Assembly: GCF_024207115.1 (NCBI RefSeq)
Contig: NZ_CP100128.1
Location: forward strand, 1,984,001 to 2,048,000
Direction of reading: 5' to 3'
DNA: 64,000 bases
From: Chromobacterium sp. IIBBL 290-4
Lineage (GTDB): Bacteria; Pseudomonadota; Gammaproteobacteria; Burkholderiales; Chromobacteriaceae
Position 1 is the stretch's first letter. Each line of letters starts with the position of its first letter. The notes beneath the pieces were generated by a model, which made no database searches, was not told where the DNA came from, and saw only the letters and a list, made by a program, of their open reading frames with translations. Below, in pieces: positions 1-64,000 of the stretch. Both the position numbers and the translations under genes were made by a program.

Positions 1-453
1 GAAGCCTATTCCCTGAGACAGCAGCGCTAAAGCCAGCCAACTGGTGACTAGAGCAGGTATATCGTTGATCTGTATTGGCTCTCCTATTAACCACAGCCCT
101 GTCATCAGTACAACAAAGCATCCTCCTTGTACGAGACACTCCAATAAGGACCGGGCCAGAACGGCATCTACAGGATGAACAGGGCGATAGCTGAGCAAGC
201 CTCGGTTGGCTTCTATGGCGTTGAGGGAGCGTGTTGCGATATTGGAAAAAAGACTATAGGGAACGATGCCGCATACAAAGAACACAGGAAAGGAAATATC
301 TGGCATCGAGCGATGCATCAGGTAGCCAATTAGCGCTAGCATTACGGCCATCTGCAGCACTGGTTCAAGAAGGGCCCACAGATATCCTAGGCGGTATTCG
401 CCAAATCGGGTTTTCAGTTCACGCAGGAATAGTGCATGAACTGAGCGGGTCAT
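1..453 (-). CDS. Capsule/polysaccharide ABC-2 export permease (5' part only)
   Basis: The reverse strand encodes about 151 residues that run off the left edge of the window. The N-terminus reads LFLRELKTRFGEYRLGY followed by LWALLEP, the hallmark start of KpsM/CtrC/BexB-type permeases that move capsular polysaccharide across the inner membrane with an ATPase partner. At least three hydrophobic segments follow. The ATG at 453 is chosen because AAAAGG lies ten bases upstream; an in-frame ATG at 474 has a poorer ribosome site. No gene precedes it on this strand, so it may open an export operon continuing leftwards. The exported polymer cannot be told from this fragment. Confidence 0.85.
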   Translation of the reverse strand, partial: MTRSVHALFLRELKTRFGEYRLGYLWALLEPVLQMAVMLALIGYLMHRSMPDISFPVFFVCGIVPYSLFSNIATRSLNAIEANRGLLSYRPVHPVDAVLARSLLECLVQGGCFVVLMTGLWLIGEPIQINDIPALVTSWLALALLSQGIGF

Positions 454-488
454 GATTGGCAAGCCTTTTGACATGTGAAATATCTTTA

Positions 489-513
489 AAAATCAAGAAA
501 GTTTCTTGATTTT
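489..513. promoter_or_regulatory. Perfect 12-bp-arm palindrome upstream of the capsule permease
   Basis: Arms AAAATCAAGAAA and TTTCTTGATTTT flank a single G. It lies 36 bases before the permease start codon in AT-rich intergenic DNA (454-733), so it looks like an operator for a dimeric regulator. A second, shorter palindrome, GAAAGTACTTTC, lies at 658-669. No protein can be assigned to either. Confidence 0.5.
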
Positions 514-733
514 GTTGCTAAGTGTTGGTGTTTTTTCAAAAAATGTTAAGGATTGTATACTAATGACGGTGGAAATTCAAAGGTAGTAATGAATGGCTAA
601 TGTATTATCTAATTTGCAACATCTATAACCAATTGATTTTATTTGATATATTTTTGTGAAAGTACTTTCGCTGCATATGCCATGCATGAGCGTTACAATG
701 CTTCTTTTCTGTATTGTTTAATGAGCCTAACTC

Positions 734-1324
734 TTGTTTGAGCTGAATTCACATCAGCGGCCTTTGCCGCATCTCCCTGGCAGCGCCTTGCGCCACAAGG
801 CTTTGGGACGGTTGCGCCGTGGCGGCGTGATCGCCTATTCCACCGAGTCCTGCTTCGGACTGGGCTGCAATCCTTTGGATGTTCGCGCCATCAAGCGGGT
901 GCTGGCGATCAAGGCCAGACCTAATCACAAGGGCTTGATCGTCATCGCGGCGGACTTCGAGCAGATCCGCCATCTGGTCAAGCCGCTGACGGCGGCGCAA
1001 CGCGCGGAACTGTCTCGCTATTGGCCTGGTCCATATACCTTTCTGCTGCCGGCGTCGCGGCGGGTGCCGCCGGCATTGCGCGGCCGGCACCACAAGATCG
1101 CCGTGCGCGTGACGGCGCATGGCGAGGCGGCGGCCTTGTGCCGGGCGCTGGGGACGGCCTTGGTGTCGACCTCGGCCAATCGGGCGGGGCAGAAATCGCT
1201 GAAGACGGCGCGGGAGTGCCGCAAAGCGTTTAAAGATAAGGTGTTGACTTTGCCCGGCCGGATAGGAAAACGGCGCAAACCATCCACCATCATCGATCTG
1301 GAGAGCGGCCGCGTGTTACGCTAG
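734..1324 (+). CDS. tsaC: Threonylcarbamoyl-AMP synthase TsaC (short YrdC type)
   Basis: This 196-residue protein is a single YrdC domain. It makes L-threonylcarbamoyl-AMP from threonine, bicarbonate and ATP, the first step of t6A37 tRNA modification in the cytoplasm. Visible family features are GGVIAYSTESCFGLGC near the N-terminus, a KARPNHKGLIVIA stretch, WPGPYTFLLPA, and the nucleotide-site LVSTSANRAG. There is no C-terminal Sua5 domain, so it is the short TsaC form. The frame opens only after a stop at 728-730, so the TTG at 734 is the most upstream start; no ATG and no strong ribosome site is visible. tolQ follows 25 bases downstream. Confidence 0.88.
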   Translation: MFELNSHQRPLPHLPGSALRHKALGRLRRGGVIAYSTESCFGLGCNPLDVRAIKRVLAIKARPNHKGLIVIAADFEQIRHLVKPLTAAQRAELSRYWPGPYTFLLPASRRVPPALRGRHHKIAVRVTAHGEAAALCRALGTALVSTSANRAGQKSLKTARECRKAFKDKVLTLPGRIGKRRKPSTIIDLESGRVLR

Positions 1325-1349
1325 GCCAATGTGAACCGAGGATAATGTT

Positions 1350-2018
1350 GTGCAACAGATTTCGTTTATCAGCCTGATCATGAATGCCAGCCTGATGGTG
1401 CAGCTGGTGATGGCGGGCCTGGCCCTGACCTCCTTGCTGTCCTGGGCGCTGATCTTCAACAAGATCGCCGTATTGAGCTCGGCCAAGCGCCACAGCGAAG
1501 AGTTCGAGCGCAATTTCTGGAGCGGGGCGGATCTGAACCGCCTGTATGAAGATGTCAGCCGCCGCAGCGACTCGGTGGGCATGGAGCGCATCTTTCAATC
1601 CGGTTTCGCCGAATTCTTGAAGCTGCGCGGTCGCAGCGGAGCTGAGCTGTCGGACATCATGGATGGCTCTCGCCGCGCCATGCGAGCGGCGGCGCAGCGC
1701 GAACTGGATACGTTGGACAGCCATACCTCTTTCCTGGCCACCGTGGGTTCGGTGAGCCCGTATGTCGGCTTGTTCGGCACGGTGTGGGGCATCATGCATG
1801 CCTTCATCGGCCTGGGCAATGCCGGCCAGGCCACGCTGAGCACGGTGGCGCCGGGCATCGCCGAAGCGCTGGTGGCTACAGCCATCGGCTTGTTCGCGGC
1901 GATTCCGGCGGTGGTGGCGTACAACCGCTTCGCTACCGATGTGGACCGCCTGGCCACCCGTTTCGACACCTATATGGAAGAGTTTTCCAACATCCTGCAG
2001 CGCTTGGCAACGCGTTAA
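1350..2018 (+). CDS. tolQ: TolQ proton-channel protein
   Basis: This 222-residue inner-membrane protein belongs to the MotA/TolQ/ExbB family. TolQ with TolR forms the proton-driven motor that energises TolA and the Tol-Pal envelope system. The match to TolQ rather than ExbB is strong: FWSGADLNRLY, then VGSVSPYVGLFGTVWGIMHA and APGIAEALVATAIGLFAAIP, which contain the second and third membrane helices. The start is GTG at 1350 with GAGG about nine bases upstream. No tolR, tolA, tolB or pal follows; a terminator and a convergent gene come next, so partners must be elsewhere or this copy has another partner. Confidence 0.87.
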   Translation: MQQISFISLIMNASLMVQLVMAGLALTSLLSWALIFNKIAVLSSAKRHSEEFERNFWSGADLNRLYEDVSRRSDSVGMERIFQSGFAEFLKLRGRSGAELSDIMDGSRRAMRAAAQRELDTLDSHTSFLATVGSVSPYVGLFGTVWGIMHAFIGLGNAGQATLSTVAPGIAEALVATAIGLFAAIPAVVAYNRFATDVDRLATRFDTYMEEFSNILQRLATR

Positions 2019-2096
2019 GCCGCTGCGCTTCGATCCGCGCGTTTCCGTCCCGTCCTCACGCAGCGCCTGGATGAATTGGATCGCGGTTCGAATGAT

Positions 2097-2138
2097 AAAG
2101 CCCACGCCCTCGCGCAGCCGCGCGGCGGCGTGGGCTTA
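2097..2138. terminator. Convergent terminator between tolQ and the LPMO gene
   Basis: An 11-bp stem (2098-2108 with 2127-2137, core GCCCACGCC) sits between two converging genes. The T-rich side reads out best on the minus strand, ending the oxygenase transcript. Confidence 0.6.
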
Positions 2139-2147
2139 GTCTTGCCG

Positions 2148-3122
2148 TCAATCCGGCAGTTTTCTATCCAGGCTATAGCTATAGCCGGCATAGCCCTCGT
2201 TCAGATAAATGCGATTGTCGCGCGCGCTTGACTGCGCCTGCACTTCGGCTTGGCGGCCTTGTTGCTTCAGCGCGCCGATGCGGAGGATGCGGGAAGCCTG
2301 GTTCACCTTCTGCGCCAGTAAATATGGCCAGTTGCCGGCCTGGCCGCTGTCGCGGTCCAGCGTGACGGTGTGGCTTTCCGCGTCGTGGCCCTGGGCGTCG
2401 AATACTCGCAAGGTGACGCGGCTGCCGGCGGGGAGGGCGCGGCTGGCGGCTATCTGGCCGATTTCCTTCCACGGGTTGGCCAGCGGCGGCTGCGAGGTAT
2501 TGCCGTCGAACACCACATCCGAGCATGAGTAGAACGCCTCCTCGCTGTCTGAGCGTTTCCATACGTTGTAGATGATGTGCGGGCCGGTTTTGCCGGGGGG
2601 CAGTTTCAGCGTCATGTGATAGCGCTTGTTGGCGTCCTGCGGCGGGTTGCCGTTGATGGCGCCGAACAATTCCAGATCGGACCATTTGAGCGGCTGCGCC
2701 GGATTCCAGCCGTTCTTGGTGATGTAAAAGCGGAAATACTTGGTGGCGTGCGGCGCGGTGGCGCGGTAGATGAACTCGAAATTGCCATTGGCGTCCGGCA
2801 CCATACGGCTGGATTTCCAGTCCTGGCGCGGCAGGTTGAAAGAGCGGAAGGTGGATTGGCCGCCGCCGCACAGCTGGCCATCCGACACCACGGCCTGGTG
2901 CTTGTCGCCCGGCGGGTTTTGATTGATGCCGTTCCAGTTGTACATCCCCTCGGTGCCGTCCAGTTTTTGCACGGCTTGGCAGGCGGGCGTTTTCGGCTCT
3001 TCCGGGTCTTCCAGGAAGCAGCTGTATACCCGGTTGATCGGCACTTCCATCGTGCCGTGGGCCCATGCACCATGCGGCAAGGTCAACAGGACCAATAGCG
3101 GTCCACTCCAGCGTAATTTCAT
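2148..3122 (-). CDS. Secreted AA10 lytic polysaccharide monooxygenase (chitin-active type)
   Basis: This 324-residue protein has a signal peptide of 21 residues, so mature His1 (H22, HGTMEVP) becomes the first ligand of the copper histidine brace. The second ligand is H125 in PHATKYFRFYITK, and F197 in AFYSCSDVVF is the usual axial Phe. Such enzymes oxidatively cleave crystalline chitin or cellulose. After the catalytic domain, about residues 215-324 resemble the second module of Vibrio GbpA, with no carbohydrate-binding module behind it. It lies divergent from a GlcNAc catabolic operon, which favours chitin as substrate. Promoter elements probably lie in 3123-3509. Confidence 0.9.
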   Translation of the reverse strand: MKLRWSGPLLVLLTLPHGAWAHGTMEVPINRVYSCFLEDPEEPKTPACQAVQKLDGTEGMYNWNGINQNPPGDKHQAVVSDGQLCGGGQSTFRSFNLPRQDWKSSRMVPDANGNFEFIYRATAPHATKYFRFYITKNGWNPAQPLKWSDLELFGAINGNPPQDANKRYHMTLKLPPGKTGPHIIYNVWKRSDSEEAFYSCSDVVFDGNTSQPPLANPWKEIGQIAASRALPAGSRVTLRVFDAQGHDAESHTVTLDRDSGQAGNWPYLLAQKVNQASRILRIGALKQQGRQAEVQAQSSARDNRIYLNEGYAGYSYSLDRKLPD

Positions 3123-3509
3123 CGCGGTCTCCAGAATGGTTGTGAGCGAGCGGCGCAGCGTGTTGGCCTGTGTCCTCGCTTGTTGCGCGGCTGGCTGAGT
3201 GGCGAGGCTAATACCAGTCGCGGCAGGTTTGGGCTTGCATATCGGTTGATATGAAATGCCTGGTGCATTTTCAATTGACCTTATGGATAGGAGACATCGT
3301 CTTTTTGAGCAGAATCAACTGATTGTCGCTTTATTGCCATGCAGCAGTCGTAAAGTGGTTTGACTGAAAAAATGGTATTGACGTGGTATTAATGTGGTAT
3401 TACCTTTGCGGCAAATGAAGGCCGTTTTGCACCATTGTTGTGGAAAAGCGGATGCCGGCCATGACGGCCTGGGCTTACACTGCAATTTTCAGACCACTTG
3501 CAGACGACC
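3123..3509. other. Divergent control region between LPMO and the nag operon
   Basis: About 390 bases without a gene. The only clear structure is the set of three 7-base repeats at 3373-3401. The rest is unremarkable, with an AT-rich part around 3240-3340 that could hold the LPMO promoter. Confidence 0.6.
3373..3401 (+). promoter_or_regulatory. Three tandem TGGTATT repeats, probable GlcNAc regulator operator
   Basis: TGGTATT occurs at 3373, 3384 and 3395, an exact 11-bp period, so all copies face one side of the helix. The last copy is part of the palindrome GGTATTACC. A -35-like TTGACG overlaps at 3378-3383. TGGTAT-type half-sites are known for GntR/UTRA GlcNAc regulators of the YvoA/NagR kind, and the regulator gene starts 109 bases downstream. 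Autoregulation is inferred. Confidence 0.6.
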
Positions 3510-4244
3510 ATGGAAAACCGCTGGCAAGCATTGAAACCGGATGAAAACCTGAGCACGCCGCTGTATTTGCAGCTGTCGCGGAAATTGGCCGACGCCATCA
3601 ACGCCGGCTGGTGGCAGGCTGATGAGGCGCTGCCCTCGGAGCGGACGTTTTCGGAAGAGCTGGGCATTTCGCGGGTGACCGCGCGCAAGGCGATGGATGT
3701 GTTGCTGGAGCAGGGCCTGATTCGCAGGCGGCAGGGTTCCGGCACTTTCATCACCCCCAGGCTGGAGCAGCCGCTGTCCCGGCTGACCGGTTTTACCGAG
3801 CAGTTGAGATTGAGAGGTTTCGTGCCTTCTTCGGTGTGGCTGGAGCGCGGCGTGTTTCCGCCCAGCAATGAGGAGGTGATCAAACTGGGGCTGTCGCCGA
3901 CTTCGATGGTGGCGCGGCTCAAGCGCCAGCGCCTGGCGGACGGCGTGGTGATGGCGATTGAAATGAGTACTTTGCCGGTCGCGTATTTAGCCGACCCGCA
4001 AGCGGTGGGCACTTCGCTGTACGCCCATCTGGACGCGACAGGACATTCGGTGGTGCGGGCCTTGCAGCATATCCGGGCGGTGAACGCCTCGGGCGATGTG
4101 GCCACGCTGGCGGGCATACGCCCCGGCGAGGCGATGCTGCTGATCACCCGGATCGGCTTCAACGCCGACAATGTGGCGATCGAGCTGACCGACACCTACT
4201 GCCGCAACGATTACTACGACTTTGTTGCTGAACTGAAACGATGA
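3510..4244 (+). CDS. GntR/UTRA-family regulator of amino-sugar genes (NagQ/NagR-like)
   Basis: This 244-residue cytoplasmic repressor-type protein has an N-terminal winged helix (about residues 14-80, with LPSERTFSEELGISRVTARKA) and a C-terminal UTRA ligand domain starting near LSRLTGFTEQLRLRG. Relatives sense GlcN6P or GlcNAc6P. The ATG at 3510 is preferred; an in-frame TTG at 3498 would add four residues. The stop overlaps the nagA start as ATGA, so it is translationally coupled to the operon it probably controls, and operator-like repeats lie just upstream. Confidence 0.85.
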   Translation: MENRWQALKPDENLSTPLYLQLSRKLADAINAGWWQADEALPSERTFSEELGISRVTARKAMDVLLEQGLIRRRQGSGTFITPRLEQPLSRLTGFTEQLRLRGFVPSSVWLERGVFPPSNEEVIKLGLSPTSMVARLKRQRLADGVVMAIEMSTLPVAYLADPQAVGTSLYAHLDATGHSVVRALQHIRAVNASGDVATLAGIRPGEAMLLITRIGFNADNVAIELTDTYCRNDYYDFVAELKR

Positions 4245-5362
4245 CTCAAACTCAGACCTTGCAGGGCCGCATTCTCACCGCCTCCGGCTGGATGGACGGC
4301 ACGGTACGCCTGGCCGAAGATGGCCGCATCGCTGCGATCGACGCCAGGCTGGCTTCCGGCCGGCAGGCCGAGCGCTATATTCTGCCTGGCTTCATCGATC
4401 TGCACGTCCATGGCGGCGGCGGCGTGGACATCATGGAGGGCGGCAACGCCATCTCCCATGTGTCCCGTCTGCATGCCCGTTTCGGCACTACCTCTTTGCT
4501 CGCCACCACCATGACCGCGCCGCCGGAGGAAATCTCCCGCGTGCTGGCCGATCTGGGCCGCGGCTGCAAGGAACGGGCGCCGGGCGGCAGCCGCGTGCTG
4601 GGCGTGCACCTGGAAGGTCCCTATATCAATCCGGGCAAGCTGGGCGCCCAGCCGGACGACGCCTGCGCGGCGGCGATGAGCCAGATCGACGCCTATCGCG
4701 CGCTGGCGCCGATTTCGCTGATCACGCTGGCGCCGGAAATCCCCGGCCATTTCGACATCATCCGCACCCTGAGCGAACAGAACGTCCGGGTGCAGATGGG
4801 CCATACCCTGGGCAGCTATGAGCAGGCCGTGGCCGCGCTGGAGCAGGGCGCGTCCGGCTTCACCCATCTCTTCAACGCCATGACCGGCCTGCATCATCGC
4901 GAGCCGGGCGTGGTGGGCGCGGCGCTGGCGCATGCCGAGTACGCCGAGCTGATTCCCGATTTGCTGCACGTCCATCCGGGCGCCATCCGCACCGCCTTGC
5001 GCGCCATTCCGCGCCTGTATTGCGTCACCGATTCCACCGCCGCCGCCGGCATGCCGGACGGCGAATACAAGCTGGGTTCGCATACGGTGAGCAAATGCAT
5101 GGGCGGCGTGCGGCTGGCGGACGGCACGCTGGCGGGCAGCACCCTGACCATGGATCAGGCGCTGCGCAACCTGGTGTCCATCGGCCTGTCCTTGGCCGAC
5201 GCCTCCAATCGCCTGTCGCTGTATCCGGCCGACTATCTGGGCCAGGCCGACCGCGGCCGGCTGGCACCGGGCGCCTGGGGCGACATCGTGGTGATGGACG
5301 CGGATCTGAATTTGCAGCACGTCTTTGTAGAGGGAGAAGAGATTGGCCTCGTTGATGCTTGA
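4241..5362 (+). CDS. nagA: N-acetylglucosamine-6-phosphate deacetylase NagA
   Basis: This 373-residue amidohydrolase converts GlcNAc6P to GlcN6P plus acetate in the cytoplasm. The metal-site motif LPGFIDLHVHGGGG (H55, H57) is near the N-terminus, followed by GVHLEGPYINPGKLGA, the QMGHT and GFTHLFNAMTG histidines, and the catalytic aspartate in VTDSTAAAGMPDG. Length is typical. It overlaps the regulator by four bases and the deaminase gene by 20, so the three are one transcription unit. Confidence 0.95.
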   Translation: MTQTQTLQGRILTASGWMDGTVRLAEDGRIAAIDARLASGRQAERYILPGFIDLHVHGGGGVDIMEGGNAISHVSRLHARFGTTSLLATTMTAPPEEISRVLADLGRGCKERAPGGSRVLGVHLEGPYINPGKLGAQPDDACAAAMSQIDAYRALAPISLITLAPEIPGHFDIIRTLSEQNVRVQMGHTLGSYEQAVAALEQGASGFTHLFNAMTGLHHREPGVVGAALAHAEYAELIPDLLHVHPGAIRTALRAIPRLYCVTDSTAAAGMPDGEYKLGSHTVSKCMGGVRLADGTLAGSTLTMDQALRNLVSIGLSLADASNRLSLYPADYLGQADRGRLAPGAWGDIVVMDADLNLQHVFVEGEEIGLVDA

Positions 5363-6365
5363 AGAAGCGCTGTACGCCGCCGAGGCGGTGTCCGCTCAAC
5401 ATATGTACGCCGATGAAGGCTTGGCCGCGCTGGGGCGCGAACTGGCCCGCATCAGCCCGCGCCTGGCGCTGACCGTGGCGCGCGGCAGTTCCGACCACGC
5501 CGCCAGCTATTTCGCCTATCTGGTGATGCAGCGTCTGGGCATTCCGGTGGTGTCGCTGCCGATGTCCATCCTGACGCTGCACCAATCGCCGCTGGCGGTG
5601 GAAGGCCAGCTGGCCGTCGCCGTGTCGCAGTCCGGCCAGAGCCCGGACCTGGTGGACACCGTCAAGGCGCTGTCCGCGGCCGGCGCCCACACTGTGTCGC
5701 TGGTCAACAAGCAGCAGTCGCCGCTGGCCGAAGCCAGCGATTGGGCGGTGCCGCTGTGCGCCGGCGAGGAAAAGAGCGTCGCCGCCACCAAGAGCTACAT
5801 CACCGCGCTGTCCGCCGTCGCCCGTCTGGTGGCGCACTGGCAGGCCGACGACAAGCTGCTGGCCGCGCTGGAAGATCTGCCGCAGCGCCTGACCGAGGCC
5901 GCCGCCCAGGACTGGTCCGCCGCCATCGAAGTGCTGCAGCCGGCCGAGCGCATCATGGTGGTGGGGCGCGGCCTGGGTTTCGCCGTGGCGCTGGAAGCCG
6001 CGTTGAAATTCAAGGAAACCTGCGCCATCCAGGCCGAAGCCTTCTCCGGCGCGGAAATCAAGCATGGCCCGATGGCGCTGATCGACGACGGCTATCCGCT
6101 GCTGATCTTCGCGCCGCGCGGCCCGGAACAGCAAGGCCTGATCGACCTGGCCGCCGAAATGCGCGGCCGCGGCGCCCGCGTGCTGCTGGCTGCGCCGGCT
6201 AATGTCGATAGCCGCGACCTGACGCTGGCGGTGGCCGACGACGAAGCGCTGGACCCGCTGTTGGCGATCCAGAGCTTCTACCTGATGGCCGCCCGCCTGT
6301 CCGAAGCCCGTGGTTTGAATCCCGACGTGCCGCGCCACCTGTCCAAGGTGACCTGCACCCGCTGA
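5343..6365 (+). CDS. nagB-II: Glucosamine-6-phosphate deaminase, SIS type (NagB-II)
   Basis: This 340-residue protein has two SIS sugar-isomerase domains, like the isomerase half of GlmS but without the glutaminase domain. ARGSSDHAASYFAYL and VSQSGQSPDLVDT mark the first domain, and GRGLGFAVALEAALKFKE with EAFSGAEIKHGPMA the second. In a nag operon this architecture is the type II GlcN6P deaminase, which makes fructose-6-phosphate and ammonia. The TTG at 5343 is preferred because GGGAG sits six to seven bases upstream; an ATG at 5355 is the alternative. The role as deaminase is inferred from family and context. Confidence 0.88.
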   Translation: MASLMLEEALYAAEAVSAQHMYADEGLAALGRELARISPRLALTVARGSSDHAASYFAYLVMQRLGIPVVSLPMSILTLHQSPLAVEGQLAVAVSQSGQSPDLVDTVKALSAAGAHTVSLVNKQQSPLAEASDWAVPLCAGEEKSVAATKSYITALSAVARLVAHWQADDKLLAALEDLPQRLTEAAAQDWSAAIEVLQPAERIMVVGRGLGFAVALEAALKFKETCAIQAEAFSGAEIKHGPMALIDDGYPLLIFAPRGPEQQGLIDLAAEMRGRGARVLLAAPANVDSRDLTLAVADDEALDPLLAIQSFYLMAARLSEARGLNPDVPRHLSKVTCTR

Positions 6366-6432
6366 TGAAGCGGCGCCGGCGTCGCTCTGGGGCGGCGCCG
6401 TACAAATACGATTTGAAGAATAAGGAATATCG

Positions 6433-8928
6433 ATGACCGCAACGCTCGAACTGCTGGCCCCGTTTTCCGGCCCCGTCGTTCCGCTGGACCGCGTGCCGGA
6501 TCCGGTGTTCGCCGGCCTGATGATGGGGGATGGCCTGGCCATCGAACCGCTGTCGCCGACCTTGCTCGCGCCCTGTGCCGGCACGGTCAGCCAGGTGGCC
6601 CGCACCGGCCACGCGCTGACGATTACCGCCGCCAACGGCGCGGAAGTGTTGATCCATATCGGCATCGACACCGTCAAGCTGGATGGCCAGGGCTTCAAGC
6701 CGATGGTCAAGGCCGGCGACGCAGTCAGCCAGGGACAAGCATTGATCGAGGTGGATCTGGACGGCGTGGCGCGCCGCGCGCCCTCGCTGATCACCATGGT
6801 GGTCATCGCCAATAGCGAACAATTCAGTTTCCCCCGCCGTGCCGAGGGCCTGTCGCAAGCGGGCCGCTCGCACTTCCTGACCCTGGCGGCTCGCGAGGCT
6901 GTCTCCCCTCGCGAGCTTGCCGGCGGCCCGGAATCCCGCGCCGAGGCGGTGGTGAACCATGAGGGCGGACTGCATGCGCGTCCGTCCGCGCTGGTGCAGC
7001 TGGCTGCCAAAGCCTACGGCGCCAGCATTGAAATCCATTTCGGCGGCAAGCAAGCCAACGCCCGCAGCGTGGTGGCCCTGATGGGGCTGGGCGTGGGCGA
7101 GGGCGACCGCGTGGAGGTGGTTGCTCGCGGCGGCGATGGCTTAGTCGCGCTTGAAGCCGTAGTGGCGGCGCTACAAGCGCATAGCCAGGCCGGGCATGCG
7201 CCGGCCGCGCAAACGGCTGCCGTGGCCCAGGTGGAAGGCCGCATCGCCGGCGTCGCCGCCGCGCCGGGTTTGGCCATCGGCCAGGCAGTGCGCCTGGACG
7301 CGTATGAAATGGATGTGCCGCAGCAAGCGGCCAGCGCCGCCGCCGAACGCGCGGCGCTGAGCGAGGCGCTGCTCCAAGTCCGCTCGCACATCCAGCAAGG
7401 CATAGACGATGCCCTGCGCCGCGGCGCGACCGCTGAAAGCGATATCTTCGCCGCGCATCTGGCGCTGCTGGATGATCCGGAGTTGCAAGCCGCCGCCGAG
7501 CGCGACATCGCGGCCGGCGCGAGCGCGGGCTACGCCTTTCGCCGGGCGGTGCGCGCCCAATGCGCCATCCTGGCCGGCCTCGGCAATCAATTGCTGGCCG
7601 AACGCGTGGCCGATCTGAAAGACATCGAGCGCCAAGTGCTGGTGGCCCTGTACGGCGAGCCGGAGCAAGGCCCGGAGCTATTCGACGCCTCCATCCTGGT
7701 GGCCGAAGACCTGGCGCCGTCTGATTTGACCCGTCTGCCGCGCGCCAAGATCGCCGGCATCGTCACCGCCGCCGGCGGCGCCAGCGGCCACGTCGCCATT
7801 TTGGCGCGCGCCATGGGCATTCCGGCGCTGGTGGCTTGCGGCGCGTCCGCCCTGCAGCTGGAACATGGCCAGACCTTGATTCTGGATACCCAACTCGGCT
7901 TGGCCCATCCGCAACCGGACGCCGCCGAATTGGCGGCCGCCCAGGCTGAGATCGACCGCCGCGCCGCGCGCTTGCGCGCGATGCAGGCTTCGGCCAATGC
8001 GCCGGCCATCACTGCTGACGGCGCGGTGATCGAAGTGGCGGTCAATATCGCCAATGCCGACGACGCCCGCGAAGGCGTGGCCAACGGCGCCGATGCCGTG
8101 GGCTTGCTGCGCACCGAATTCCTGTTCATAGACCGGCGAGACGCGCCGAATCAGGCCGAACAGACCGAAGCCTATCAAGCGGTGCTGGACGCGCTGGAAG
8201 GCCGCAACGCCATCATCCGCACTCTGGATGTGGGCGGCGACAAGGATGTGCCTTATCTGCAGCTGCCGCCGGAGCCGAATCCGGCGCTGGGCCTGCGCGG
8301 CATCCGCACCGGCTTCGCCTATCCGGAGATGCTGGATACCCAATTGCGCGCCTTGCTGGCGGTGAAGCCGCTGTCGCGCTTGCGCATCCTGGTGCCGATG
8401 ATCGCCGATGCCGGAGAGCTGATCCGCCTGCGCGCCCGCATCGACGAGCTGGCCGCGGAAATGGGCCTGAGCGAGCGGCCGCAGCTGGGCGTGATGATAG
8501 AAGTGCCGTCCGCTGCGCTGCTGGCCGACCAATTGGCCAAGCACGCCGACTTTTTGTCGGTGGGCAGCAACGACTTGACCCAATACACGCTGGCGATGGA
8601 CCGCTGCAATGCCACCTTGGCGGCGCGGATCGATTCGCTGCATCCGGGTCTGCTGCGCTTGATCGCCATCGCGGTGGAAGGCGCGAAGAAACATGGCAAG
8701 TGGGTGGGCGTGTGCGGCGCGATGGCGTCGGATCCGCAGGCCGTGCCGGTGCTGCTGGGCCTGGGCGTGACCGAGCTGTCGGTCAGCCCGCGGCTGGTGC
8801 CGGAGGTGAAGAGCCAGGTCCGGGGCCTGTCTCTGGAAGAGTGCGGCCGAGAGGCGCAGCGTCTGTTGACGCTGGGTTCGGCCGAGGCAGTGCGCGGACG
8901 CGTGGCCGAATTGTGGCCGAAGGCGTGA
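6433..8928 (+). CDS. nagF: PTS EIIA-HPr-EI fusion phosphotransferase (NagF)
   Basis: This 831-residue cytoplasmic protein joins three PTS parts. Residues 1-150 are a glucose-type EIIA, with LIHIGIDTVKLDG placing the phosphohistidine at H75 and its partner at H60. Residues 170-250 are HPr, with H181 in GLHARPSALV. Residues 268-831 are Enzyme I, with the phosphohistidine H453 in GGASGHVAILARAMG and C761 in GVCGAMASDPQ. It can carry phosphate from PEP all the way to the EIIB of the membrane permease encoded next, so the GlcNAc uptake line does not need general PTS proteins. Confidence 0.94.
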   Translation: MTATLELLAPFSGPVVPLDRVPDPVFAGLMMGDGLAIEPLSPTLLAPCAGTVSQVARTGHALTITAANGAEVLIHIGIDTVKLDGQGFKPMVKAGDAVSQGQALIEVDLDGVARRAPSLITMVVIANSEQFSFPRRAEGLSQAGRSHFLTLAAREAVSPRELAGGPESRAEAVVNHEGGLHARPSALVQLAAKAYGASIEIHFGGKQANARSVVALMGLGVGEGDRVEVVARGGDGLVALEAVVAALQAHSQAGHAPAAQTAAVAQVEGRIAGVAAAPGLAIGQAVRLDAYEMDVPQQAASAAAERAALSEALLQVRSHIQQGIDDALRRGATAESDIFAAHLALLDDPELQAAAERDIAAGASAGYAFRRAVRAQCAILAGLGNQLLAERVADLKDIERQVLVALYGEPEQGPELFDASILVAEDLAPSDLTRLPRAKIAGIVTAAGGASGHVAILARAMGIPALVACGASALQLEHGQTLILDTQLGLAHPQPDAAELAAAQAEIDRRAARLRAMQASANAPAITADGAVIEVAVNIANADDAREGVANGADAVGLLRTEFLFIDRRDAPNQAEQTEAYQAVLDALEGRNAIIRTLDVGGDKDVPYLQLPPEPNPALGLRGIRTGFAYPEMLDTQLRALLAVKPLSRLRILVPMIADAGELIRLRARIDELAAEMGLSERPQLGVMIEVPSAALLADQLAKHADFLSVGSNDLTQYTLAMDRCNATLAARIDSLHPGLLRLIAIAVEGAKKHGKWVGVCGAMASDPQAVPVLLGLGVTELSVSPRLVPEVKSQVRGLSLEECGREAQRLLTLGSAEAVRGRVAELWPKA

Positions 8929-9014
8929 GGCGCGATGGGGAAGCTTAGGAATGACGACACGCTGGCGAACCTCCGGATGACAGGACGGCGCCAGATTAAC
9001 CTGGGAGATATGTT

Positions 9015-10697
9015 GTGAGTACCTTGAACAAGTTTGCAGGCATCCAGCAGCTGGGGCGCGCCCTGATGCTGCCGATCGCCGTGCTGCCTGTGGCCGGCTT
9101 GCTGTTGCGGCTGGGTCAGCCCGATCTGTTGAACATCAAGATCATGGCGCAGGCAGGCGACGCGATTTTCGGCAATCTGGCGTTGATCTTCGCCATCGGT
9201 GTGGCGGTGGGTTTCGCCAAGGACAACAATGGCACCTCCGGCCTGGCCGGCGCCATCGGTTTCCTGGTGCTGACCGCGGTGCTGAAGGTGATAGACGACA
9301 AGATCAATATGGGCGTGCTGTCCGGCATTCTGTCCGGTTTGATCGGCGGCTATCTGTACAACCGCTACAAGGACATCAAGCTGCCCAGTTATCTGGCCTT
9401 CTTCGGCGGCAAGCGCTTCGTGCCCATCGTCACCGGCTTCAGCATGCTGATACTCGGCGCGGTGCTAGGCTATATCTGGCCGCCTATCCAGCACGCCATC
9501 GACACGATCGGCAAGTGGCTGATCGGCGCCGGCGAAGTGGGCGTGTTCTTCTACGGCATCCTGAACCGCATCCTGATCGTCACTGGCCTGCACCACATTC
9601 TCAATACCATGGTGTGGTTCCAAGTGGGCGACTTCACCGACGCCGCCGGCAAGCTGGTGCACGGCGACCTGACCCGCTTCTTCGCCGGCGACAAGACCGC
9701 TGGCATGTTCATGTCCGGCTTCTTCCCGGTGATGATGTTCGGCCTGCCGGCCGCCTGCCTGGCGATGTACCGCACCGCCAAGCCGGAAAACAAGGCGGCT
9801 GTCGGCGGCCTGCTGTTCTCGATGGCGCTGACCGCGATGCTGACCGGCGTGACCGAGCCTGTTGAATTCGCCTTCATGTTCCTGGCGCCGGCGCTGTACG
9901 CCATCCACGCGGTGTTGACCGGCGTGGCCATGGCCATCATGCAGACCCTGGGCGTCAAGCTGGGCTTCGGCTTCTCCGCCGGCCTGTTCGACTACGTGCT
10001 GAACTTCGGCCTGGCCACCAAGCCGGCTTACCTGTTGCCGATCGGCATTGTTTATTTCTTCGTCTACTACGTGCTGTTCGTGTTCTTCATCAAGAAGTTC
10101 GACCTGAAGACCCCGGGCCGCGAGGATGTGGCTGTGGTCGCCGCCGTGGTGAGCGCCGGCACTGAGCGCGCCCGCGCCTTCATCGACGCGCTGGGCGGCG
10201 CCGCCAACCTGAAGTCGGTCGACGCCTGCACCACTCGTTTGCGCCTGCAAGTGGCCAGCAATGACAAGGTGAACGAAACCGCGCTGAAGAGCCTGGGTTC
10301 GCGCGGCCTGATCAAGCCGGCCGCCGGCAGCGTGCAAGTGGTGCTGGGACCGGAGGCCGACCTGATCGCCGATGAAATCCGCACTGCGCTGAATGCCGGC
10401 CCGGCCGCAGCCGCGCCGCAAGCCGCCGCGGAAACGCTGGTGTCGGCGGCAGCCGCCAGCGGCGCCAGCATCGACAAGAGCCGTTGGCTGGTCGCCTTGG
10501 GCGGCGCCGACAATGTGCGCAAGGTAGAGGCCATCGCCGGCAGCCGCCTGCGCATCGAAGTGGCCGATTCGGCCCGCGTGGACCAGGCTGCGTTGCAGCA
10601 GCTGGGCGCCAGCGGCGTCAGCGTGATGTCGGCTACCTTGTTGCATGTGGTTTTGCAAGGCGACGCCAGTCCTTACGCGGCGGTTTTGCAAAGTTAA
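9015..10697 (+). CDS. nagE: GlcNAc PTS permease EIICB with an extra EIIB-like domain (NagE)
   Basis: This 560-residue membrane protein imports and phosphorylates N-acetylglucosamine. Residues 1-365 are the EIIC membrane domain, with GLHHILNTMVWFQVG and GVTEPVEFAFMFLAP. Residues 383-462 are EIIB with the phosphocysteine C405 in VDACTTRLRL. Residues 486-560 repeat the EIIB fold (VEAIAGSRLRIEV), but the aligned cysteine is alanine (A508), so this second domain cannot be phosphorylated in the usual way. The start is GTG at 9015 with GGGAG eight bases upstream. EIIA is supplied by the preceding gene. Confidence 0.93.
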   Translation: MSTLNKFAGIQQLGRALMLPIAVLPVAGLLLRLGQPDLLNIKIMAQAGDAIFGNLALIFAIGVAVGFAKDNNGTSGLAGAIGFLVLTAVLKVIDDKINMGVLSGILSGLIGGYLYNRYKDIKLPSYLAFFGGKRFVPIVTGFSMLILGAVLGYIWPPIQHAIDTIGKWLIGAGEVGVFFYGILNRILIVTGLHHILNTMVWFQVGDFTDAAGKLVHGDLTRFFAGDKTAGMFMSGFFPVMMFGLPAACLAMYRTAKPENKAAVGGLLFSMALTAMLTGVTEPVEFAFMFLAPALYAIHAVLTGVAMAIMQTLGVKLGFGFSAGLFDYVLNFGLATKPAYLLPIGIVYFFVYYVLFVFFIKKFDLKTPGREDVAVVAAVVSAGTERARAFIDALGGAANLKSVDACTTRLRLQVASNDKVNETALKSLGSRGLIKPAAGSVQVVLGPEADLIADEIRTALNAGPAAAAPQAAAETLVSAAAASGASIDKSRWLVALGGADNVRKVEAIAGSRLRIEVADSARVDQAALQQLGASGVSVMSATLLHVVLQGDASPYAAVLQS

Positions 10698-10760
10698 GTC
10701 AAGCAAATGGCAAACACTTGATGTAGCGTGTTGATTACAAGCGCGAATCAGTGGAAAGTG

Positions 10761-10799
10761 ACAGCGCAAGGCGGATAAAACCTTGCGCTGTTTTGTTTT
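10761..10799 (+). terminator. Rho-independent terminator of the nag operon
   Basis: An 11-bp stem (ACAGCGCAAGG with CCTTGCGCTGT) closes a nine-base loop and is followed by TTTGTTTT, 63 bases after the nagE stop codon. Confidence 0.85.
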
Positions 10800-10934
10800 C
10801 GGGCGGGCGTCTCCCGCGCCGGCCGGGTCGAGGGAAACTCCCCGGACGCGGCAGCCGGAAGCCCGCGGGAATTTGCATTGCTGGATGGCGAACACTTGGG
10901 CCATCGAGTCGTTCATCGCATTGTTACAAGGTGA

Positions 10935-11948
<1,014 letters not shown>

Positions 11949-11983
11949 GCTGTGAAGGTGTAAGGGAGAGTTGTACTCCTTCT

Positions 11984-12011
11984 ACCGGCGCCATGGAGCG
12001 CCGGTTTTTTT
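11984..12011 (+). terminator. Rho-independent terminator of gap
   Basis: The stem ACCGGCGC / GCGCCGGT with loop CATGGA is followed by a run of seven T, 36 bases after the stop codon. Confidence 0.9.
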
Positions 12012-12160
12012 ATGCCCTGGCGGGGCGTGCCGCCTATCCGCCGGCGCGCCGCTGATCCGCGGGCATCCCGCCCATCATGATCGACAGCCGACGGAGAAAC
12101 CTCTGCGGGCTTCCGTCTATCGGGAGGTCCTGATGAGCGCGGGGAGGGGATGGGCGGGAT

Positions 12161-12604
12161 TCATTCGTCTTCCTGCAGCGCCGGCATGCGCGGCGGCACC
12201 GGCATGTCGATGATGATGGAGGTCTTGGTGTCGCCGAATTGCATCAGCCGGGCGATCAAGGCCTGCAGCGCGGTCATGGTGTCCACCGCCACTTTGATCA
12301 TCAATCCGCTGGTGCCGGTGATCGAGGCGCACTCGATCACTTCCGGCGTGTTGCGGATTTCTTCTATCACCACGTAGTACTCCAGATGTTTCACTGTCAA
12401 TTCGATCAGGCAGGAGATGGGCAGCCCAACGCGCGCCGGGTCGATCTGTGCGCGATAGCCGGTGATGACGCCGCTTTGTTCCATTTTTGTGACGCGGTCG
12501 GCAATGGCCGGCGCGGAAAGATTCACGCGGCGGGCCAATTCCGCATAGCTGATTCTGGCATTTTCATGCAGTGCAACAAGGATTTTTCGATCATATCTGT
12601 CCAT
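12161..12604 (-). CDS. Lrp/AsnC-family transcriptional regulator
   Basis: This 147-residue protein has the Lrp layout: N-terminal helix-turn-helix (about residues 4-55, with LDRKILVALH-like MDRYDRKILVALHENARISY and LARRVNLSAPAIADRV) followed by a RAM-type effector domain (about 65-140, GTSGLMIKVAVDT). Such proteins bind amino acids and act as feast/famine regulators. It is convergent with gap and divergent from the candidate RNA and phoB. No neighbouring amino-acid gene points to a target, so ligand and regulon are unknown. Confidence 0.88.
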   Translation of the reverse strand: MDRYDRKILVALHENARISYAELARRVNLSAPAIADRVTKMEQSGVITGYRAQIDPARVGLPISCLIELTVKHLEYYVVIEEIRNTPEVIECASITGTSGLMIKVAVDTMTALQALIARLMQFGDTKTSIIIDMPVPPRMPALQEDE

Positions 12605-12715
12605 GTTTCGATTCTAATGAAAAAACAGAAAACAAACATCAAAAGAAAGGCTGAATGGCTTTAAAACGCTTGTTTGATAGGCTTTGTACCTTGAAATGCT
12701 ACGTAGAATGCACCC

Positions 12716-12901
12716 CGTATCTGGAACGCGAGGCATGTCCCGCCGGACGTTCCTTACCAAGATTAGTTGTGGATGAGGAGTGTCCCCTCCTTGTTCTAGA
12801 GACTGTCCTGGTGATCTCTTTGTCCCTGGTCTCTTGTCAGATCAACGTTTTTGACGACGACCATTCCGGGCCTGCGCCATCTGCGCGGGCCCATTTTTTT
12901 T
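12716..12901 (+). ncRNA. Candidate small RNA with its own terminator, upstream of phoB
   Basis: A terminator with no gene before it implies a short transcript. TAGAAT at 12704-12709 could be its -10 box, giving an RNA of about 185 bases. Within it, GGAAC...GTTCC enclosing GTCC-CGCC-GGAC forms a hairpin, and TGTCC recurs four times. One copy lies in TGTCCCCTCCTTG, which contains the anti-Shine-Dalgarno string CCTCCTT. No family is recognised; it does not look like 6S RNA. Ends are estimated. Confidence 0.4.
12868..12901 (+). terminator. Strong terminator ending the candidate small RNA
   Basis: A 10-bp stem (GGGCCTGCGC with GCGCGGGCCC, one G-U pair) around loop CATCT is followed by A and eight T. 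It points along the plus strand, the wrong direction for the upstream Lrp gene. Confidence 0.85.
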
Positions 12902-12958
12902 GCGCTGGCGCATGGGCTGCGAATGCGGCAGAATCGCGCGCGCAGCCTAATCAAGACA

Positions 12959-12975
12959 TGTCATATTAATGTCAT
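12959..12975 (+). promoter_or_regulatory. Pho-box-like operator upstream of phoB
   Basis: TGTCAT occurs at 12959-12964 and again at 12970-12975, an 11-bp period as in the direct repeats bound by PhoB. It lies 47 bases before phoB, which suggests autoregulation under phosphate starvation. Confidence 0.7.
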
Positions 12976-13022
12976 CTGCCGTTTGTATCCTTGCCACAAA
13001 ACCAAACCGAGGATAGCCGAAT

Positions 13023-13709
<687 letters not shown>

Positions 13710-13718
13710 CGGATAAAT

Positions 13719-15026
13719 ATGCGTGAATTCTTGCAACGGACGCTGATGTGGCTGGCGGCCATCGCCTTGGTCAGCGCCGGTTTCTGGGCGCTGAGCTCGG
13801 CCACGGACGCGCTGCTGGTGTTGGCCATCAGCCTGGGCGGCTGGCTGGTTTTCAATCTCTACCACATCGCCTTGTTGCTGCGCTGGCTGCGCCACCCGGT
13901 GGCGGAGCGGGTGCCGGATGGTTTCGGCGTCTGGCACGCCGTGTTCATGACGCTGTACCGCATCATGCGCAACCAGAGCCAGAGCAAGAAGAAGCTGACG
14001 CATACGCTGGAGCGCTTCATCAATGCCGGCGAGGCGATGCCGGACGGCGTGGTGGTGCTGGACGATCTGGACCGCATCGAGTGGGTCAATCCGATGGCGG
14101 TGGACCACCTGGGGCTGGACCGCAAGCGCGATGTCGGCAATCAGATACTCAATCTGATCCGCCAGCCGGCGTTCCACGCGTATATGAAGAACGCCAGCTT
14201 CAGCCAGCCGCTGACGCTGAATTTCAGCCAACCGCGCGAGCTGGTCATCTCCTTGCAGCTGGTGCCGTTCGACTCTACCCGCAAGCTGCTGCTGACGCGC
14301 GACATCACCCAGCTGGAACGGGTGCAGACCGTGCACCGCGACTTTGTCGCCAATGTGTCGCACGAGCTGCGCACGCCGCTGACGGTGGTGGGCGGCTTTC
14401 TGGAAACGCTGGCCGACATGCCCGAGGTGAACGATCAGATGTTCCGCCAGTTTCTGCCGATGATGATGGAGCAGTCGCGGCGGATGCAGAGTCTGGTTGA
14501 GGATCTGTTGACGCTGTCGCGGCTGGAGAACAGCCCCAAGGCGGCGGCGGCGGAAAAAGTGGACATGCGCGAGATGCTGGACACCTTGATGGTGGAGGCC
14601 GAGGGCTTGTCGCAAGGCCGCCACGCGGTGAAACTGGCGCGCTGCTGCGACTCCGGCCTGTGGGGCAGCGGACAAGAGCTGCACTCGGCCTTCGGCAACC
14701 TGGTGTCCAATGCGGTGCGCTATACGCCGGAAGGCGGCTGCATCACCCTGTCCTGGCAAGAGGAGGGCGAGCAGCTGCGCTTCTCGGTATGCGACACCGG
14801 CATCGGCATTCCGCGCGAGCATATTCCGCGGCTGACCGAGCGCTTCTACCGCGTCGATCGCGGCCGTTCGCGCGGCAGCGGCGGCACCGGCCTCGGCCTC
14901 GCCATCGTCAAGCATGTGCTGGCGCGGCATCATGCCCGCCTGGAAATCAAAAGCGAGCCGGAGAAGGGCAGCACTTTCAGCGTGGTGTTTCCCCGCGAAC
15001 GCCGCAACGACAGCCTGGCCGCCTGA
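13719..15026 (+). CDS. phoR: Phosphate regulon sensor kinase PhoR
   Basis: This 435-residue inner-membrane histidine kinase has two hydrophobic segments near residues 10-57, a PAS-like domain (about 95-200), the HisKA box with H215 in NVSHELRTPLTVV, and an ATPase domain with N, G1 (DTGIGIPREH) and G2 (GSGGTGLGLAIVKHVL) boxes. It has the short periplasm-poor PhoR N-terminus, consistent with sensing through the Pst/PhoU complex rather than by a periplasmic domain. It is co-transcribed with phoB. Confidence 0.94.
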   Translation: MREFLQRTLMWLAAIALVSAGFWALSSATDALLVLAISLGGWLVFNLYHIALLLRWLRHPVAERVPDGFGVWHAVFMTLYRIMRNQSQSKKKLTHTLERFINAGEAMPDGVVVLDDLDRIEWVNPMAVDHLGLDRKRDVGNQILNLIRQPAFHAYMKNASFSQPLTLNFSQPRELVISLQLVPFDSTRKLLLTRDITQLERVQTVHRDFVANVSHELRTPLTVVGGFLETLADMPEVNDQMFRQFLPMMMEQSRRMQSLVEDLLTLSRLENSPKAAAAEKVDMREMLDTLMVEAEGLSQGRHAVKLARCCDSGLWGSGQELHSAFGNLVSNAVRYTPEGGCITLSWQEEGEQLRFSVCDTGIGIPREHIPRLTERFYRVDRGRSRGSGGTGLGLAIVKHVLARHHARLEIKSEPEKGSTFSVVFPRERRNDSLAA

Positions 15027-15120
15027 GCCAGCGCAAACCGCCGCGTCAATCCCCTTGGCGCGGCGTGCCCATCGGGGTAGGATTCTCTCTTTATCTCAAG
15101 CAATACCCGGACGCCACACC

Positions 15121-16182
15121 ATGAATCGTTTGCAAGCCATCCGTCCCTTCGGCCAGCGCATCTGGCTGGACAATCTGTCCCGTGAACTGATCGCCTCCGG
15201 CGAACTGGCCCGCCTGCTGGCCGACGACGGCATCGCCGGCGTGACCTCCAATCCGGCCATTTTTTACAAGGCGATCAGCAGCGACGCCAGCTACCAGGGC
15301 GAACTGGCTGTGCTGAAGCAAGACGCGGCGCTGTCCGCCGAAGCGCGCTACGAAAAACTGGTGGTGGCCGACATCCAGGCCGCCTGCGACCTGTTGCTGC
15401 CGCAATACGAAGCCAGCCAGGGCAACGACGGCTACGTCAGCCTGGAGGTGTCCCCGGAACTGTCGCGCGACGAAGCCGGCACCCTGGCCGCCGCCCGCCG
15501 TCTGTGGGCCGAGATCGGCCGCGCCAACGCGATGATCAAGATCCCGGCCACCGCTGAAGGCATCCGCGCCTTCCAGACGCTGACCCGCGAAGGCGTCAAC
15601 GTCAACATCACCCTGCTGTTCTCGCTGCCGCAGGTGGAAGCGGTGTGGGACGCCTACATCGCCGGTCTGAACGCCCGTCTGGCAGATGGCAAGCCGGTGT
15701 CCGGCATCAAGGCCGTGGCCAGCTTCTTCCTATCGCGCGTCGACAGCCTGCTGGACGCGCAAGTGGCGGAGCAGCACAAGGGCAAGGTGGCGATCGCGCT
15801 GTCCAAGGCCGCTTACATCCGTTATCAGGCGCGTTTCCATGGCGAAGAGTTCGCCAAGCTGCGCGCCGCCGGCGCCATGCCGCAATTCCTGTTGTGGGCC
15901 TCCACCGGCACCAAGAATGCCGCCTACAGCGACGTGCTGTACGTGGAAACCCTGATCGGCGATGAAACCGTCAATACCGTGCCGGACGCCACCATGGCCG
16001 CCTTCCGCGATCACGGCAACGCCGCGCTGACGTTGCCGCAAGCGCTGGAGCAAGCTCAGGCCTTGCTGGCTGAAGTGGAAGCCGCGGGCATCGATCTGGC
16101 CGCTGTGGGCGAGAAGTTGCAGCAAGACGGCCTGAAACTGTTCGAGGACGCTTTCGCCCAGCTGCTCAAACTGACGGCTTAA
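15121..16182 (+). CDS. tal: Transaldolase
   Basis: This 353-residue cytoplasmic enzyme transfers a dihydroxyacetone unit between sugar phosphates in the non-oxidative pentose phosphate pathway. The start MNRLQAIRPFGQRIWLDN, the VTSNPAIFYKAI motif and the Schiff-base lysine K140 in AMIKIPAT identify it. The open frame extends far upstream into phoR, but ATG 15121 begins the conserved sequence and follows the phoR stop by 94 bases. The product links pentose flux to erythrose-4-phosphate, a substrate of the DAHP synthase encoded later in the window. Confidence 0.94.
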   Translation: MNRLQAIRPFGQRIWLDNLSRELIASGELARLLADDGIAGVTSNPAIFYKAISSDASYQGELAVLKQDAALSAEARYEKLVVADIQAACDLLLPQYEASQGNDGYVSLEVSPELSRDEAGTLAAARRLWAEIGRANAMIKIPATAEGIRAFQTLTREGVNVNITLLFSLPQVEAVWDAYIAGLNARLADGKPVSGIKAVASFFLSRVDSLLDAQVAEQHKGKVAIALSKAAYIRYQARFHGEEFAKLRAAGAMPQFLLWASTGTKNAAYSDVLYVETLIGDETVNTVPDATMAAFRDHGNAALTLPQALEQAQALLAEVEAAGIDLAAVGEKLQQDGLKLFEDAFAQLLKLTA

Positions 16183-16205
16183 GCTTCCGGTCGACGGAAA
16201 AAAAC

Positions 16206-16243
16206 AACGGGTTGCCGGCGCGAGCGGGCAACCCGTTTTGTTT
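16206..16243 (+). terminator. Rho-independent terminator of tal
   Basis: An 11-bp stem AACGGGTTGCC / GGCAACCCGTT is followed by TTGTTT, 24 bases after the tal stop. The minus-strand copy is preceded by the convergent hemerythrin gene and could serve both. Confidence 0.85.
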
Positions 16244-16255
16244 GCGCGCCGCGGC

Positions 16256-16786
16256 TTAGGCGGCCTGGGCGCGTCTGGCGGCCATGTGTTCTCCGGCCTG
16301 TCTGAGTTCTTCCAGGCTCAGCGTGCTGGACGCGGTGGGAAACAGCCAGGCCTCCTCGGTGGCGGCGTGTTCGCGGTATTGGCGGGCGAATTCCTGCAAT
16401 TCATTCTTGCTGATCTGCTTGATGCGGCCATCGCGCAGCGCGGTCAGATCGTCGCGGATGGCGTTCCAGCAGGAGTGCAGATAGCCGTGCTCGGCGGAGA
16501 GCTGCTCCAGCCTGGGCACTGCGGTGGGCACGCGCTGTTCGATCAGCGGGAACAGCTCTTCTTCCTCGTCGGTATGATGGGCCGGTCCGGCGACGTCGAA
16601 ATAGCGCACGATGTCGTCAATGGTGTTGCGCGCGGCGTCGTCGACGCCATGCTCATCGATATAGGGCGGCAGTTTGTCCAATAAGTCGCAGAAGCGGCGA
16701 ATTTTGTCGTGGCAGGCCAGCAGCATTTCCAGCGGCTGTTCGAAACTGGGGGCGGTGGGGCCGCCCAAGGTGTCGAGCGTGAGCAT
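16256..16786 (-). CDS. Hemerythrin-like HHE domain protein
   Basis: This 176-residue helical protein carries the histidine/glutamate pattern of a di-iron hemerythrin domain: LACHDKIRRFCDLLDKLP, PAHHTDEEEELFPLIEQ, SAEHGYLHSCW and REHAATEEAWLFP. Such proteins bind oxygen or nitric oxide or help repair iron centres; which applies here is not shown. The ATG at 16786 is preferred because AGGAGA lies eight bases upstream. An in-frame ATG at 16819 lacks a ribosome site. It is convergent with tal. Confidence 0.87.
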   Translation of the reverse strand: MLTLDTLGGPTAPSFEQPLEMLLACHDKIRRFCDLLDKLPPYIDEHGVDDAARNTIDDIVRYFDVAGPAHHTDEEEELFPLIEQRVPTAVPRLEQLSAEHGYLHSCWNAIRDDLTALRDGRIKQISKNELQEFARQYREHAATEEAWLFPTASSTLSLEELRQAGEHMAARRAQAA

Positions 16787-16990
16787 GAGGGTGGTCTCCT
16801 GCATTGAGGTCCGGGACATTGTGCCGCAACAGCCAAGCCATGGACATGACGCGCCTCAAGCGTAAACTAGACGTCATGCGAAATATGGCGCAGGCGCAAC
16901 GCGAAGGCGCAAATTCTTGATACCGCTTTGCGGGCGGGAACACAAGCGGATTTTTCCGTAGCGCCGACGTCATGAATATAAGAGGTTTTT

Positions 16991-18013
16991 ATGTCGATGC
17001 CATTTGAAGTGAGGGGGCTGGATAGGGCGGATTCCAAGCAGGTGGGAGAGGCCTTGCGTCTGCAATTGGCCGCGCATCGCTTGGAGGCGTCATGGCTGGA
17101 TTATCCGGATCTGCCCTTGCTATGGGCCGACGAGGCGGCGCTGATCGCCTGCGGAGGCCGCATCCTGGGCGCATTCGAGGGCGAGGCGCTGCGAGGCCTG
17201 GTGGTGGCGTCGCGCCGCTCCGATGGCGGCCTGCATATCGATCGCACCGTAGTGGATCCGGATCATCTGAACCAAGGCTGGGGCTATCGCTTGCTCAATC
17301 ATGTCGCGCAGGGCGAAGTCCGGATCAGCGTGGATACGGCCGAGGTCAACCAGGCGGCGATCCGTTTGTATCACAAGGCGGGTTTCGTGCTGGAAAAACG
17401 CTGGAGCACGCCGGACGGGCTGGTTTTGTGGCGGCTGGCCTATCGTCCGGCTACGCCCCCGGCGCTGGAGCTGGACGCCGATGGCTGGCTGCGGGGCGCG
17501 CGGCAGATTCCCTCGCCCAATTGCGACGATCGCAGCCCAGGCTGCGCGCCGGAGCTGCTGGTGATCCACAATATCAGCCTGCCGCCCTACCGTTACGGCG
17601 GAGAAGGGGTGGAGCAGTTGTTCAGCAATGCGCTGGATCCCGATGCTCACCCTTATTATCAGGGCATTCATCAGCTGCGGGTGTCGGCGCATTTTTTCAT
17701 CCGCCGCGACGGGCAGTTGCTGCAGTTCGTGCCGGTGGGCAAACGGGCCTGGCATGCCGGGGTGTCCAGCTGGCGGGGCAGAGAGAAGTGCAACGATTTC
17801 TCCATCGGCGTGGAGATGGAGGGCTGCGACTTCGAACCGTTCAGCGAGGCGCAATACCGCGCCTTGGCGGCGCTGAGCGCGGCATTGCGCCGTCGCTTGC
17901 CTTTGATCGCGGTCACCGGGCACGAGCATATCGCGCCCGGCCGCAAGACCGATCCCGGTCCGTGGTTCGATTGGGCCAGGGCGCAGGCGGATATCGGCTT
18001 GGCGCGCGGCTGA
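16991..18013 (+). CDS. ampD: GNAT acetyltransferase fused to AmpD anhydro-muropeptide amidase
   Basis: This 340-residue protein has two domains in one uninterrupted frame. Residues 5-150 look like a GNAT acyltransferase: VVDPDHLNQGWGYRLLNHV is the acetyl-CoA loop and NQAAIRLYHKAGFVLEKRW the usual C-terminal part. Residues 158-335 are AmpD, which cuts the stem peptide from 1,6-anhydroMurNAc in cytoplasmic cell-wall recycling. Its zinc ligands H193, H311 and D321 and the catalytic pair E275 (GVEMEG) and K319 (GRKTDPG) are present. AmpD normally stands alone at about 180 residues. Recycling intermediates are the likely acyl acceptor, but this is a guess. Confidence 0.88.
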   Translation: MSMPFEVRGLDRADSKQVGEALRLQLAAHRLEASWLDYPDLPLLWADEAALIACGGRILGAFEGEALRGLVVASRRSDGGLHIDRTVVDPDHLNQGWGYRLLNHVAQGEVRISVDTAEVNQAAIRLYHKAGFVLEKRWSTPDGLVLWRLAYRPATPPALELDADGWLRGARQIPSPNCDDRSPGCAPELLVIHNISLPPYRYGGEGVEQLFSNALDPDAHPYYQGIHQLRVSAHFFIRRDGQLLQFVPVGKRAWHAGVSSWRGREKCNDFSIGVEMEGCDFEPFSEAQYRALAALSAALRRRLPLIAVTGHEHIAPGRKTDPGPWFDWARAQADIGLARG

Positions 18014-18023
18014 TCGTTGACAT

Positions 18024-18053
18024 AAAAACGGCGGCTTCAAAGGCCGCCGTTTT
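18024..18053. terminator. Bidirectional terminator between ampD fusion and kup
   Basis: The stem AAAACGGCGGC / GCCGCCGTTTT with a seven-base loop has T-runs on both strands, as fits two converging genes. Confidence 0.85.
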
Positions 18054-18069
18054 CATGATGCGCCAGGGT

Positions 18070-19935
18070 TTACAGCTCGACTTGCGCGCCCAGCTCCACC
18101 ACCCGGTTGGCGGGCACCTGGAAGAAGTCGGTCGCGCGCAGCGCGTTCTTGCTCATCCAGACGAACAGCTTTTCGCGCCAGCGCGCCATGCCGGGGTGCT
18201 CGGTGGCGACGATGGTTTCGCGCGACAGGAAGAAGGACGTATCCATCACTTCCATGGCGAAGCCTTCCTGGCCGCACTTCTCCAGCACCTCTAGCACATT
18301 GGGCTCTTCCTTGAAGCCGTAACGCGCTACCACGCGCCAGAACGAGGCCGACATCTGCACGATGTCCAGTCTTTCGTCTTCCGGCACGAAGGGGATGTCC
18401 TCGGTGCGCACCGTCATCAATACCACCCGCTCATGCAGCACCTTGTTGTGCTTGAGATTATGCAGCAGCGCATGCGGCACGCCGTGCAGCGTGCTGGTGA
18501 GGAAGACAGCCGTGCCCTCCACCCGCGCCGGCGGATAGGCTTCCAGGTTGCGGATGAAATCGTCCAGCGGCAGGGCTTGATCGCGCAGGCGCTTGAACAG
18601 GATTTCGCGGCCCTGTTTCCAGGTGCCCATCAAGGTGAAGATGATCATGCCCAACACCAGCGGCAGCCAGCCGCCGTCCGCCACCTTGTGGACATTGGCG
18701 GCGAAGAAGGCGGTGTCGATCACGCCGAACACGATGGTGATGCCCAGCGCCAGCGGCAGCGGCCAGCGCCAGTTCACGCGCGCCACCACGAAGAACAGCA
18801 TGGTGGTGATCAGCATGGTGCCGGTCACTGCGATGCCGTAGGCGGCTGCCAGGCTGGACGAGGTCTTGAAGGTCAGCACCACCACCAGCACGGCCACCAG
18901 CAGCGCCCAGTTGATGAAGGGCATGTAGATCTGGCCGATTTCCTTTTCCGAGGTGTGGCTGACGGCCAGACGCGGGCAGTAGCCCAGCAGCATGGCCTGG
19001 CGGGTCAGCGAATAGGCGCCGGAAATGACCGCTTGCGAGGCGATGACGGTGGCCAGCGTGGCCAGGCCTATCATGGGCAGCAGCGCCCAATCGGGCGCGG
19101 CCAGGAAGAAGGGGTTCTTGATGGCGGACGGGTCGCGCATCAGCAGCGCGCCTTGGCCGAAGTAGTTCAGCGCCAGGCCGGGCAGCACCAGGCCGAACCA
19201 GGCGCGGCGGATGGGCTTGTTGCCGAAGTGGCCCATGTCGGCGTACAGCGCTTCGGCACCGGTCAACGCCAGCACCACCGAGCCCAGGGTCAGGAAGGCG
19301 TGGAAGCCGTGCTGGGTCAGGAAGCTGACCGCGTGCCAGGGATTGAGCGCCTGCAATACGGCCGGCTGCTGCATGATCTGGTTCAGGCCGATGATGCCGA
19401 GAATGGCGAACCAGACCGTCATCACCGGTCCGAACAGCAGGCCGACGCTGGCGGTGCCGTGTTTCTGCAGCAGAAACAGCGCCACCAGCACGCAGACCGA
19501 CATCGGCAGCACATAGGCCTCCAGGCCGGAGGAAACGACCTCCATGCCTTCGGCGGCGGACAGCACCGACACGGCCGGGGTGATGATGGCGTCGCCATAG
19601 AACAGCGCCGCGCCGAACAGGCCCAGCATCACGATCTTCCAGCGGGCGGCATGGGTGGTGTAGTGCCGCGCCAGCGCCATCAGCGCCATGATGCCGCCTT
19701 CGCCGCGGTTGTCGGCGCGCAGCACGAAGGCCACGTATTTGACCGACACCACGAAGATCAGCGACCAGAAGATCAGCGACAGAATGCCGAAGATATTGTC
19801 CGGCGTGGTGGGGATGTTCTGGCTGACGAAACACTCGCGCAAGGTATAGAGCGGGCTGGTGCCGATATCGCCGTATACCACGCCGAGCGCAGCCAGGGTC
19901 AGGCCAGCCATCGCCTGTTTATTGTGATCCTGCAT
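18070..19935 (-). CDS. kup: Low-affinity potassium uptake protein Kup
   Basis: This 621-residue inner-membrane protein of the HAK/KUP/KT family imports K+ with protons. The N-terminus LTLAALGVVYGDIGTSPLYT is diagnostic, followed by about twelve hydrophobic segments up to roughly residue 450 and a cytoplasmic C-terminal domain. ADNRGEGGIMALMAL and GDAIITPAVSVLSAAEG are further family blocks. It stands alone, convergent with the AmpD fusion. GGAAG lies shortly before the ATG. Confidence 0.95.
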   Translation of the reverse strand: MQDHNKQAMAGLTLAALGVVYGDIGTSPLYTLRECFVSQNIPTTPDNIFGILSLIFWSLIFVVSVKYVAFVLRADNRGEGGIMALMALARHYTTHAARWKIVMLGLFGAALFYGDAIITPAVSVLSAAEGMEVVSSGLEAYVLPMSVCVLVALFLLQKHGTASVGLLFGPVMTVWFAILGIIGLNQIMQQPAVLQALNPWHAVSFLTQHGFHAFLTLGSVVLALTGAEALYADMGHFGNKPIRRAWFGLVLPGLALNYFGQGALLMRDPSAIKNPFFLAAPDWALLPMIGLATLATVIASQAVISGAYSLTRQAMLLGYCPRLAVSHTSEKEIGQIYMPFINWALLVAVLVVVLTFKTSSSLAAAYGIAVTGTMLITTMLFFVVARVNWRWPLPLALGITIVFGVIDTAFFAANVHKVADGGWLPLVLGMIIFTLMGTWKQGREILFKRLRDQALPLDDFIRNLEAYPPARVEGTAVFLTSTLHGVPHALLHNLKHNKVLHERVVLMTVRTEDIPFVPEDERLDIVQMSASFWRVVARYGFKEEPNVLEVLEKCGQEGFAMEVMDTSFFLSRETIVATEHPGMARWREKLFVWMSKNALRATDFFQVPANRVVELGAQVEL

Positions 19936-20268
19936 AAGCTTCCATAACGGTTGTGCAGCATGGCGGTTAGGGCGCCGGGCCGCGATGAGTCAGGGACTGC
20001 GAGCTTGCCGCTCTCTTCATTGTTGGCGACGGGAGCGGAATAAAAAAGCCGTAAAAATCCCAGGCAGGGCGCAGGGTACTCCAGAGTCCGCGCGCAGCCA
20101 AGCATGGCTAGGGACGGCAAGGCAGGCCGGTTGTGCAGGTGCAACAGCGGATAGTCCTTGTCGGGATAAAGGGCTTGACTTGCCGCCGTGACGGCGCGGC
20201 GCTTGGCCGCCAGGCGTTGCAAACGCTACAATCGTCCACATTGATCAGACACATTCCAAGGACGCATC
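19936..20268. other. Divergent intergenic region between kup and proS
   Basis: This stretch of 333 bases has no gene. A promoter for proS is visible as TTGGCC (20203-20208), 18 bases, TACAAT (20227-20232). Nothing else stands out. Confidence 0.5.
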
Positions 20269-21975
20269 ATGCGCGCATCGCAGTTTTTCATTTCCACCCT
20301 GAAAGAGGCGCCCGCCGACGCCGACATCACCAGCCAGAAACTGATGATCCGCGCCGGCTTCATCCGCAAGCACGCCGCCGGCATCTATTCCTGGATGCCG
20401 ATGGGCCTGCGCGTGCTGCGCAAGGTTGAAACCATCATTCGCGAGGAAATGAACCGCGCCGGCTCCATCGAAGTGAGCCTGCCGGTGGTGCAGCCGGCCG
20501 AACTGTGGCAGGAAACCGGCCGCTGGGACGCGATGGGCGCCGAACTGCTGCGCTTCAAAGACCGCCATGACCGCGATTTCGCCCTGCAGCCGACCGCCGA
20601 GGAAGTGATCACCGACATCGCCCGCCGCGAGCTGCGCAGCTACCGCGCGCTGCCGAAGAACTTCTTCCAGATCCAGACCAAGTTCCGCGACGAGCGCCGT
20701 CCGCGTTTCGGCGTGATGCGCGGCCGCGAGTTCACCATGAAGGACGCGTATTCGTTTGACCGCAGCGCCGAGGACGCCGGCAAGAGCTACGACAATATGT
20801 ACGCCGCCTATCGCCGCATCTTCGACCGCTTCGGCCTGACCTACCGCGCGGTGGCGGCCGATACCGGCGCCATTGGCGGCGACCGCTCGCATGAATTCCA
20901 GGTGATCGCCGACACCGGCGAGGACGCCATCGTTTACTGTCCGCAATCGGAATACGCCGCCAATATCGAGCTGGCCGAAGCCGTAGCGCCGGCAGGCGAG
21001 CGCGCGGCCGCGGCAGCCGCCTTGAGCAAGGTGCATACGCCCAAGATCAAAACCATCGCCGAACTGGTCGATTTCCTGAAGATAGACATCAAGCAGACCG
21101 TCAAGGCGGTGGTGGTGGAAGGCGAAGAGGGCGAAGCGGTGCTGATGCTGGTGCGCGGCGACCACGAATTGAACGAGGTGAAGGCCCAGAAAGTGGCCGG
21201 CATCAAGAACCCGCTGGCCTTCGCCAGCCCGGCCGCCATCCGCGACGCCTTCGGCGCCAACCCCGGCTCGCTGGGCCCGGTGGGCTTCAAGGGGCGCGTC
21301 ATCGCCGACCGCACCGTGGCCAAGATGGCCGACTTCGCCATCGGCGCCAACGAGGACGACCAGCACTATACCGGCGCCAACTTCGGCCGCGACTGCGCTG
21401 AGCCGGAAGTGTGCGACATCCGCAACGTGGTGGAAGGCGACGCGTCGCCGGACGGCCTGGGCGTGCTGGCCATCCAGCGCGGCATCGAAGTGGGCCACGT
21501 GTTCTACCTGGGCACCAAGTACTCGGCCGCGATGAACGCCACCTTCCTGGACGAAGACGGCAAGCCGAAACCGTTCGAGATGGGCTGCTACGGCATCGGC
21601 GTGACCCGCATCCTGGGCGCCGCCATCGAGCAGAACTACGACGACAAGGGCATGATCTGGCCCGATTCCATCGCCCCGTTCGCGGTGGTGCTGTGCCCGG
21701 TGGGCTATGACCGCTCCGAAGCGGTGAAGGAAGCCGCCGACAAGCTGTACGCCGATCTGGCCGCCAAGGGCGTGGATGTGATTCTGGACGACCGCGGCGA
21801 GCGCCCGGGCGCGATGTTCGCCGATTGGGAGCTGATCGGCGCGCCGCACCGTGTCACCATCGGCGACCGCGGCCTGAAGGAAGGCAAGGTCGAGTACCAG
21901 CACCGCCGCGACAGCGAAGCCACCGCCGTCGCCGCCGATGCTATTCTGGAGCATGTCCTCTCCAAGCTGGCCTGA
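20269..21975 (+). CDS. proS: Prolyl-tRNA synthetase, bacterial type
   Basis: This 568-residue class II synthetase charges tRNA-Pro. Class II motifs are present: [20 protein letters not shown] (motif 1), [21 protein letters not shown] (motif 2) and [17 protein letters not shown] (motif 3). The insertion between motifs 2 and 3 (about residues 225-380) is the YbaK-like editing domain of bacterial ProRS, and the C-terminal anticodon domain follows. AAGGAC precedes the ATG. Its stop codon overlaps the next start as TGATG, so the lytic transglycosylase is coupled to it. Confidence 0.97.
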
Positions 21976-22718
21976 TGAAACCGACCTCTTTCCCTCCAGC
22001 CTGTGAATCGCCGCGCCGGATCGCGGCGGTTTGCTCGCCTCTCCCCTGGCGGGAGAGGGGGCGGGGGAGAGGGGGCGTCCTTTTTAGGCAGGCGTTAACG
22101 CCGGTCTTGGTCCTGGCCGCCATTTTGCTGTCCGCGCCCGCTTGGGCCGGCGCGCAAAAAGAGGAGGCCTTGTCCGCCAACGTGGCCTCGGCGATGAGCC
22201 GCTCCATTTCCGACGTCAACGCGCCCAAGCTGGTGTTCGACGATCCGCGCGAAGGCCAGGCCTGGCTGGCCGAGATGTCATCCCGGCTGCAAAAGAAAAT
22301 TCCGGACCCCTGGGTGCGCGAGCGCCTGCTCACCGCCATCCAGTACGAAGCCGTTCGCGCCGGGCTCGATCCGCAATTGGTGTTGGGCCTGATTCAAGTG
22401 GAGAGCGGCTTCAATAAATACGCCATCTCCGGAGCCGGCGCACGCGGCCTGATGCAGGTGATGCCGTTCTGGACCCGCCATATCGGCACGCCGCAGCATA
22501 ATCTGTTCGACCTCACCACCAATCTGCGCTATGGCTGCACTATCCTGCGCTACTACCTGGACGTGGAGCGCGGCAATCTGTTCCGCGCGCTGGGCCGCTA
22601 CAACGGCAGCCTGGGACGGCCGGAATACCCGGACCGGGTGGTGGGCGCCTGGAAGAAGCGCTGGGCCTGGACGCCGCCTGCGGGCTTGCGCCTGGCGGCC
22701 GACAAGCGGCCGCGTTGA
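21975..22718 (+). CDS. Lytic transglycosylase (SLT domain), signal peptide displaced by a repeat
   Basis: This 247-residue protein ends in an SLT/lysozyme-like domain (about residues 115-235), with the catalytic glutamate in GLIQVESGFNKYAISGAGA, then GLMQVMPFW, NLFDLTTNLRYG and ALGRYNGSLG. It would cleave peptidoglycan glycan strands in the periplasm. A credible hydrophobic signal (PVLVLAAILLSAPAWA) begins only near residue 39. Before it lies odd, arginine- and glycine-rich sequence encoded by a GC hairpin repeat. No good start codon lies between, so the ATG overlapping the proS stop is used. The true N-terminus is uncertain. Confidence 0.83.
   Translation: MKPTSFPPACESPRRIAAVCSPLPWRERGRGRGGVLFRQALTPVLVLAAILLSAPAWAGAQKEEALSANVASAMSRSISDVNAPKLVFDDPREGQAWLAEMSSRLQKKIPDPWVRERLLTAIQYEAVRAGLDPQLVLGLIQVESGFNKYAISGAGARGLMQVMPFWTRHIGTPQHNLFDLTTNLRYGCTILRYYLDVERGNLFRALGRYNGSLGRPEYPDRVVGAWKKRWAWTPPAGLRLAADKRPR
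22038..22077 (+). repeat. GC hairpin repeat lying inside the transglycosylase N-terminus
   Basis: CCTCTCCC, loop CTGGC, GGGAGAGG forms an 8-bp hairpin, then a near copy GGGGGAGAGGGGG follows. Such sequence is typical of intergenic repeat families in high-GC proteobacteria; here it is translated. Confidence 0.5.
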
Positions 22719-22719
22719 G

Positions 22720-22802
22720 GGCGGATGCCCCGCAGGGGGCGATCCGCCGGGAGCCTGTGATGTGGAGAATGGCGGAACGCCCGATAAGACCGGGCTTCCG
22801 CC
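22720..22802. repeat. Two consecutive long hairpins between convergent genes
   Basis: Hairpin one (22720-22748) pairs GGCGGAT with ATCCGCC and GCCCC with GGGGC. Hairpin two (22771-22802) pairs GGCGGAA with TTCCGCC and GCCCG with CGGGC, one C bulged. They start as GGCGGA and end as TCCGCC, like diverged copies of one REP-type unit. They abut both stop codons and may act as a transcript end or stabiliser. Confidence 0.55.
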
Positions 22803-23471
22803 CTACGCGGGTTCAATCAATAAAGGGTCGCTGGCCTTGGCCAGCCGCGCGAGGCGGCTGTCGCCGATTTCCCATTCGCTGTCGGTTGGCAAAGCAATCT
22901 GCGCTTGATGGCTGGTGAACAGCACGATGGCGCCGCGCCGTTTCGCCTCCAGCATCTCTGTTTCCAATACCCGCAGCGAAGCCTGATCCAGCGCGTTGAA
23001 GGGCTCGTCGAACAGCAAGAGCGCGGTTTGGCTGGCCAAGGCCAGCGCATGCTGGAACTTGTGGCGGCTGCCCAGCGACAAGTGCGACATCGGCTGCTCC
23101 GCCATCGCTTCCACCGCGAAATCACGCAATAGTTTGAGCCAGCGAGCCATGTCGAAATCGGGAAACAGCTGCGCGGCCATGTGCTGGAATTGCGCGGGAG
23201 TCAACCAGGGCAGCGGCAAATCCTCGCTGCCGGAAAAGCACAGCTGGCGACGGTAGTCGACCGGCTGCGTGCGCTCGGCTATGCCATTGAGCGAAACGTT
23301 GCCGACATAGCCGGCCTGCGCGCCGGCCAGTGTCCGCAGCAGGCTGGATTTGCCGCTGCCATTGCGGCCGCGCAATTGATGGATGCCAGGCTCCAGTTGC
23401 AAGGACAGGTTTTCCGCGATCACTCGGCCAGGATAGGCGATGCCCACTTGTCGCAAGATTAGGGTATTCAT
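22803..23471 (-). CDS. ABC transporter ATPase (small two-gene ABC system)
   Basis: This 222-residue protein has all ATPase motifs: Walker A GRNGSGKSSLL, a signature in the form SHLSLGSRHKFQ rather than LSGGQ, Walker B ALLLFDEPFNALD and the switch histidine in LFTSHQAQ. It resembles ATPases of the CcmA/short ABC-2 type. The open frame continues 44 residues upstream, but ATG 23471 starts the conserved sequence and overlaps the membrane-protein stop as ATGA. The substrate is unknown. Confidence 0.85.
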   Translation of the reverse strand: MNTLILRQVGIAYPGRVIAENLSLQLEPGIHQLRGRNGSGKSSLLRTLAGAQAGYVGNVSLNGIAERTQPVDYRRQLCFSGSEDLPLPWLTPAQFQHMAAQLFPDFDMARWLKLLRDFAVEAMAEQPMSHLSLGSRHKFQHALALASQTALLLFDEPFNALDQASLRVLETEMLEAKRRGAIVLFTSHQAQIALPTDSEWEIGDSRLARLAKASDPLLIEPA

Positions 23472-24535
23472 CCGGACAGCTCCGACAGGAATGCCAGCTG
23501 CAGACCCCAGCTCAGCAGGTAAAAGGGATAGGACTCGGCCAGCGGTTTGGCGTGGGCTGAACGCAGCAGCAGGCAAAAGCCAAGCATGGAGACGCCCAGC
23601 CATAGCAAAGGCGTCAAATGCGCCGCCGGCTGAAAAAGCATGAGCGTGATGAATAAGAGGCTAAGGGTGAAATAGGGCGCGAGGCCCAGTGCGGTGGCGT
23701 GCCATCGCAAACGCCTGGGCTGCAAGGGCCAGTGGGCCAACTGAGTCTGGAGCTGTTGGCGGCTGCGCTCCAGGCTGTCATGCCATAACTTGCCAGCCAG
23801 TTGTAGCAGCGTGAAAACCAGCATCGCCAGCAGCATCTGGTAATGCCAGCTCAACAGCGTGAGCGCCAGGGCGAGAATTGGAAACGCCGCCAGCAGCAAT
23901 GCGCGCCATTTGGCGGGCAGGGTAGCCAGCGTGTGGTTGAGAGGCAGCCATAGATACAAAGGCCGGGCGCGCCATGGGGGCTGATATAGCCGATGGCGAC
24001 GGGACTGCTGCCATTGCAGCCATAGCCAGAGCAGGCCGCTCGCAAGCATCCAGCTGAGCAGGCCAAGCCCGCTTAGCCGCATCAAGCTGGCGGAGGACAC
24101 CCAGCCGCCGCGCAGCCAGGAGGTTACAGCGCTGAACAGCAGCAAGCCGGGCAGGGCGGAGCAGGCGATGAGCGCCAGTAAAATATCAGCGAGGCGATGC
24201 CAAACGGCGGGAATGGGCAAGCTGGCGAGCAGGGACGACAGTTCCGGCGGGCGCAGCCTGTCGACGCTGGACAAGAAAGGCAGCCAGAACAGCAAGGCAT
24301 AGCTGGCGATCAGCAGGGGGAAAGGCCAGCCGCGCAACGCGGGCAGCCAGAAAATCGCGGCGTCGCCGCCGTGCGCCAACAAATAGAAATAGGCCAGCGC
24401 AGGCAAAAACAACCACCAGACCCGGCGGCGCAGCAATTCGGCTAGCGAATGGCGAAAGGCCTGCCAGCGCAGGCCCAGATAGCAGACAAACATGCGGAAA
24501 GCGGACGCTAGGGAAAGAGACAGCTTTTCATGCAT
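23468..24535 (-). CDS. Polytopic membrane protein, partner of the ABC ATPase
   Basis: This 355-residue, very leucine- and tryptophan-rich protein has about eight hydrophobic segments and no soluble domain. I do not recognise a named family. Its four-base overlap with the ATPase gene makes it the probable permease of that ABC system. The start ATG at 24535 follows closely after the MarR gene on the same strand (22 bases), but that gene has its own promoter region. What it transports cannot be told. Confidence 0.7.
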   Translation of the reverse strand: MHEKLSLSLASAFRMFVCYLGLRWQAFRHSLAELLRRRVWWLFLPALAYFYLLAHGGDAAIFWLPALRGWPFPLLIASYALLFWLPFLSSVDRLRPPELSSLLASLPIPAVWHRLADILLALIACSALPGLLLFSAVTSWLRGGWVSSASLMRLSGLGLLSWMLASGLLWLWLQWQQSRRHRLYQPPWRARPLYLWLPLNHTLATLPAKWRALLLAAFPILALALTLLSWHYQMLLAMLVFTLLQLAGKLWHDSLERSRQQLQTQLAHWPLQPRRLRWHATALGLAPYFTLSLLFITLMLFQPAAHLTPLLWLGVSMLGFCLLLRSAHAKPLAESYPFYLLSWGLQLAFLSELSG

Positions 24536-24557
24536 GTCATGGGCATGTCAATGCGAC

Positions 24558-25055
24558 TTAGTCTTCTTGCGACTGCAGCATCTTCTTCAGCAGGCCGGCC
24601 AGCGTTTGGCGCTCTTCCTCGCTGAGCATGTCCAGCAACTCGGCCTCTGCGGCCAAGTGATGGCCGGCGGCGTCTTCTATCACCTGGAAGCCTTTGGGCG
24701 TCAAGGTGACGATCACGCCGCGGCGGTCGTCCGGATCGGGCGAGCGGCTCACCAGTGCGGCCTCTTCCAGCCGGTTGATGCGATTGGTCAGCGCGCCGGA
24801 GGAAATCAGCACCATGCCTTGCAGCTGGTTGGGCGACAACTGATACGGTTCGCCGCCGCGGCGCAGGGCCGCCAGCACGTCGAATTCGCCTACATTGAGA
24901 TTATGGCGTGCCAAATCCTGCAAAACCCGGCGGGTGATGAAGTATTCCATCCGCACAATGCGGCCGATCACTTCGGTGGCGGAGGTGTCGAGGTCGGGGC
25001 GGACTTCGTTCCACAGGGCGACGATACGGTCAATCTGGTCTGGTGCTTGCTGCAT
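24558..25055 (-). CDS. MarR-family regulator, possibly urate-responsive (HucR/PecS-like)
   Basis: This 165-residue winged-helix regulator has DNA-binding helices around LSPNQLQGMVLISSGALTNRINRLE and the wing in DPDDRRGVIVTLT. It has an extra N-terminal helix with W15 (ALWNEVRPDLDTS) and an aspartate, D59, in NVGEFDVLAAL. These resemble the Trp and Asp used by HucR/UrtR proteins to bind urate. It is divergent from guanine deaminase, and mirrored 17-base sites lie between them. Urate sensing is inferred from these residues and the neighbour. Confidence 0.85.
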   Translation of the reverse strand: MQQAPDQIDRIVALWNEVRPDLDTSATEVIGRIVRMEYFITRRVLQDLARHNLNVGEFDVLAALRRGGEPYQLSPNQLQGMVLISSGALTNRINRLEEAALVSRSPDPDDRRGVIVTLTPKGFQVIEDAAGHHLAAEAELLDMLSEEERQTLAGLLKKMLQSQED

Positions 25056-25121
25056 GCTGCGGGTTCCAATCCAAAGAAGGCAAACGCGATCGGGCGCAAG
25101 AGTATCACGACTTGAAAATAT

Positions 25122-25242
25122 ACTATCTTCATGTAAAGGAAAAGCGGCATCGCCGTGAAACTTGCGTTTGATCAGCTTGACTTGCCCTGCCGCGATGATC
25201 GGCGTTATAGTTACATGTGAAGATTCTTTATATGAAGATAGT
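25122..25242. promoter_or_regulatory. Mirrored 17-base operator copies between MarR and guaD genes
   Basis: ACTATCTTCATGTAAAG at 25122-25138 recurs in inverted orientation at 25226-25242 with one mismatch. A partial third copy, TTACATGTGAAGAT, starts at 25211. One copy lies near each gene, the arrangement expected if the MarR protein controls both. Confidence 0.7.
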
Positions 25243-25291
25243 TGACGAGTAAACCGTCAAACCAAGGCCGCGGACGCGGCGGGAGCAGAGC

Positions 25292-26602
25292 TTGAAAACA
25301 GCGGTACGCGGCGATGTGCTGACCTTCCGGGGCAATCCCTTCCGGCAGGCCGAGCAGGATAGCCTGGTGTTCCAGCGCGACGCGCTGGTGGTGATGGAAA
25401 ATGGCCGCATCGCGGCATGCGGGCCGGCGGCTGAGCTATTGGCCACGCTGACGCCGGATGTGGCTTTGACGCACTATCCCGACCATCTGATCCTGCCGGG
25501 CTTCATCGATTGCCACGTCCATTATCCGCAAACCGAGATGATGGCCGCCTTCGGCGAGCAGCTGCTGGACTGGCTGCATCATTACACCTTCGTCACCGAG
25601 CAGGGCTTCGCCGACGAGCTGCATGCGCGCGAAGTGGCCCAGGTCTTCTTGTCCGAGCAGCTGCGCAACGGCGTCACCACCGGCTGCGTGTTTGGCACGG
25701 TGCACCCGGCCTCGGTGGAAATGCTGTTCCAGGAAGCGGCGCGCATCAATTTGCGCATTCTGGCCGGCAAGGTGTGCATGGATCGCCATGCGCCGGACGC
25801 CTTGCTGGATACGCCGCTGACCGCTTACGAGGATTCGCGCGCGCTGATCGAGCGCTGGCATGGCCAGGGCCGCGCCGAATACGTCATCACCCCGCGCTTC
25901 GCTCCCACCTCCAGCCATGGCCAATTGGAAATGCTGGGGGCGCTGGCGGCGGAGTTTCCCGATGTCGCCATCCAGTCGCATATTTCGGAAAACCTAGACG
26001 AGATCGCCTGGGTCAAGCAGCTGTTCCCCGGTTGCCGCGACTACGCCAGCGTCTATCAGCGCTACGGGCTGCTGCGGCCGCGCGCCATCTATGGCCATGG
26101 CATCCATCTGTCCGGTGAGGAGCTGGATGCCTTCCGCGACAGCGGCGCCTCGCTGGCGCATTGCCCGACTTCCAATTTCTTCCTCGGCTCCGGCAGCCTG
26201 AACCTGCGCCCTTGCGTGGAGAGCGCGCGCCCGATTCCGCTCGGCCTCGGCACCGATCTGGGCGCCGGCACCAGCTTCTCCATGCTGCAGACGATGAATG
26301 CGGCCTATATGGCGGCGCAGAGCCACGGCAAGCCGCTGTCCGCCGTTCAGGCTTTCTATCTGGCCACCCGCGGCGGGGCCGAAGCGCTGGGCATCGCCGA
26401 CAAGGTCGGCAGCATCGCGCCGGGCATGGAGGCCGATCTGGCGGTGCTCAATCTGCGCTCCACGCCGCTGCTGGATTTCCGCATGCGCTATGCCCGCGAC
26501 CTCTCCGAAGCCCTGTTCATCCAGATGATGCTGGGCGACGACCGTGCGGTGGCGGCGACGTATGTCAGTGGATCAAAGGCGTATCAACGACTACTGGTTT
26601 GA
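25292..26602 (+). CDS. guaD: Guanine deaminase
   Basis: This 436-residue zinc amidohydrolase converts guanine to xanthine, the entry to purine catabolism. LPGFIDCHVHYPQTEMM carries zinc ligands H75 and H77; LDWLHHYTFVTEQGF, HISENLDEIAWV, YGHGIHLSGEEL and LGTDLGAGTSFSMLQTMN are guanine-deaminase blocks. The start is TTG at 25292, preceded by GGGAGCAGAG. It stands alone behind the probable MarR operator and ends at its own terminator, so it is a single-gene unit. Confidence 0.93.
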   Translation: MKTAVRGDVLTFRGNPFRQAEQDSLVFQRDALVVMENGRIAACGPAAELLATLTPDVALTHYPDHLILPGFIDCHVHYPQTEMMAAFGEQLLDWLHHYTFVTEQGFADELHAREVAQVFLSEQLRNGVTTGCVFGTVHPASVEMLFQEAARINLRILAGKVCMDRHAPDALLDTPLTAYEDSRALIERWHGQGRAEYVITPRFAPTSSHGQLEMLGALAAEFPDVAIQSHISENLDEIAWVKQLFPGCRDYASVYQRYGLLRPRAIYGHGIHLSGEELDAFRDSGASLAHCPTSNFFLGSGSLNLRPCVESARPIPLGLGTDLGAGTSFSMLQTMNAAYMAAQSHGKPLSAVQAFYLATRGGAEALGIADKVGSIAPGMEADLAVLNLRSTPLLDFRMRYARDLSEALFIQMMLGDDRAVAATYVSGSKAYQRLLV

Positions 26603-26669
26603 ATGTTTTGAAAATATGGCTGCTTATCCCGTTTTCTGTCGAGGGGGTGGGCTGTTGTCTGATAACAAG

Positions 26670-26696
26670 GGGATGGCATGGAGCCATCCCTTTTTT
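26670..26696 (+). terminator. Rho-independent terminator of guaD
   Basis: GGGATGGC, loop ATGGA, GCCATCCC, then six T. Confidence 0.9.
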
Positions 26697-27075
26697 GTGG
26701 AGAACTTTTGTTTTCAAGGCGGGCTGTGGGTAAGTTTGCTATCCAGTGGTGCTTGGCAGGAATAAGCCACCGCATTGCAGTGGACGGTATTGGGCAATAA
26801 GTAATGACAATAAAGTAAAAAATAGTGTGAAAGTTAAGTTGCAATTCTTGATTCAATGTAAATTGAATTGACTTCAATTTAATAAAATGCTTATTTTATC
26901 TTAAAAATGCAATTTTTAATCATTATTATAGTTATAAGTGAATTATTTATTTATAAATAATAAAATTTTAGTCATGTTAAACCTATGTGCAATTAAGATG
27001 TTGACATAATATTATTCCGAAGATAAATTTTAATGGCATTAAAAGTGCAAATCACTCAAAAAAGGAGAAATAATT
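26697..27075 (+). promoter_or_regulatory. AT-rich island with the promoter of the double-glycine peptide
   Basis: Base composition drops sharply compared with the flanks. At 27001-27006 there is a perfect TTGACA, then 17 bases, then TAAATT at 27024-27029, and AAAGGAGA just before the peptide start codon. Nothing else in the island looks like a gene. Confidence 0.65.
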
Positions 27076-27237
27076 ATGTTTAACAATAAAATTGAACAGC
27101 ATTCTGCTGCTGAAGTTGTCGAGCTGTCTTCCCGTGAACTGGATTTGGTTGAGGGTGGCGTCGATGTTTCTGTGAAGGTTACTGCTGGAAGCGGTGAGAA
27201 GCCGAAAATTGAAGTAACTGCTACTTGGCACTTCTAA
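27076..27237 (+). CDS. 53-residue peptide with canonical double-glycine leader
   Basis: The N-terminal 28 residues end in LSSRELDLVEGG, an exact fit to the LSxxELxxIxGG leader that peptidase-containing ABC transporters cut. The remaining 25-residue core (VDVSVKV ... TATWHF) has no cysteine and alternates polar and apolar residues, suggesting beta-strand. AAAGGAG precedes the ATG by nine bases and a good promoter lies at 27001-27029. Codons are AT-richer than in neighbours. No transporter, modification enzyme or immunity gene adjoins it here, so export and function are unknown: bacteriocin, signal peptide and modified peptide are all possible. Confidence 0.75.
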   Translation: MFNNKIEQHSAAEVVELSSRELDLVEGGVDVSVKVTAGSGEKPKIEVTATWHF

Positions 27238-27315
27238 GCAAGATATTTGTGCTGCTCCGTCTTCAGTGGTGGCCGCGTAACGGACTCTAGCGGAAGGTTT
27301 GGGCGGCAAGGCCGA

Positions 27316-27355
27316 AAAAGGCGGCTGGCAATCATTGTCAGCCGCTTTTTGCTTT
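27316..27355. terminator. Terminator after the double-glycine peptide gene
   Basis: GCGGCTG and CAAT pair with ATTG and CAGCCGC, with single G and T mismatches between the blocks; a TTTTTGCTTTT run follows. The convergent AhpD-like gene ends 14 bases further on. Confidence 0.75.
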
Positions 27356-27369
27356 TGCGGCGAGTGGGC

Positions 27370-27798
27370 TTACTGCCTCACCGCCACCGCAATGCGGGTG
27401 AAGGCGTTCATCAAGGCGATGGCCAGCGTCAGGTCGGAGATTTCCGCGTCGCTGAAGTGCTCGCGCAGGCTTTGATACAGGCTGTCCGGCGCGCGGCTTT
27501 CGCCGATGCGGGTCACCGCTTCGGTCCAGGCCAGCGCGGCTCTTTCCCGCGGGGTGAACAGCTTTTCTTCCGCCACATCCCATCCAGCCAGCGCATCCAG
27601 TTTTTCCTGGCTTTCGCCCTTGCGGCGCAGCGCATGGCTGTGCAATTTCAGGCAGAACACGCAGCCGTTGAGCTGGGCGATCCTCAAATAAGCCAATTCG
27701 ATCAAAGGCAGGCCCAGCGGGCTTTCCGCCAGCGCGTTCTTGCAGGCCAGCAGGCCCTGGTAAGCCTTGGGCGACAGTTGGGTGTAATCCACTCTCAT
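27370..27798 (-). CDS. AhpD-like carboxymuconolactone decarboxylase family protein
   Basis: This 142-residue protein has the redox CxxC and histidine of AhpD-like members in NGCVFCLKLHSHALRRKGE and the RERAALAWTEAVTRI helix. Such proteins are small peroxidase or reductase subunits. The open frame runs 119 residues further upstream, but ATG 27798 has AAAGGAG ahead of it and overlaps the DUF2798 stop as ATGA. It is transcribed with that gene and divergent from a LysR regulator, which probably controls both. The substrate is not known. Confidence 0.87.
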   Translation of the reverse strand: MRVDYTQLSPKAYQGLLACKNALAESPLGLPLIELAYLRIAQLNGCVFCLKLHSHALRRKGESQEKLDALAGWDVAEEKLFTPRERAALAWTEAVTRIGESRAPDSLYQSLREHFSDAEISDLTLAIALMNAFTRIAVAVRQ

Positions 27799-28073
27799 GA
27801 TCTTGCTCCTTTGGTGTTGAGGGCCGGCGTGTCGCCGGCGGATGAGTCGAAGCGCGCCAGCAGCGCCCGCGTCAGTCGCTGCAGCGACGGGGCCAGCAAC
27901 AATACCGACGCCAGGGCCAGCGGCCAGGCCAGGCCGAAGGCGCGCAGCCACAGCGAGGCGAAGTCGGCATGCAGGCCGTGATTCAGCGCGGTGAACCAGG
28001 CCGTCATGATCAAGGACATCGCCGCCGACATCAGCGACGAGAACAGCAGGCGTTGGCGAAGGGCGGGGGACAT
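27795..28073 (-). CDS. DUF2798-type small membrane protein
   Basis: This 92-residue protein has two hydrophobic helices (about residues 9-31 and 43-63) in the arrangement of DUF2798 proteins, which occur beside LysR regulators in proteobacteria. The function of the family is unknown. It overlaps the AhpD-like gene by four bases and lies 99 bases from the divergent LysR start. Confidence 0.78.
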   Translation of the reverse strand: MSPALRQRLLFSSLMSAAMSLIMTAWFTALNHGLHADFASLWLRAFGLAWPLALASVLLLAPSLQRLTRALLARFDSSAGDTPALNTKGARS

Positions 28074-28172
28074 AGGGCGCGCTCCATTCAGGTTTCGACG
28101 AGTGGAGTCTAGTCAAAATCGAATTGCGAAAATAGAATGAAAAAATCAATTTCAAATTTCATTTTTGCAATC

Positions 28173-29066
28173 ATGCTGGATGATCTGGAACTATTTGTGG
28201 CGATTGTCGATGCCGGCAGCCTGAATGCCGCGGCCAAGCGGCTGGGCATGCCGGCCCCGACTCTGACCCGCCGGCTGCAGGCCTTGGAGGCCAGACTGGG
28301 CTGCAAGCTGCTGAGCCGCAGCGCGCGGCGGATGGCGCCGAGCAATGAGGGCTGGCAATACTACGAGCGCTGCAAGCCTTTGCTGACGGCTTTGCGGCAG
28401 GAGACGGCGGCCCTGGATGGCGCGCTGAACCGGGTGGAGGGCGTGGTGAGGCTGTTGGCGCCCTTGAGCATGGCCAATGACATGCTGGTGCCGGTGTGGT
28501 CGCGCTTGCTGCGCGATCATCCGCAGCTCAGGCTGGAGTTGAAGCTGAACAACAGCCTGGATGATTTATACAGCGGCATGGCCGATCTGGCCTTGCGGGT
28601 GGGCGAGCAGTCGGATGCCTCGCTGCGGCAGCGCAGGCTGGGCGCGGTGCGCACCATCCTGGTGGCGTCGCCCGCTTATGCGGCTGCGCATGCCATGCCG
28701 GGAACGCCGCAGGAGCTGGCTGCGCACAAGCTATTGCTGGCCGAGCCGTTCGAGCGCTGGAAGCTTAGGCATAGGGAGAGCGGAGAAGAGGCGGTTTGGC
28801 CTGTCGAACCGGCGGTGCGGACCAACGATATGCTGCTGACGCGCCGCCTGGCCGAGGAAGGCGCGGGCATCGCGGTCAGTCCGCTCAGCATTTGCCATCG
28901 GCAATTGGCGGATGGCCGCTTGGTCCGGGTGTTGGGCGAATGGGAAATCGCCACCCGGCCGGTTTACGCGGTGTGGCCGGAGCGGCGCGTGTTGCCGGCG
29001 AGGGTGAGGATGGTGCTGGATGCGCTGCTGGAGTTTGCGGCCGACCTGCCGCAGTTGCAGGGCTGA
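28173..29066 (+). CDS. LysR-family transcriptional regulator
   Basis: This 297-residue protein starts MLDDLELFVAIVDAGSLNAA, the usual LysR helix-turn-helix (residues 1-60), with a substrate-binding-like effector domain after about residue 88. It falls in the CrgA/AaeR-like group by its LRVGEQSDASLRQRRLG stretch. ATG 28173 is chosen to match family starts; an in-frame ATG at 28137 would add twelve residues. It probably regulates the divergent DUF2798/AhpD-like pair; the ligand is unknown. Confidence 0.87.
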   Translation: MLDDLELFVAIVDAGSLNAAAKRLGMPAPTLTRRLQALEARLGCKLLSRSARRMAPSNEGWQYYERCKPLLTALRQETAALDGALNRVEGVVRLLAPLSMANDMLVPVWSRLLRDHPQLRLELKLNNSLDDLYSGMADLALRVGEQSDASLRQRRLGAVRTILVASPAYAAAHAMPGTPQELAAHKLLLAEPFERWKLRHRESGEEAVWPVEPAVRTNDMLLTRRLAEEGAGIAVSPLSICHRQLADGRLVRVLGEWEIATRPVYAVWPERRVLPARVRMVLDALLEFAADLPQLQG

Positions 29067-29099
29067 CGCCTCTGGCTCGCCGGCTTGGCGGCCAAGCGC

Positions 29100-29618
29100 T
29101 TACTTTCCGCCGCGCGCCGGCTTGGGCAGCAGCAGCAGGCGGGTGCCGGCCAGCCTGTCGTGCAGGTGGCGGCGGTCTTTATCGTAGAAGCGGGACAGGA
29201 AGGGCACCAGCCACCACAGCAGCGCCAGCCACTTCAGGGCTGGGTGGTCGCCGTAGCTGCGCTGCCAGCCCAGGTAGGAGATCACTGGCAGGCCGACAAA
29301 CAGCATGGCGGCGATGGCGTAGCGCATCAGCGCCTGCGGCCAGCCCAGCAATTGGCCGTCGGCGCGCACCAGCCGGATATGCCAGGTTTTCATCGCCGCG
29401 GTCTGGCCGCTGCGGGTCCAGCAATAGCCGAAATAGGCGAACAGCACGCCGGCGACGGCTAACTGGATCAGGCTGTGCAGCAGCCAGGAGTCCTGGCCCA
29501 GCATCAGTTGCAAAGGCGTGAGCACGGCGCTGCTGATCAGCATCATGGCGACGATGAGCAGCGATTCGTAAAACAGGCTGGCCAGGCAGCGCGCCAGGCT
29601 GGGCGGGGTATCGGTCAT
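29100..29618 (-). CDS. RDD-family membrane protein
   Basis: This 172-residue protein has three or four hydrophobic segments and the RDD-family motifs: RCLASLFYESLLIVA at the start, GQTAAMKTWHIRLV in the middle and KDRRHLHDRLAGTRLL at the end. The exact role of RDD proteins is unsettled. ATG 29618 overlaps the DUF3106 stop as ATGA, although the frame stays open further upstream. It is the last gene of the sigma factor operon, an order I recall as common in beta-proteobacteria. Confidence 0.85.
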   Translation of the reverse strand: MTDTPPSLARCLASLFYESLLIVAMMLISSAVLTPLQLMLGQDSWLLHSLIQLAVAGVLFAYFGYCWTRSGQTAAMKTWHIRLVRADGQLLGWPQALMRYAIAAMLFVGLPVISYLGWQRSYGDHPALKWLALLWWLVPFLSRFYDKDRRHLHDRLAGTRLLLLPKPARGGK

Positions 29619-30001
29619 TGGGCGGAAGAGGCGTTTTGTTGGCGCAGGCGTTGGATCACCTGCTGGCGTTGATCCGGCGGCAGCTTTTGCAGCTTGTCCC
29701 AGTTGCCGCGGATTTCGTGGCGTTGCTGCGGGGTCAGTTCGGACCAGGCTTTGAGGTTTTGCTGCACGCGCTGTTTTTGCTCGGCCGGCAGCGCGCGGTA
29801 ACGCGGCACGATGTCCAGCAGGTGTTGTTTTTTCTCGGCGGAATAGCGGTTCCATTCGCCCGCCAACGGCGCCAGCACTTGCTGTTGTTCTACGCCGAGT
29901 TGTTCCCAGCGCGGGTCGCTGGGCGGGGATGCCTGGCTGGCGGGAGAGCACAGGCCGGCCAGCAGGGCCGCCGCAGCGAACAAGCGCGGGAAGCTAGTCA
30001 T
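29615..30001 (-). CDS. DUF3106 periplasmic protein
   Basis: This 128-residue protein has a signal peptide (about residues 1-24, ending SQAS) and then helical, glutamine- and arginine-rich repeats of the form W..L.P.Q...L...W: DPRWEQLGVEQQQVLAPL, EWNRYSAEKKQHLL, AWSELTPQQRHEIRGNW. This matches DUF3106, reminiscent of Spy/CpxP-like envelope proteins. It overlaps the DUF3619 gene by eight bases. It may act in envelope stress under the sigma factor encoded upstream. Confidence 0.85.
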   Translation of the reverse strand: MTSFPRLFAAAALLAGLCSPASQASPPSDPRWEQLGVEQQQVLAPLAGEWNRYSAEKKQHLLDIVPRYRALPAEQKQRVQQNLKAWSELTPQQRHEIRGNWDKLQKLPPDQRQQVIQRLRQQNASSAQ

Positions 30002-30374
30002 GCATCCCCCGGCTGAAATGCGGCTCCAGCAGGGCGTTGAGCGGGATGTCCTGCGACAGCACGGCCGCGTCGACGACATCGGTTTCCAGCAAAAAGCCTT
30101 CCAGCAGCAGCATGCCGGCGCCGGTGGCCAGCGCGAAACCCAGCGCGGCGCCGCCGCGGCGCAGCAACAGCGTGTGGCGCTGCACCCATAACGACACTTT
30201 TTCCTTCAGGCGCATCGGCTGCTGGACGCGCTCGTCGAAGCGCTCCATCGCGGCCATGCGGGCCTGGCGCAGCTTGGCTTGTTGCGTCGGCGTGGGATCG
30301 GTGTTGCGGGTGTCGAGAATGCGGGTGATATGGGACGGCAGATGGTCGCCCTGGCTATCGTGGGGGTGTTTCAT
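29994..30374 (-). CDS. DUF3619 membrane protein, probable anti-sigma partner
   Basis: This 126-residue protein has a basic, helical N-terminal half (HITRILDTRNTDPTPTQQAKL) and one membrane helix (about residues 75-95). It matches DUF3619. Its start overlaps the sigma factor stop by four bases, and a single-helix protein in this place often restrains the sigma factor. That role is inferred from position. The open frame continues upstream antisense-free, but ATG 30374 starts the conserved part. Confidence 0.8.
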   Translation of the reverse strand: MKHPHDSQGDHLPSHITRILDTRNTDPTPTQQAKLRQARMAAMERFDERVQQPMRLKEKVSLWVQRHTLLLRRGGAALGFALATGAGMLLLEGFLLETDVVDAAVLSQDIPLNALLEPHFSRGMHD

Positions 30375-30937
30375 AGCAATACTCCCTTCTGCGCGAGAAT
30401 GGCGGCAAGGGTGTGGTTGGCGCGCGAACAGTGGGTCTTCACGCTGCCTTCCGAGCAGCCCATCACCAGGGCGGTCTCGGCGACATCCAGTCCTTCCCAA
30501 TAACGCAGCAGAAAAGCCTCGCGTTGACGAGCTGGCAGGAGCTGCAGCGAGGCGTCTATCATCTCGGCCACTTCCTTGCGCTGATACCACTTTTCCGGAT
30601 TGGTGTGCGCCTCGTCGGCGGCGACGTCCAGCGTCTCCAGCGGGTCGAGGGTGTCGTCTTCGGCGTGAGTGGGGATCAGCGAGGACAGCAGGGTGCTGAC
30701 AAAGCTGCGCACCTTGCTGCGGCGATAGTGATCGCGGATCGTGTTCTGCAGGATGCGCTGGAAGATCAGCGGCAGCTCTTCCGCCGGCGCGTGAGCGTAG
30801 CGGTCGGCCAGTTTCATCATCGAATCCTGCACGATGTCCAGCGCATTGTCTTCCTGACGCACCGCGTATAGCGCCTGTTTGAAGGCGCGCTTCTCCACCG
30901 ACTCGAGGAAGTCGGCCATTTCTTTGCGGCTTGCCAT
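30371..30937 (-). CDS. ECF-type RNA polymerase sigma factor
   Basis: This 188-residue sigma-70 family protein has region 2 (about residues 10-80, DNALDIVQDSMMKLAD and LPLIFQRILQNTIRDHYRR) and region 4 (about 125-180, LPARQREAFLLRYWEGLDVAETA and GCSEGSVKTHCSRA). A 45-residue linker joins them. It heads the operon sigma-DUF3619-DUF3106-RDD, divergent from ilvI, an order I know from beta-proteobacteria. Promoters it recognises and the inducing signal are not evident. Confidence 0.9.
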   Translation of the reverse strand: MASRKEMADFLESVEKRAFKQALYAVRQEDNALDIVQDSMMKLADRYAHAPAEELPLIFQRILQNTIRDHYRRSKVRSFVSTLLSSLIPTHAEDDTLDPLETLDVAADEAHTNPEKWYQRKEVAEMIDASLQLLPARQREAFLLRYWEGLDVAETALVMGCSEGSVKTHCSRANHTLAAILAQKGVLL

Positions 30938-31074
30938 CTGTGCGTTTCAAGTTGATGCCAACCAATGATGGTAGCAGAGCAGAAATCTCTAGGCTAGTCC
31001 GTTTTTTTTGCCTGAAATAACCGTGGTTTAGCGTTATTTTGCACCTGCACAAAATCACTTGACCATGGTTTGAG

Positions 31075-31087
31075 CCTTAGGCTAAGG
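31075..31087. promoter_or_regulatory. Palindrome CCTTAG-G-CTAAGG upstream of ilvI
   Basis: A perfect 6-bp-arm palindrome lies 44 bases before the ilvI start, in the divergent region between the sigma factor and ilvI. TTGACC at 31059-31064 could be a -35 box. It may be an operator. Confidence 0.35.
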
Positions 31088-31131
31088 TCTTTGAGCAAAC
31101 GGGATGAAATCAACTAAGAAATAGAGGCGAT

Positions 31132-32898
31132 ATGCAGATATCGGGCGCCGAAATACTGGTCCGCTGCCTGCAGGAAGAGGGAGTCGAATTTGTTTTCGGC
31201 TACCCGGGCGGCGCGGTATTGGAAATTTACGATGCCATCTTCCGGCAAGACAAGTTCAAGCACGTGCTGGTGCGTCACGAGCAGGCGGCCGTGCACGCCG
31301 CCGACGCCTTCTCGCGTTCCAGCGACAAGGTGGGCGTGGCCTTGGTCACCTCGGGACCGGGCGCGACCAACGCCGTCACCGGCATCGCCACGGCTTATCT
31401 GGACTCCATCCCGCTGGTGGTGATTTCCGGCCAGGTCGCCACGCCTGCCATCGGCCTGGACGCGTTCCAGGAAGTGGACATGGTGGGCATCACCCGGCCG
31501 TGCGTGAAGCACAATTTCCTGGTGAAGGACGTCAACGATCTGGCGGCCACCATCAAGAAGGCTTTCTATATCGCCCAATCAGGCCGTCCCGGCCCGGTGG
31601 TGGTGGATATCCCCAAAGACGTGACGCAGCATCGCGCCGAGTTCCATTACCCGGACAGCGTGCACATCCGCTCTTACGTGCCGGCTACCCGCGGGCACAG
31701 CGGACAGATCAAGAAAGCGGTGAACCTGCTGCTTGAGGCCAAGCGTCCTTTCATTTATGTCGGCGGCGGCGCGGTGCAGGGCCGGGCCGAGGCTGAAGTG
31801 ACCGAGCTGGTGCGCATGCTGGGCGTGCCCTGTACTAATACCTTGATGGGCCTGGGCGCTTATCCGGGTTCGGACAGCCAGTTCCTGGGCATGCCGGGCA
31901 TGCACGGCACTTACGAAGCCAATATGGCGATGCAGCATTGCGATGTGCTGGTGGCGGTGGGCGCGCGCTTCGACGACCGCGTCATCAGCGTGCCATCGCA
32001 CTTCCTCAGCCGGCCGAAGAAGATCATCCACATCGATGTGGATCCGTCCTCGATCTCCAAGCGAGTGAAGGCGGACATTCCCATCGTCGGCGACGTCAAG
32101 CTGGTGCTGCGCGACATGCTGGAGCAGCTCAAGCAGTCCGGCGGCAAGCCGGACGCCGCCGCGCTGGCGCAATGGTGGAAGCAGGTGGAGGCGTGGCGCG
32201 GCCACAACTGTCTGCTCTACACCCCGTCCGATGAGCTGATCAAGCCGCAGGCGGTGGTGCAGACGCTGTATGAAGTCACCGGCGGCCAGGCCATCGTCAC
32301 TTCGGACGTGGGCCAGCACCAGATGTGGGCGGCGCAGTACTACAAGTTCGACCGCCCCAAGCAGTGGCTGAACTCCGGCGGCCTCGGCACCATGGGCTTC
32401 GGCTTGCCGGCGGCCATAGGCGCGCAGCTGGCGAACCCTAATGCGCAGGTGGCTTGCATCACCGGCGAGGGCTCGATCCAGATGAACATCCAGGAGCTGT
32501 CCACCGCCAAGCAATACCACACCCCGGTGAAGGTGCTGGCGCTGAACAACCGCTATCTGGGCATGGTGCGCCAGTGGCAGGAGTTCTTCTACGGCACCCG
32601 CTATTCCGAGTCCTATATGGACGCGCTGCCGGACTTCGTCAAGATCGCCGAGGCCTATGGCCATATCGGCTTCAAGGTGGAGAATCCGTCCGATGTGGAG
32701 CCGGTGTTGCGCGAGGCGTTCAGCGACAAGCTGAAAGAGCGGCTGGTGTTTATCGACTTCCGCACCGATCAGTCGGAAAACGTGTTCCCGATGATCCAGA
32801 ACGGCAAGGGGCTGGATGAGATGGACCTGCCGCCGCATATGCGCGATATCCAGCAGGTGCCCTTCGAGAACAACCGTGACTACGGCAATATGTGCTAA
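31132..32898 (+). CDS. ilvI: Acetolactate synthase large subunit
   Basis: This 588-residue thiamine-diphosphate enzyme condenses pyruvate with pyruvate or 2-oxobutyrate, the first common step to valine, leucine and isoleucine. The N-terminal MQISGAEILVRCLQEEGVE with the catalytic glutamate in VRHEQAAVHAADAFSR, the FAD-binding middle domain and the ThDP motif TGEGSIQMNIQELSTA ... LALNNRYLGMVRQWQ are all present. It is followed by the regulatory subunit and ilvC in one operon. Confidence 0.96.
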   Translation: MQISGAEILVRCLQEEGVEFVFGYPGGAVLEIYDAIFRQDKFKHVLVRHEQAAVHAADAFSRSSDKVGVALVTSGPGATNAVTGIATAYLDSIPLVVISGQVATPAIGLDAFQEVDMVGITRPCVKHNFLVKDVNDLAATIKKAFYIAQSGRPGPVVVDIPKDVTQHRAEFHYPDSVHIRSYVPATRGHSGQIKKAVNLLLEAKRPFIYVGGGAVQGRAEAEVTELVRMLGVPCTNTLMGLGAYPGSDSQFLGMPGMHGTYEANMAMQHCDVLVAVGARFDDRVISVPSHFLSRPKKIIHIDVDPSSISKRVKADIPIVGDVKLVLRDMLEQLKQSGGKPDAAALAQWWKQVEAWRGHNCLLYTPSDELIKPQAVVQTLYEVTGGQAIVTSDVGQHQMWAAQYYKFDRPKQWLNSGGLGTMGFGLPAAIGAQLANPNAQVACITGEGSIQMNIQELSTAKQYHTPVKVLALNNRYLGMVRQWQEFFYGTRYSESYMDALPDFVKIAEAYGHIGFKVENPSDVEPVLREAFSDKLKERLVFIDFRTDQSENVFPMIQNGKGLDEMDLPPHMRDIQQVPFENNRDYGNMC

Positions 32899-32908
32899 GG
32901 CGGCCGGC

Positions 32909-33400
32909 ATGCGACATATTTTATCCATCCTTCTGGAAAACGAAGCGGGCGCCTTGTCCCGCGTGGTGGGGCTGTTTTCGGCCCGCGCCTACAACATCGA
33001 TTCGCTGACAGTGTCCACCACCGAGGACCCGACGCTGTCGCGGATGACCATCGTCACCCACGGTTCCGACGAAGTCATCGAGCAGATCACCAAGCAGCTC
33101 AACAAGCTGATCGAGGTGGTCAAGGTGATAGACCTCAACGAATCCGAGCACATCGAACGCGAGATGATGCTGATCAAGGTCCGCGCCCTGGGCAAGGACC
33201 GCGAGGAGATGAAGCGCATGGCCGACATCTTCCGCGGACGCATCATCGACGTGACGGAAAAGACTTACACCATCGAGCTGACTGGTACGAGCGAAAAGCT
33301 TGGCGCCTTTATCGAGGCGGTGGACCGCGCAGTGATCCTGGAAACGGTCCGTACCGGCGCATCCGGCATTGGTCGAGGCGAGCGGGTTCTGAAAATCTGA
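32909..33400 (+). CDS. ilvH: Acetolactate synthase regulatory subunit
   Basis: This 163-residue protein has an N-terminal ACT domain (MRHILSILLENEAGALSRV, residues 1-75) that binds valine for feedback inhibition, and the C-terminal half typical of the long IlvH form (IIDVTEKTYTIELTGTSEKL). The ATG at 32909 lies ten bases after the ilvI stop. An upstream extension of the frame overlaps ilvI and is not conserved. Confidence 0.95.
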   Translation: MRHILSILLENEAGALSRVVGLFSARAYNIDSLTVSTTEDPTLSRMTIVTHGSDEVIEQITKQLNKLIEVVKVIDLNESEHIEREMMLIKVRALGKDREEMKRMADIFRGRIIDVTEKTYTIELTGTSEKLGAFIEAVDRAVILETVRTGASGIGRGERVLKI

Positions 33401-33421
33401 GCAGGGCAGCAAGTCCCTTAG

Positions 33422-34462
<1,041 letters not shown>

Positions 34463-34486
34463 TCTGACAGTTTAGCTTGATCAGAC

Positions 34487-34516
34487 AAAGCCGGGCATTT
34501 GCCCGGCTTTTTTATT
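34487..34516 (+). terminator. Rho-independent terminator of ilvIHC
   Basis: AAAGCCGGGC, loop ATTT, GCCCGGCTTT and further T. Confidence 0.92.
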
Positions 34517-34529
34517 GATGGCGATAAAG

Positions 34530-34578
34530 ATTATTTAGCTATGAAATGAAATATATTTTTATTTTAAAGCTAAATAAT
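34530..34578. repeat. Inverted repeat in the AT-rich region before the bacteriocin-like gene
   Basis: ATTATTTAGCT (34530-34540) and AGCTAAATAAT (34568-34578) are perfect 11-base inverted copies separated by 27 bases. They lie about 95 bases upstream of the peptide start, in DNA much richer in AT than the flanking genes, and may be an operator or promoter structure. Confidence 0.5.
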
Positions 34579-34672
34579 GAATTATTATTTCATTGTCATT
34601 TAATTTTGTGGGATTATTCACCTACCGAGCGAGATCGGTAAAATTTGAAATCCATTTTGAAGAGGGTATGAA

Positions 34673-34924
34673 ATGAAAGAGTTGATACTGTTGGAAATCG
34701 AAGCGGTGAATGGTGGAGCGGATGTCAAGCAAGTTGCAATCGGCTTGGGCGTGGCAACGGTCGGCGCGCTCGCGGTGGCCGCCGCTCCCGTCGCTTTGGG
34801 CGCGGGCTTGGCTGCGGCCTCTGTGGGCTTGGGTGGGATAGGCGCGGCTTCCACCGCGGTGGGCCTGTGGTGGGCGGATAAGTGTTCCAGCCCGGGACGC
34901 GGCCCTTGCTTTGCTAAGGATTAA
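34673..34924 (+). CDS. Double-glycine-leader bacteriocin-like peptide (class II microcin type)
   Basis: This 83-residue peptide starts MKELILLEIEAVNGG, the short leader typical of class II bacteriocins and microcins cut after GG by a peptidase-containing ABC exporter. The 68-residue core is very rich in glycine and alanine (GLGVATVGALAVAAAP) with GxxxG-like spacing, suggesting a membrane-inserting helix pair. It ends in a two-cysteine loop, CSSPGRGPC, that could form a disulfide. AGAGGG lies seven bases before the ATG. A small membrane protein follows and could be the immunity factor. No exporter is seen in the window. Confidence 0.8.
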   Translation: MKELILLEIEAVNGGADVKQVAIGLGVATVGALAVAAAPVALGAGLAAASVGLGGIGAASTAVGLWWADKCSSPGRGPCFAKD

Positions 34925-35008
34925 ACGTTGAATTAGGGCGAATAAGGCGCGCAGATGGGCGGCAAGTCGATCTGCGCGCCTTACCGAGAAAATGACGGCG
35001 AGGCGCGC

Positions 35009-35251
35009 ATGAATTCAGTTTCTTGGACTTATGGCTATTACTGCATGTTTATGTTGCTGATGATGCCGGTCGCTGCGCTGCTGGCATCGCGTTTCAGTCT
35101 GGCAATGGGCATGGGCTGGATAGGACAATTACTGTCGATCGCCGCGGCGAGCGGCGCGATGGGGGTTGTTGCCGTCTTATTGCTGATGAGATGGCAGGAT
35201 CAAGCGCGACGCCGACTGGGCAGTCATGATCAAGCTTCGGGCAAAACCTGA
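35009..35251 (+). CDS. Small two-helix membrane protein, possible immunity protein
   Basis: This 80-residue protein has two hydrophobic helices (about residues 8-28 and 36-60) and a basic C-terminal tail (RWQDQARRRLG). It lies 84 bases downstream of the bacteriocin-like gene on the same strand, where immunity proteins are often encoded. ATG 35009 has GAGG five bases upstream; the frame is open 18 residues further. No family is recognised. The immunity role is inferred only from size, topology and position. Confidence 0.6.
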   Translation: MNSVSWTYGYYCMFMLLMMPVAALLASRFSLAMGMGWIGQLLSIAAASGAMGVVAVLLLMRWQDQARRRLGSHDQASGKT

Positions 35252-35396
35252 TTTTGGAAAAGCGTCGCGTTTGTCATCCGGGCAGGGGCGGATGACGGGA
35301 AAGGCGTGCGGATGGCGAGGCAGGATAAATAAAATCAGGGAGCAAAGCTTGCTCCCTGCTGCGCTCGCCTTCAATGTTTTGTCGGGAGCGCTTGGT

Positions 35397-36458
35397 TCAG
35401 TGAGTGGGAAAGGCCGGCACCGCGCCGGTTTGCCAGACGGCGGTGATCAGGTTTTGCAGATTGAACATGCTGGTGTAGAAGCTGTCAGGCATCTGCTGAT
35501 TCGGCTGCGCGGCGTTGAAGCCGGTTTGCAGTTCGGACAGGAAGGCGCGGAAGCCTGTTTGAAGCTGGATTTGCGCTTGGGCTTGTTCGGCCAGCTGTTG
35601 CTTGTCAGGGTTCGGAATCAGCGGGTAGGTGGCGGGGATCCAGCGCCGGGCGTCCAGAAGCAGGATGTTGAGGATTTCGTTGAATTTCAGAAAATGGCTT
35701 TGCGAGGGGTCGAAATCGCTGGGGTCGTAATTGGCGGGGTTTTCCGCCGGCGGCTGGTCGCGGGGCGGGATTTCCTCGGTGGCGCGGTTGCCCTCGCCTT
35801 GCTTGACGATGGCCTGCATCGCCGCCAGCGCCTGGTCCAGGCTGTTGATGGTCTGGCTGAAACCGATGCCCTTGCTGTTCTTCTGGGTGTAGTCGGTGAA
35901 GTTGGCCTGCTGCTTGGTGTTGGCGGCGGCGCCGACGTATAGGTCCTTCCATTGCAGCGACACGGCGATTTCCAGCGCCTGGTATAGCTCGCCTATCGAG
36001 TTGTAGCGAGTTTGCTTGTTCCAATCCGGTTTGCCCGCGGGCTCGGGCAGTTCGATCACACAGAACAGCTTCAGCTGGTTGATGTCCAGCGGCCCTAGCT
36101 GAACCTGGTAACCGGCGTACTTGGGTGGCACATCGGGTTTGAGGAAGGGGATGCCTTCCGCCTCTTCATAAGTCGGGAAGGGGTATTGCGGCGCATAGCC
36201 CAGCGCATTGCATAGATTGGAGATCAGCTCCAGATGCAGCATTTCCTGGATCACCACGCTTTCAATCAGTTTGGCGGTGGCGGGATAGGCTTGTTGATTA
36301 TTGGCGTTCAGCCCCTGGATGGAATACAGGGTGGTCAGGTAGAGCGGGATGGTCCACAGCTCCACATCCACCGCGGCCTGTAGATTGTCGTAGAGCTCCT
36401 GCTTGCTCCAGGTAGCCGGGTTGTGGATGGTTTTGCGCAAGACATCGGCGATATGCAT
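35397..36458 (-). CDS. Stand-alone ferritin-like protein related to the VioB N-terminal domain
   Basis: This 353-residue protein resembles the ferritin-like domain of iminophenyl-pyruvate dimer synthases such as VioB. E33 in AAVDVELWTIPLYLTTLYS and the ExxH pair E72/H75 in VVIQEMLHLELISNLCNALG are probable iron ligands. Family members couple imine forms of aromatic amino acids or serve unknown oxidative steps. Here the polyketide-synthase-like remainder of VioB is absent and no L-amino-acid oxidase adjoins. A GGAGGAGG ribosome site precedes the ATG, so expression should be strong. Substrate unknown. Confidence 0.75.
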   Translation of the reverse strand: MHIADVLRKTIHNPATWSKQELYDNLQAAVDVELWTIPLYLTTLYSIQGLNANNQQAYPATAKLIESVVIQEMLHLELISNLCNALGYAPQYPFPTYEEAEGIPFLKPDVPPKYAGYQVQLGPLDINQLKLFCVIELPEPAGKPDWNKQTRYNSIGELYQALEIAVSLQWKDLYVGAAANTKQQANFTDYTQKNSKGIGFSQTINSLDQALAAMQAIVKQGEGNRATEEIPPRDQPPAENPANYDPSDFDPSQSHFLKFNEILNILLLDARRWIPATYPLIPNPDKQQLAEQAQAQIQLQTGFRAFLSELQTGFNAAQPNQQMPDSFYTSMFNLQNLITAVWQTGAVPAFPTH

Positions 36459-36582
36459 GACAGCCTCCTCCGAGGGACGGTTGCCCTTCCGGCAAACGAT
36501 GCCGTAGGTGCCTTGTCATTTTAGATAGGCAATCGATAATTCCCATTTGATAGTTATTTCTACTTATCAACCCTGCTGAGTG

Positions 36583-36613
36583 AGAAAAGCAAAACGCGGC
36601 GCAAGGCCGCGTT
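36583..36613 (-). terminator. Terminator of psd
   Basis: Read on the minus strand, AAACGCGGC, loop, GCCGCGTTT is followed by TGCTTTTC. It lies just after the psd stop. Confidence 0.75.
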
Positions 36614-36636
36614 TGTCTGCCGAGATGGCAATTGGC

Positions 36637-37479
36637 TCAGTCGGCCATTTTCTCGCCCATGCGCACCGGGCTGGCGGCCTGCCATTGCGGGTTGAACTTG
36701 AGCGGGCCGGCCGGGTACAGCAGCACCACGGTGGAGCCGAGTAGGAAGCGGCCCATCTCTTCGCCCTTGGCCAGGCGGATGTCCTGGCTGCGGTAATCCC
36801 ATTTTTCCACCGCCGGTCGGCGCGGCGGATTGACCACGCCGTGCCAGACGGTGGCCATGCTGCCGACGATGGTGGCGCCGACCAGCACCATCACGAAGGG
36901 CTGGCCTTGCTCATCCTCGAATACGCACACCACCCGCTCGTTGCGGGCGAACAACCGGTCCACGCCGCGCGCGGTGGCGGGATTCACCGAATACAGATCG
37001 CCCGGCACATAGGTCATTTCCAGCAGCTTGCCGGCGCAGGGCATGTGGATGCGGTGGTAGTCGCGCGGGCTGAGGTAGATGGTGGCGAAATGGCCGTCGG
37101 CGAAGCGCGCCGCCAATTCGGCGTCGCCGGCCAACAGCGCGGTGGCGCTGTAATCGCGGCCCTTGGCCTGGAAGATGCGGCCGCTGTCAATGGCGCCTAG
37201 CTGGCTGACCTCGCCGTCCACCGGGCAGACCAGTCGGGCGTCGGCCAAGGGGCGCACGCCCGGTTTCAGCGCGCGGGTGAAGAAGTCGTTGAAGGTGGCG
37301 TAGGCCGCCGGGTCGCTATTGGCGGCCTCGTTCATGTCCACCCGGTAGCGGGCGATGAAGCGGCGGATGGCCGCCGTGGTGATGCCGCCGCCTTGCCAAG
37401 AGGCGAGGCAACCCGCCAGCCGGGTCAGCGCCAGCTTGGGCATCACATGTTGGGACAGCACGAACAGGCGCTCGGACAC
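36637..37479 (-). CDS. psd: Phosphatidylserine decarboxylase proenzyme
   Basis: This 280-residue inner-membrane enzyme makes phosphatidylethanolamine. The self-cleavage site LGST is present near the C-terminus (GRFLLGSTVVLLYPAG), where the serine becomes the pyruvoyl group; LSPRDYHRIHMPCAG carries the conserved histidines. The start is GTG with AGGAA six bases upstream, and TATAAT on the minus strand at 37512-37517 could be its -10 box. It is the last housekeeping gene before the phenazine locus, whose leftmost gene ends 257 bases away. Confidence 0.95.
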   Translation of the reverse strand: MSERLFVLSQHVMPKLALTRLAGCLASWQGGGITTAAIRRFIARYRVDMNEAANSDPAAYATFNDFFTRALKPGVRPLADARLVCPVDGEVSQLGAIDSGRIFQAKGRDYSATALLAGDAELAARFADGHFATIYLSPRDYHRIHMPCAGKLLEMTYVPGDLYSVNPATARGVDRLFARNERVVCVFEDEQGQPFVMVLVGATIVGSMATVWHGVVNPPRRPAVEKWDYRSQDIRLAKGEEMGRFLLGSTVVLLYPAGPLKFNPQWQAASPVRMGEKMAD

Positions 37480-37736
37480 GGGCGTTTCCTGGAAAATGAA
37501 GTGAACCTCGCATTATATCCCAGCTAGGCGGGGATGGCGCGCGGCGCGCCGCTGTCGTGGCGAAGCTGGATTTGCAGCGTTTGAGAATGGGCCATCGCCA
37601 GGAGGGAGGATAAGGGGCGTTTACGGCGCAGCGGGTGGCGAATGGCCGAGATCGGCGCTCGAAGTTTTGCGCCGCGCGGCTATCGGCATCGCGCAGGCGC
37701 GAACCGAATAGCCGCCGGCTGAGCGGCTTATGTCGC

Positions 37737-38558
37737 TTAGGGCGCCAGGATGGCCGAGGCGAACCAGCCGGCCGGAATCGGCGCGACTTGCCGGCCATGG
37801 GCGATGGCGGGCGAGGTCGAGGCGAATGTGGCGGCGCGCCAGCCGTCTCGTCCCAGCCAGTCGGCGATGTCATCGCGCGCGGACAGCCAGCGCGCGCCTT
37901 GCGACTCGACGCGCGCCCGCGCCTCCCGGCCCTCTTCCTGCAGCATGCGGGTGTCGAGGTGCTCGAGCAGCAGCGAGCTGCCGGCCGCGGACAGCGCGGT
38001 GATCCGGTTGATCAAGGCATCGCCGTCTTGTTCGCTTAAATACATGAGGAGCCCTTCGACCAGCCAGATCGTCGGCTGGGCGGGGTCGTAGCCTGCGGCG
38101 AGCAGGGTTTGCTCCCAATCGGTCGTCAGATCGGCGGCCAGGGGGCGCCACTCGCACTGCAGCGGCAGGCGGGAGCGGTTAACGAGTTCGCGCTTGAAGG
38201 CGATCATCTCGTCGAGATCCAGCTCGAACCAGCGAGTGCCCTCCGGGCAGGCCAGCCGCAGGGCGCGGCCGTCCATGCCGGCAGCCAGGGTGACGATCTG
38301 GCGGATGCCGCCTTCCAGCGCCGCCTGGATGGCATCGTCGAAAAAGCGGGTGCGCACCACGAAGTACTGGGGAAACTTGGCCAGGCGCGCCACATTGCTG
38401 ACGTGGGCGTGGGTTTCGGTGCCCTCCAGCTGGTCTATCAGCGACGCGGCCAGCGGGTCGAGAAACAGCGCGTCCGGGCGCTGGCTTTCCGCATGGCGTT
38501 GCCAGGCGATGAACAGGGCGGTTTGGCCGACGCCGGCCGGAATATCGAGAGTCGTCAC
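37737..38558 (-). CDS. SAM-dependent methyltransferase (leucine carboxyl methyltransferase-like), phenazine locus
   Basis: This 273-residue protein belongs to the LCM/TIGR00027-like class: PDALFLDPLAASLI, FVVRTRFFDDAIQAAL, the SAM-site VTLAAGMDGRALRL, WFELDLDEMIAFKREL and WLVEGLLMYLSEQDGD. It starts at GTG with AAGGAAG upstream and is the last gene of the phz operon, 28 bases after phzG. Members methylate oxygen or carboxyl groups on small molecules, so a phenazine carboxyl or hydroxyl is a fair guess. It is not related to the phzM type known from Pseudomonas. Activity unproven. Confidence 0.82.
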   Translation of the reverse strand: MTTLDIPAGVGQTALFIAWQRHAESQRPDALFLDPLAASLIDQLEGTETHAHVSNVARLAKFPQYFVVRTRFFDDAIQAALEGGIRQIVTLAAGMDGRALRLACPEGTRWFELDLDEMIAFKRELVNRSRLPLQCEWRPLAADLTTDWEQTLLAAGYDPAQPTIWLVEGLLMYLSEQDGDALINRITALSAAGSSLLLEHLDTRMLQEEGREARARVESQGARWLSARDDIADWLGRDGWRAATFASTSPAIAHGRQVAPIPAGWFASAILAP

Positions 38559-38586
38559 AAGCTGGCTTCCTTGTCTGAAAGTGGGG

Positions 38587-39225
38587 TCAGGGTTGCAGGT
38601 GGGAGGTTTTCCAGATGGACCCGTCGAGATCGTATTTCAGCCGATGATGCAGCCGATCCGGACTGGGCGACCAGAATTCCATTTCTTGCGGTTCAATGCG
38701 GTACGCGACGAAGCGGCTGGGCCTGGGCAAGGCCTTGCCGGTGGCGAACAAGGCGTCGGCCTCGCCGAGCAGGGCGGCGCGGTCGAGCAGTACATCGCTT
38801 TGGCTGGACGCGGTCGACATGGCGTGCATGGGCACCGGGCGGGCGAACCAAAGCGTGTCGGCCTCTTGCTCGTCCAGCAGGACGGCCCGGCCGGAGATCA
38901 TGATTTGCTGGCCGGTCTCGCGCCAATACAGAATGCCGGAGACCCAGCCGGTTTCCGATATCTCCCGTCCCTTGCGGCTGGAGGCGTGGGTGCAGAATAC
39001 CAGGCCGCGCTCGTCTATCGAGTTGAAGGCGATGATGCGGGTGGATGTCCGCCCGTCTTTGCCGGCGGTGGCCAGCGCCATCGCCTTGGGTTCCCGCACC
39101 GGCAGCGTTTGCGCATGGTCCAGCCAGCGGCGCATCAGCGTCATCGGGTTGGGCGGGGGCGCGTCATATTCGGGGAACGGGATATCAACCCGTCCGGTCA
39201 GCGTCTCAAATCGGCTGGTCTTCAT
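38587..39225 (-). CDS. phzG: Phenazine oxidase PhzG (FMN-dependent, PdxH-like)
   Basis: This 212-residue protein has the pyridoxamine-phosphate oxidase fold: PKAMALATAGKDGRTSTRII, GLVFCTHASSRKGREI, GILYWRETGQQIMISGRAV and a C-terminal W..SHLQP. Inside a phz operon this is PhzG, which oxidises the unstable hexahydrophenazine products to aromatic phenazine carboxylates with FMN. It lies 25 bases after phzF. A PdxH role is unlikely given the operon. Confidence 0.9.
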   Translation of the reverse strand: MKTSRFETLTGRVDIPFPEYDAPPPNPMTLMRRWLDHAQTLPVREPKAMALATAGKDGRTSTRIIAFNSIDERGLVFCTHASSRKGREISETGWVSGILYWRETGQQIMISGRAVLLDEQEADTLWFARPVPMHAMSTASSQSDVLLDRAALLGEADALFATGKALPRPSRFVAYRIEPQEMEFWSPSPDRLHHRLKYDLDGSIWKTSHLQP

Positions 39226-39250
39226 CAGTGATGCTCCGATGCGCGATGGC

Positions 39251-40420
39251 TTAGAGGGTCAGCCGGCCATGGGCGGCGACGACGCCATGCCCGCTGACCT
39301 CGACCGATTGGATGTCTCGCGCATGGCCCTTCACCAGCGCGAACAGATGCGAAGGCCGCTGGATTTCCACGCCCTGCAGGATGTGCAGCGGCTGCCCCCA
39401 GTCGATCAGGCCGTGCTGCGCCAGATGGATGGCGATCGGCCCGGCGGCCGAGCCGGTCGCCGCGTCCTCGGTGACGCCATAGGCGGGGGAGAACATGCGG
39501 CAGCGCCAATGATCGCCGGCCGGCGCCAGGCAAATCGCCGACATGTCCTCGAAATCGGCGAGCGCGCGGTGGTCAGGCCGGACATTGGACAGGGCTTCGA
39601 CATCCTTGCACACCACCAGCACATGGCGCGGGCCGTTGCGGTAGGCGGTGACGGGCAGGACGGAAGAGGCCAGGCCCAACGCCTCCAGCAGGCGATCCGC
39701 ATGCTGATAGGGCTCCCAGCTTGGAATGGGCTGGCGCATGGTGACGAAGGCGCGGCCGGCCTGCTCGGGCTCGGCATCGAAGCGGAATAGCCCCATGCCG
39801 GTTTCGAACACAAACGCGGGTTGATCCCTCAAGTGCCTGAGCGCGACGGCGGTGCCCAGCAGCGGATGGCCGGCGAACGGCAGCTCGTTGACCGGCGTGA
39901 AGATGCGGACATGGCAATCCCCGCCTTGTTTGGGCGGCATCACGAAGGTGCATTCGGACAGATTCATTTCGCGGGCGATGCTTTGCATGCGCTCCGCCGG
40001 CAGCGGCTGATCCAGCAGGAAGACGGCGACGGGATTGCCTTCCAGCGGGGTGCGGGTAAAGGCATCCACCACGATATAGTCTATGCCCGCGCCGCCATGC
40101 GGTTTCAGTCCGGCGAGCCACGGCAGGGCGCGGTCCCGCTCGGCGGTCGCCGCCACGGCGAATCGCGCGCGCAGCGAAGGCGGCTGGCCTATCAGTTGCT
40201 GCGCGCGGTTGGGCGGCAGCTGCTCATTGGCCGGGCGCTCGCCATCCCACAGCATGAGCGCGCCCCAGCGCTTGGTTTCTGGATCGAAGATCCAATGCTT
40301 GCGCGCCAGGCCGGGCACGCGAGTCCACGCGTCCACGCCTTCTTCGCGCAGTTGGTTTTGCAAGGACGCTAGCGTTTGCGGAGGGGTGTCCAGGTCCCAC
40401 CACACGATGTCGATGTTCAT
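39251..40420 (-). CDS. phzF: PhzF isomerase with an extra N-terminal domain
   Basis: This 389-residue protein is about 110 residues longer than usual PhzF. Residues 113-389 are PhzF: DYIVVDAFTRTPLEGNPVAV, the catalytic E156 in NLSECTFVMP, VNELPFAGHPLLGTA and GVTEDAATGSAAGP. It isomerises trans-2,3-dihydro-3-hydroxyanthranilate to the aminoketone that dimerises. Residues 1-100 (WWDLDTPPQTLASLQNQL, DAWTRVPGLARKHWIFD, RWGALMLWDGE) form a separate small domain whose pattern recalls YdhR/antibiotic-monooxygenase-type ferredoxin folds. Frame and codon use are continuous, so this is a real fusion. The role of the extra domain is unknown. Confidence 0.9.
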   Translation of the reverse strand: MNIDIVWWDLDTPPQTLASLQNQLREEGVDAWTRVPGLARKHWIFDPETKRWGALMLWDGERPANEQLPPNRAQQLIGQPPSLRARFAVAATAERDRALPWLAGLKPHGGAGIDYIVVDAFTRTPLEGNPVAVFLLDQPLPAERMQSIAREMNLSECTFVMPPKQGGDCHVRIFTPVNELPFAGHPLLGTAVALRHLRDQPAFVFETGMGLFRFDAEPEQAGRAFVTMRQPIPSWEPYQHADRLLEALGLASSVLPVTAYRNGPRHVLVVCKDVEALSNVRPDHRALADFEDMSAICLAPAGDHWRCRMFSPAYGVTEDAATGSAAGPIAIHLAQHGLIDWGQPLHILQGVEIQRPSHLFALVKGHARDIQSVEVSGHGVVAAHGRLTL

Positions 40421-40432
40421 GCAACCCTTATC

Positions 40433-42358
40433 CTAATGAGAGGCTATCGCCTGAGGCGGAACGGTCTGGCCGAGGCGGCCTGCGCCGCGCAGGGCGTGAG
40501 CCAGCGCTTGGGCGAGAATCCGCGGGCCATCGACGGTCAGCACCGATTCGGCGTGAAACTGCATCGAGCTGAACGACTCGCCGCGCAGCGCATGCACTTC
40601 GCCGCTGGCGGGGTCGCGGCAGACGCTGACCGGGCCGACGTCTTCGATAGCCAGCGCGTCGCGGGCGGAATAGGCCGCGAAGGCGTTGTAGAAGCCCACC
40701 CGCTCCCGCTGGCCGAAAAGGTCGATCTCGACCTGGATGCCTTGATTGGGCGTGGCGCGCTGGCGCAGGGGAATGTCCAAGGTCGCGCTCAGCACTTGAT
40801 GGCTGAGACAAACGGCGACGAAGGGTTTCTTGTCCGCCAGCAAGCGGCGTATCCAGGCATGCAGCTGGCCGATGCGCGGCTCGTCGAGGGCGCGGGGATC
40901 GCCGGGGCCGGGGCCCATCACCACGACGTCGTAGGCGTCGATATCGGCGGGCTCATGGGCTTGGCGGATGTCCGTTTCCAGGCCCAGGGCGCGCAATTGG
41001 TGGGCGATCATCGCGGTAAAGTGGTCTTCGGCGTCGATGATGAGCGTGCGCAGGCCGGCCAGCTCGCGCGACGCGCCGTTGTCGGCATCGGCGGCGCGGA
41101 ACCAGAAGTCGGCGATATGGGCGTTGCGTTTGGCCAGGTCCTCCCGGACCAGCGGGTGCTCTCCAAACGGTTGCGCGCCGGCGTGCGGATCGAAGGCGTT
41201 GGACAAGGTTGCCACTTTCGAATGGGTTTCCATGACTTCCGAACGGGGAACGGAATGGCGGACCAGCGTGGCGCCGACGCCGATGCGGACGCGGCCCTGA
41301 GGGGAAACTTCCGCGGTGCGGATCAGAATCGACGAATCCAGCATGCGGCCGCCTTGCTCGTCCTGGCCGATCAAGGCGGCGATGCCGCTGTAGTAGCCGC
41401 GGCCGACCGGTTCGTGCCTGGCGATCACTCGCGCGGCGCTCTCGATCGGGCTGCCGGTCACGGTGGGGGCGAACAAGGTTTCCCGCAGCAGATGCCGGAC
41501 ATCGGCATCGGTTTTTCCCGAAATGAAGTATTCGGTATGGGCAAGTCTGGCCATTTCGCGCAAATGCGGTCCGGTGACGCGCACGCCGCTGTGGCAGAGG
41601 CGGGTCATCATTTTGAGCTCTTCATCCAGCACCATGTACAGCTCGTCGGACTCCTTGCGGTCTTCGAGAAAGGCCCGGATGCCGGCCAGCGTCGGTCCGC
41701 TCTGGGGGTAACGATAGGTGCCGCTGATCGGATTCATCGTCGCCACGCCGTCATGCAAGGTCAAATGGCGCTCCGGCGTCGCGCCGATGAAGGTGCGCTC
41801 CGGCGTGTGGGCCAGGAAGATCCAGTGCGCGCCGGATTCCTGGCGCAACAAACGCTTGAATACCGAGAAGGCCTGCTCGAGCGAATAGTGATCGAGCTGC
41901 CCTTCCAGCGTGCGCTTGATCACGAAATTGGAGCCCGCACCATGGCCGATTTCTTCCGCCAGGACTTGCTCCACCATGCGAGCGTAAGCCTCGTCGTCGA
42001 TGTCGAAGCGGCGCTCGCTCAAGCGGGTGGGCGTGTCCGGCAGCCGCGACAGGACTTGCTGGACCGGCAGCTGCTCATGCTGGCGGCAGCGGATGGCGAG
42101 CAGCGGCGCGCCATCGTCCCGGCATGCGAATCCGCGTTCCAGAATTTGCCGGTAAGGCAGCAGCAGCAGCCAATCCCATGACTGCCCCCCGTTTCGCGCC
42201 GCGTCCCGCAGCGGCAGATCCTGCAATGAGGCGGGATAGCACAGCTCTCCGATGATGACGTCGACGTGCGCCTGGCGCGCGGCGCCCCCCGCCCTGCAGA
42301 GCAAGGCGAAGGAGGAGGCCTGACCGCTGAGCGCTTGGTCCAGCAGGTCGACGCTCAT
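40433..42358 (-). CDS. phzE: 2-amino-2-desoxyisochorismate synthase PhzE
   Basis: This 641-residue enzyme uses chorismate and glutamine to make ADIC, the first committed step to phenazines. Residues 1-400 are the anthranilate-synthase-like domain (NPISGTYRYPQSG, DELYMVLDEELKMM, HTEYFISG, GSPIESAARVI). Residues 435-630 are the glutamine amidotransferase, with the nucleophile in FVAVCLSHQVLS and the histidine-glutamate pair in SMQFHAESVLT. ATG 42358 overlaps the phzD stop as ATGA; a further 60-residue upstream extension is not conserved. Confidence 0.95.
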   Translation of the reverse strand: MSVDLLDQALSGQASSFALLCRAGGAARQAHVDVIIGELCYPASLQDLPLRDAARNGGQSWDWLLLLPYRQILERGFACRDDGAPLLAIRCRQHEQLPVQQVLSRLPDTPTRLSERRFDIDDEAYARMVEQVLAEEIGHGAGSNFVIKRTLEGQLDHYSLEQAFSVFKRLLRQESGAHWIFLAHTPERTFIGATPERHLTLHDGVATMNPISGTYRYPQSGPTLAGIRAFLEDRKESDELYMVLDEELKMMTRLCHSGVRVTGPHLREMARLAHTEYFISGKTDADVRHLLRETLFAPTVTGSPIESAARVIARHEPVGRGYYSGIAALIGQDEQGGRMLDSSILIRTAEVSPQGRVRIGVGATLVRHSVPRSEVMETHSKVATLSNAFDPHAGAQPFGEHPLVREDLAKRNAHIADFWFRAADADNGASRELAGLRTLIIDAEDHFTAMIAHQLRALGLETDIRQAHEPADIDAYDVVVMGPGPGDPRALDEPRIGQLHAWIRRLLADKKPFVAVCLSHQVLSATLDIPLRQRATPNQGIQVEIDLFGQRERVGFYNAFAAYSARDALAIEDVGPVSVCRDPASGEVHALRGESFSSMQFHAESVLTVDGPRILAQALAHALRGAGRLGQTVPPQAIASH

Positions 42359-42978
42359 GCCAGCGCCTCCTCGGCGACGACGATCTTGCCGCAGCATTGC
42401 GCGATGTATTCCAGCATCTGGAGATGCTGGCGTTCGGAGAAGTCCGCCACGCCGTCGGCTACCAGAAACGCTTGAATATCGTTGGAATACGCTTCGACCG
42501 CGGTCGCCTGTATGCCGATATGGGCGTATACGCCGCACAGGATCAATTGGTCTTTGCCGGCTGCGCGCATCTTGTTGAGCAATTCGGTGCGATGGAAGGC
42601 GCTATAGCGCCATTTGGCGAACAGCCAATCGCCCTCGTCGGGCCGGACGGCATCGGCGATGTCCCGGTCGGCCGGCGTGGTTTCCATGCCGGGGCCCCAG
42701 AAGTCGAGCAAGAGGCCGCGCTCCTCCCGGGTCATCCGGCCGGTATGGGCGGTGTAGGCGACGGGAATGCCCGCCGCGCGGCAGCGTCCCAGCAAGCCGG
42801 CGACCCTGGCGAGCAGCGTGTCGCGCAGCGCGGCCGGCAAGGGCGACAGGAAATAGTTCTGCATGTCATGAATCAGCAGCAGCGCCCGCGAGGGCTCCAG
42901 CCGCCATGACACCAGGTTTTCAGGGAGATCGGATGCCGCGGGCAAAGCGTAGTGTTGGATTTGGGGAATACCGGCCAT
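42355..42978 (-). CDS. phzD: Isochorismatase-type hydrolase PhzD
   Basis: This 207-residue enzyme hydrolyses the vinyl ether of ADIC to trans-2,3-dihydro-3-hydroxyanthranilate. D38 in LLLIHDMQNYFLSPLP is catalytic, and CGVYAHIGIQATAVEAY is the phenazine-type signature, in which the cysteine of related hydrolases is replaced by glycine, as in other PhzD proteins. AAGGAGG lies six bases before the ATG. It overlaps phzE by four bases and follows phzB by 25. Confidence 0.95.
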   Translation of the reverse strand: MAGIPQIQHYALPAASDLPENLVSWRLEPSRALLLIHDMQNYFLSPLPAALRDTLLARVAGLLGRCRAAGIPVAYTAHTGRMTREERGLLLDFWGPGMETTPADRDIADAVRPDEGDWLFAKWRYSAFHRTELLNKMRAAGKDQLILCGVYAHIGIQATAVEAYSNDIQAFLVADGVADFSERQHLQMLEYIAQCCGKIVVAEEALA

Positions 42979-43003
42979 GGTTCGCCTCCTTGCTGATTCC
43001 GAA

Positions 43004-43495
43004 TTAAGCTGGCAGACCCGCGCGACGAATGGCGGGCAGCGGGATGCCGAGCGAGCGGAACTGCTCGCATGGGTTCATGAATTCGCGCTGCTCCTTGATC
43101 AGGCCATTCTCAAAGCGGAAGGAGTGGAGGAAGTGGTTGCGATAGATGCCCGGCGGATAGTCGGGGAAGAGGATCGCGCCTTCGCCCCGGCACTCGACCC
43201 AGAAGTGATTGGGGTCCTGGGTGTCGAAGATTTCGATGTCGGTCCATTTCCAATCGGGGAAGCATTGCAGCGACCAGACCGCATGTTCGGCCAGACGGTC
43301 GCGTCCGCGGATGGCGATAGGCTGGCCGGTATCGGTGGTCCACAGGCCGCCGACGCCGTCTTCGGTGAACAGCAAGTGCCGCTTCAATCGGGCTTCGCCC
43401 AGCGTGTGCATGTATTGCTCGACGATTTGCCGGTTGTGCCGGCGGATAGCGTCCTGATCGTTGGCCGCATCCAGGGTGTTTTCATGAACAGACAT
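43004..43495 (-). CDS. phzB: PhzA/PhzB-family condensation protein, single copy
   Basis: This 163-residue NTF2-fold protein helps two aminoketone molecules from PhzF condense to the tricyclic scaffold. The family blocks HNRQIVEQYMHTLGEARLKRH, DGVGGLWTTDTGQPI and FPDWKWTDIEIFDTQDPNHFWVE (given in parts) and FMNPCEQFRSLGIP are clear. Pseudomonas has tandem phzA and phzB; here only one copy exists, as in several other genera, and by its complete catalytic-type sequence I call it PhzB. A GGGAG ribosome site precedes the ATG. Confidence 0.93.
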   Translation of the reverse strand: MSVHENTLDAANDQDAIRRHNRQIVEQYMHTLGEARLKRHLLFTEDGVGGLWTTDTGQPIAIRGRDRLAEHAVWSLQCFPDWKWTDIEIFDTQDPNHFWVECRGEGAILFPDYPPGIYRNHFLHSFRFENGLIKEQREFMNPCEQFRSLGIPLPAIRRAGLPA

Positions 43496-43533
43496 ATGCG
43501 CTCCCAGGGTCCATGGCGGACCGGTTCGTGGAT

Positions 43534-44802
43534 TTAGACCAGATAGCTGATTTCTCTCGGATCCAGGCCAACCAAGGAACGGCCGTAGACCAGTTGCGGA
43601 ATGCCCATGCCGAAGCCGGCGTGGCGGCTGCCGACATGAATGTCGCGCCAGATCCGCTGCAGCGGATTGCTCTCCATGAAGGCCGCGCTGCCGTAAGCGG
43701 TGAGGATGCGTTCGATGGCGTCCCGGCAGAGTTTGGTGGCGCGGGTGGATTCCATGCGGAAGCTGGAGCGCGTCAACTCATCCGGCAGCGCGCCGGACAA
43801 GGCATGGTGTTCGACGGTGTCGACGATCTGGCGGGCGTGCAGCCGCGCGCCTTGTATCATCATCGCGGCCTCGGCCATATCGGTCTGGAAGGCCGGCGAT
43901 TGGGCCTGGCTGCGGAAGGTGGAGGAGGTGACGCGGCGGTCGTGCGATTGCTCGCGCACCATATTCAATGCGGTTTCGACCGCGCCCAGCTGCGGCCCTA
44001 GCAGCCCGAGAGACAGCAGGCCGGAAAAGCTGACGCTGTAAAGCGGGTGCCGCGCGGCGATGTGGGGATTTTTCCCGGTGACGATGGGGGCGTAAGGCGT
44101 GATGCGATGATTGGGGATGAACAATTCCTTGGCGACGACGGTGTTGCTGCCGGTGCCGCGCATGCCGGTGATATGCCAGGTGTCGCGGATTTCCACGTCC
44201 TCGGCGCGCATCAGGATCAGGTTGGGCGTTTCATCGTCCGGCGCGATGCCTTTGGGAATGAGCGCGGCGATCCAGCCGGCGTGGAGGCAGCCGGAGGCAT
44301 AGCCCCATTCGCCGGAAACGATGACGCCGCCTTCGACGCGTTCCACGCTGGCGCGGGATGGCGAAATGATCAGCGCGATGCCGATGTCCGGATCCTCGCC
44401 CCAAACCTCGTCCTGCGTGGCTACCGGGTAGTGTCCCACCATGTAATTGCCCATATTGAGCACGCTGACCACCCATGAGGCGGAACAACATCCTCTGCCC
44501 AACTCCACGCAGGCATCGAACAACACGCTGGGTTTGGCCTCGAACCCGCCATAACGCTTGGGCGTGAAGAGTCGGAACATGCCGGCCCCCACCACGGCGT
44601 CGACCGAGCGTTCGGTCAAGCGGCGCTGCTGATCGGATGTCTGCGCTTCTTCGGACAGCGTGGAGCGGATGGCTGCGGCCTGGGCAATCGCGTAGCTGTG
44701 ATTGTCCGCATCCGCAGCAGAATGGTCTTCATGCGCCGCCTGCTTTTCCAATGAGGAGGCGTGGCGCTCAGCGGTGTGCCGGGTCGTTTCCGTGGTATTC
44801 AT
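43534..44802 (-). CDS. Acyl-CoA-dehydrogenase-fold flavin monooxygenase, first gene of the phz operon
   Basis: This 422-residue protein has the acyl-CoA dehydrogenase fold of two-component flavin hydroxylases (HpaB-/HsaA-/DszC-like): VVGAGMFRLFTPKRYGG, CSASWVVSVLNMGNYMV, VSGEWGYASGCLHAGW, RGTGSNTVVAKELFIP, and a C-terminal AYGSAAFMESNPLQRIWRD (shown in part). Such enzymes hydroxylate aromatic rings or heteroatoms using reduced flavin from a partner reductase. It is the operon's first gene, so probably a phenazine hydroxylase or N-oxygenase. It is unlike PhzS. The reductase partner is not in this operon. Confidence 0.82.
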   Translation of the reverse strand: MNTTETTRHTAERHASSLEKQAAHEDHSAADADNHSYAIAQAAAIRSTLSEEAQTSDQQRRLTERSVDAVVGAGMFRLFTPKRYGGFEAKPSVLFDACVELGRGCCSASWVVSVLNMGNYMVGHYPVATQDEVWGEDPDIGIALIISPSRASVERVEGGVIVSGEWGYASGCLHAGWIAALIPKGIAPDDETPNLILMRAEDVEIRDTWHITGMRGTGSNTVVAKELFIPNHRITPYAPIVTGKNPHIAARHPLYSVSFSGLLSLGLLGPQLGAVETALNMVREQSHDRRVTSSTFRSQAQSPAFQTDMAEAAMMIQGARLHARQIVDTVEHHALSGALPDELTRSSFRMESTRATKLCRDAIERILTAYGSAAFMESNPLQRIWRDIHVGSRHAGFGMGIPQLVYGRSLVGLDPREISYLV

Positions 44803-45643
44803 GATTTCTCCGATGGTTTACGTTTGTCGTTGAAGCCTGAACGAAGGGTGATTAAGACTTTTCATGCCGGTCGGCTTAATTCATCACGGTCTTAATATGG
44901 TTATGCCCACTGATGCCTGCTCTTATAGGGAAATGCATCTAACAGCCTTTATGCGAATGCATCTGCTTTTAGCGGGTTTTGTGAAATATTATTTTAGTTA
45001 ATGAGGGTTGTATTGAGGTTTTATGGCAATTCCTCGGTTAACGCTTTATTTGATTTTTGGCTCAAGGTTTATTGTTCTTTTGGTGACTGTTTGTCTGCTT
45101 TTGTTTTCCCACGCAATAGCTGTGTTTTTCGTTTAGCTAGGATTGGATTGGCATTTTTAACCATGTTTTCTTTGTTTGTTGAAACTTTATTATGCTTATT
45201 TTATTTCCATATGATTAATAACCTGAGCACTTATTCAGCCAGGGTTTAGTTTCTCAATTAATGACTTCAACATAAAATTTCCGAGGATGCTATTGATTTT
45301 GTTTCATAGCGTCAACATTAAATTGGAGTGAAGAATTTATTTAAATTTGAAATCAGACTATTCATTAAAATCTTTATCTATTTGTGATTATTTCAATTAA
45401 TAAAATACGTAGTAGTTATTTTTATTTGGAACTCGATTGCGTCGATAGGATAAGGTTTCGGCTTTTTTGAGACAGAAAGCGCAGCGCAAAACTAAAAAGC
45501 AGGCTCCGCAGGCGGGAGAAATGTCAAAGTTTTTTTACTGTATTGACATTGGCATTTCATATTGAAAAGAATGGCGGGTCTATAAAAGCTGCGCATGCAT
45601 CTGTGCTGCGTTTTGATTAAAACAAATCGCCAGTTAGGAACCG
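44803..45643. promoter_or_regulatory. AT-rich divergent control region of the phenazine locus
   Basis: There are 841 bases between the two divergent phz transcription units, much richer in AT than the genes. AATGCATCT occurs at 44932-44940 and 44956-44964, a 24-bp period. TTGACA (45543-45548) and TATAAA (45581-45586) lie near the reductase start but are not spaced as one promoter. I found no luxI/luxR gene and no convincing lux-type box. An 82-codon open frame at 45001-45249 lacks a ribosome site. Confidence 0.55.
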
Positions 45644-46687
45644 ATGATGGAATTGCCAACACTGCAGCGTGAAATCCGTTTGATAGAGCGGCTCAAAGGC
45701 CTGCCCTCCCCAGAACATTTTGAATTGGCGCAAGCCGCCATGCCGGTTGCGAACCCGGGCGAGGTTCTGGTTCGCAATCATTACTTTTTAGTGTCGGCCT
45801 CGCTGCGCGCCATGATCAGCGAAGGCGCCGAGGATGTGCCGGGCGTGCCTTTCCCCGCCTTGAACGCGGGAGACGTGCTGCGGGCGGAAGCCCTGGGCGA
45901 AGTGCTGGCGGCGCCGGCGGGATCGAATCTGTCCCCGGGAGACTGGGTGACGCACTTCATGGGATGGCGGGATTACGCCGCCGTTCCCCTGGCGCAATGC
46001 GAGCGCGTCGGCGCGCCGATGCCGGAGCCGGTAGGCCGCCTCGGCTATCTGGGACATGGCTGGACCGCTTATGCCGCCCTGACCCGCGGCGTGCAGATCC
46101 GTCCTGGCGATACGGTGTTTGTGTCGAGCGCGGCCGGCGCCATCGGTTCGATGGCGGGGCAGATCGCTCGCAAGCTGGGCGCTAAGCGCGTCATCGGCAG
46201 CACCAGCACCCAGGAAAAGGGCAGGCGTTTGATCAGCGAGCTCGGTTACGACGCGGCGGTGACGCGCTGCGAGGGAAGCGCTCTGGCCGACCAATTGCTG
46301 GATGCTTCGCAGGGCGGCATCGATGTGTTCATCGACATGGTGGGAGGCGAAACCTTGCAGGCGTCGCTGGCGGCCGCGCGGGAGGGCGCGCGCTTCCTGA
46401 GCATCGGCACCCTGTCAGGCCAGCTGGCGGCTACCGGAACCGGAAGGGTGGCGCCGGTGGAGCTGGATGGGCTCCAGTTCTTGCTGAAGCGCATCACCAT
46501 GCGGGGCTATAGCGCCGATGACAATCCGGAAGCGCGCGAAGAATGGCTGCAGCGTCTGCCGGAGTGGTTGAGCGCGGGGGACATCACCTTCCCCTTCACC
46601 ATGATAGACGGACTGGAACGCGCGACAGAAGCGTTGCGGGATACGGCAAAGGGCCGTTATCTCGGCATGGTTATCGTCAAGTTGTAA
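45644..46687 (+). CDS. MDR-family NADPH oxidoreductase in the phenazine locus
   Basis: This 347-residue protein is a zinc-free medium-chain reductase of the leukotriene-B4 dehydrogenase/curcumin reductase type: GDWVTHFMGWRDYAAV, GHGWTAYAALTRGVQIRPG, the cofactor loop SSAAGAIGSMAGQIARKLGA and GIDVFIDMVGGETLQ. Such enzymes reduce activated double bonds with NADPH. It is 61 bases upstream of phzC and divergent from the main phz operon, so a tailoring or redox role in the pathway is likely but not shown. GTTAGGAACC precedes tandem ATG codons (45644 or 45647). Confidence 0.85.
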   Translation: MMELPTLQREIRLIERLKGLPSPEHFELAQAAMPVANPGEVLVRNHYFLVSASLRAMISEGAEDVPGVPFPALNAGDVLRAEALGEVLAAPAGSNLSPGDWVTHFMGWRDYAAVPLAQCERVGAPMPEPVGRLGYLGHGWTAYAALTRGVQIRPGDTVFVSSAAGAIGSMAGQIARKLGAKRVIGSTSTQEKGRRLISELGYDAAVTRCEGSALADQLLDASQGGIDVFIDMVGGETLQASLAAAREGARFLSIGTLSGQLAATGTGRVAPVELDGLQFLLKRITMRGYSADDNPEAREEWLQRLPEWLSAGDITFPFTMIDGLERATEALRDTAKGRYLGMVIVKL

Positions 46688-46748
46688 GCGGAAAACGATG
46701 GCGCGCCCGCCTCGTCAGCCGAGGGGGCGCGCAACCTGAAAGGCAATC

Positions 46749-48173
46749 ATGGAACATACTCTTTCGTCTGCGCGCAATGCTCAGCTGTGGTCTCCGGACT
46801 CGTGGAAAAGCAAGCCGGCGTTGCAGCAATCGACCTATCGCGACGCTGCCGAACTGGAGCGGGCCTTGGCCGAGCTGGGCGCCCTGCCGCCGCTGGTCAC
46901 CTCTTGGGAGGTGCTGGCGCTGAAGCGCAAATTGGCGGACGCGGAGGCGGGGCGCTGCTTTCTGCTGCAAGGGGGGGATTGCGCGGAAAGCTTTTCAGAC
47001 TGCACGCCTTCCGTGATTTCCAATCGGCTGAAAGTGCTGTTGCAGATGAGCCTGGTGCTGGTGCACGGCTTGAAACTGCCGGTGGTGCGGGTAGGCCGTT
47101 TCGCGGGGCAATATGCGAAGCCGCGCTCGGCGGAGATGGAGACGCGGGATGGCGTGACCCTGCCTTGCTATCGAGGCGACATCATCAACGGCAGCGCGTT
47201 CACCGCCAGGGAGCGCGAGCCGGATCCGCGCCGGATGATAGACGCGCACTCCAAATCCGCGCTGACGATGAATTTCGTGCGGGCGCTGATCGACGGCGGT
47301 TTCGCCGATTTGCATCATCCGGAGTATTGGGATCTGGAGTGGGTGTCGCATGCGCCTTTGCGCGACGAGTACTGGAAAATGGCGCAATCGGTCGGCGAGT
47401 CCATCCGTTTCATGGAAGCGCTGGGCGGCCAATCGTTTGGCTGCTACCCGAAAGTGGATTTCTACACCTCGCATGAAATGCTGCTGCTGCCTTACGAGTC
47501 CACGATGACTCGCCAAGTGCCGCAGCATGAGGGCTGGTTCAATCTATCGACGCATTTTCCGTGGATAGGCATGCGTACAGCCCAGCTTGACGGCGCGCAC
47601 GTGGAGTATTGCGCCGGCATCAGCAATCCCATCGGCTTGAAGGTTGGCCCCAGCGTGAAGCCCGAGCAATTGCTGCGCGTCATCGAGGCCTTGGATCGCG
47701 AAAACGAGCCGGGACGATTGACCATCATCACGCGCATGGGCGCCGAGCAAGTCGAATCCGCTTTGCCGCCCTTGTTGCGAGCGGTCAAGTCGGAGGGGCG
47801 GCGCGTGTTGTGGTGCTGCGACCCCATGCACGGCAACAGCGAAACGACGGCTGGCGGCGTGAAGACGCGCCGCTTCGAAAACATCCGCAGCGAACTGGAA
47901 GCGGCATTCACCATCCATGCCGCTTGCGGCACGCGTCTGGGGGGCGTTCACCTGGAGCTGACCGGGGAGAACGTGACCGAATGCCTGGGCGGCGCCCGCA
48001 ATCTCCGCGAGGCGGATCTAGCCCAGGCCTACAAGTCCACGGTGGATCCCAGATTGAATTACGAGCAATCGCTTGAGATCGCGATGCAGATCGTGCGTCA
48101 GCACAGCTCAACCGTGCAACAAAGCAAGCTTGACGCCGCGGAGCCCCGCGCAGCCATGCTGGAGGCTTCCTGA
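46749..48173 (+). CDS. phzC: Class II DAHP synthase PhzC
   Basis: This 474-residue plant-type DAHP synthase condenses PEP and erythrose-4-phosphate, pushing carbon into the shikimate pathway for chorismate. Key blocks are CFLLQGGDCAESF with metal ligand C78, VVRVGRFAGQYAKPRS, DPHGN-type WCCDPMHGNSETTAGG and GGVHLELTGENVTECLGG. Phenazine clusters often carry this feedback-free class as phzC. Unlike in Pseudomonas it lies on the opposite strand from phzBDEFG, paired with an MDR reductase. Confidence 0.93.
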   Translation: MEHTLSSARNAQLWSPDSWKSKPALQQSTYRDAAELERALAELGALPPLVTSWEVLALKRKLADAEAGRCFLLQGGDCAESFSDCTPSVISNRLKVLLQMSLVLVHGLKLPVVRVGRFAGQYAKPRSAEMETRDGVTLPCYRGDIINGSAFTAREREPDPRRMIDAHSKSALTMNFVRALIDGGFADLHHPEYWDLEWVSHAPLRDEYWKMAQSVGESIRFMEALGGQSFGCYPKVDFYTSHEMLLLPYESTMTRQVPQHEGWFNLSTHFPWIGMRTAQLDGAHVEYCAGISNPIGLKVGPSVKPEQLLRVIEALDRENEPGRLTIITRMGAEQVESALPPLLRAVKSEGRRVLWCCDPMHGNSETTAGGVKTRRFENIRSELEAAFTIHAACGTRLGGVHLELTGENVTECLGGARNLREADLAQAYKSTVDPRLNYEQSLEIAMQIVRQHSSTVQQSKLDAAEPRAAMLEAS

Positions 48174-48237
48174 TCGGGGCGCAGGCCGCTGGCTTATACA
48201 CACCTAATGAAAACTTGATCCCACTTAGGCTGGTTCT

Positions 48238-49437
48238 ATGACATTTTATACTTTTACTTCTGAGTCCGTCTCCGAAGGCCATCCGGACAAAGTCGCCGAC
48301 CAGATTTCCGACGCGATTCTGGACGCTATCCTGCGCGAAGACAAGCACGCTCGCGTGGCTGCTGAAACGCTGGTGAATACCGGTCTGGTCGTGCTGGCGG
48401 GCGAGATCACCACCACCGCCAACATCGATTACATCAAGATCGCGCGCGAAACCATCAAGCGCATCGGTTACGACGATTCCGAGCTGGGCTTCGATTACCG
48501 CGGCTGCGCGGTGATGGCCTGCTACGACAAGCAATCGCCTGACATCGCTCAGGGCGTGAACGAAGGCGAGGGCTTGGACCTGAACCAGGGCGCCGGCGAC
48601 CAGGGCCTGATGTTCGGCTACGCCTGCGACGAAACGCCGACGCTGATGCCGTTCCCGATCTACTACGCGCACCGTCTGGTGCAGCGCCAGGCTGAATTGC
48701 GCAAGGACGGCCGCCTGCCGTGGCTGCGTCCGGACGCCAAGAGCCAGATCACCTGCGTGTACGACGCCGCCACCGGCCTGCCCAAGCGCATCGACACCGT
48801 GGTGCTGTCCACTCAGCACAGCCCGGACATCGACCACAAGACGCTGACCGAGGCGGTGATCGAAGACATCATCAAGCCGGTGCTGCCGCCGGAGATGATC
48901 ACCGAAGAAACCAAGTTCCTGATCAACCCGACCGGCCGTTTCGTCATCGGCGGCCCGATGGGCGATTGCGGCCTGACCGGCCGCAAGATCATCGTCGACA
49001 CCTATGGCGGCGCGGCGCCGCACGGCGGCGGCGCTTTCTCGGGCAAGGATCCGTCCAAGGTGGACCGTTCGGCGGCTTACGCCGGCCGCTACGTGGCGAA
49101 GAACATCGTCGCCGCCGGCCTGGCGCGCCAGTGCCAGATCCAGGTTTCCTACGCCATCGGCGTGGCCGAGCCGACCTCGATCGCCGTGGATACCTTCGGC
49201 ACCAACAATATTCCGAACGAAAAGATCGTGGAACTGGTGAAGAAGCACTTCGACCTGCGTCCGAAGGGCATCATCCAGATGCTGGACCTGTTGCGTCCGA
49301 TCTACGGCAAGACCGCGGCTTACGGCCACTTCGGCCGCGAAGAGCCTGAATTCACTTGGGAACGCACCGACAAGGTGGCCGCATTGCGCGCAGATGCCGG
49401 CTTATCCCGAGAAGCCGTGGAACTAGCCGTAGTCTGA
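48238..49437 (+). CDS. metK: S-adenosylmethionine synthase
   Basis: This 399-residue enzyme makes SAM from methionine and [24 protein letters not shown] (seen in parts) starts the protein, the ATP-site [17 protein letters not shown] and the P-loop-like [19 protein letters not shown] follow. It begins the housekeeping block to the right of the phenazine locus. The 64 bases before it contain a weak hairpin (CCTAA/TTAGG) and a poor ribosome site; I see no known SAM riboswitch there. Confidence 0.97.
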
Positions 49438-49541
49438 ACGGCGCAAACAAGGCGGCTGCCCGCGGGCGGCGTGGATAGTTTCTTATCCGCTCCCGCTCCG
49501 CGAGGTCCGCCATGTTTTGAGGCGAATGCTGCGCCCCCATT

Positions 49542-49565
49542 CCGGCCCGGTCATGTCCGGGCCGG
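49542..49565. terminator. GC-rich hairpin between metK and the convergent outer-membrane gene
   Basis: CCGGCCCGG, loop TCATGT, CCGGGCCGG forms a 9-bp stem about 105 bases after metK. No T-run follows on either strand, so its role as a terminator is uncertain. Confidence 0.4.
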
Positions 49566-49619
49566 CCATTGCGGGCGCGGCTGTTCGGACCCTCATCCGC
49601 AGTCGGCAGGGCGCTGGAT

Positions 49620-50609
49620 TCAGAAATGGTAGCCCAGACCCACGGAGACTTCCCGGATGTGCGCGTCGAAATAGGCGAGGTCTGAATTGGAGCGGCCGTA
49701 ATTGCCGCTGAGAAAGGCGGACCAGGCCTTGGCGCCGAACAGGTTTTTCCGGGTCAAGCCCAGGCTGAGCAAGGCTTCGCGGCTATCGGCCTTCTGTCCG
49801 TTGAACAAGGGATTGCCGGCCTGATAACGGGTGCGGGCCGCGACCACGGAGGTGTTGGCATCCCAATCGGCGCCTTTGTAGGCATAGGCCAGCTGTACGC
49901 CATAGCGCGTGGTGCTCATGGCCTTGCCGTTCAGATCGCTGCGCGCGTAGATCAGGCCGGGGCTCAGCGTATGCGCGCCTTGTCCATCCAGTTTCCAGGC
50001 ATAGCCCAGCTGCGCGCCGTAATTGTTGCCGTCGCGTTTCAGCAGGGCTTGATTGGCAAGGGACAAACCTTGTGCCTGGCCGCTTTGTTCATTATCCAGC
50101 GTTTGTTTGGCATAGCTGACGCTGCTGCTGAAGGGCGTGTTCATGATATTGGACCAGCCCAGGGTCAGCCCCGCGCTTTTCAGCTTGCCGTCCTGGCGGG
50201 CGATGTTAAGCGCATAGGGATCCAGCCAGACCTCGGTTTGTCCATATGTCAGCGCCGCCGACACTGCGCCTGCTTGCGGCAATTGCTGGCGGACGCCCAG
50301 TTGCAGGCCGCCGCCGGCGGCGAAGGTGCTGGTATTGGAGGGCGAAAAGAACAGCTGAGTGCCGGTGCCGTGGAAGCCATAGTTCCATTCGCCATCGATC
50401 AGGGGGGCTGCGCCGGATTGCGAGGCCGGCGATTGCGCCAGGCTGCCGGCAATGGGGTGGCCATCGTTCGGCGCCTTGAGGAAATTGCTGGCCAGCTGAT
50501 AGTGGCTGACGCCTAATTGAAAAGCGCCGGAAAAACCATCTTGCTCATTCTCTGCCGCGGCTGCCAGCAAAGGTATGCTCAGTAATATCAATTCGGCATA
50601 ATGTTTCAT
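49620..50609 (-). CDS. DUF2860-like outer-membrane beta-barrel protein
   Basis: This 329-residue protein has a signal peptide (about 19 residues, ending AAA) and then amphipathic alternating strands throughout, ending VSVGLGYHF, the C-terminal phenylalanine signal of outer-membrane barrels. The pattern (SGAFQLGVSHYQLASN, YGAQLGYAWKLDG, TRYGVQLAYAYKG) fits DUF2860, a family of unknown function. It is convergent with metK and divergent from a two-component system, which may control it. Confidence 0.78.
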   Translation of the reverse strand: MKHYAELILLSIPLLAAAAENEQDGFSGAFQLGVSHYQLASNFLKAPNDGHPIAGSLAQSPASQSGAAPLIDGEWNYGFHGTGTQLFFSPSNTSTFAAGGGLQLGVRQQLPQAGAVSAALTYGQTEVWLDPYALNIARQDGKLKSAGLTLGWSNIMNTPFSSSVSYAKQTLDNEQSGQAQGLSLANQALLKRDGNNYGAQLGYAWKLDGQGAHTLSPGLIYARSDLNGKAMSTTRYGVQLAYAYKGADWDANTSVVAARTRYQAGNPLFNGQKADSREALLSLGLTRKNLFGAKAWSAFLSGNYGRSNSDLAYFDAHIREVSVGLGYHF

Positions 50610-50802
50610 CGAAAATTCCTTCGGGTTGAATCAGAAGAGCGGGCTGCTGGGCGGATGCTTCATCCGCTTGGCTTGGGGCGAGTCGGGCCTGAGCTTGTCA
50701 TGCTGAGGCCTTGCATGCATGGGTGACTCCCCCGTACGCTTGGCGCCAGTATGAGCATGTCAACCTTTTGCTAAGCCAAAGATTGTTGTGGCGAGAACGA
50801 AA

Positions 50803-51459
50803 ATGCATTTATTGATCATCGAGGACGACTTGGACTTGGGCCGGGCTTTGCAGGCTGCGTTGAAAGCTGAAGCGGTGACGACCGAATGGGTGCGCAAGCT
50901 GGCGGATGCGGACGCCTTGTTCGAGGCGGACCGTTTCGATTGCGTATTGCTGGATCTGAGCCTGCCGGACGGCAGCGGTTTGGCCTTGCTGCGCGCCTGG
51001 CGGGCAAGGCAAATCACGGTGCCGGTGATCATGATCACCGCCAGCGCCGATTTGAGCGACAAACTGGCGGGTCTGGATGACGGCGCCGATGATTATCTGT
51101 GCAAGCCGTTCGCGGTGTCGGAAATGGTGTCGCGAGTGCGGGCGGTGTGCCGCCGCAGCGCGCGCCAGGCCAGCGAAATATGGAGCCTGGGCGCGCTGAG
51201 CCTCAAGCCTAGCGCCCATCTGGCCTGGCTGGACGGCTTGGCGCTGGATCTGTCGCCGCGCGAATTCCGCTTGCTGGTGGAGCTGGCGCGCGATCCCAGC
51301 CGCATCGTGTCCAAAACCCTGTTGGGGCAGCGTCTGGAACCGCTGGGCGATATCGTGGACGGCGCGACGATAGAGGTGCACTTGTCCAATCTGCGCCGCA
51401 AGATCGGCGCCGAACGCATCCGCACTGTGCGCGGCGTGGGCTATCAATATGTGGTTTAA
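50803..51459 (+). CDS. OmpR/QseB-class response regulator
   Basis: This 218-residue regulator has a receiver domain with D51 in CVLLDLSLPDGSG and a C-terminal winged helix (LSPREFRLLVELARDPSRIV ... EVHLSNLRRKIGAERI). The ATG at 50803 begins the conserved MHLLIIEDD; a GTG at 50788 would add five residues. It overlaps the kinase gene by 11 bases. It belongs with TctD/QseB/PmrA-type regulators; the target could be the divergent outer-membrane gene. Confidence 0.9.
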   Translation: MHLLIIEDDLDLGRALQAALKAEAVTTEWVRKLADADALFEADRFDCVLLDLSLPDGSGLALLRAWRARQITVPVIMITASADLSDKLAGLDDGADDYLCKPFAVSEMVSRVRAVCRRSARQASEIWSLGALSLKPSAHLAWLDGLALDLSPREFRLLVELARDPSRIVSKTLLGQRLEPLGDIVDGATIEVHLSNLRRKIGAERIRTVRGVGYQYVV

Positions 51460-52855
51460 AAGTTTGGCGCAATGGTTTGCCCCATCGCTGACGCGAAGGG
51501 TGCTGCTCGCCTTGTTGCTGGCTTTCGCCCTGATCTGGCTGGTGTTGGTGGTTCGGGATTACCGTGAAGCGATGTCGGTGCAGGCGCGACACAAAACCTT
51601 GTTGAGGCAGGCAAATATGTTTGCCGGAGTATTGGACGGGGTGGATGAAGATCAAGCGGTGCAGGCGCTGCGTACCGTGGAAGCGCTGATGAATGCGGCC
51701 CGGCGCGACGCGACCAACTCTGTGATCGCTTATCCTGGCGATATACGGATTTTGATGCTCGCCCCGGATGGCGCGCGCATCTATGCCTCCCCAGGCATGG
51801 AGAGGGCGGATCTGCTTATACGCAATGTGGATCTGGGCCATGGAGTGATTCGCCTTGAGGGGCGGGAGTACTGGGCTGCGGAGCGCGTTTATCCAAAGTT
51901 CCGCTTGGTGGTTTTCGAACCGGTGATTCCGGATGAGGACGCGCTGTCATTTTTGTTCAGACAGTATGTGACGCCATTGGCCATCGCGTTTCCTTTGATT
52001 TTATTGCCGTTGTGGCTGGCGGTGTCGCGCGGCTTGCGCCCTCTGAGGACGCTGTCGGCTTATCTGCATAGCCGGGATAAGACTGACTTTTCTCCATTGT
52101 CTTTGCCGGCGCCTTATCGGGAATTGAAGCCTGTGGTGCAGGCGCTGGACGAGTTATTGCGGCGCAGCCGCGACAGCATCGCCCGCGAACGCGCCATCGT
52201 GCAGGATGCGGCCCATGAAATGCGTACGCCGCTGGCGGTGATTTCCACCCAGGCGCATGCCTTGGCCAGCGAAAACGACGCCGAAGCGAGGCAGCAAAAC
52301 CTGGCCGCTTTGGAGCAGGCGGTGGCCCGCCATTCCCATTTGGTGCAGCAGCTGTTGCGGCTGGCGGCGCTGGAGGGCGGGGAGGAAGAGCGTCGGCAGC
52401 CAGTCGATCTGGTCGAAGTGACGCGCAATGCCTTGATCGGACTGTCGCCGCGGGCGGAAGCGCAAGGCATGGAGCTGGAGCTGGACTCGTCGGATGGCTT
52501 GCCGGCCAGCTTGGCCTTGGTTTCCTTCCTCTCCATTGTGGACAATTTACTGTCCAATGCGGTGGCGTATGGCCGCGTCGGCGGCCGCGTCCGGGTGCGC
52601 CTTGCCGCCGCCGAGGGGTGGGTCGAGTTGGCGGTGGCGGATGACGGGCCAGGCATCGCCGTGGAGGACAGACCGCATCTGTTCGAGCGCTTTTATCGGG
52701 GCAAAACGGCAAGCGCGCCGGGCTCCGGCTTGGGGCTCGCCATTGTTTGGCAGGCGGTGCAGGCGCAGGGCGGCCATATCCGGATAGAAGAAGGTTTGGA
52801 CGGCCGGGGCGTCGCGTTTCATGTCAGCCTGCCTTTATTGTCGCTATCTGACTAG
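51449..52855 (+). CDS. Sensor histidine kinase (TctE/QseC type)
   Basis: This 468-residue inner-membrane kinase has membrane helices at about residues 17-36 and 172-194 enclosing a periplasmic domain of about 135 residues like the 2CSK_N domain of TctE. A HAMP-less linker (GLRPLRTLSAYLHSRDKTDF) follows, then H256 in DAAHEMRTPLAVI, and the ATPase boxes NLLSNAVAYG, DDGPGIAVED and GSGLGLAIVWQAV. Its signal is unknown; TctE relatives sense carboxylic acids. Confidence 0.9.
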   Translation: MWFKSLAQWFAPSLTRRVLLALLLAFALIWLVLVVRDYREAMSVQARHKTLLRQANMFAGVLDGVDEDQAVQALRTVEALMNAARRDATNSVIAYPGDIRILMLAPDGARIYASPGMERADLLIRNVDLGHGVIRLEGREYWAAERVYPKFRLVVFEPVIPDEDALSFLFRQYVTPLAIAFPLILLPLWLAVSRGLRPLRTLSAYLHSRDKTDFSPLSLPAPYRELKPVVQALDELLRRSRDSIARERAIVQDAAHEMRTPLAVISTQAHALASENDAEARQQNLAALEQAVARHSHLVQQLLRLAALEGGEEERRQPVDLVEVTRNALIGLSPRAEAQGMELELDSSDGLPASLALVSFLSIVDNLLSNAVAYGRVGGRVRVRLAAAEGWVELAVADDGPGIAVEDRPHLFERFYRGKTASAPGSGLGLAIVWQAVQAQGGHIRIEEGLDGRGVAFHVSLPLLSLSD

Positions 52856-52873
52856 CGGTGCTTCAGGTTTGTC

Positions 52874-52898
52874 CAAGCGCGTAATGCGCTTGTTTTTT
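52874..52898 (+). terminator. Rho-independent terminator of the two-component operon
   Basis: CAAGCGC, loop GTAAT, GCGCTTG, then six T. Confidence 0.85.
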
Positions 52899-53039
52899 AC
52901 GCCAAAATTCTACAATTTGTCTAAATAAAATAGTTGGACATGCAGTGTGACGAATTTGATACAGATTTTTCCTATCAAATTTGACCTTGTGTCTCATGTT
53001 TGAGTAGTCTGCTTCAAAACATGCTGCAGGAGCACATTG

Positions 53040-54827
<1,788 letters not shown>

Positions 54828-55020
54828 AAGCGATTTCGTATCCCGGCGCGGCCAGATGGCGCCAAGGGGAGGCGGCAAGGTTTTCCATCCCGTCCTTGTC
54901 GTTGCGCCCCGCGGAGCATCCGGCCAAGCCCAAAGGCTTTCACTCCATCCCCGCGTGAAATCCTGCGCAGGCCTATCCGGCCGAACCCATGCCGCTTCAT
55001 GCCCATAAGGCTGCAAGCAC

Positions 55021-55045
55021 AACGCCGACCCACAAGGTCGGCGTT
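55021..55045. terminator. Hairpin between leuA and the convergent membrane gene
   Basis: AACGCCGACC, loop CACAA, GGTCGGCGTT; a perfect 10-bp stem 193 bases after leuA and 18 bases beyond the stop of the convergent gene. T-runs are weak on both strands. Confidence 0.6.
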
Positions 55046-55063
55046 GGCGTTTCAGCCGTTTGA

Positions 55064-55510
55064 CTATCGAGCGGCCAAGGCAGGGGCCGATGGGGCCAGC
55101 ATGCGGCGGTAGCCGGACATTTTGCTCCAATGCACGATCCACAGCACCAGCGCCGGAATGGCGGCCAATAGATTGACGTAGGGAATCAAGCACAGCGCTT
55201 GCAGTATCACCAGCGCCACGCTGATGCCGAAACCGCCGTCGCCGGCCAGCTGTCTTTGCGCCAGCTCTTTCTTCAGCGCGCCGGAGAGCAGCAGGATGTA
55301 AATCATGTACCAGATCAGACCCAGGCCAGGTATCAAGCCCAGCCAGATCAGCGCGCCGGGAAAAGGGCGGTTGTTCTCGCTGACCGCATTCATTGCTTGA
55401 TGCAGGGTCAGGAAATAAAAGATGCCGACTGCGAGCAGCAGGGCGGCAATCACCACCAGGGCCATGATGCCCATGCCGGCAAGGGTGGAGAATACGGCGG
55501 TTTCATTCAT
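55064..55510 (-). CDS. Four-helix membrane protein of unknown function
   Basis: This 148-residue protein has about four hydrophobic helices: residues 11-33, 50-74, 92-112 and 113-126. A GALIWLGLIPGLGLIWYMIY segment and a basic loop (LKKELAQRQ) stand out. The pattern recalls small DUF4328/DUF805-like proteins, but I cannot name a family. It is transcribed alone, convergent with leuA. Confidence 0.65.
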   Translation of the reverse strand: MNETAVFSTLAGMGIMALVVIAALLLAVGIFYFLTLHQAMNAVSENNRPFPGALIWLGLIPGLGLIWYMIYILLLSGALKKELAQRQLAGDGGFGISVALVILQALCLIPYVNLLAAIPALVLWIVHWSKMSGYRRMLAPSAPALAAR

Positions 55511-55603
55511 GGGATGTTCCGAAGGCGTGAAGGAAAAATGATTCTGGCATGACTTTTTGGCTTTTATTTGTCATGCTGTTCTTTTTGCCTGTGGGGTTTG
55601 GCC

Positions 55604-56605
55604 ATGGTTCAGTCTTTGCGTCGCGGCGATCTGGTCGCCTGTTTCAGTCCTTCTTTTCCGATCGCCGTTCGCCAGCCGGCGCGTTATCAACGCGCGGTCG
55701 AGTTTCTAGGCCGCCAAGGTCTGCGTTTTCTGCCCGGGAACTTGACGGATAGCGACGATCATTACCGTTCCGGCAGCGCGCGGGAACGGGCCGAGGAATT
55801 AAACGCGCTGCTGCGCAATCCGGAAGTGCGCTGCATCTTGTCCACCATAGGCGGCACCAACAGCAATGCCATGCTGCCCTATCTGGATTATGAGGCGTTC
55901 CGGAAAGACCCCAAGATCGTGGTCGGCTATTCCGATACCACCGCGATTCTGCTGGCGCTGTACGCCAAGACCGGCGTGCCGACGTTTTACGGGCCGGCGC
56001 TGGTGGCTTCCTTGGGCGAGTTTCCGCCGCTGGCCGATGAGATCTGGCGCTATTTCGCCGCCATCGTCATGGATCCGCCGGCTTATCCGTTGCGCTTGCC
56101 GACGCCAACGCACTGGACGGACGAGTTTCTGCCTTGGGAAAAGCAGGATCGCGCCAAAATCATGCAGGCCAACCAATGGCGCTGTTTGCAGCCGGGGAGG
56201 GCCGAGGGGCGCTTGATCGGCGGCAACCTCAATACTTTGTACGGATTCCTGGCCAGCCCCTATTTCCCGGCCTTGCGGCAGGGCGATATCTTGCTGTTGG
56301 AGGATGGTTTGAAGGACGCGGCCACGGTGGAAAAGAACTTCGCCATGCTGAAACTGGCCGGCGTGTTCGACAAGGTGGGCGCGGTGCTGTTGGGCAAGCA
56401 CGAGCTCTTCAATGACTGCGGCACCGGCCGCTTGCCGTCGGACATTCTGTTGGAAATTTTGGATGGCCAATCGTTGCCGATCCTGGCCGATTTCGATTGC
56501 GGCCATACCCTGCCGCAATTGACCCTGCCGATAGGCGCGCGGATACGGGTGGATGCGGCGGCGCGATCTGTGGAAGTGCTGGAAGATTGGCGCGAGCTGG
56601 TGTAG
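55604..56605 (+). CDS. S66-family serine peptidase, MccF/LD-carboxypeptidase type
   Basis: This 333-residue protein has the S66 fold: the nucleophile S110 in VVGYSDTTAILLALY, CILSTIGGTNSNAMLPYLDY, the GGNLNTLYGFLASPYF loop and the late histidine in FDCGHTLPQLTLPIG. The GGTNSN loop and FYGPALVASLGE resemble MccF, which detoxifies microcin C-type nucleotide peptides, more than LdcA, which trims murein tetrapeptides. ATG 55604 starts the conserved part; the frame is open 12 codons further upstream. Function between the two is undecided. Confidence 0.85.
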   Translation: MVQSLRRGDLVACFSPSFPIAVRQPARYQRAVEFLGRQGLRFLPGNLTDSDDHYRSGSARERAEELNALLRNPEVRCILSTIGGTNSNAMLPYLDYEAFRKDPKIVVGYSDTTAILLALYAKTGVPTFYGPALVASLGEFPPLADEIWRYFAAIVMDPPAYPLRLPTPTHWTDEFLPWEKQDRAKIMQANQWRCLQPGRAEGRLIGGNLNTLYGFLASPYFPALRQGDILLLEDGLKDAATVEKNFAMLKLAGVFDKVGAVLLGKHELFNDCGTGRLPSDILLEILDGQSLPILADFDCGHTLPQLTLPIGARIRVDAAARSVEVLEDWRELV

Positions 56606-56659
56606 AACGTGGCTCCAGTCCGCTGTAGGCGGGTAAAGCACCATTGCTAAGGAGCGCGC

Positions 56660-57286
56660 ATGAGTCAGGGATTTTTCATTACCGGCACCGATACCGAAAT
56701 CGGCAAGACCCATTCCGCGGTCGCCTTGATCCGCCATTATCAGGCGCAGGGCCAGTCTGTATTGGCGATGAAGCCGGTGGCTTCCGGCTGCGAGATCCTG
56801 CCTGATGGGCGCTGGCATAACGATGATGTGGCGCGTCTGACTGCCGCCAGCGGTCAGACGGATATCGATTTGATGAATCCTTACCGCTTCTTGCCGCCGG
56901 TGTCGCCGCACATCGCCGCGCGGGAGGCGGGAGTGGAAATCGAGCTGCCGCGCATCGCCGAGCATTACCGCCGCCTGGCCGCCCAAGCCGACATCGTGCT
57001 GGTGGAAGGGGCCGGCGGCTGGCTGGCGCCCTTGAGCGACAAGCTGTTCATGGAAGATCTGGCGCGCGATCTGGCCCTGCCGGTGATTCTGGTGGTGGGC
57101 ATGCGGCTGGGCTGCATCAACCACGCGCTGTTGACGGCGCGCGCCATTCAGAGCTGCGGCCTGCAACTGGCCGGCTGGATCGCCAATTGCCCGCAGCCGC
57201 GACAGACGGCTTATGAGGCGAATCTGGACACGCTGCGGCGCCATATCCCGGCGCCTTTGCTGCTGGAAATACCCTTTCAGTCTTGA
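56660..57286 (+). CDS. bioD: Dethiobiotin synthetase
   Basis: This 208-residue enzyme closes the ureido ring of dethiobiotin using ATP and CO2 in biotin synthesis. The P-loop GFFITGTDTEIGKTHSAVAL, MKPVASGCEI, and VLVEGAGGWLAPLSD are diagnostic. AAGGAGCGCGC precedes the ATG. No other bio gene adjoins it; the flanking genes are a peptidase and a beta-lactamase. Confidence 0.95.
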   Translation: MSQGFFITGTDTEIGKTHSAVALIRHYQAQGQSVLAMKPVASGCEILPDGRWHNDDVARLTAASGQTDIDLMNPYRFLPPVSPHIAAREAGVEIELPRIAEHYRRLAAQADIVLVEGAGGWLAPLSDKLFMEDLARDLALPVILVVGMRLGCINHALLTARAIQSCGLQLAGWIANCPQPRQTAYEANLDTLRRHIPAPLLLEIPFQS

Positions 57287-57365
57287 CGCCTGGGGAACAT
57301 TCGCGCAATGGATTTGCCTGAAGGCGGGAGGTTTTAAAATTTTCGTCCCTTTGCAGGTAAATCGC

Positions 57366-58175
57366 ATGAAACTCTTTTTCCTCTCGGCCGGCGCCATGCT
57401 GGCCGTTCTTGCCGCGCCTTCCCAGGCGAGGGTGGTATGCACAGCCATCTCCGACGGCGAGAGCGGCCGCGTGCTTTCGCAGCAGGGCGACTGCGCCACT
57501 CGCGTCACGCCGGCCTCCACCTTCAAAATCGCCCTGGCGGCGATGGGCTATGACGCGGGCGTGCTGAAAAGCGAGCACGAGCCGAGCTGGCCGTATCGCC
57601 CAGGCTATGTCGATTGGGGCGGCGACAACTGGAAGCAGAACACCGATCCCACCCGTTGGCTGAAATATTCGGTGGTGTGGTATTCGCAGCAGATCGCCCA
57701 ACGCTTGGGCGAGCAAAAGCTGAGCGACTATGCGCGTTCTTTTGGCTACGGCAATGCCGACTTTTCCGGCGATCCCGGCAAGCGCAACGGTTTGGAGCGC
57801 GCCTGGATAGGTTCGTCGCTGAAGGTGTCGCCGCTGGAGCAAGTGGCTTTTCTGAACAAACTGCTGAATGATAAGTTGCCGGTTTCCAAGGAGGCGCAAA
57901 GGCTGACGCGCGCCATCGTCGAAACCTCGGCCTTGCCTGGCGGCGGAAGCGCGCATGGCAAAACCGGCATGGCCTATCCGAGGCTGGACAACGGCGAGCA
58001 GGATCTGACCCATCCTTACGGCTGGTTTGTCGGCTGGACGGAGCAAGACGGGCGCAAGCTGGTGTTCGCGCGCTTGATTCAGGATGACCGCAAGGAAAGC
58101 GGCACTGCCGGCGTGCGCGCCCGCGAAGCCTTCTTGCGCGAATTGCCGGGCATCGCGGCGTCCTTGCCGCGTTGA
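57366..58175 (+). CDS. Class D (OXA-type) beta-lactamase
   Basis: This 269-residue secreted enzyme has a 21-residue signal peptide and the class D motifs: S51-T-F-K in TPASTFKIALAAMG, the SxV-type YSVVWYSQQIAQRLG, YGN in SFGYGNADFSG and KTG in AHGKTGMAYP. The active-site serine is acylated by beta-lactams and freed with the carboxylated K54. Its GC content and setting between chromosomal genes suggest an intrinsic rather than a mobile gene. The spectrum of drugs hydrolysed cannot be predicted from the sequence alone. Confidence 0.93.
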   Translation: MKLFFLSAGAMLAVLAAPSQARVVCTAISDGESGRVLSQQGDCATRVTPASTFKIALAAMGYDAGVLKSEHEPSWPYRPGYVDWGGDNWKQNTDPTRWLKYSVVWYSQQIAQRLGEQKLSDYARSFGYGNADFSGDPGKRNGLERAWIGSSLKVSPLEQVAFLNKLLNDKLPVSKEAQRLTRAIVETSALPGGGSAHGKTGMAYPRLDNGEQDLTHPYGWFVGWTEQDGRKLVFARLIQDDRKESGTAGVRAREAFLRELPGIAASLPR

Positions 58176-58199
58176 GGCCTTAATTTTCCATTAAGGCCT
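58175..58199. terminator. Convergent terminator overlapping two stop codons
   Basis: AGGCCTTAA, loop TTTTCCA, TTAAGGCCT is a perfect 9-bp stem. It includes the last base of the beta-lactamase stop and the whole stop codon of the HD-GYP gene. Confidence 0.7.
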
Positions 58200-59445
58200 T
58201 GGCCAGCGACTGAAAAGGCGTCTGCTCCCTGGGCGTCAATTTTTCGATGTGCAGCGCCACCTGACGGGCGAGATTGCGCAGCCGCCAGCGGGTTTCGCCT
58301 ATGACGCACCATAATTCGCGGGAGAGCTCTTCGTCCTTGTGGTCTTGCGGCAACTCGCTGGCCCCGGTGCTGGTGATGGCCCTCTGTATGGTGTTGAATC
58401 GCGCCATGCTGTCATCCAGCAAACGCATGGCTGGGGGCGACATGCCGGCATCCAGCTCTTTCATCGCCCAGAAGCGCTGGGTGAGCCGGCCTATCGTCTG
58501 CAGCAATTGCTGCAGTTGTTTGCTCAAGTCCGGCACGCTCATGGTTGGCGGCGGCAGGCTTTTGCTGCTGAGCCGGTTGACCTTGCATAACATCGAGACC
58601 AGGTTGTAATCGAATTCGCCGGGCAGGATTTTCAAGGCGGTGTCGATGCGTTGCGGGAAGAACGGTTCTCTTCCCAGCAATTGGCAGATGGTGTCCGCCA
58701 GCATCAGGATTTGCCCGCCCGTGTTCAATTTGTCGCCTTGTGTGCCTAAAGGGTAGCCGCTGCCGTCCAGCCGCTCATGATGCTGCAGAATGGCCAGCGC
58801 CACCGGCCGCGGCTGCTCCAGGCCGCCGAGCGCCAGCAGCAGCTGGCAACCCAGCACGGGATGGTTGACGATGTGGCGCCATTCTTCCGGCTGCAGCGTA
58901 TGGGGCGCCGCAAGGAAGGCGGGATCGATATACAGCTCGCCGATATCATGCAGCAAGGCCGCCAGGGCGATCTGCTGCTGTTCCTGGCTGGATAGATTGA
59001 GCTGGCGCGCGATGCCGATGGACAGCAGGCACACGCGCAAGGCATGGTCCAACTCGCCTTGGTGGCGCATGGCCGCCAGCCATAGCGCCAACGGGCCTTT
59101 CAAGGGCAAGAGTTTGAGAATGGCTATGCTGTTGTTGCACTCGTCCACCTGTCCCAATAGCGCTTGCAGGAAGCGCGAGTCCTGCAGTACGTGGCGGCTG
59201 CGCTGCGGCAGCACCAGCCTGGGCTCGAAAGCCGGGGCCTGCAATAACTTCTCCAAGGGCTGCCTCAGGCGGTTTTGGCCCAGTTTTTCCGGCCAGTTGC
59301 CATCCGGCGAATCCCCCGCGCTCAGCAACACCCGTCCCTCCTGATCTAGCACATCCTCAGCCAGCCTGGCCCGGCAGTCGCCCTGCAGACCAATCAAGCG
59401 GTTGAGCCAGAAGGGATTGACGAGTGTGAAGTCGTTGTCGCGCAT
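58180..59445 (-). CDS. HD-GYP domain protein, probable cyclic di-GMP phosphodiesterase
   Basis: This 421-residue cytoplasmic protein has an HD-GYP domain at about residues 120-285: H134 in ELDHALRVCLLS, HD at 166-167 in ALLHDIGELYID, NHPVLGCQLLLAL and HHERLDGSGYP at 222-232. These are the metal-binding and GYP residues of c-di-GMP phosphodiesterases. The N-terminal part (residues 1-110) resembles no receiver or PAS domain I recognise, and the C-terminal 130 residues are helical. Its signal is unknown. It is convergent with the beta-lactamase. Confidence 0.88.
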   Translation of the reverse strand: MRDNDFTLVNPFWLNRLIGLQGDCRARLAEDVLDQEGRVLLSAGDSPDGNWPEKLGQNRLRQPLEKLLQAPAFEPRLVLPQRSRHVLQDSRFLQALLGQVDECNNSIAILKLLPLKGPLALWLAAMRHQGELDHALRVCLLSIGIARQLNLSSQEQQQIALAALLHDIGELYIDPAFLAAPHTLQPEEWRHIVNHPVLGCQLLLALGGLEQPRPVALAILQHHERLDGSGYPLGTQGDKLNTGGQILMLADTICQLLGREPFFPQRIDTALKILPGEFDYNLVSMLCKVNRLSSKSLPPPTMSVPDLSKQLQQLLQTIGRLTQRFWAMKELDAGMSPPAMRLLDDSMARFNTIQRAITSTGASELPQDHKDEELSRELWCVIGETRWRLRNLARQVALHIEKLTPREQTPFQSLAKALMEN

Positions 59446-59665
59446 GATGAGGCTGAGGAGTGAGTGCGGCCGTTCTTCAGTTAAGGCGATTTATCGACGG
59501 TTGCAAGCGTGGGCTGCGTAGTTATCCGGATGTCCCGTTCTGATGCGTTGCATCATGACGTCTTCTTGTTTTTCCAGGCTTAGTTTCTACGATGAAAGCA
59601 TGCCGGCGGAAAGCCGGTCGCTGTGCATGCATCGCATTGTTCGGTCGCTTGACCTAGGGGGAAAC

Positions 59666-60781
59666 ATGTTTTGTTTGCGCATTTTTTTGTGCTGTCTGCT
59701 GCTCACTCAAAGCGTGGCGGCCGCGCAGTTCAATCTTCAAACGCCAGTCACCCCATTGGCTCGCGTCGAATACCATCTGCACACCATTCTGCTGGTCATT
59801 ACCGGCGTCATCTTTCTCGCCGTCTTTCTGGTGATGCTGTATTCCATCCTTCGCCACCGCAAGTCGGCCGGACACGAGGCCAAGCAGTTTCACGAAAACA
59901 TCACGGTGGAAATCATCTGGACGGTGGTGCCGCTGTTGATCCTGGTGCTGATGGCGCTGCCTGCCACGCGCGCGGTGCTGGCGCAGAAAAGCACCCGCAG
60001 CGAGGACATGACCATCAAGGTGACCGGCTATCAGTGGAAATGGCGTTACGACTACCTGGACGACAATTTCGGCTTCGTCAGTCATTTGTCCACGCCGCGC
60101 GACCAGATCGAAGGCCGCGCGCCGCCAAGCGGAAATTATCTTTTGGAAGTGGACGAGCCGCTGGTGGTGCCGACCAATCGCAAGATCCGCTTGCTGCTCA
60201 CCGCCAATGACGTGATCCACTCCTGGTGGGTGCCGCAACTGGGGGTGAAGCAGGACGCCATTCCCGGCTTCCTGCGCGACAGCTGGATGCTGATCGAAAA
60301 GCCGGGTACTTATCGCGGCCAATGCTCGGAGCTGTGCGGCAAGGATCACGGCTTCATGCCCATCGTGGTGGAGGCCAAGTCGCCGGAGGACTACGCCAAG
60401 TGGCGAGAGGCCAAGATGAAGCAATTGGCGGCCGGCGCCGATGACCCCAACAAGGTGTGGCAATTGGCGGATTTGAAGGCGCGGGGCGAGAAGGTCTACA
60501 CCCAGAATTGCATTCCCTGCCATCAGGCCAACGGCAAGGGCATACCCGGCACTTTCCCGGCGCTGGACGGCTCGCCCATCGCCACCGGCGACAAGGCCGC
60601 GCATATCGAGATCGTGCTGTTCGGCGGCAAAAAGAATCCGGCGATGGCGGCCTGGGGCAAGCAATTGTCCGATACCGACATCGCGGCGGTGATCACCTAC
60701 GAACGCAATAGCTGGGGCAACCATACCGGCCAGGTCGTGCAGCCCAAGGAAGTCAAGGCTGCTCGCGGCAAGACGGCATAA
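59666..60781 (+). CDS. ctaC: Cytochrome c oxidase subunit II with fused cytochrome c (caa3 type)
   Basis: This 371-residue protein has a signal peptide, two membrane helices (about residues 37-60 and 82-104), the CuA domain with NDVIHSWWVPQLGVK and GQCSELCGKDHGFMPIV, and a C-terminal cytochrome c domain with the heme motif CIPCH and a probable Met ligand in KKNPAMAAWG. CuA accepts electrons and passes them to subunit I. ATG 59666 has AGGGGGA upstream and starts a proper signal peptide; the longer frame is not conserved. It opens the oxidase operon. Confidence 0.95.
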   Translation: MFCLRIFLCCLLLTQSVAAAQFNLQTPVTPLARVEYHLHTILLVITGVIFLAVFLVMLYSILRHRKSAGHEAKQFHENITVEIIWTVVPLLILVLMALPATRAVLAQKSTRSEDMTIKVTGYQWKWRYDYLDDNFGFVSHLSTPRDQIEGRAPPSGNYLLEVDEPLVVPTNRKIRLLLTANDVIHSWWVPQLGVKQDAIPGFLRDSWMLIEKPGTYRGQCSELCGKDHGFMPIVVEAKSPEDYAKWREAKMKQLAAGADDPNKVWQLADLKARGEKVYTQNCIPCHQANGKGIPGTFPALDGSPIATGDKAAHIEIVLFGGKKNPAMAAWGKQLSDTDIAAVITYERNSWGNHTGQVVQPKEVKAARGKTA

Positions 60782-60791
60782 GGAGTCGAGC

Positions 60792-62435
60792 ATGGCAATC
60801 GCGGAAACCACTCACGCCGGCGGCCTCCCTCACGGCAAGCCGCATGGCATCATGCGCTGGCTGATGGCCACCAACCACAAGGACATCGGCACGATGTATC
60901 TGTGGTTCTCTTTCACCATGTTTCTGTCGGGCGGGGTCCTGGCGCTTTGCATTCGCGCCGAGCTGTTCAGTCCCGGCCTGCGGCTGTTCCAGCCCGAGCT
61001 GTTCAATCAGCTGACTACGCTGCATGGCCTGATCATGGTGTTCGGCGCCATCATGCCGGCTTTCACCGGCATGGCCAACTGGATGTTGCCGCTGATGATA
61101 GGCGCGCCGGACATGGCATTCGCGCGGATGAACAACTGGAGCTTCTGGCTGTTGCCGCCGGCCGCGCTGTTGCTGCTGATGTCGTTCGCGGTGCCCGGCG
61201 GCGCGGCCGCGGCGGGGTGGACGCTGTATGCGCCCTTGTCCACTCAGATGGGCATGGGCATGGACATGACCATCTTCGCCATCCACATTCTGGGCATCAG
61301 CTCCATCATGGGTTCGATCAACATCATCGTCACCATCCTAAACTTGCGCGCGCCGGGGATGACGCTGATGAGAATGCCGATGTTCGCCTGGGCGAGCCTG
61401 ATCACAGCCTATCTGATCATCGCGGTGATGCCGGTGCTGGCCGGCGTGGTCACCATGGTGCTGACCGACCGCCATTTCGGCACTCACTTCTTCAATGCCG
61501 CCGGCGGCGGCGACCCCATCCTGTACCAGCACGTGTTCTGGTTCTTCGGTCACCCCGAGGTCTACATCATGGCGCTGCCGGCCTTCGGCATCGTCAGCCA
61601 GGTGATCCCCACTTTCGCCCGCAAGCCTTTGTTCGGCTACACCTCCATGGTGTACGCCACCAGCTCCATCGGCGTGCTGTCCTTCATGGTGTGGGCGCAC
61701 CATATGTTCGTCACCGGCATGCCGGCAACGGCCCAGCTGTTCTTCATGTACGCCACCATGCTGATCGCGGTGCCGACCGGGGTCAAAGTGTTCAACTGGA
61801 TCGCCACCATGTGGCAGGGCGCCATGAGTTTCGAGACGCCGATGCTGTTTTCCATCGGCTTCATTCTGCTGTTCACCATAGGCGGCTTGTCCGGCATCAC
61901 GCTGAGCGTGGCGGCGGTGGATGTGCAGTTGCATGCCAGTTATTACGTCGTGGCCCACTTCCATTACGTGCTGGTGGCCGGCGCGCTGTTCAGCCTGTTT
62001 TCGGCCATCTATTACTGGTTTCCCAAGATGAGCGGCCGGATGTATCACGAGGGGCTGGGCAAGCTGCATTTCTGGTGGTCGATGATCTGGTTCAACGTCA
62101 CCTTCTTCCCGATGCACTTCCTGGGTTTGGCCGGCATGCCGCGGCGGATTCCCGACTACGCGCTGCAATTCACCGACTTCAATCGCATCGCCAGCGTCGG
62201 CGCCTTCATGTTCGGGCTGGGGCAGCTGATTTTCCTCTACAACATCCTGCATTCGCTGCGCCATGGCGCCAAGGCGCCGCACAAGCCATGGGAGGGCGCC
62301 AATACGCTGGAATGGGAGCTACCGACGCCGGCGCCGTATCACAGTTTTGAACAGCCTCCCAAGGTGGAGGTGGCGGAGAACGGGGTGATCCTGTCCTGCC
62401 AGGATCATGGCTCCGCCCACCACGACCACCACTGA
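60792..62435 (+). CDS. ctaD: Cytochrome c oxidase subunit I
   Basis: This 547-residue protein has twelve membrane helices and binds heme a and the heme a3/CuB centre where oxygen is reduced. HGLIMVFGAIMPAFTGMANW holds a heme a histidine, HVFWFFGHPEVYIMALPAFG the CuB/Tyr cross-link region, WAHHMFVTG two CuB histidines, and VVAHFHYVLVAGALFSLF the heme ligands. The glutamate of the D-channel is in GHPEVYI-preceding context typical of A-type oxidases. It follows ctaC by ten bases. Confidence 0.97.
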   Translation: MAIAETTHAGGLPHGKPHGIMRWLMATNHKDIGTMYLWFSFTMFLSGGVLALCIRAELFSPGLRLFQPELFNQLTTLHGLIMVFGAIMPAFTGMANWMLPLMIGAPDMAFARMNNWSFWLLPPAALLLLMSFAVPGGAAAAGWTLYAPLSTQMGMGMDMTIFAIHILGISSIMGSINIIVTILNLRAPGMTLMRMPMFAWASLITAYLIIAVMPVLAGVVTMVLTDRHFGTHFFNAAGGGDPILYQHVFWFFGHPEVYIMALPAFGIVSQVIPTFARKPLFGYTSMVYATSSIGVLSFMVWAHHMFVTGMPATAQLFFMYATMLIAVPTGVKVFNWIATMWQGAMSFETPMLFSIGFILLFTIGGLSGITLSVAAVDVQLHASYYVVAHFHYVLVAGALFSLFSAIYYWFPKMSGRMYHEGLGKLHFWWSMIWFNVTFFPMHFLGLAGMPRRIPDYALQFTDFNRIASVGAFMFGLGQLIFLYNILHSLRHGAKAPHKPWEGANTLEWELPTPAPYHSFEQPPKVEVAENGVILSCQDHGSAHHDHH

Positions 62436-62445
62436 GCGCGCGGCG

Positions 62446-62994
62446 ATGGAAAGTGTCCGCCCGCCGATGCGCCGCAATCAACGCCTGCTGCGCAAGCTGT
62501 TGGTCATCGCCGCGCTGATGTTCGGTTTTGCCTGGGCGATGATTCCGATGTACCGCATCATCTGCGAGCAGACCGGGCTCAACGATGTGGTGAAGGCGGA
62601 CGAGCTGGACAAAAACGATCTGCAGGCCGCGGCTGGCGAGGTGAGCATGACTTTCGACTCGACGGTGCAGGCGGGCTTGCCCTGGGAGGTGAGGCCGCTG
62701 ACTACGCATCTCAAGGTCAAGCCAGGCACCTTCGTCCAAGTGCAGTATCAAATCACCAATGCCAGCTCGCGCACGGTGGTGGGCCAGGCCCTGCCGCGCT
62801 ACCTGCCGGGCGAGGCGGCGCGGTACGTGAAAAAGCTGGAGTGTTTCTGCTTTACGCAGCAGCGGTTCCGGCCGGGCGAGATGCGCACCTTCCCGGTGGT
62901 GTTCGTGGTGGACCGCAATCTGCCGTCCTCCATCGGCAGCATCACGCTGGCTTACACGGTATTCGACGTGCCGGGGCAGGGAGGGGCGGGATGA
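62446..62994 (+). CDS. ctaG: Cytochrome c oxidase copper chaperone CtaG (Cox11)
   Basis: This 182-residue protein delivers copper to CuB of subunit I. It has one N-terminal membrane helix (LVIAALMFGFAWAMIPMYRIIC) and a periplasmic domain with the copper motif ECFCFTQQRFRPGE. ATG 62446 lies after the ctaD stop; an earlier ATG at 62407 would overlap ctaD by 29 bases and add a threonine-rich tail. It overlaps the next gene as ATGA. Confidence 0.93.
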   Translation: MESVRPPMRRNQRLLRKLLVIAALMFGFAWAMIPMYRIICEQTGLNDVVKADELDKNDLQAAAGEVSMTFDSTVQAGLPWEVRPLTTHLKVKPGTFVQVQYQITNASSRTVVGQALPRYLPGEAARYVKKLECFCFTQQRFRPGEMRTFPVVFVVDRNLPSSIGSITLAYTVFDVPGQGGAG

Positions 62995-63167
62995 ACTGGG
63001 TTCAGGGTGTTCGAGCCGTCTTGGGAGCCTTCATCGGCGTGCGCCGGGGCGAGTCCTCGCAAGCGGATCAAAAGATCAAGCCATGGCAGCTGGTGGCCAC
63101 CGCCTTCGCGCTGGCTGGCTGCCTGATCGCGGCATTGCTGTTGTTGGTGTCCTGGGTGACAAGTTAA
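62991..63167 (+). CDS. DUF2970 small membrane protein
   Basis: This 58-residue protein starts MNWVQGVRAVLGAFIGVRRG and ends in one membrane helix (LVATAFALAGCLIAALLLLV). It fits DUF2970, a family found between ctaG and ctaE in beta- and gamma-proteobacterial oxidase operons. Its job in oxidase assembly is not known. The start overlaps the ctaG stop. Confidence 0.85.
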   Translation: MNWVQGVRAVLGAFIGVRRGESSQADQKIKPWQLVATAFALAGCLIAALLLLVSWVTS

Positions 63168-63189
63168 AAAGGCCTGCGGGGAGAACGAT

Positions 63190-64000
63190 ATGGCAACAAT
63201 GGAAGAGCAGAATCGTTATTTCGTGCCGGCGCCGTCGCGCTGGCCCATGGTGGGCGCGCTGGCCTTGTTTTGCATCGGACTGGGCGCGGCCTTGGCTGTC
63301 AACGGCATGCTGTTCGGCAAGCTGTCGCTGGCGCTGGGCGCGGCTATCTTGGTGTATATGCTGATCGGCTGGTTCGGCGATGTGGTGCGGGAAAGCCGGG
63401 GCGGGTCCTATCTGGGATGGGAGGACATGTCTTTCCGCTGGGGGATGGGTTGGTTCATCTTTTCCGAAGTGATGTTCTTCGGCGCGTTCTTCGGCGCCTT
63501 GTTCTGGGTGCGGACCGTGTCGGTTCCTGAGCTGGGATCGATGGACTACAAGATGCTGTACCCGGATTTCGAAGCCTCATGGCCGCTCGCCACCGGTCCC
63601 GGCATCACCGAGGCGTATCGCGCGATGGAGGCCTGGGGGCTGCCGGCGATCAATACCATGATCCTGCTGACATCCGGCGCTACGGTCACCTGGGCGCATT
63701 GGGGGCTGCTGGCGGATAAGCGGGATCAGTTCAAGCTGGGTCTGCTGGTCACGGTCTTGCTTGGCTGCACGTTTTTATCATTGCAGGCGTATGAATACGG
63801 GCATGCATTCAGCCATTTGCATCTGACCTTGGCTTCAGGCGCTTATGGCATGACTTTCTTCATGCTGACCGGGTTTCACGGCCTGCATGTGTTATTGGGG
63901 TCCATCATTCTGTTTGTGGTATGGCTGCGCAGCCTGAGCGGGCATTTCGATGTGAAGCACCACTTCGCCTTCGAAGCCGCCAGCTGGTACTGGCACTTCG
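63190..64000 (+). CDS. ctaE: Cytochrome c oxidase subunit III (3' end outside the window)
   Basis: The first 270 residues are present and the gene runs past the right edge. Membrane helices and the family blocks YFVPAPSRWPMVGALALF, FSEVMFFGAFFGALFW, GYEYGHAF-like LQAYEYGHAFSHLHLTL and GFHGLHVLLGSIIL identify subunit III, which stabilises the catalytic core. GGAGAACGAT precedes the ATG. Only a short C-terminal piece seems missing. Confidence 0.94.
   Translation, partial: MATMEEQNRYFVPAPSRWPMVGALALFCIGLGAALAVNGMLFGKLSLALGAAILVYMLIGWFGDVVRESRGGSYLGWEDMSFRWGMGWFIFSEVMFFGAFFGALFWVRTVSVPELGSMDYKMLYPDFEASWPLATGPGITEAYRAMEAWGLPAINTMILLTSGATVTWAHWGLLADKRDQFKLGLLVTVLLGCTFLSLQAYEYGHAFSHLHLTLASGAYGMTFFMLTGFHGLHVLLGSIILFVVWLRSLSGHFDVKHHFAFEAASWYWHF

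Follow-up and report, generated by a model that had tools for sequence, protein, structure and literature searches.

Which phenazine is made by a locus whose core genes lie on two strands and whose tailoring enzymes had been left unassigned? The question is raised by Chromobacterium sp. IIBBL 290-4, of which a 64,000-nucleotide stretch (the window) was analyzed here. By gene content, kinship and insertion this DNA carries a horizontally acquired, Burkholderia-type phenazine locus, and its chemistry, which is predicted throughout, would probably end at dimethyl 4,9-dihydroxyphenazine-1,6-dicarboxylate, so that an "unassigned" locus is turned into one predicted product. Among the papers listed by a search limited to open-access literature, none described a Chromobacterium phenazine.

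Gene content, layout and insertion of the locus

ORF and profile searches recovered a complete phz core as open frames, distributed over two divergent units within a block of ten genes, a gene content far beyond chance. The features are as follows (L002 is the locus of Rhodanobacteraceae bacterium ZG21-1).

37563..49613, no strand: inferred inserted block, between psd (36637-37479) and a DUF2860 gene (49620-50609)
37737..38558, minus: LCM-type SAM-dependent methyltransferase (MT), predicted phenazine carboxyl O-methyltransferase and lomo11 counterpart (PF04072, 176.6 bits; TIGR00027, 220 bits, cut-off 93.55)
38587..39225, minus: phzG, FMN-dependent oxidase (NCBIfam NF038138 phena_PhzG, 298 bits, cut-off 270)
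39251..40420, minus: phzF with N-terminal NosA-like domain, ORF of 389 aa (PF02567, 221.5 bits, residues 118-385)
40130..40420, minus: NosA-like dimeric alpha/beta-barrel-type domain (residues 1-97 of the PhzF ORF)
40433..42358, minus: phzE, ADIC synthase (chorismate-binding PF00425, 136 bits; GATase PF00117, 83 bits)
42355..42978, minus: phzD, isochorismatase family (PF00857, 123.5 bits; 66% to L002)
43004..43495, minus: phzB (PF03284 PHZA_PHZB, 285 bits)
43534..44802, minus: flavin monooxygenase (FMO), two-component, group D (acyl-CoA-dehydrogenase fold), predicted phenazine C4/C9 hydroxylase and lomo9 counterpart (profile and structure-homologue matches)
44803..45643, no strand: divergent AT-rich intergenic region with one sigma-70-like site toward the MDR gene (45543-45572)
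45644..46687, plus: MDR reductase, curcumin-reductase/quinone-oxidoreductase type (PF16884 and PF00107, below NCBIfam cut-offs)
46749..48173, plus: phzC, class II DAHP synthase (TIGR01358, 667 bits, cut-off 614.7)
48238..49437, plus: metK, SAM synthetase, second copy in the genome (TIGR01034, 605.6 bits)

All frames are open, with overlaps and spacings of operon type. The longest phzE frame reaches 42538, but the gene probably starts at the ATG at 42358, since this start overlaps the phzD stop codon. A profile search of the genome returned phzB as the sole PhzA/B match. The first-pass annotation had claimed the complete core (phzB, phzD, phzE, phzF, phzG and phzC), a single phzA/B copy and phzC on the opposite strand behind an MDR reductase, and all of this agrees with the present searches. 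It had also named a flavin monooxygenase and an LCM-type methyltransferase as first and last genes of the operon; both are present, the former being of the two-component type with an acyl-CoA-dehydrogenase fold. The extent given there, 37737..48173, covers genes correctly placed and has to be prolonged to about 49437, because metK belongs to the plus-strand unit.

The operons phzABCDEFG of Pseudomonas serve the same core chemistry with two PhzA/B genes and with phzC inside the operon; we know of no such FMO/MT pair and no NosA-like gene in them. The claimed departure from the Pseudomonas order was borne out, that order being given in PMC4549113.

Neighboring luxI and luxR genes had been reported as absent, and no LuxR or LuxI domain was detected by Pfam in the 50 ORFs scanned, a subset of those in the window; nor did Pfam reveal a regulator gene among the ORFs of the block. 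Matches to a LuxR-type box pattern were not enriched (54 sites, 55 expected), and the promoter scan of 37400-50000 gave 3 sites against 2.9 expected, so the sigma-70-like sites are not significant. Terminator-like sites occurred at or below chance, and the window contained no tRNA and no Rfam family above its gathering score.

Comparison with three empty sites in congeners (L176-L178) identifies the locus as an insertion of ~12 kb. In these sites the homology to psd stops at 37531-37562, that to the DUF2860 gene begins at 49614-49620, and the two genes are separated by 129-149 bp; no repeat pair is evident at the block borders. By profile search, PhzA/B is absent from 18 congeners, and at E 1e-3 it occurs in 4 of 399 genomes of the wider order and 2 of 369 of the class, counts that include the own genome and in which the others reach at most 36.3 bits. 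The extra metK looks host-derived: over nucleotides 48253-49400 it shares 98.5% identity with the host metK at C1:676895, as against 92.5% with both copies present in congener G006.

Tailoring genes and their relatives

The homology of FMO to the oxygenase subunits HsaA, C2 (from p-hydroxyphenylacetate hydroxylase) and XiaF extends over most of its length, which places it among the two-component group D flavin monooxygenases. The hydroxylase XiaF (5lvu, E 1.4e-55) is among its best solved relatives, and FMO scores below the cut-off of both NCBIfam equivalogs (HsaA, 242.9 of 450 bits; HPAH-C2, 211.8 of 650 bits). Among its relatives, 19 of 23 loci adjoin phz genes at 43.5% identity or more and none of 57 do so below that value, a threshold chosen after inspection of the data; in L005 and L013 FMO is present with no phz gene within 10 kb. 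The closest named relatives belong to Burkholderia (66-70%; B. mayonis 70%, B. reimsis 67%), and in the FMO tree the window copy falls with Burkholderia proteins in a nine-row set with 96% SH-aLRT. A flavin reductase was not found within the locus, and the two PF01613 genes of the genome are both distant and outside the window.

The methyltransferase shows the same kinship, with 72-73% identity to named Burkholderia proteins (B. cepacia 72%, Burkholderia sp. BDU5 73%), 72% to Trinickia, 76% to the best hit and 70% to L002. At 200 bits or more it was found beside FMO alone, in 9 of 18 FMO-containing versus 0 of 37 FMO-lacking clusters (55 complete clusters), the former having mostly been retrieved through their FMO and hence being no random draw. 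The other nine FMO-containing clusters, that of Streptomyces griseoluteus included, lack it, so the presence of FMO does not determine the product. In several clusters, some with FMO and some lacking it (L003, L017 and L018 among them), more remote LCM-type relatives (31-38%) are found close to phz genes, and one fusion protein (P0087) joins an LCM domain to an FMO of this kind. The MDR reductase (69% to L002, 53% to the copy in the S. lomondensis cluster) perhaps reduces the phenazine.

A phenazine-clade FMO and an LCM methyltransferase thus adjoin the core here, as in clusters of Burkholderia and lomofungin type. Phenazine loci of B. lata, B. cepacia and others (Hendry et al., 2021, AEM 87:e02348-20, as cited in PMC9958762) supply the closest named relatives of both enzymes in a comparison at the level of proteins; for B. 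reimsis BE51, PMC6256556 gives a predicted phenazine cluster. Dimethyl 4,9-dihydroxyphenazine-1,6-dicarboxylate is reported from Burkholderia cepacia 5.5B, and it carries the groups that FMO and MT should add. The window differs from these loci in host, insertion site and the host-like extra metK, and on a plasmid of B. ubonensis the phz cluster is of another kind, lacking both this FMO and this MT.

The lomofungin cluster of S. lomondensis (L010, strain JCM 4866; the strain of PMC4549113 is S015) contains counterparts of FMO (49%), MT (58%), the MDR reductase (53%), phzBDEFG (55-74%) and metK (59%). Its phzC lies inside the operon and is only 38% identical to that of the separate plus-strand unit described here, which reaches 75% to L002. 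Its NosA-like gene (55%) is separate and stands between phzE and phzF, whereas in the window it is fused to PhzF; no such gene appears in the published lomofungin gene list (PMC4549113). That list holds further genes that have no counterpart in the block (lomo10, the flavin reductase lomo8, an aldehyde dehydrogenase and others), and neither a lomo8-type flavin reductase nor an aldehyde dehydrogenase is among the ten block genes. According to that paper, deletion of lomo10 leads to accumulation of 1-carbomethoxy-6-formyl-4,9-dihydroxyphenazine, and since this intermediate bears both the 4,9-hydroxyls and a methyl ester, these groups are independent of lomo10; two P450 genes were suggested there for the remaining lomofungin hydroxyls. 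The comparison points to lomo9-type FMOs as the probable enzymes of 4,9-hydroxylation in dicarboxylate phenazines, which the lomofungin paper, in the part consulted, leaves open.

In L002 the same genes recur as FMO-phzB-D-E-(NosA-like+phzF)-G-MT plus phzC and the MDR gene, at 62-75% identity (NosA-like 46%). Relative to the main unit, that of phzC and MDR runs convergently there and divergently in the window, and no metK occurs in the L002 stretch examined. The two-strand layout noted earlier is thus real in the window and not conserved, and the view of an orphan with unassigned tailoring enzymes is not supported: judged by these relatives, the locus is a further case of a known cluster type.

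The NosA-like domain fused to PhzF

The most unusual element of the locus is an extra N-terminal domain of PhzF (~100 residues), which, like metK, goes unmentioned in the first-pass annotation and for which a role can be predicted from its match to NosA (4za1, E 1e-16). Its fold agrees with that of NosA, HapK fitting equally well to within 1 Z. The catalytic residues of NosA, an enzyme of nosiheptide biosynthesis, are Lys49 and Glu101 (PMC4525488, PDB 4za1); the window copy keeps the Lys and has Ala90 at the position of Glu101, PhzF takes the place of the C-terminal loop of NosA, and there is no thiopeptide context. When residues 1-112 of the PhzF ORF served as query, a protein search gave zero matches and did not return even the own protein.

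Of 46 one-phzB clusters, 39 have a NosA-like sequence, against 0 of 9 two-phzA/B clusters (Fisher 2e-6), the nine being essentially one lineage; the seven exceptions are L126, L145, L146, L167, L170, L171 and L175. The count left out duplicates (L130, L137, L159, L111), the superseded L089, L001, short pieces (L092-L124), nine incomplete clusters (L021, L125, L127, L133, L136, L139, L140, L154 and L162, of which four have the NosA-like sequence) and loci without a phzB hit, L007 included although it has one; it tolerated an absent phzD hit (e.g., L152) and took in both members of the near kin L171/L175 and L163/L173. In L138 the NosA-like gene lies away from phzE and phzF.

Tentatively, the NosA-like protein may be an overlooked core component of a major phenazine branch, in place of a second PhzA/B gene, that would take over the enamine/imine tricycle once PhzF and PhzB have acted and bring about a proton shift or a cofactor-free oxidation, so that both carboxyls survive. 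Were the tricycle steered to the dicarboxylate in this way, this would be relevant to the split between bacteria that make phenazine-1-carboxylate and those that make the dicarboxylate. A strict requirement for dicarboxylate phenazines is ruled out by clusters without the sequence in Xenorhabdus (L170) and Pantoea agglomerans (L171, L175), the latter of griseoluteic-acid type. Replacement of the second PhzA/B gene is weakened by the phzE tree, in which copy number changes twice and the NosA-like sequence four times; it offers one independent pair on supported branches, within which the NosA-like sequence did not differ. This tree has several long branches, and L091, L145 and L146 dropped out of it.

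Predicted pathway and alternative products

The order of the core phenazine steps is established knowledge. In the proposed pathway, the DAHP synthase PhzC would feed chorismate, from which PhzE and PhzD would form DHHA; PhzF would isomerize DHHA and PhzB pair two molecules. The unstable enamine/imine product would be handled by the NosA-like domain, to which the fusion with PhzF, here and in L002, would pass it directly, and oxidation by PhzG would give phenazine-1,6-dicarboxylate. FMO, partnered by a flavin reductase encoded at another site of the genome, would then hydroxylate the two positions para to the carboxyls, C4 and C9, and the LCM methyltransferase would esterify the carboxyls with SAM from the extra metK. 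Mono-hydroxy, mono-methyl and 5,10-dihydro side forms are possible, and reduction of the phenazine may fall to the MDR enzyme.

The same pathway could stop at another phenazine, one of phencomycin type that is mono-hydroxylated, mono-methylated or in the 5,10-dihydro state, and the MDR reductase, which adjoins phzC both here and in L002, could yield dihydro forms. We consider this rather unlikely: FMO and MT find their nearest named relatives in Burkholderia, a genus reported to yield the symmetric dimethyl ester, and a symmetric substrate would present both halves to the same enzymes. It is more doubtful still that tailoring takes place elsewhere on the molecule, with FMO oxidizing nitrogen or dehydrogenating the ring, or MT making a methoxy group. 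The best solved relatives of FMO are named hydroxylases or XiaF, and MT belongs to the Pfam family of leucine carboxyl methyltransferases (LCM), whose member TcmP makes a methyl ester; on the other side, Pfam calls the FMO domains acyl-CoA dehydrogenase, weaker FMO matches are chemically diverse, and S. griseoluteus (L018), a producer of methoxylated griseolutein, has FMO.

The dimethyl ester would also not be formed if the locus were silent or decayed, leaving no phenazine or phenazine-1-carboxylate alone. Such an outcome, to which the acquired origin, the block free of regulator genes by Pfam, the chance level of LuxR-type boxes and the lost catalytic Glu of the fused domain would lend themselves, seems highly improbable, given that every frame is open with operon-like overlaps and spacings and that FMO and MT keep 66-73% identity to their named Burkholderia relatives.

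Organization and origin of the phenazine locus

The phenazine locus is genuine and complete, was acquired horizontally and belongs to a known kind; it comprises two divergent units:

43534-44802, minus strand: flavin monooxygenase (FMO; group D, two-component), first gene of the minus-strand unit
after the FMO, minus strand: phzB, phzD, phzE, phzF and phzG, in that order (families by profile match)
ending at 37737, minus strand: LCM-type SAM-dependent methyltransferase (MT), last gene of this unit
between the two units: AT-rich gap of 841 bp
from 45644, plus strand: MDR reductase, first gene of the plus-strand unit
between the MDR reductase and metK, plus strand: phzC
ending at 49437, plus strand: metK, last gene of this unit

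The first-pass annotation had proposed a complete phenazine core, an operon opening with a flavin monooxygenase and closing with an LCM-type methyltransferase, and phzC on the opposite strand behind an MDR reductase; gene order and family matches on the ORFs bear out all of these. Within the minus-strand unit phzD and phzE overlap (ATGA at 42358) and 12 to 38 bases separate the remaining genes, pointing to a single transcript from FMO to MT. GC content (2-kb bins, 36-50 kb) is 0.625-0.657, except in the bin holding the divergent gap (0.515).

Among 200 genomes, including its own and 18 congeners, PhzA/B was matched in its own genome only. The distance from psd to the orthologue (68-73%) of the histidine kinase at 51449 is 2.05-2.06 kb in 8 of the 18 congeners, the other 10 having no close orthologue and not being judged, and 13.97 kb in the window. 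At the three empty sites fetched psd adjoins a DUF2860 gene, 129-149 bp downstream, so the ten-gene block 37563-49613 has been inserted. A search of the window for tRNA genes was negative, and the block's ten genes include no transposase or integrase by family profile. The block also contains no regulator; since the regulator-kinase pair nearby (response regulator and histidine kinase, 50788-52855) is present at all three empty sites as well, it belongs to the resident site and offers no evidence of dedicated phz control. A congener of another species without a PhzA/B match (G006) carries two metK genes (contig 1, 364097 and 2575942).

A quick-method FMO tree of 60 rows groups the window protein with Burkholderia proteins in a 9-row set (96% SH-aLRT), nested in a 10-row set with the locus of Rhodanobacteraceae bacterium ZG21-1 (L002; 100%). 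In the MT tree (44 rows, several long branches) the window MT shares a 12-row set (95%) with proteins from Burkholderia, Trinickia and L002. The locus would fit the lineage of Dar et al. (2020; PMC7591250). A B. ubonensis plasmid phz cluster that has a NosA-like sequence and lacks a window-type FMO or MT speaks against a simple equation of Burkholderia with this cluster.

The monooxygenase, the methyltransferase and the predicted product

The FMO matches the two-component aromatic hydroxylases XiaF (5lvu), HsaA and C2, but stays under the cut-offs that NCBIfam sets for HsaA and HPAH. Of 504 relatives found by scanning genomes, the best 80 were used for neighbourhood comparison. At least three phz core genes lay in the fetched stretch of 19 of 23 loci at FMO identities of at least 43.5%, a threshold chosen post hoc with the data already seen, and of 0 of 57 below it. 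The four exceptions comprise L015, cut by a contig end, L022, which shares its contig with the L025 cluster, and L005 and L013, which have no phz gene within 10 kb.

An MT match of at least 200 bits occurs in 9 of 18 complete clusters with the FMO versus 0 of 37 without it; other clusters, both with and without FMO, do have LCM-type relatives close to their phz genes, but more distant ones (31-38%). The metagenome protein P0087 (704 aa) fuses an LCM methyltransferase domain to an FMO, which supports a joint role for the two enzymes.

The lomofungin-type cluster of Streptomyces lomondensis JCM 4866 (MT, FMO, phzB, C, D, E, NosA-like, F, G, metK) agrees in order with the list lomo11 to lomo6 published for a different strain, S015, the NosA-like gene being missing from that list (PMC4549113); lomo9 and lomo11 are taken as the FMO and MT counterparts on family and position. 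A lomo10 deletion mutant accumulates 1-carbomethoxy-6-formyl-4,9-dihydroxyphenazine, so the 4-/9-hydroxyls and the ester come from other genes; the authors count Lomo9 and Lomo11 among the proteins leading to this compound, and propose that two P450 genes account for further hydroxyls. The co-occurrence of FMO relatives with phz genes favours Lomo9 as a hydroxylase. The simplest predicted product of core, FMO and MT is the 4,9-dihydroxy dimethyl ester, which B. cepacia 5.5B produces (PMC9958762).

A NosA-like domain associated with PhzF

The most interesting part of the locus, absent from the first-pass annotation, is a domain of ~100 residues akin to nosiheptide NosA, fused to the N-terminus of PhzF (389 aa ORF). 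NosA-like sequences accompany phzF in all 19 FMO loci having phz genes; 18 of these loci have it as an ORF of its own (103-128 aa), and in L002 it is fused. Two Rhodococcus plasmids (L163, L173) resemble the window in having the match inside the phzF ORF, which on these plasmids adjoins an NAD(P)/FAD oxidoreductase gene. Across 55 complete clusters, the window included, 39 of the 46 that have a single phzB carry the sequence, against 0 of the 9 that have two phzA/B genes, a lineage-bound pattern.

In the dermacozine cluster of Dermacoccus, a 306-nt "hypothetical" gene between phzE and phzG, with a YdhR family protein as nearest relative and oxidoreductase as listed function (PMC7143476), is probably the same small gene. 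By title and abstract, the papers found to mention both "phenazine" and "NosA" did not address NosA-like sequences in phenazine clusters.

NosA acts on an imine derived from a terminal dehydroalanine; Lys49 and Glu101 are essential, E101A abolishing activity and E101D retaining it (PMC4525488). The Lys is invariant in all 19 copies compared. Of 20 copies compared for the Glu, 15 retain it, while L002 has Asp, L008 and L021 have Gln, L020 has Val and the window has Ala; the three plasmid copies have His (L161, L173) or Ala (L172). Because the window carries the substitution that inactivates NosA, the mechanism published for NosA is improbable for its domain, which may nevertheless retain binding or a proton shift, or be failing.

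L172 (E. coli O170:H18 plasmid NZ_CP076707.1, 5135-12420) carries phzB, D, E, NosA-like, F and G with a "phenazine antibiotic biosynthesis protein" and an aldehyde dehydrogenase, and after them an NRPS gene; L161 (Rhizobium leguminosarum plasmid, 7104-16481) combines phz genes and NosA-like with asparagine synthase and an O-methyltransferase. Four Streptomyces plasmids (L160, L165, L166, L168) hold PhzD/PhzE pairs whose fetched surroundings show neither a phzB match nor a PhzF annotation; in three the pair adjoins dihydrodihydroxybenzoate dehydrogenase and polyketide genes, and these are probably not phenazine pathways in any of the four. Elsewhere in the window, 2148-10697 encodes an LPMO/GbpA-type protein, an amidohydrolase, PTS EIIA-HPr-EI and EIIBC, and looks like a region for chitin or N-acetylglucosamine use.
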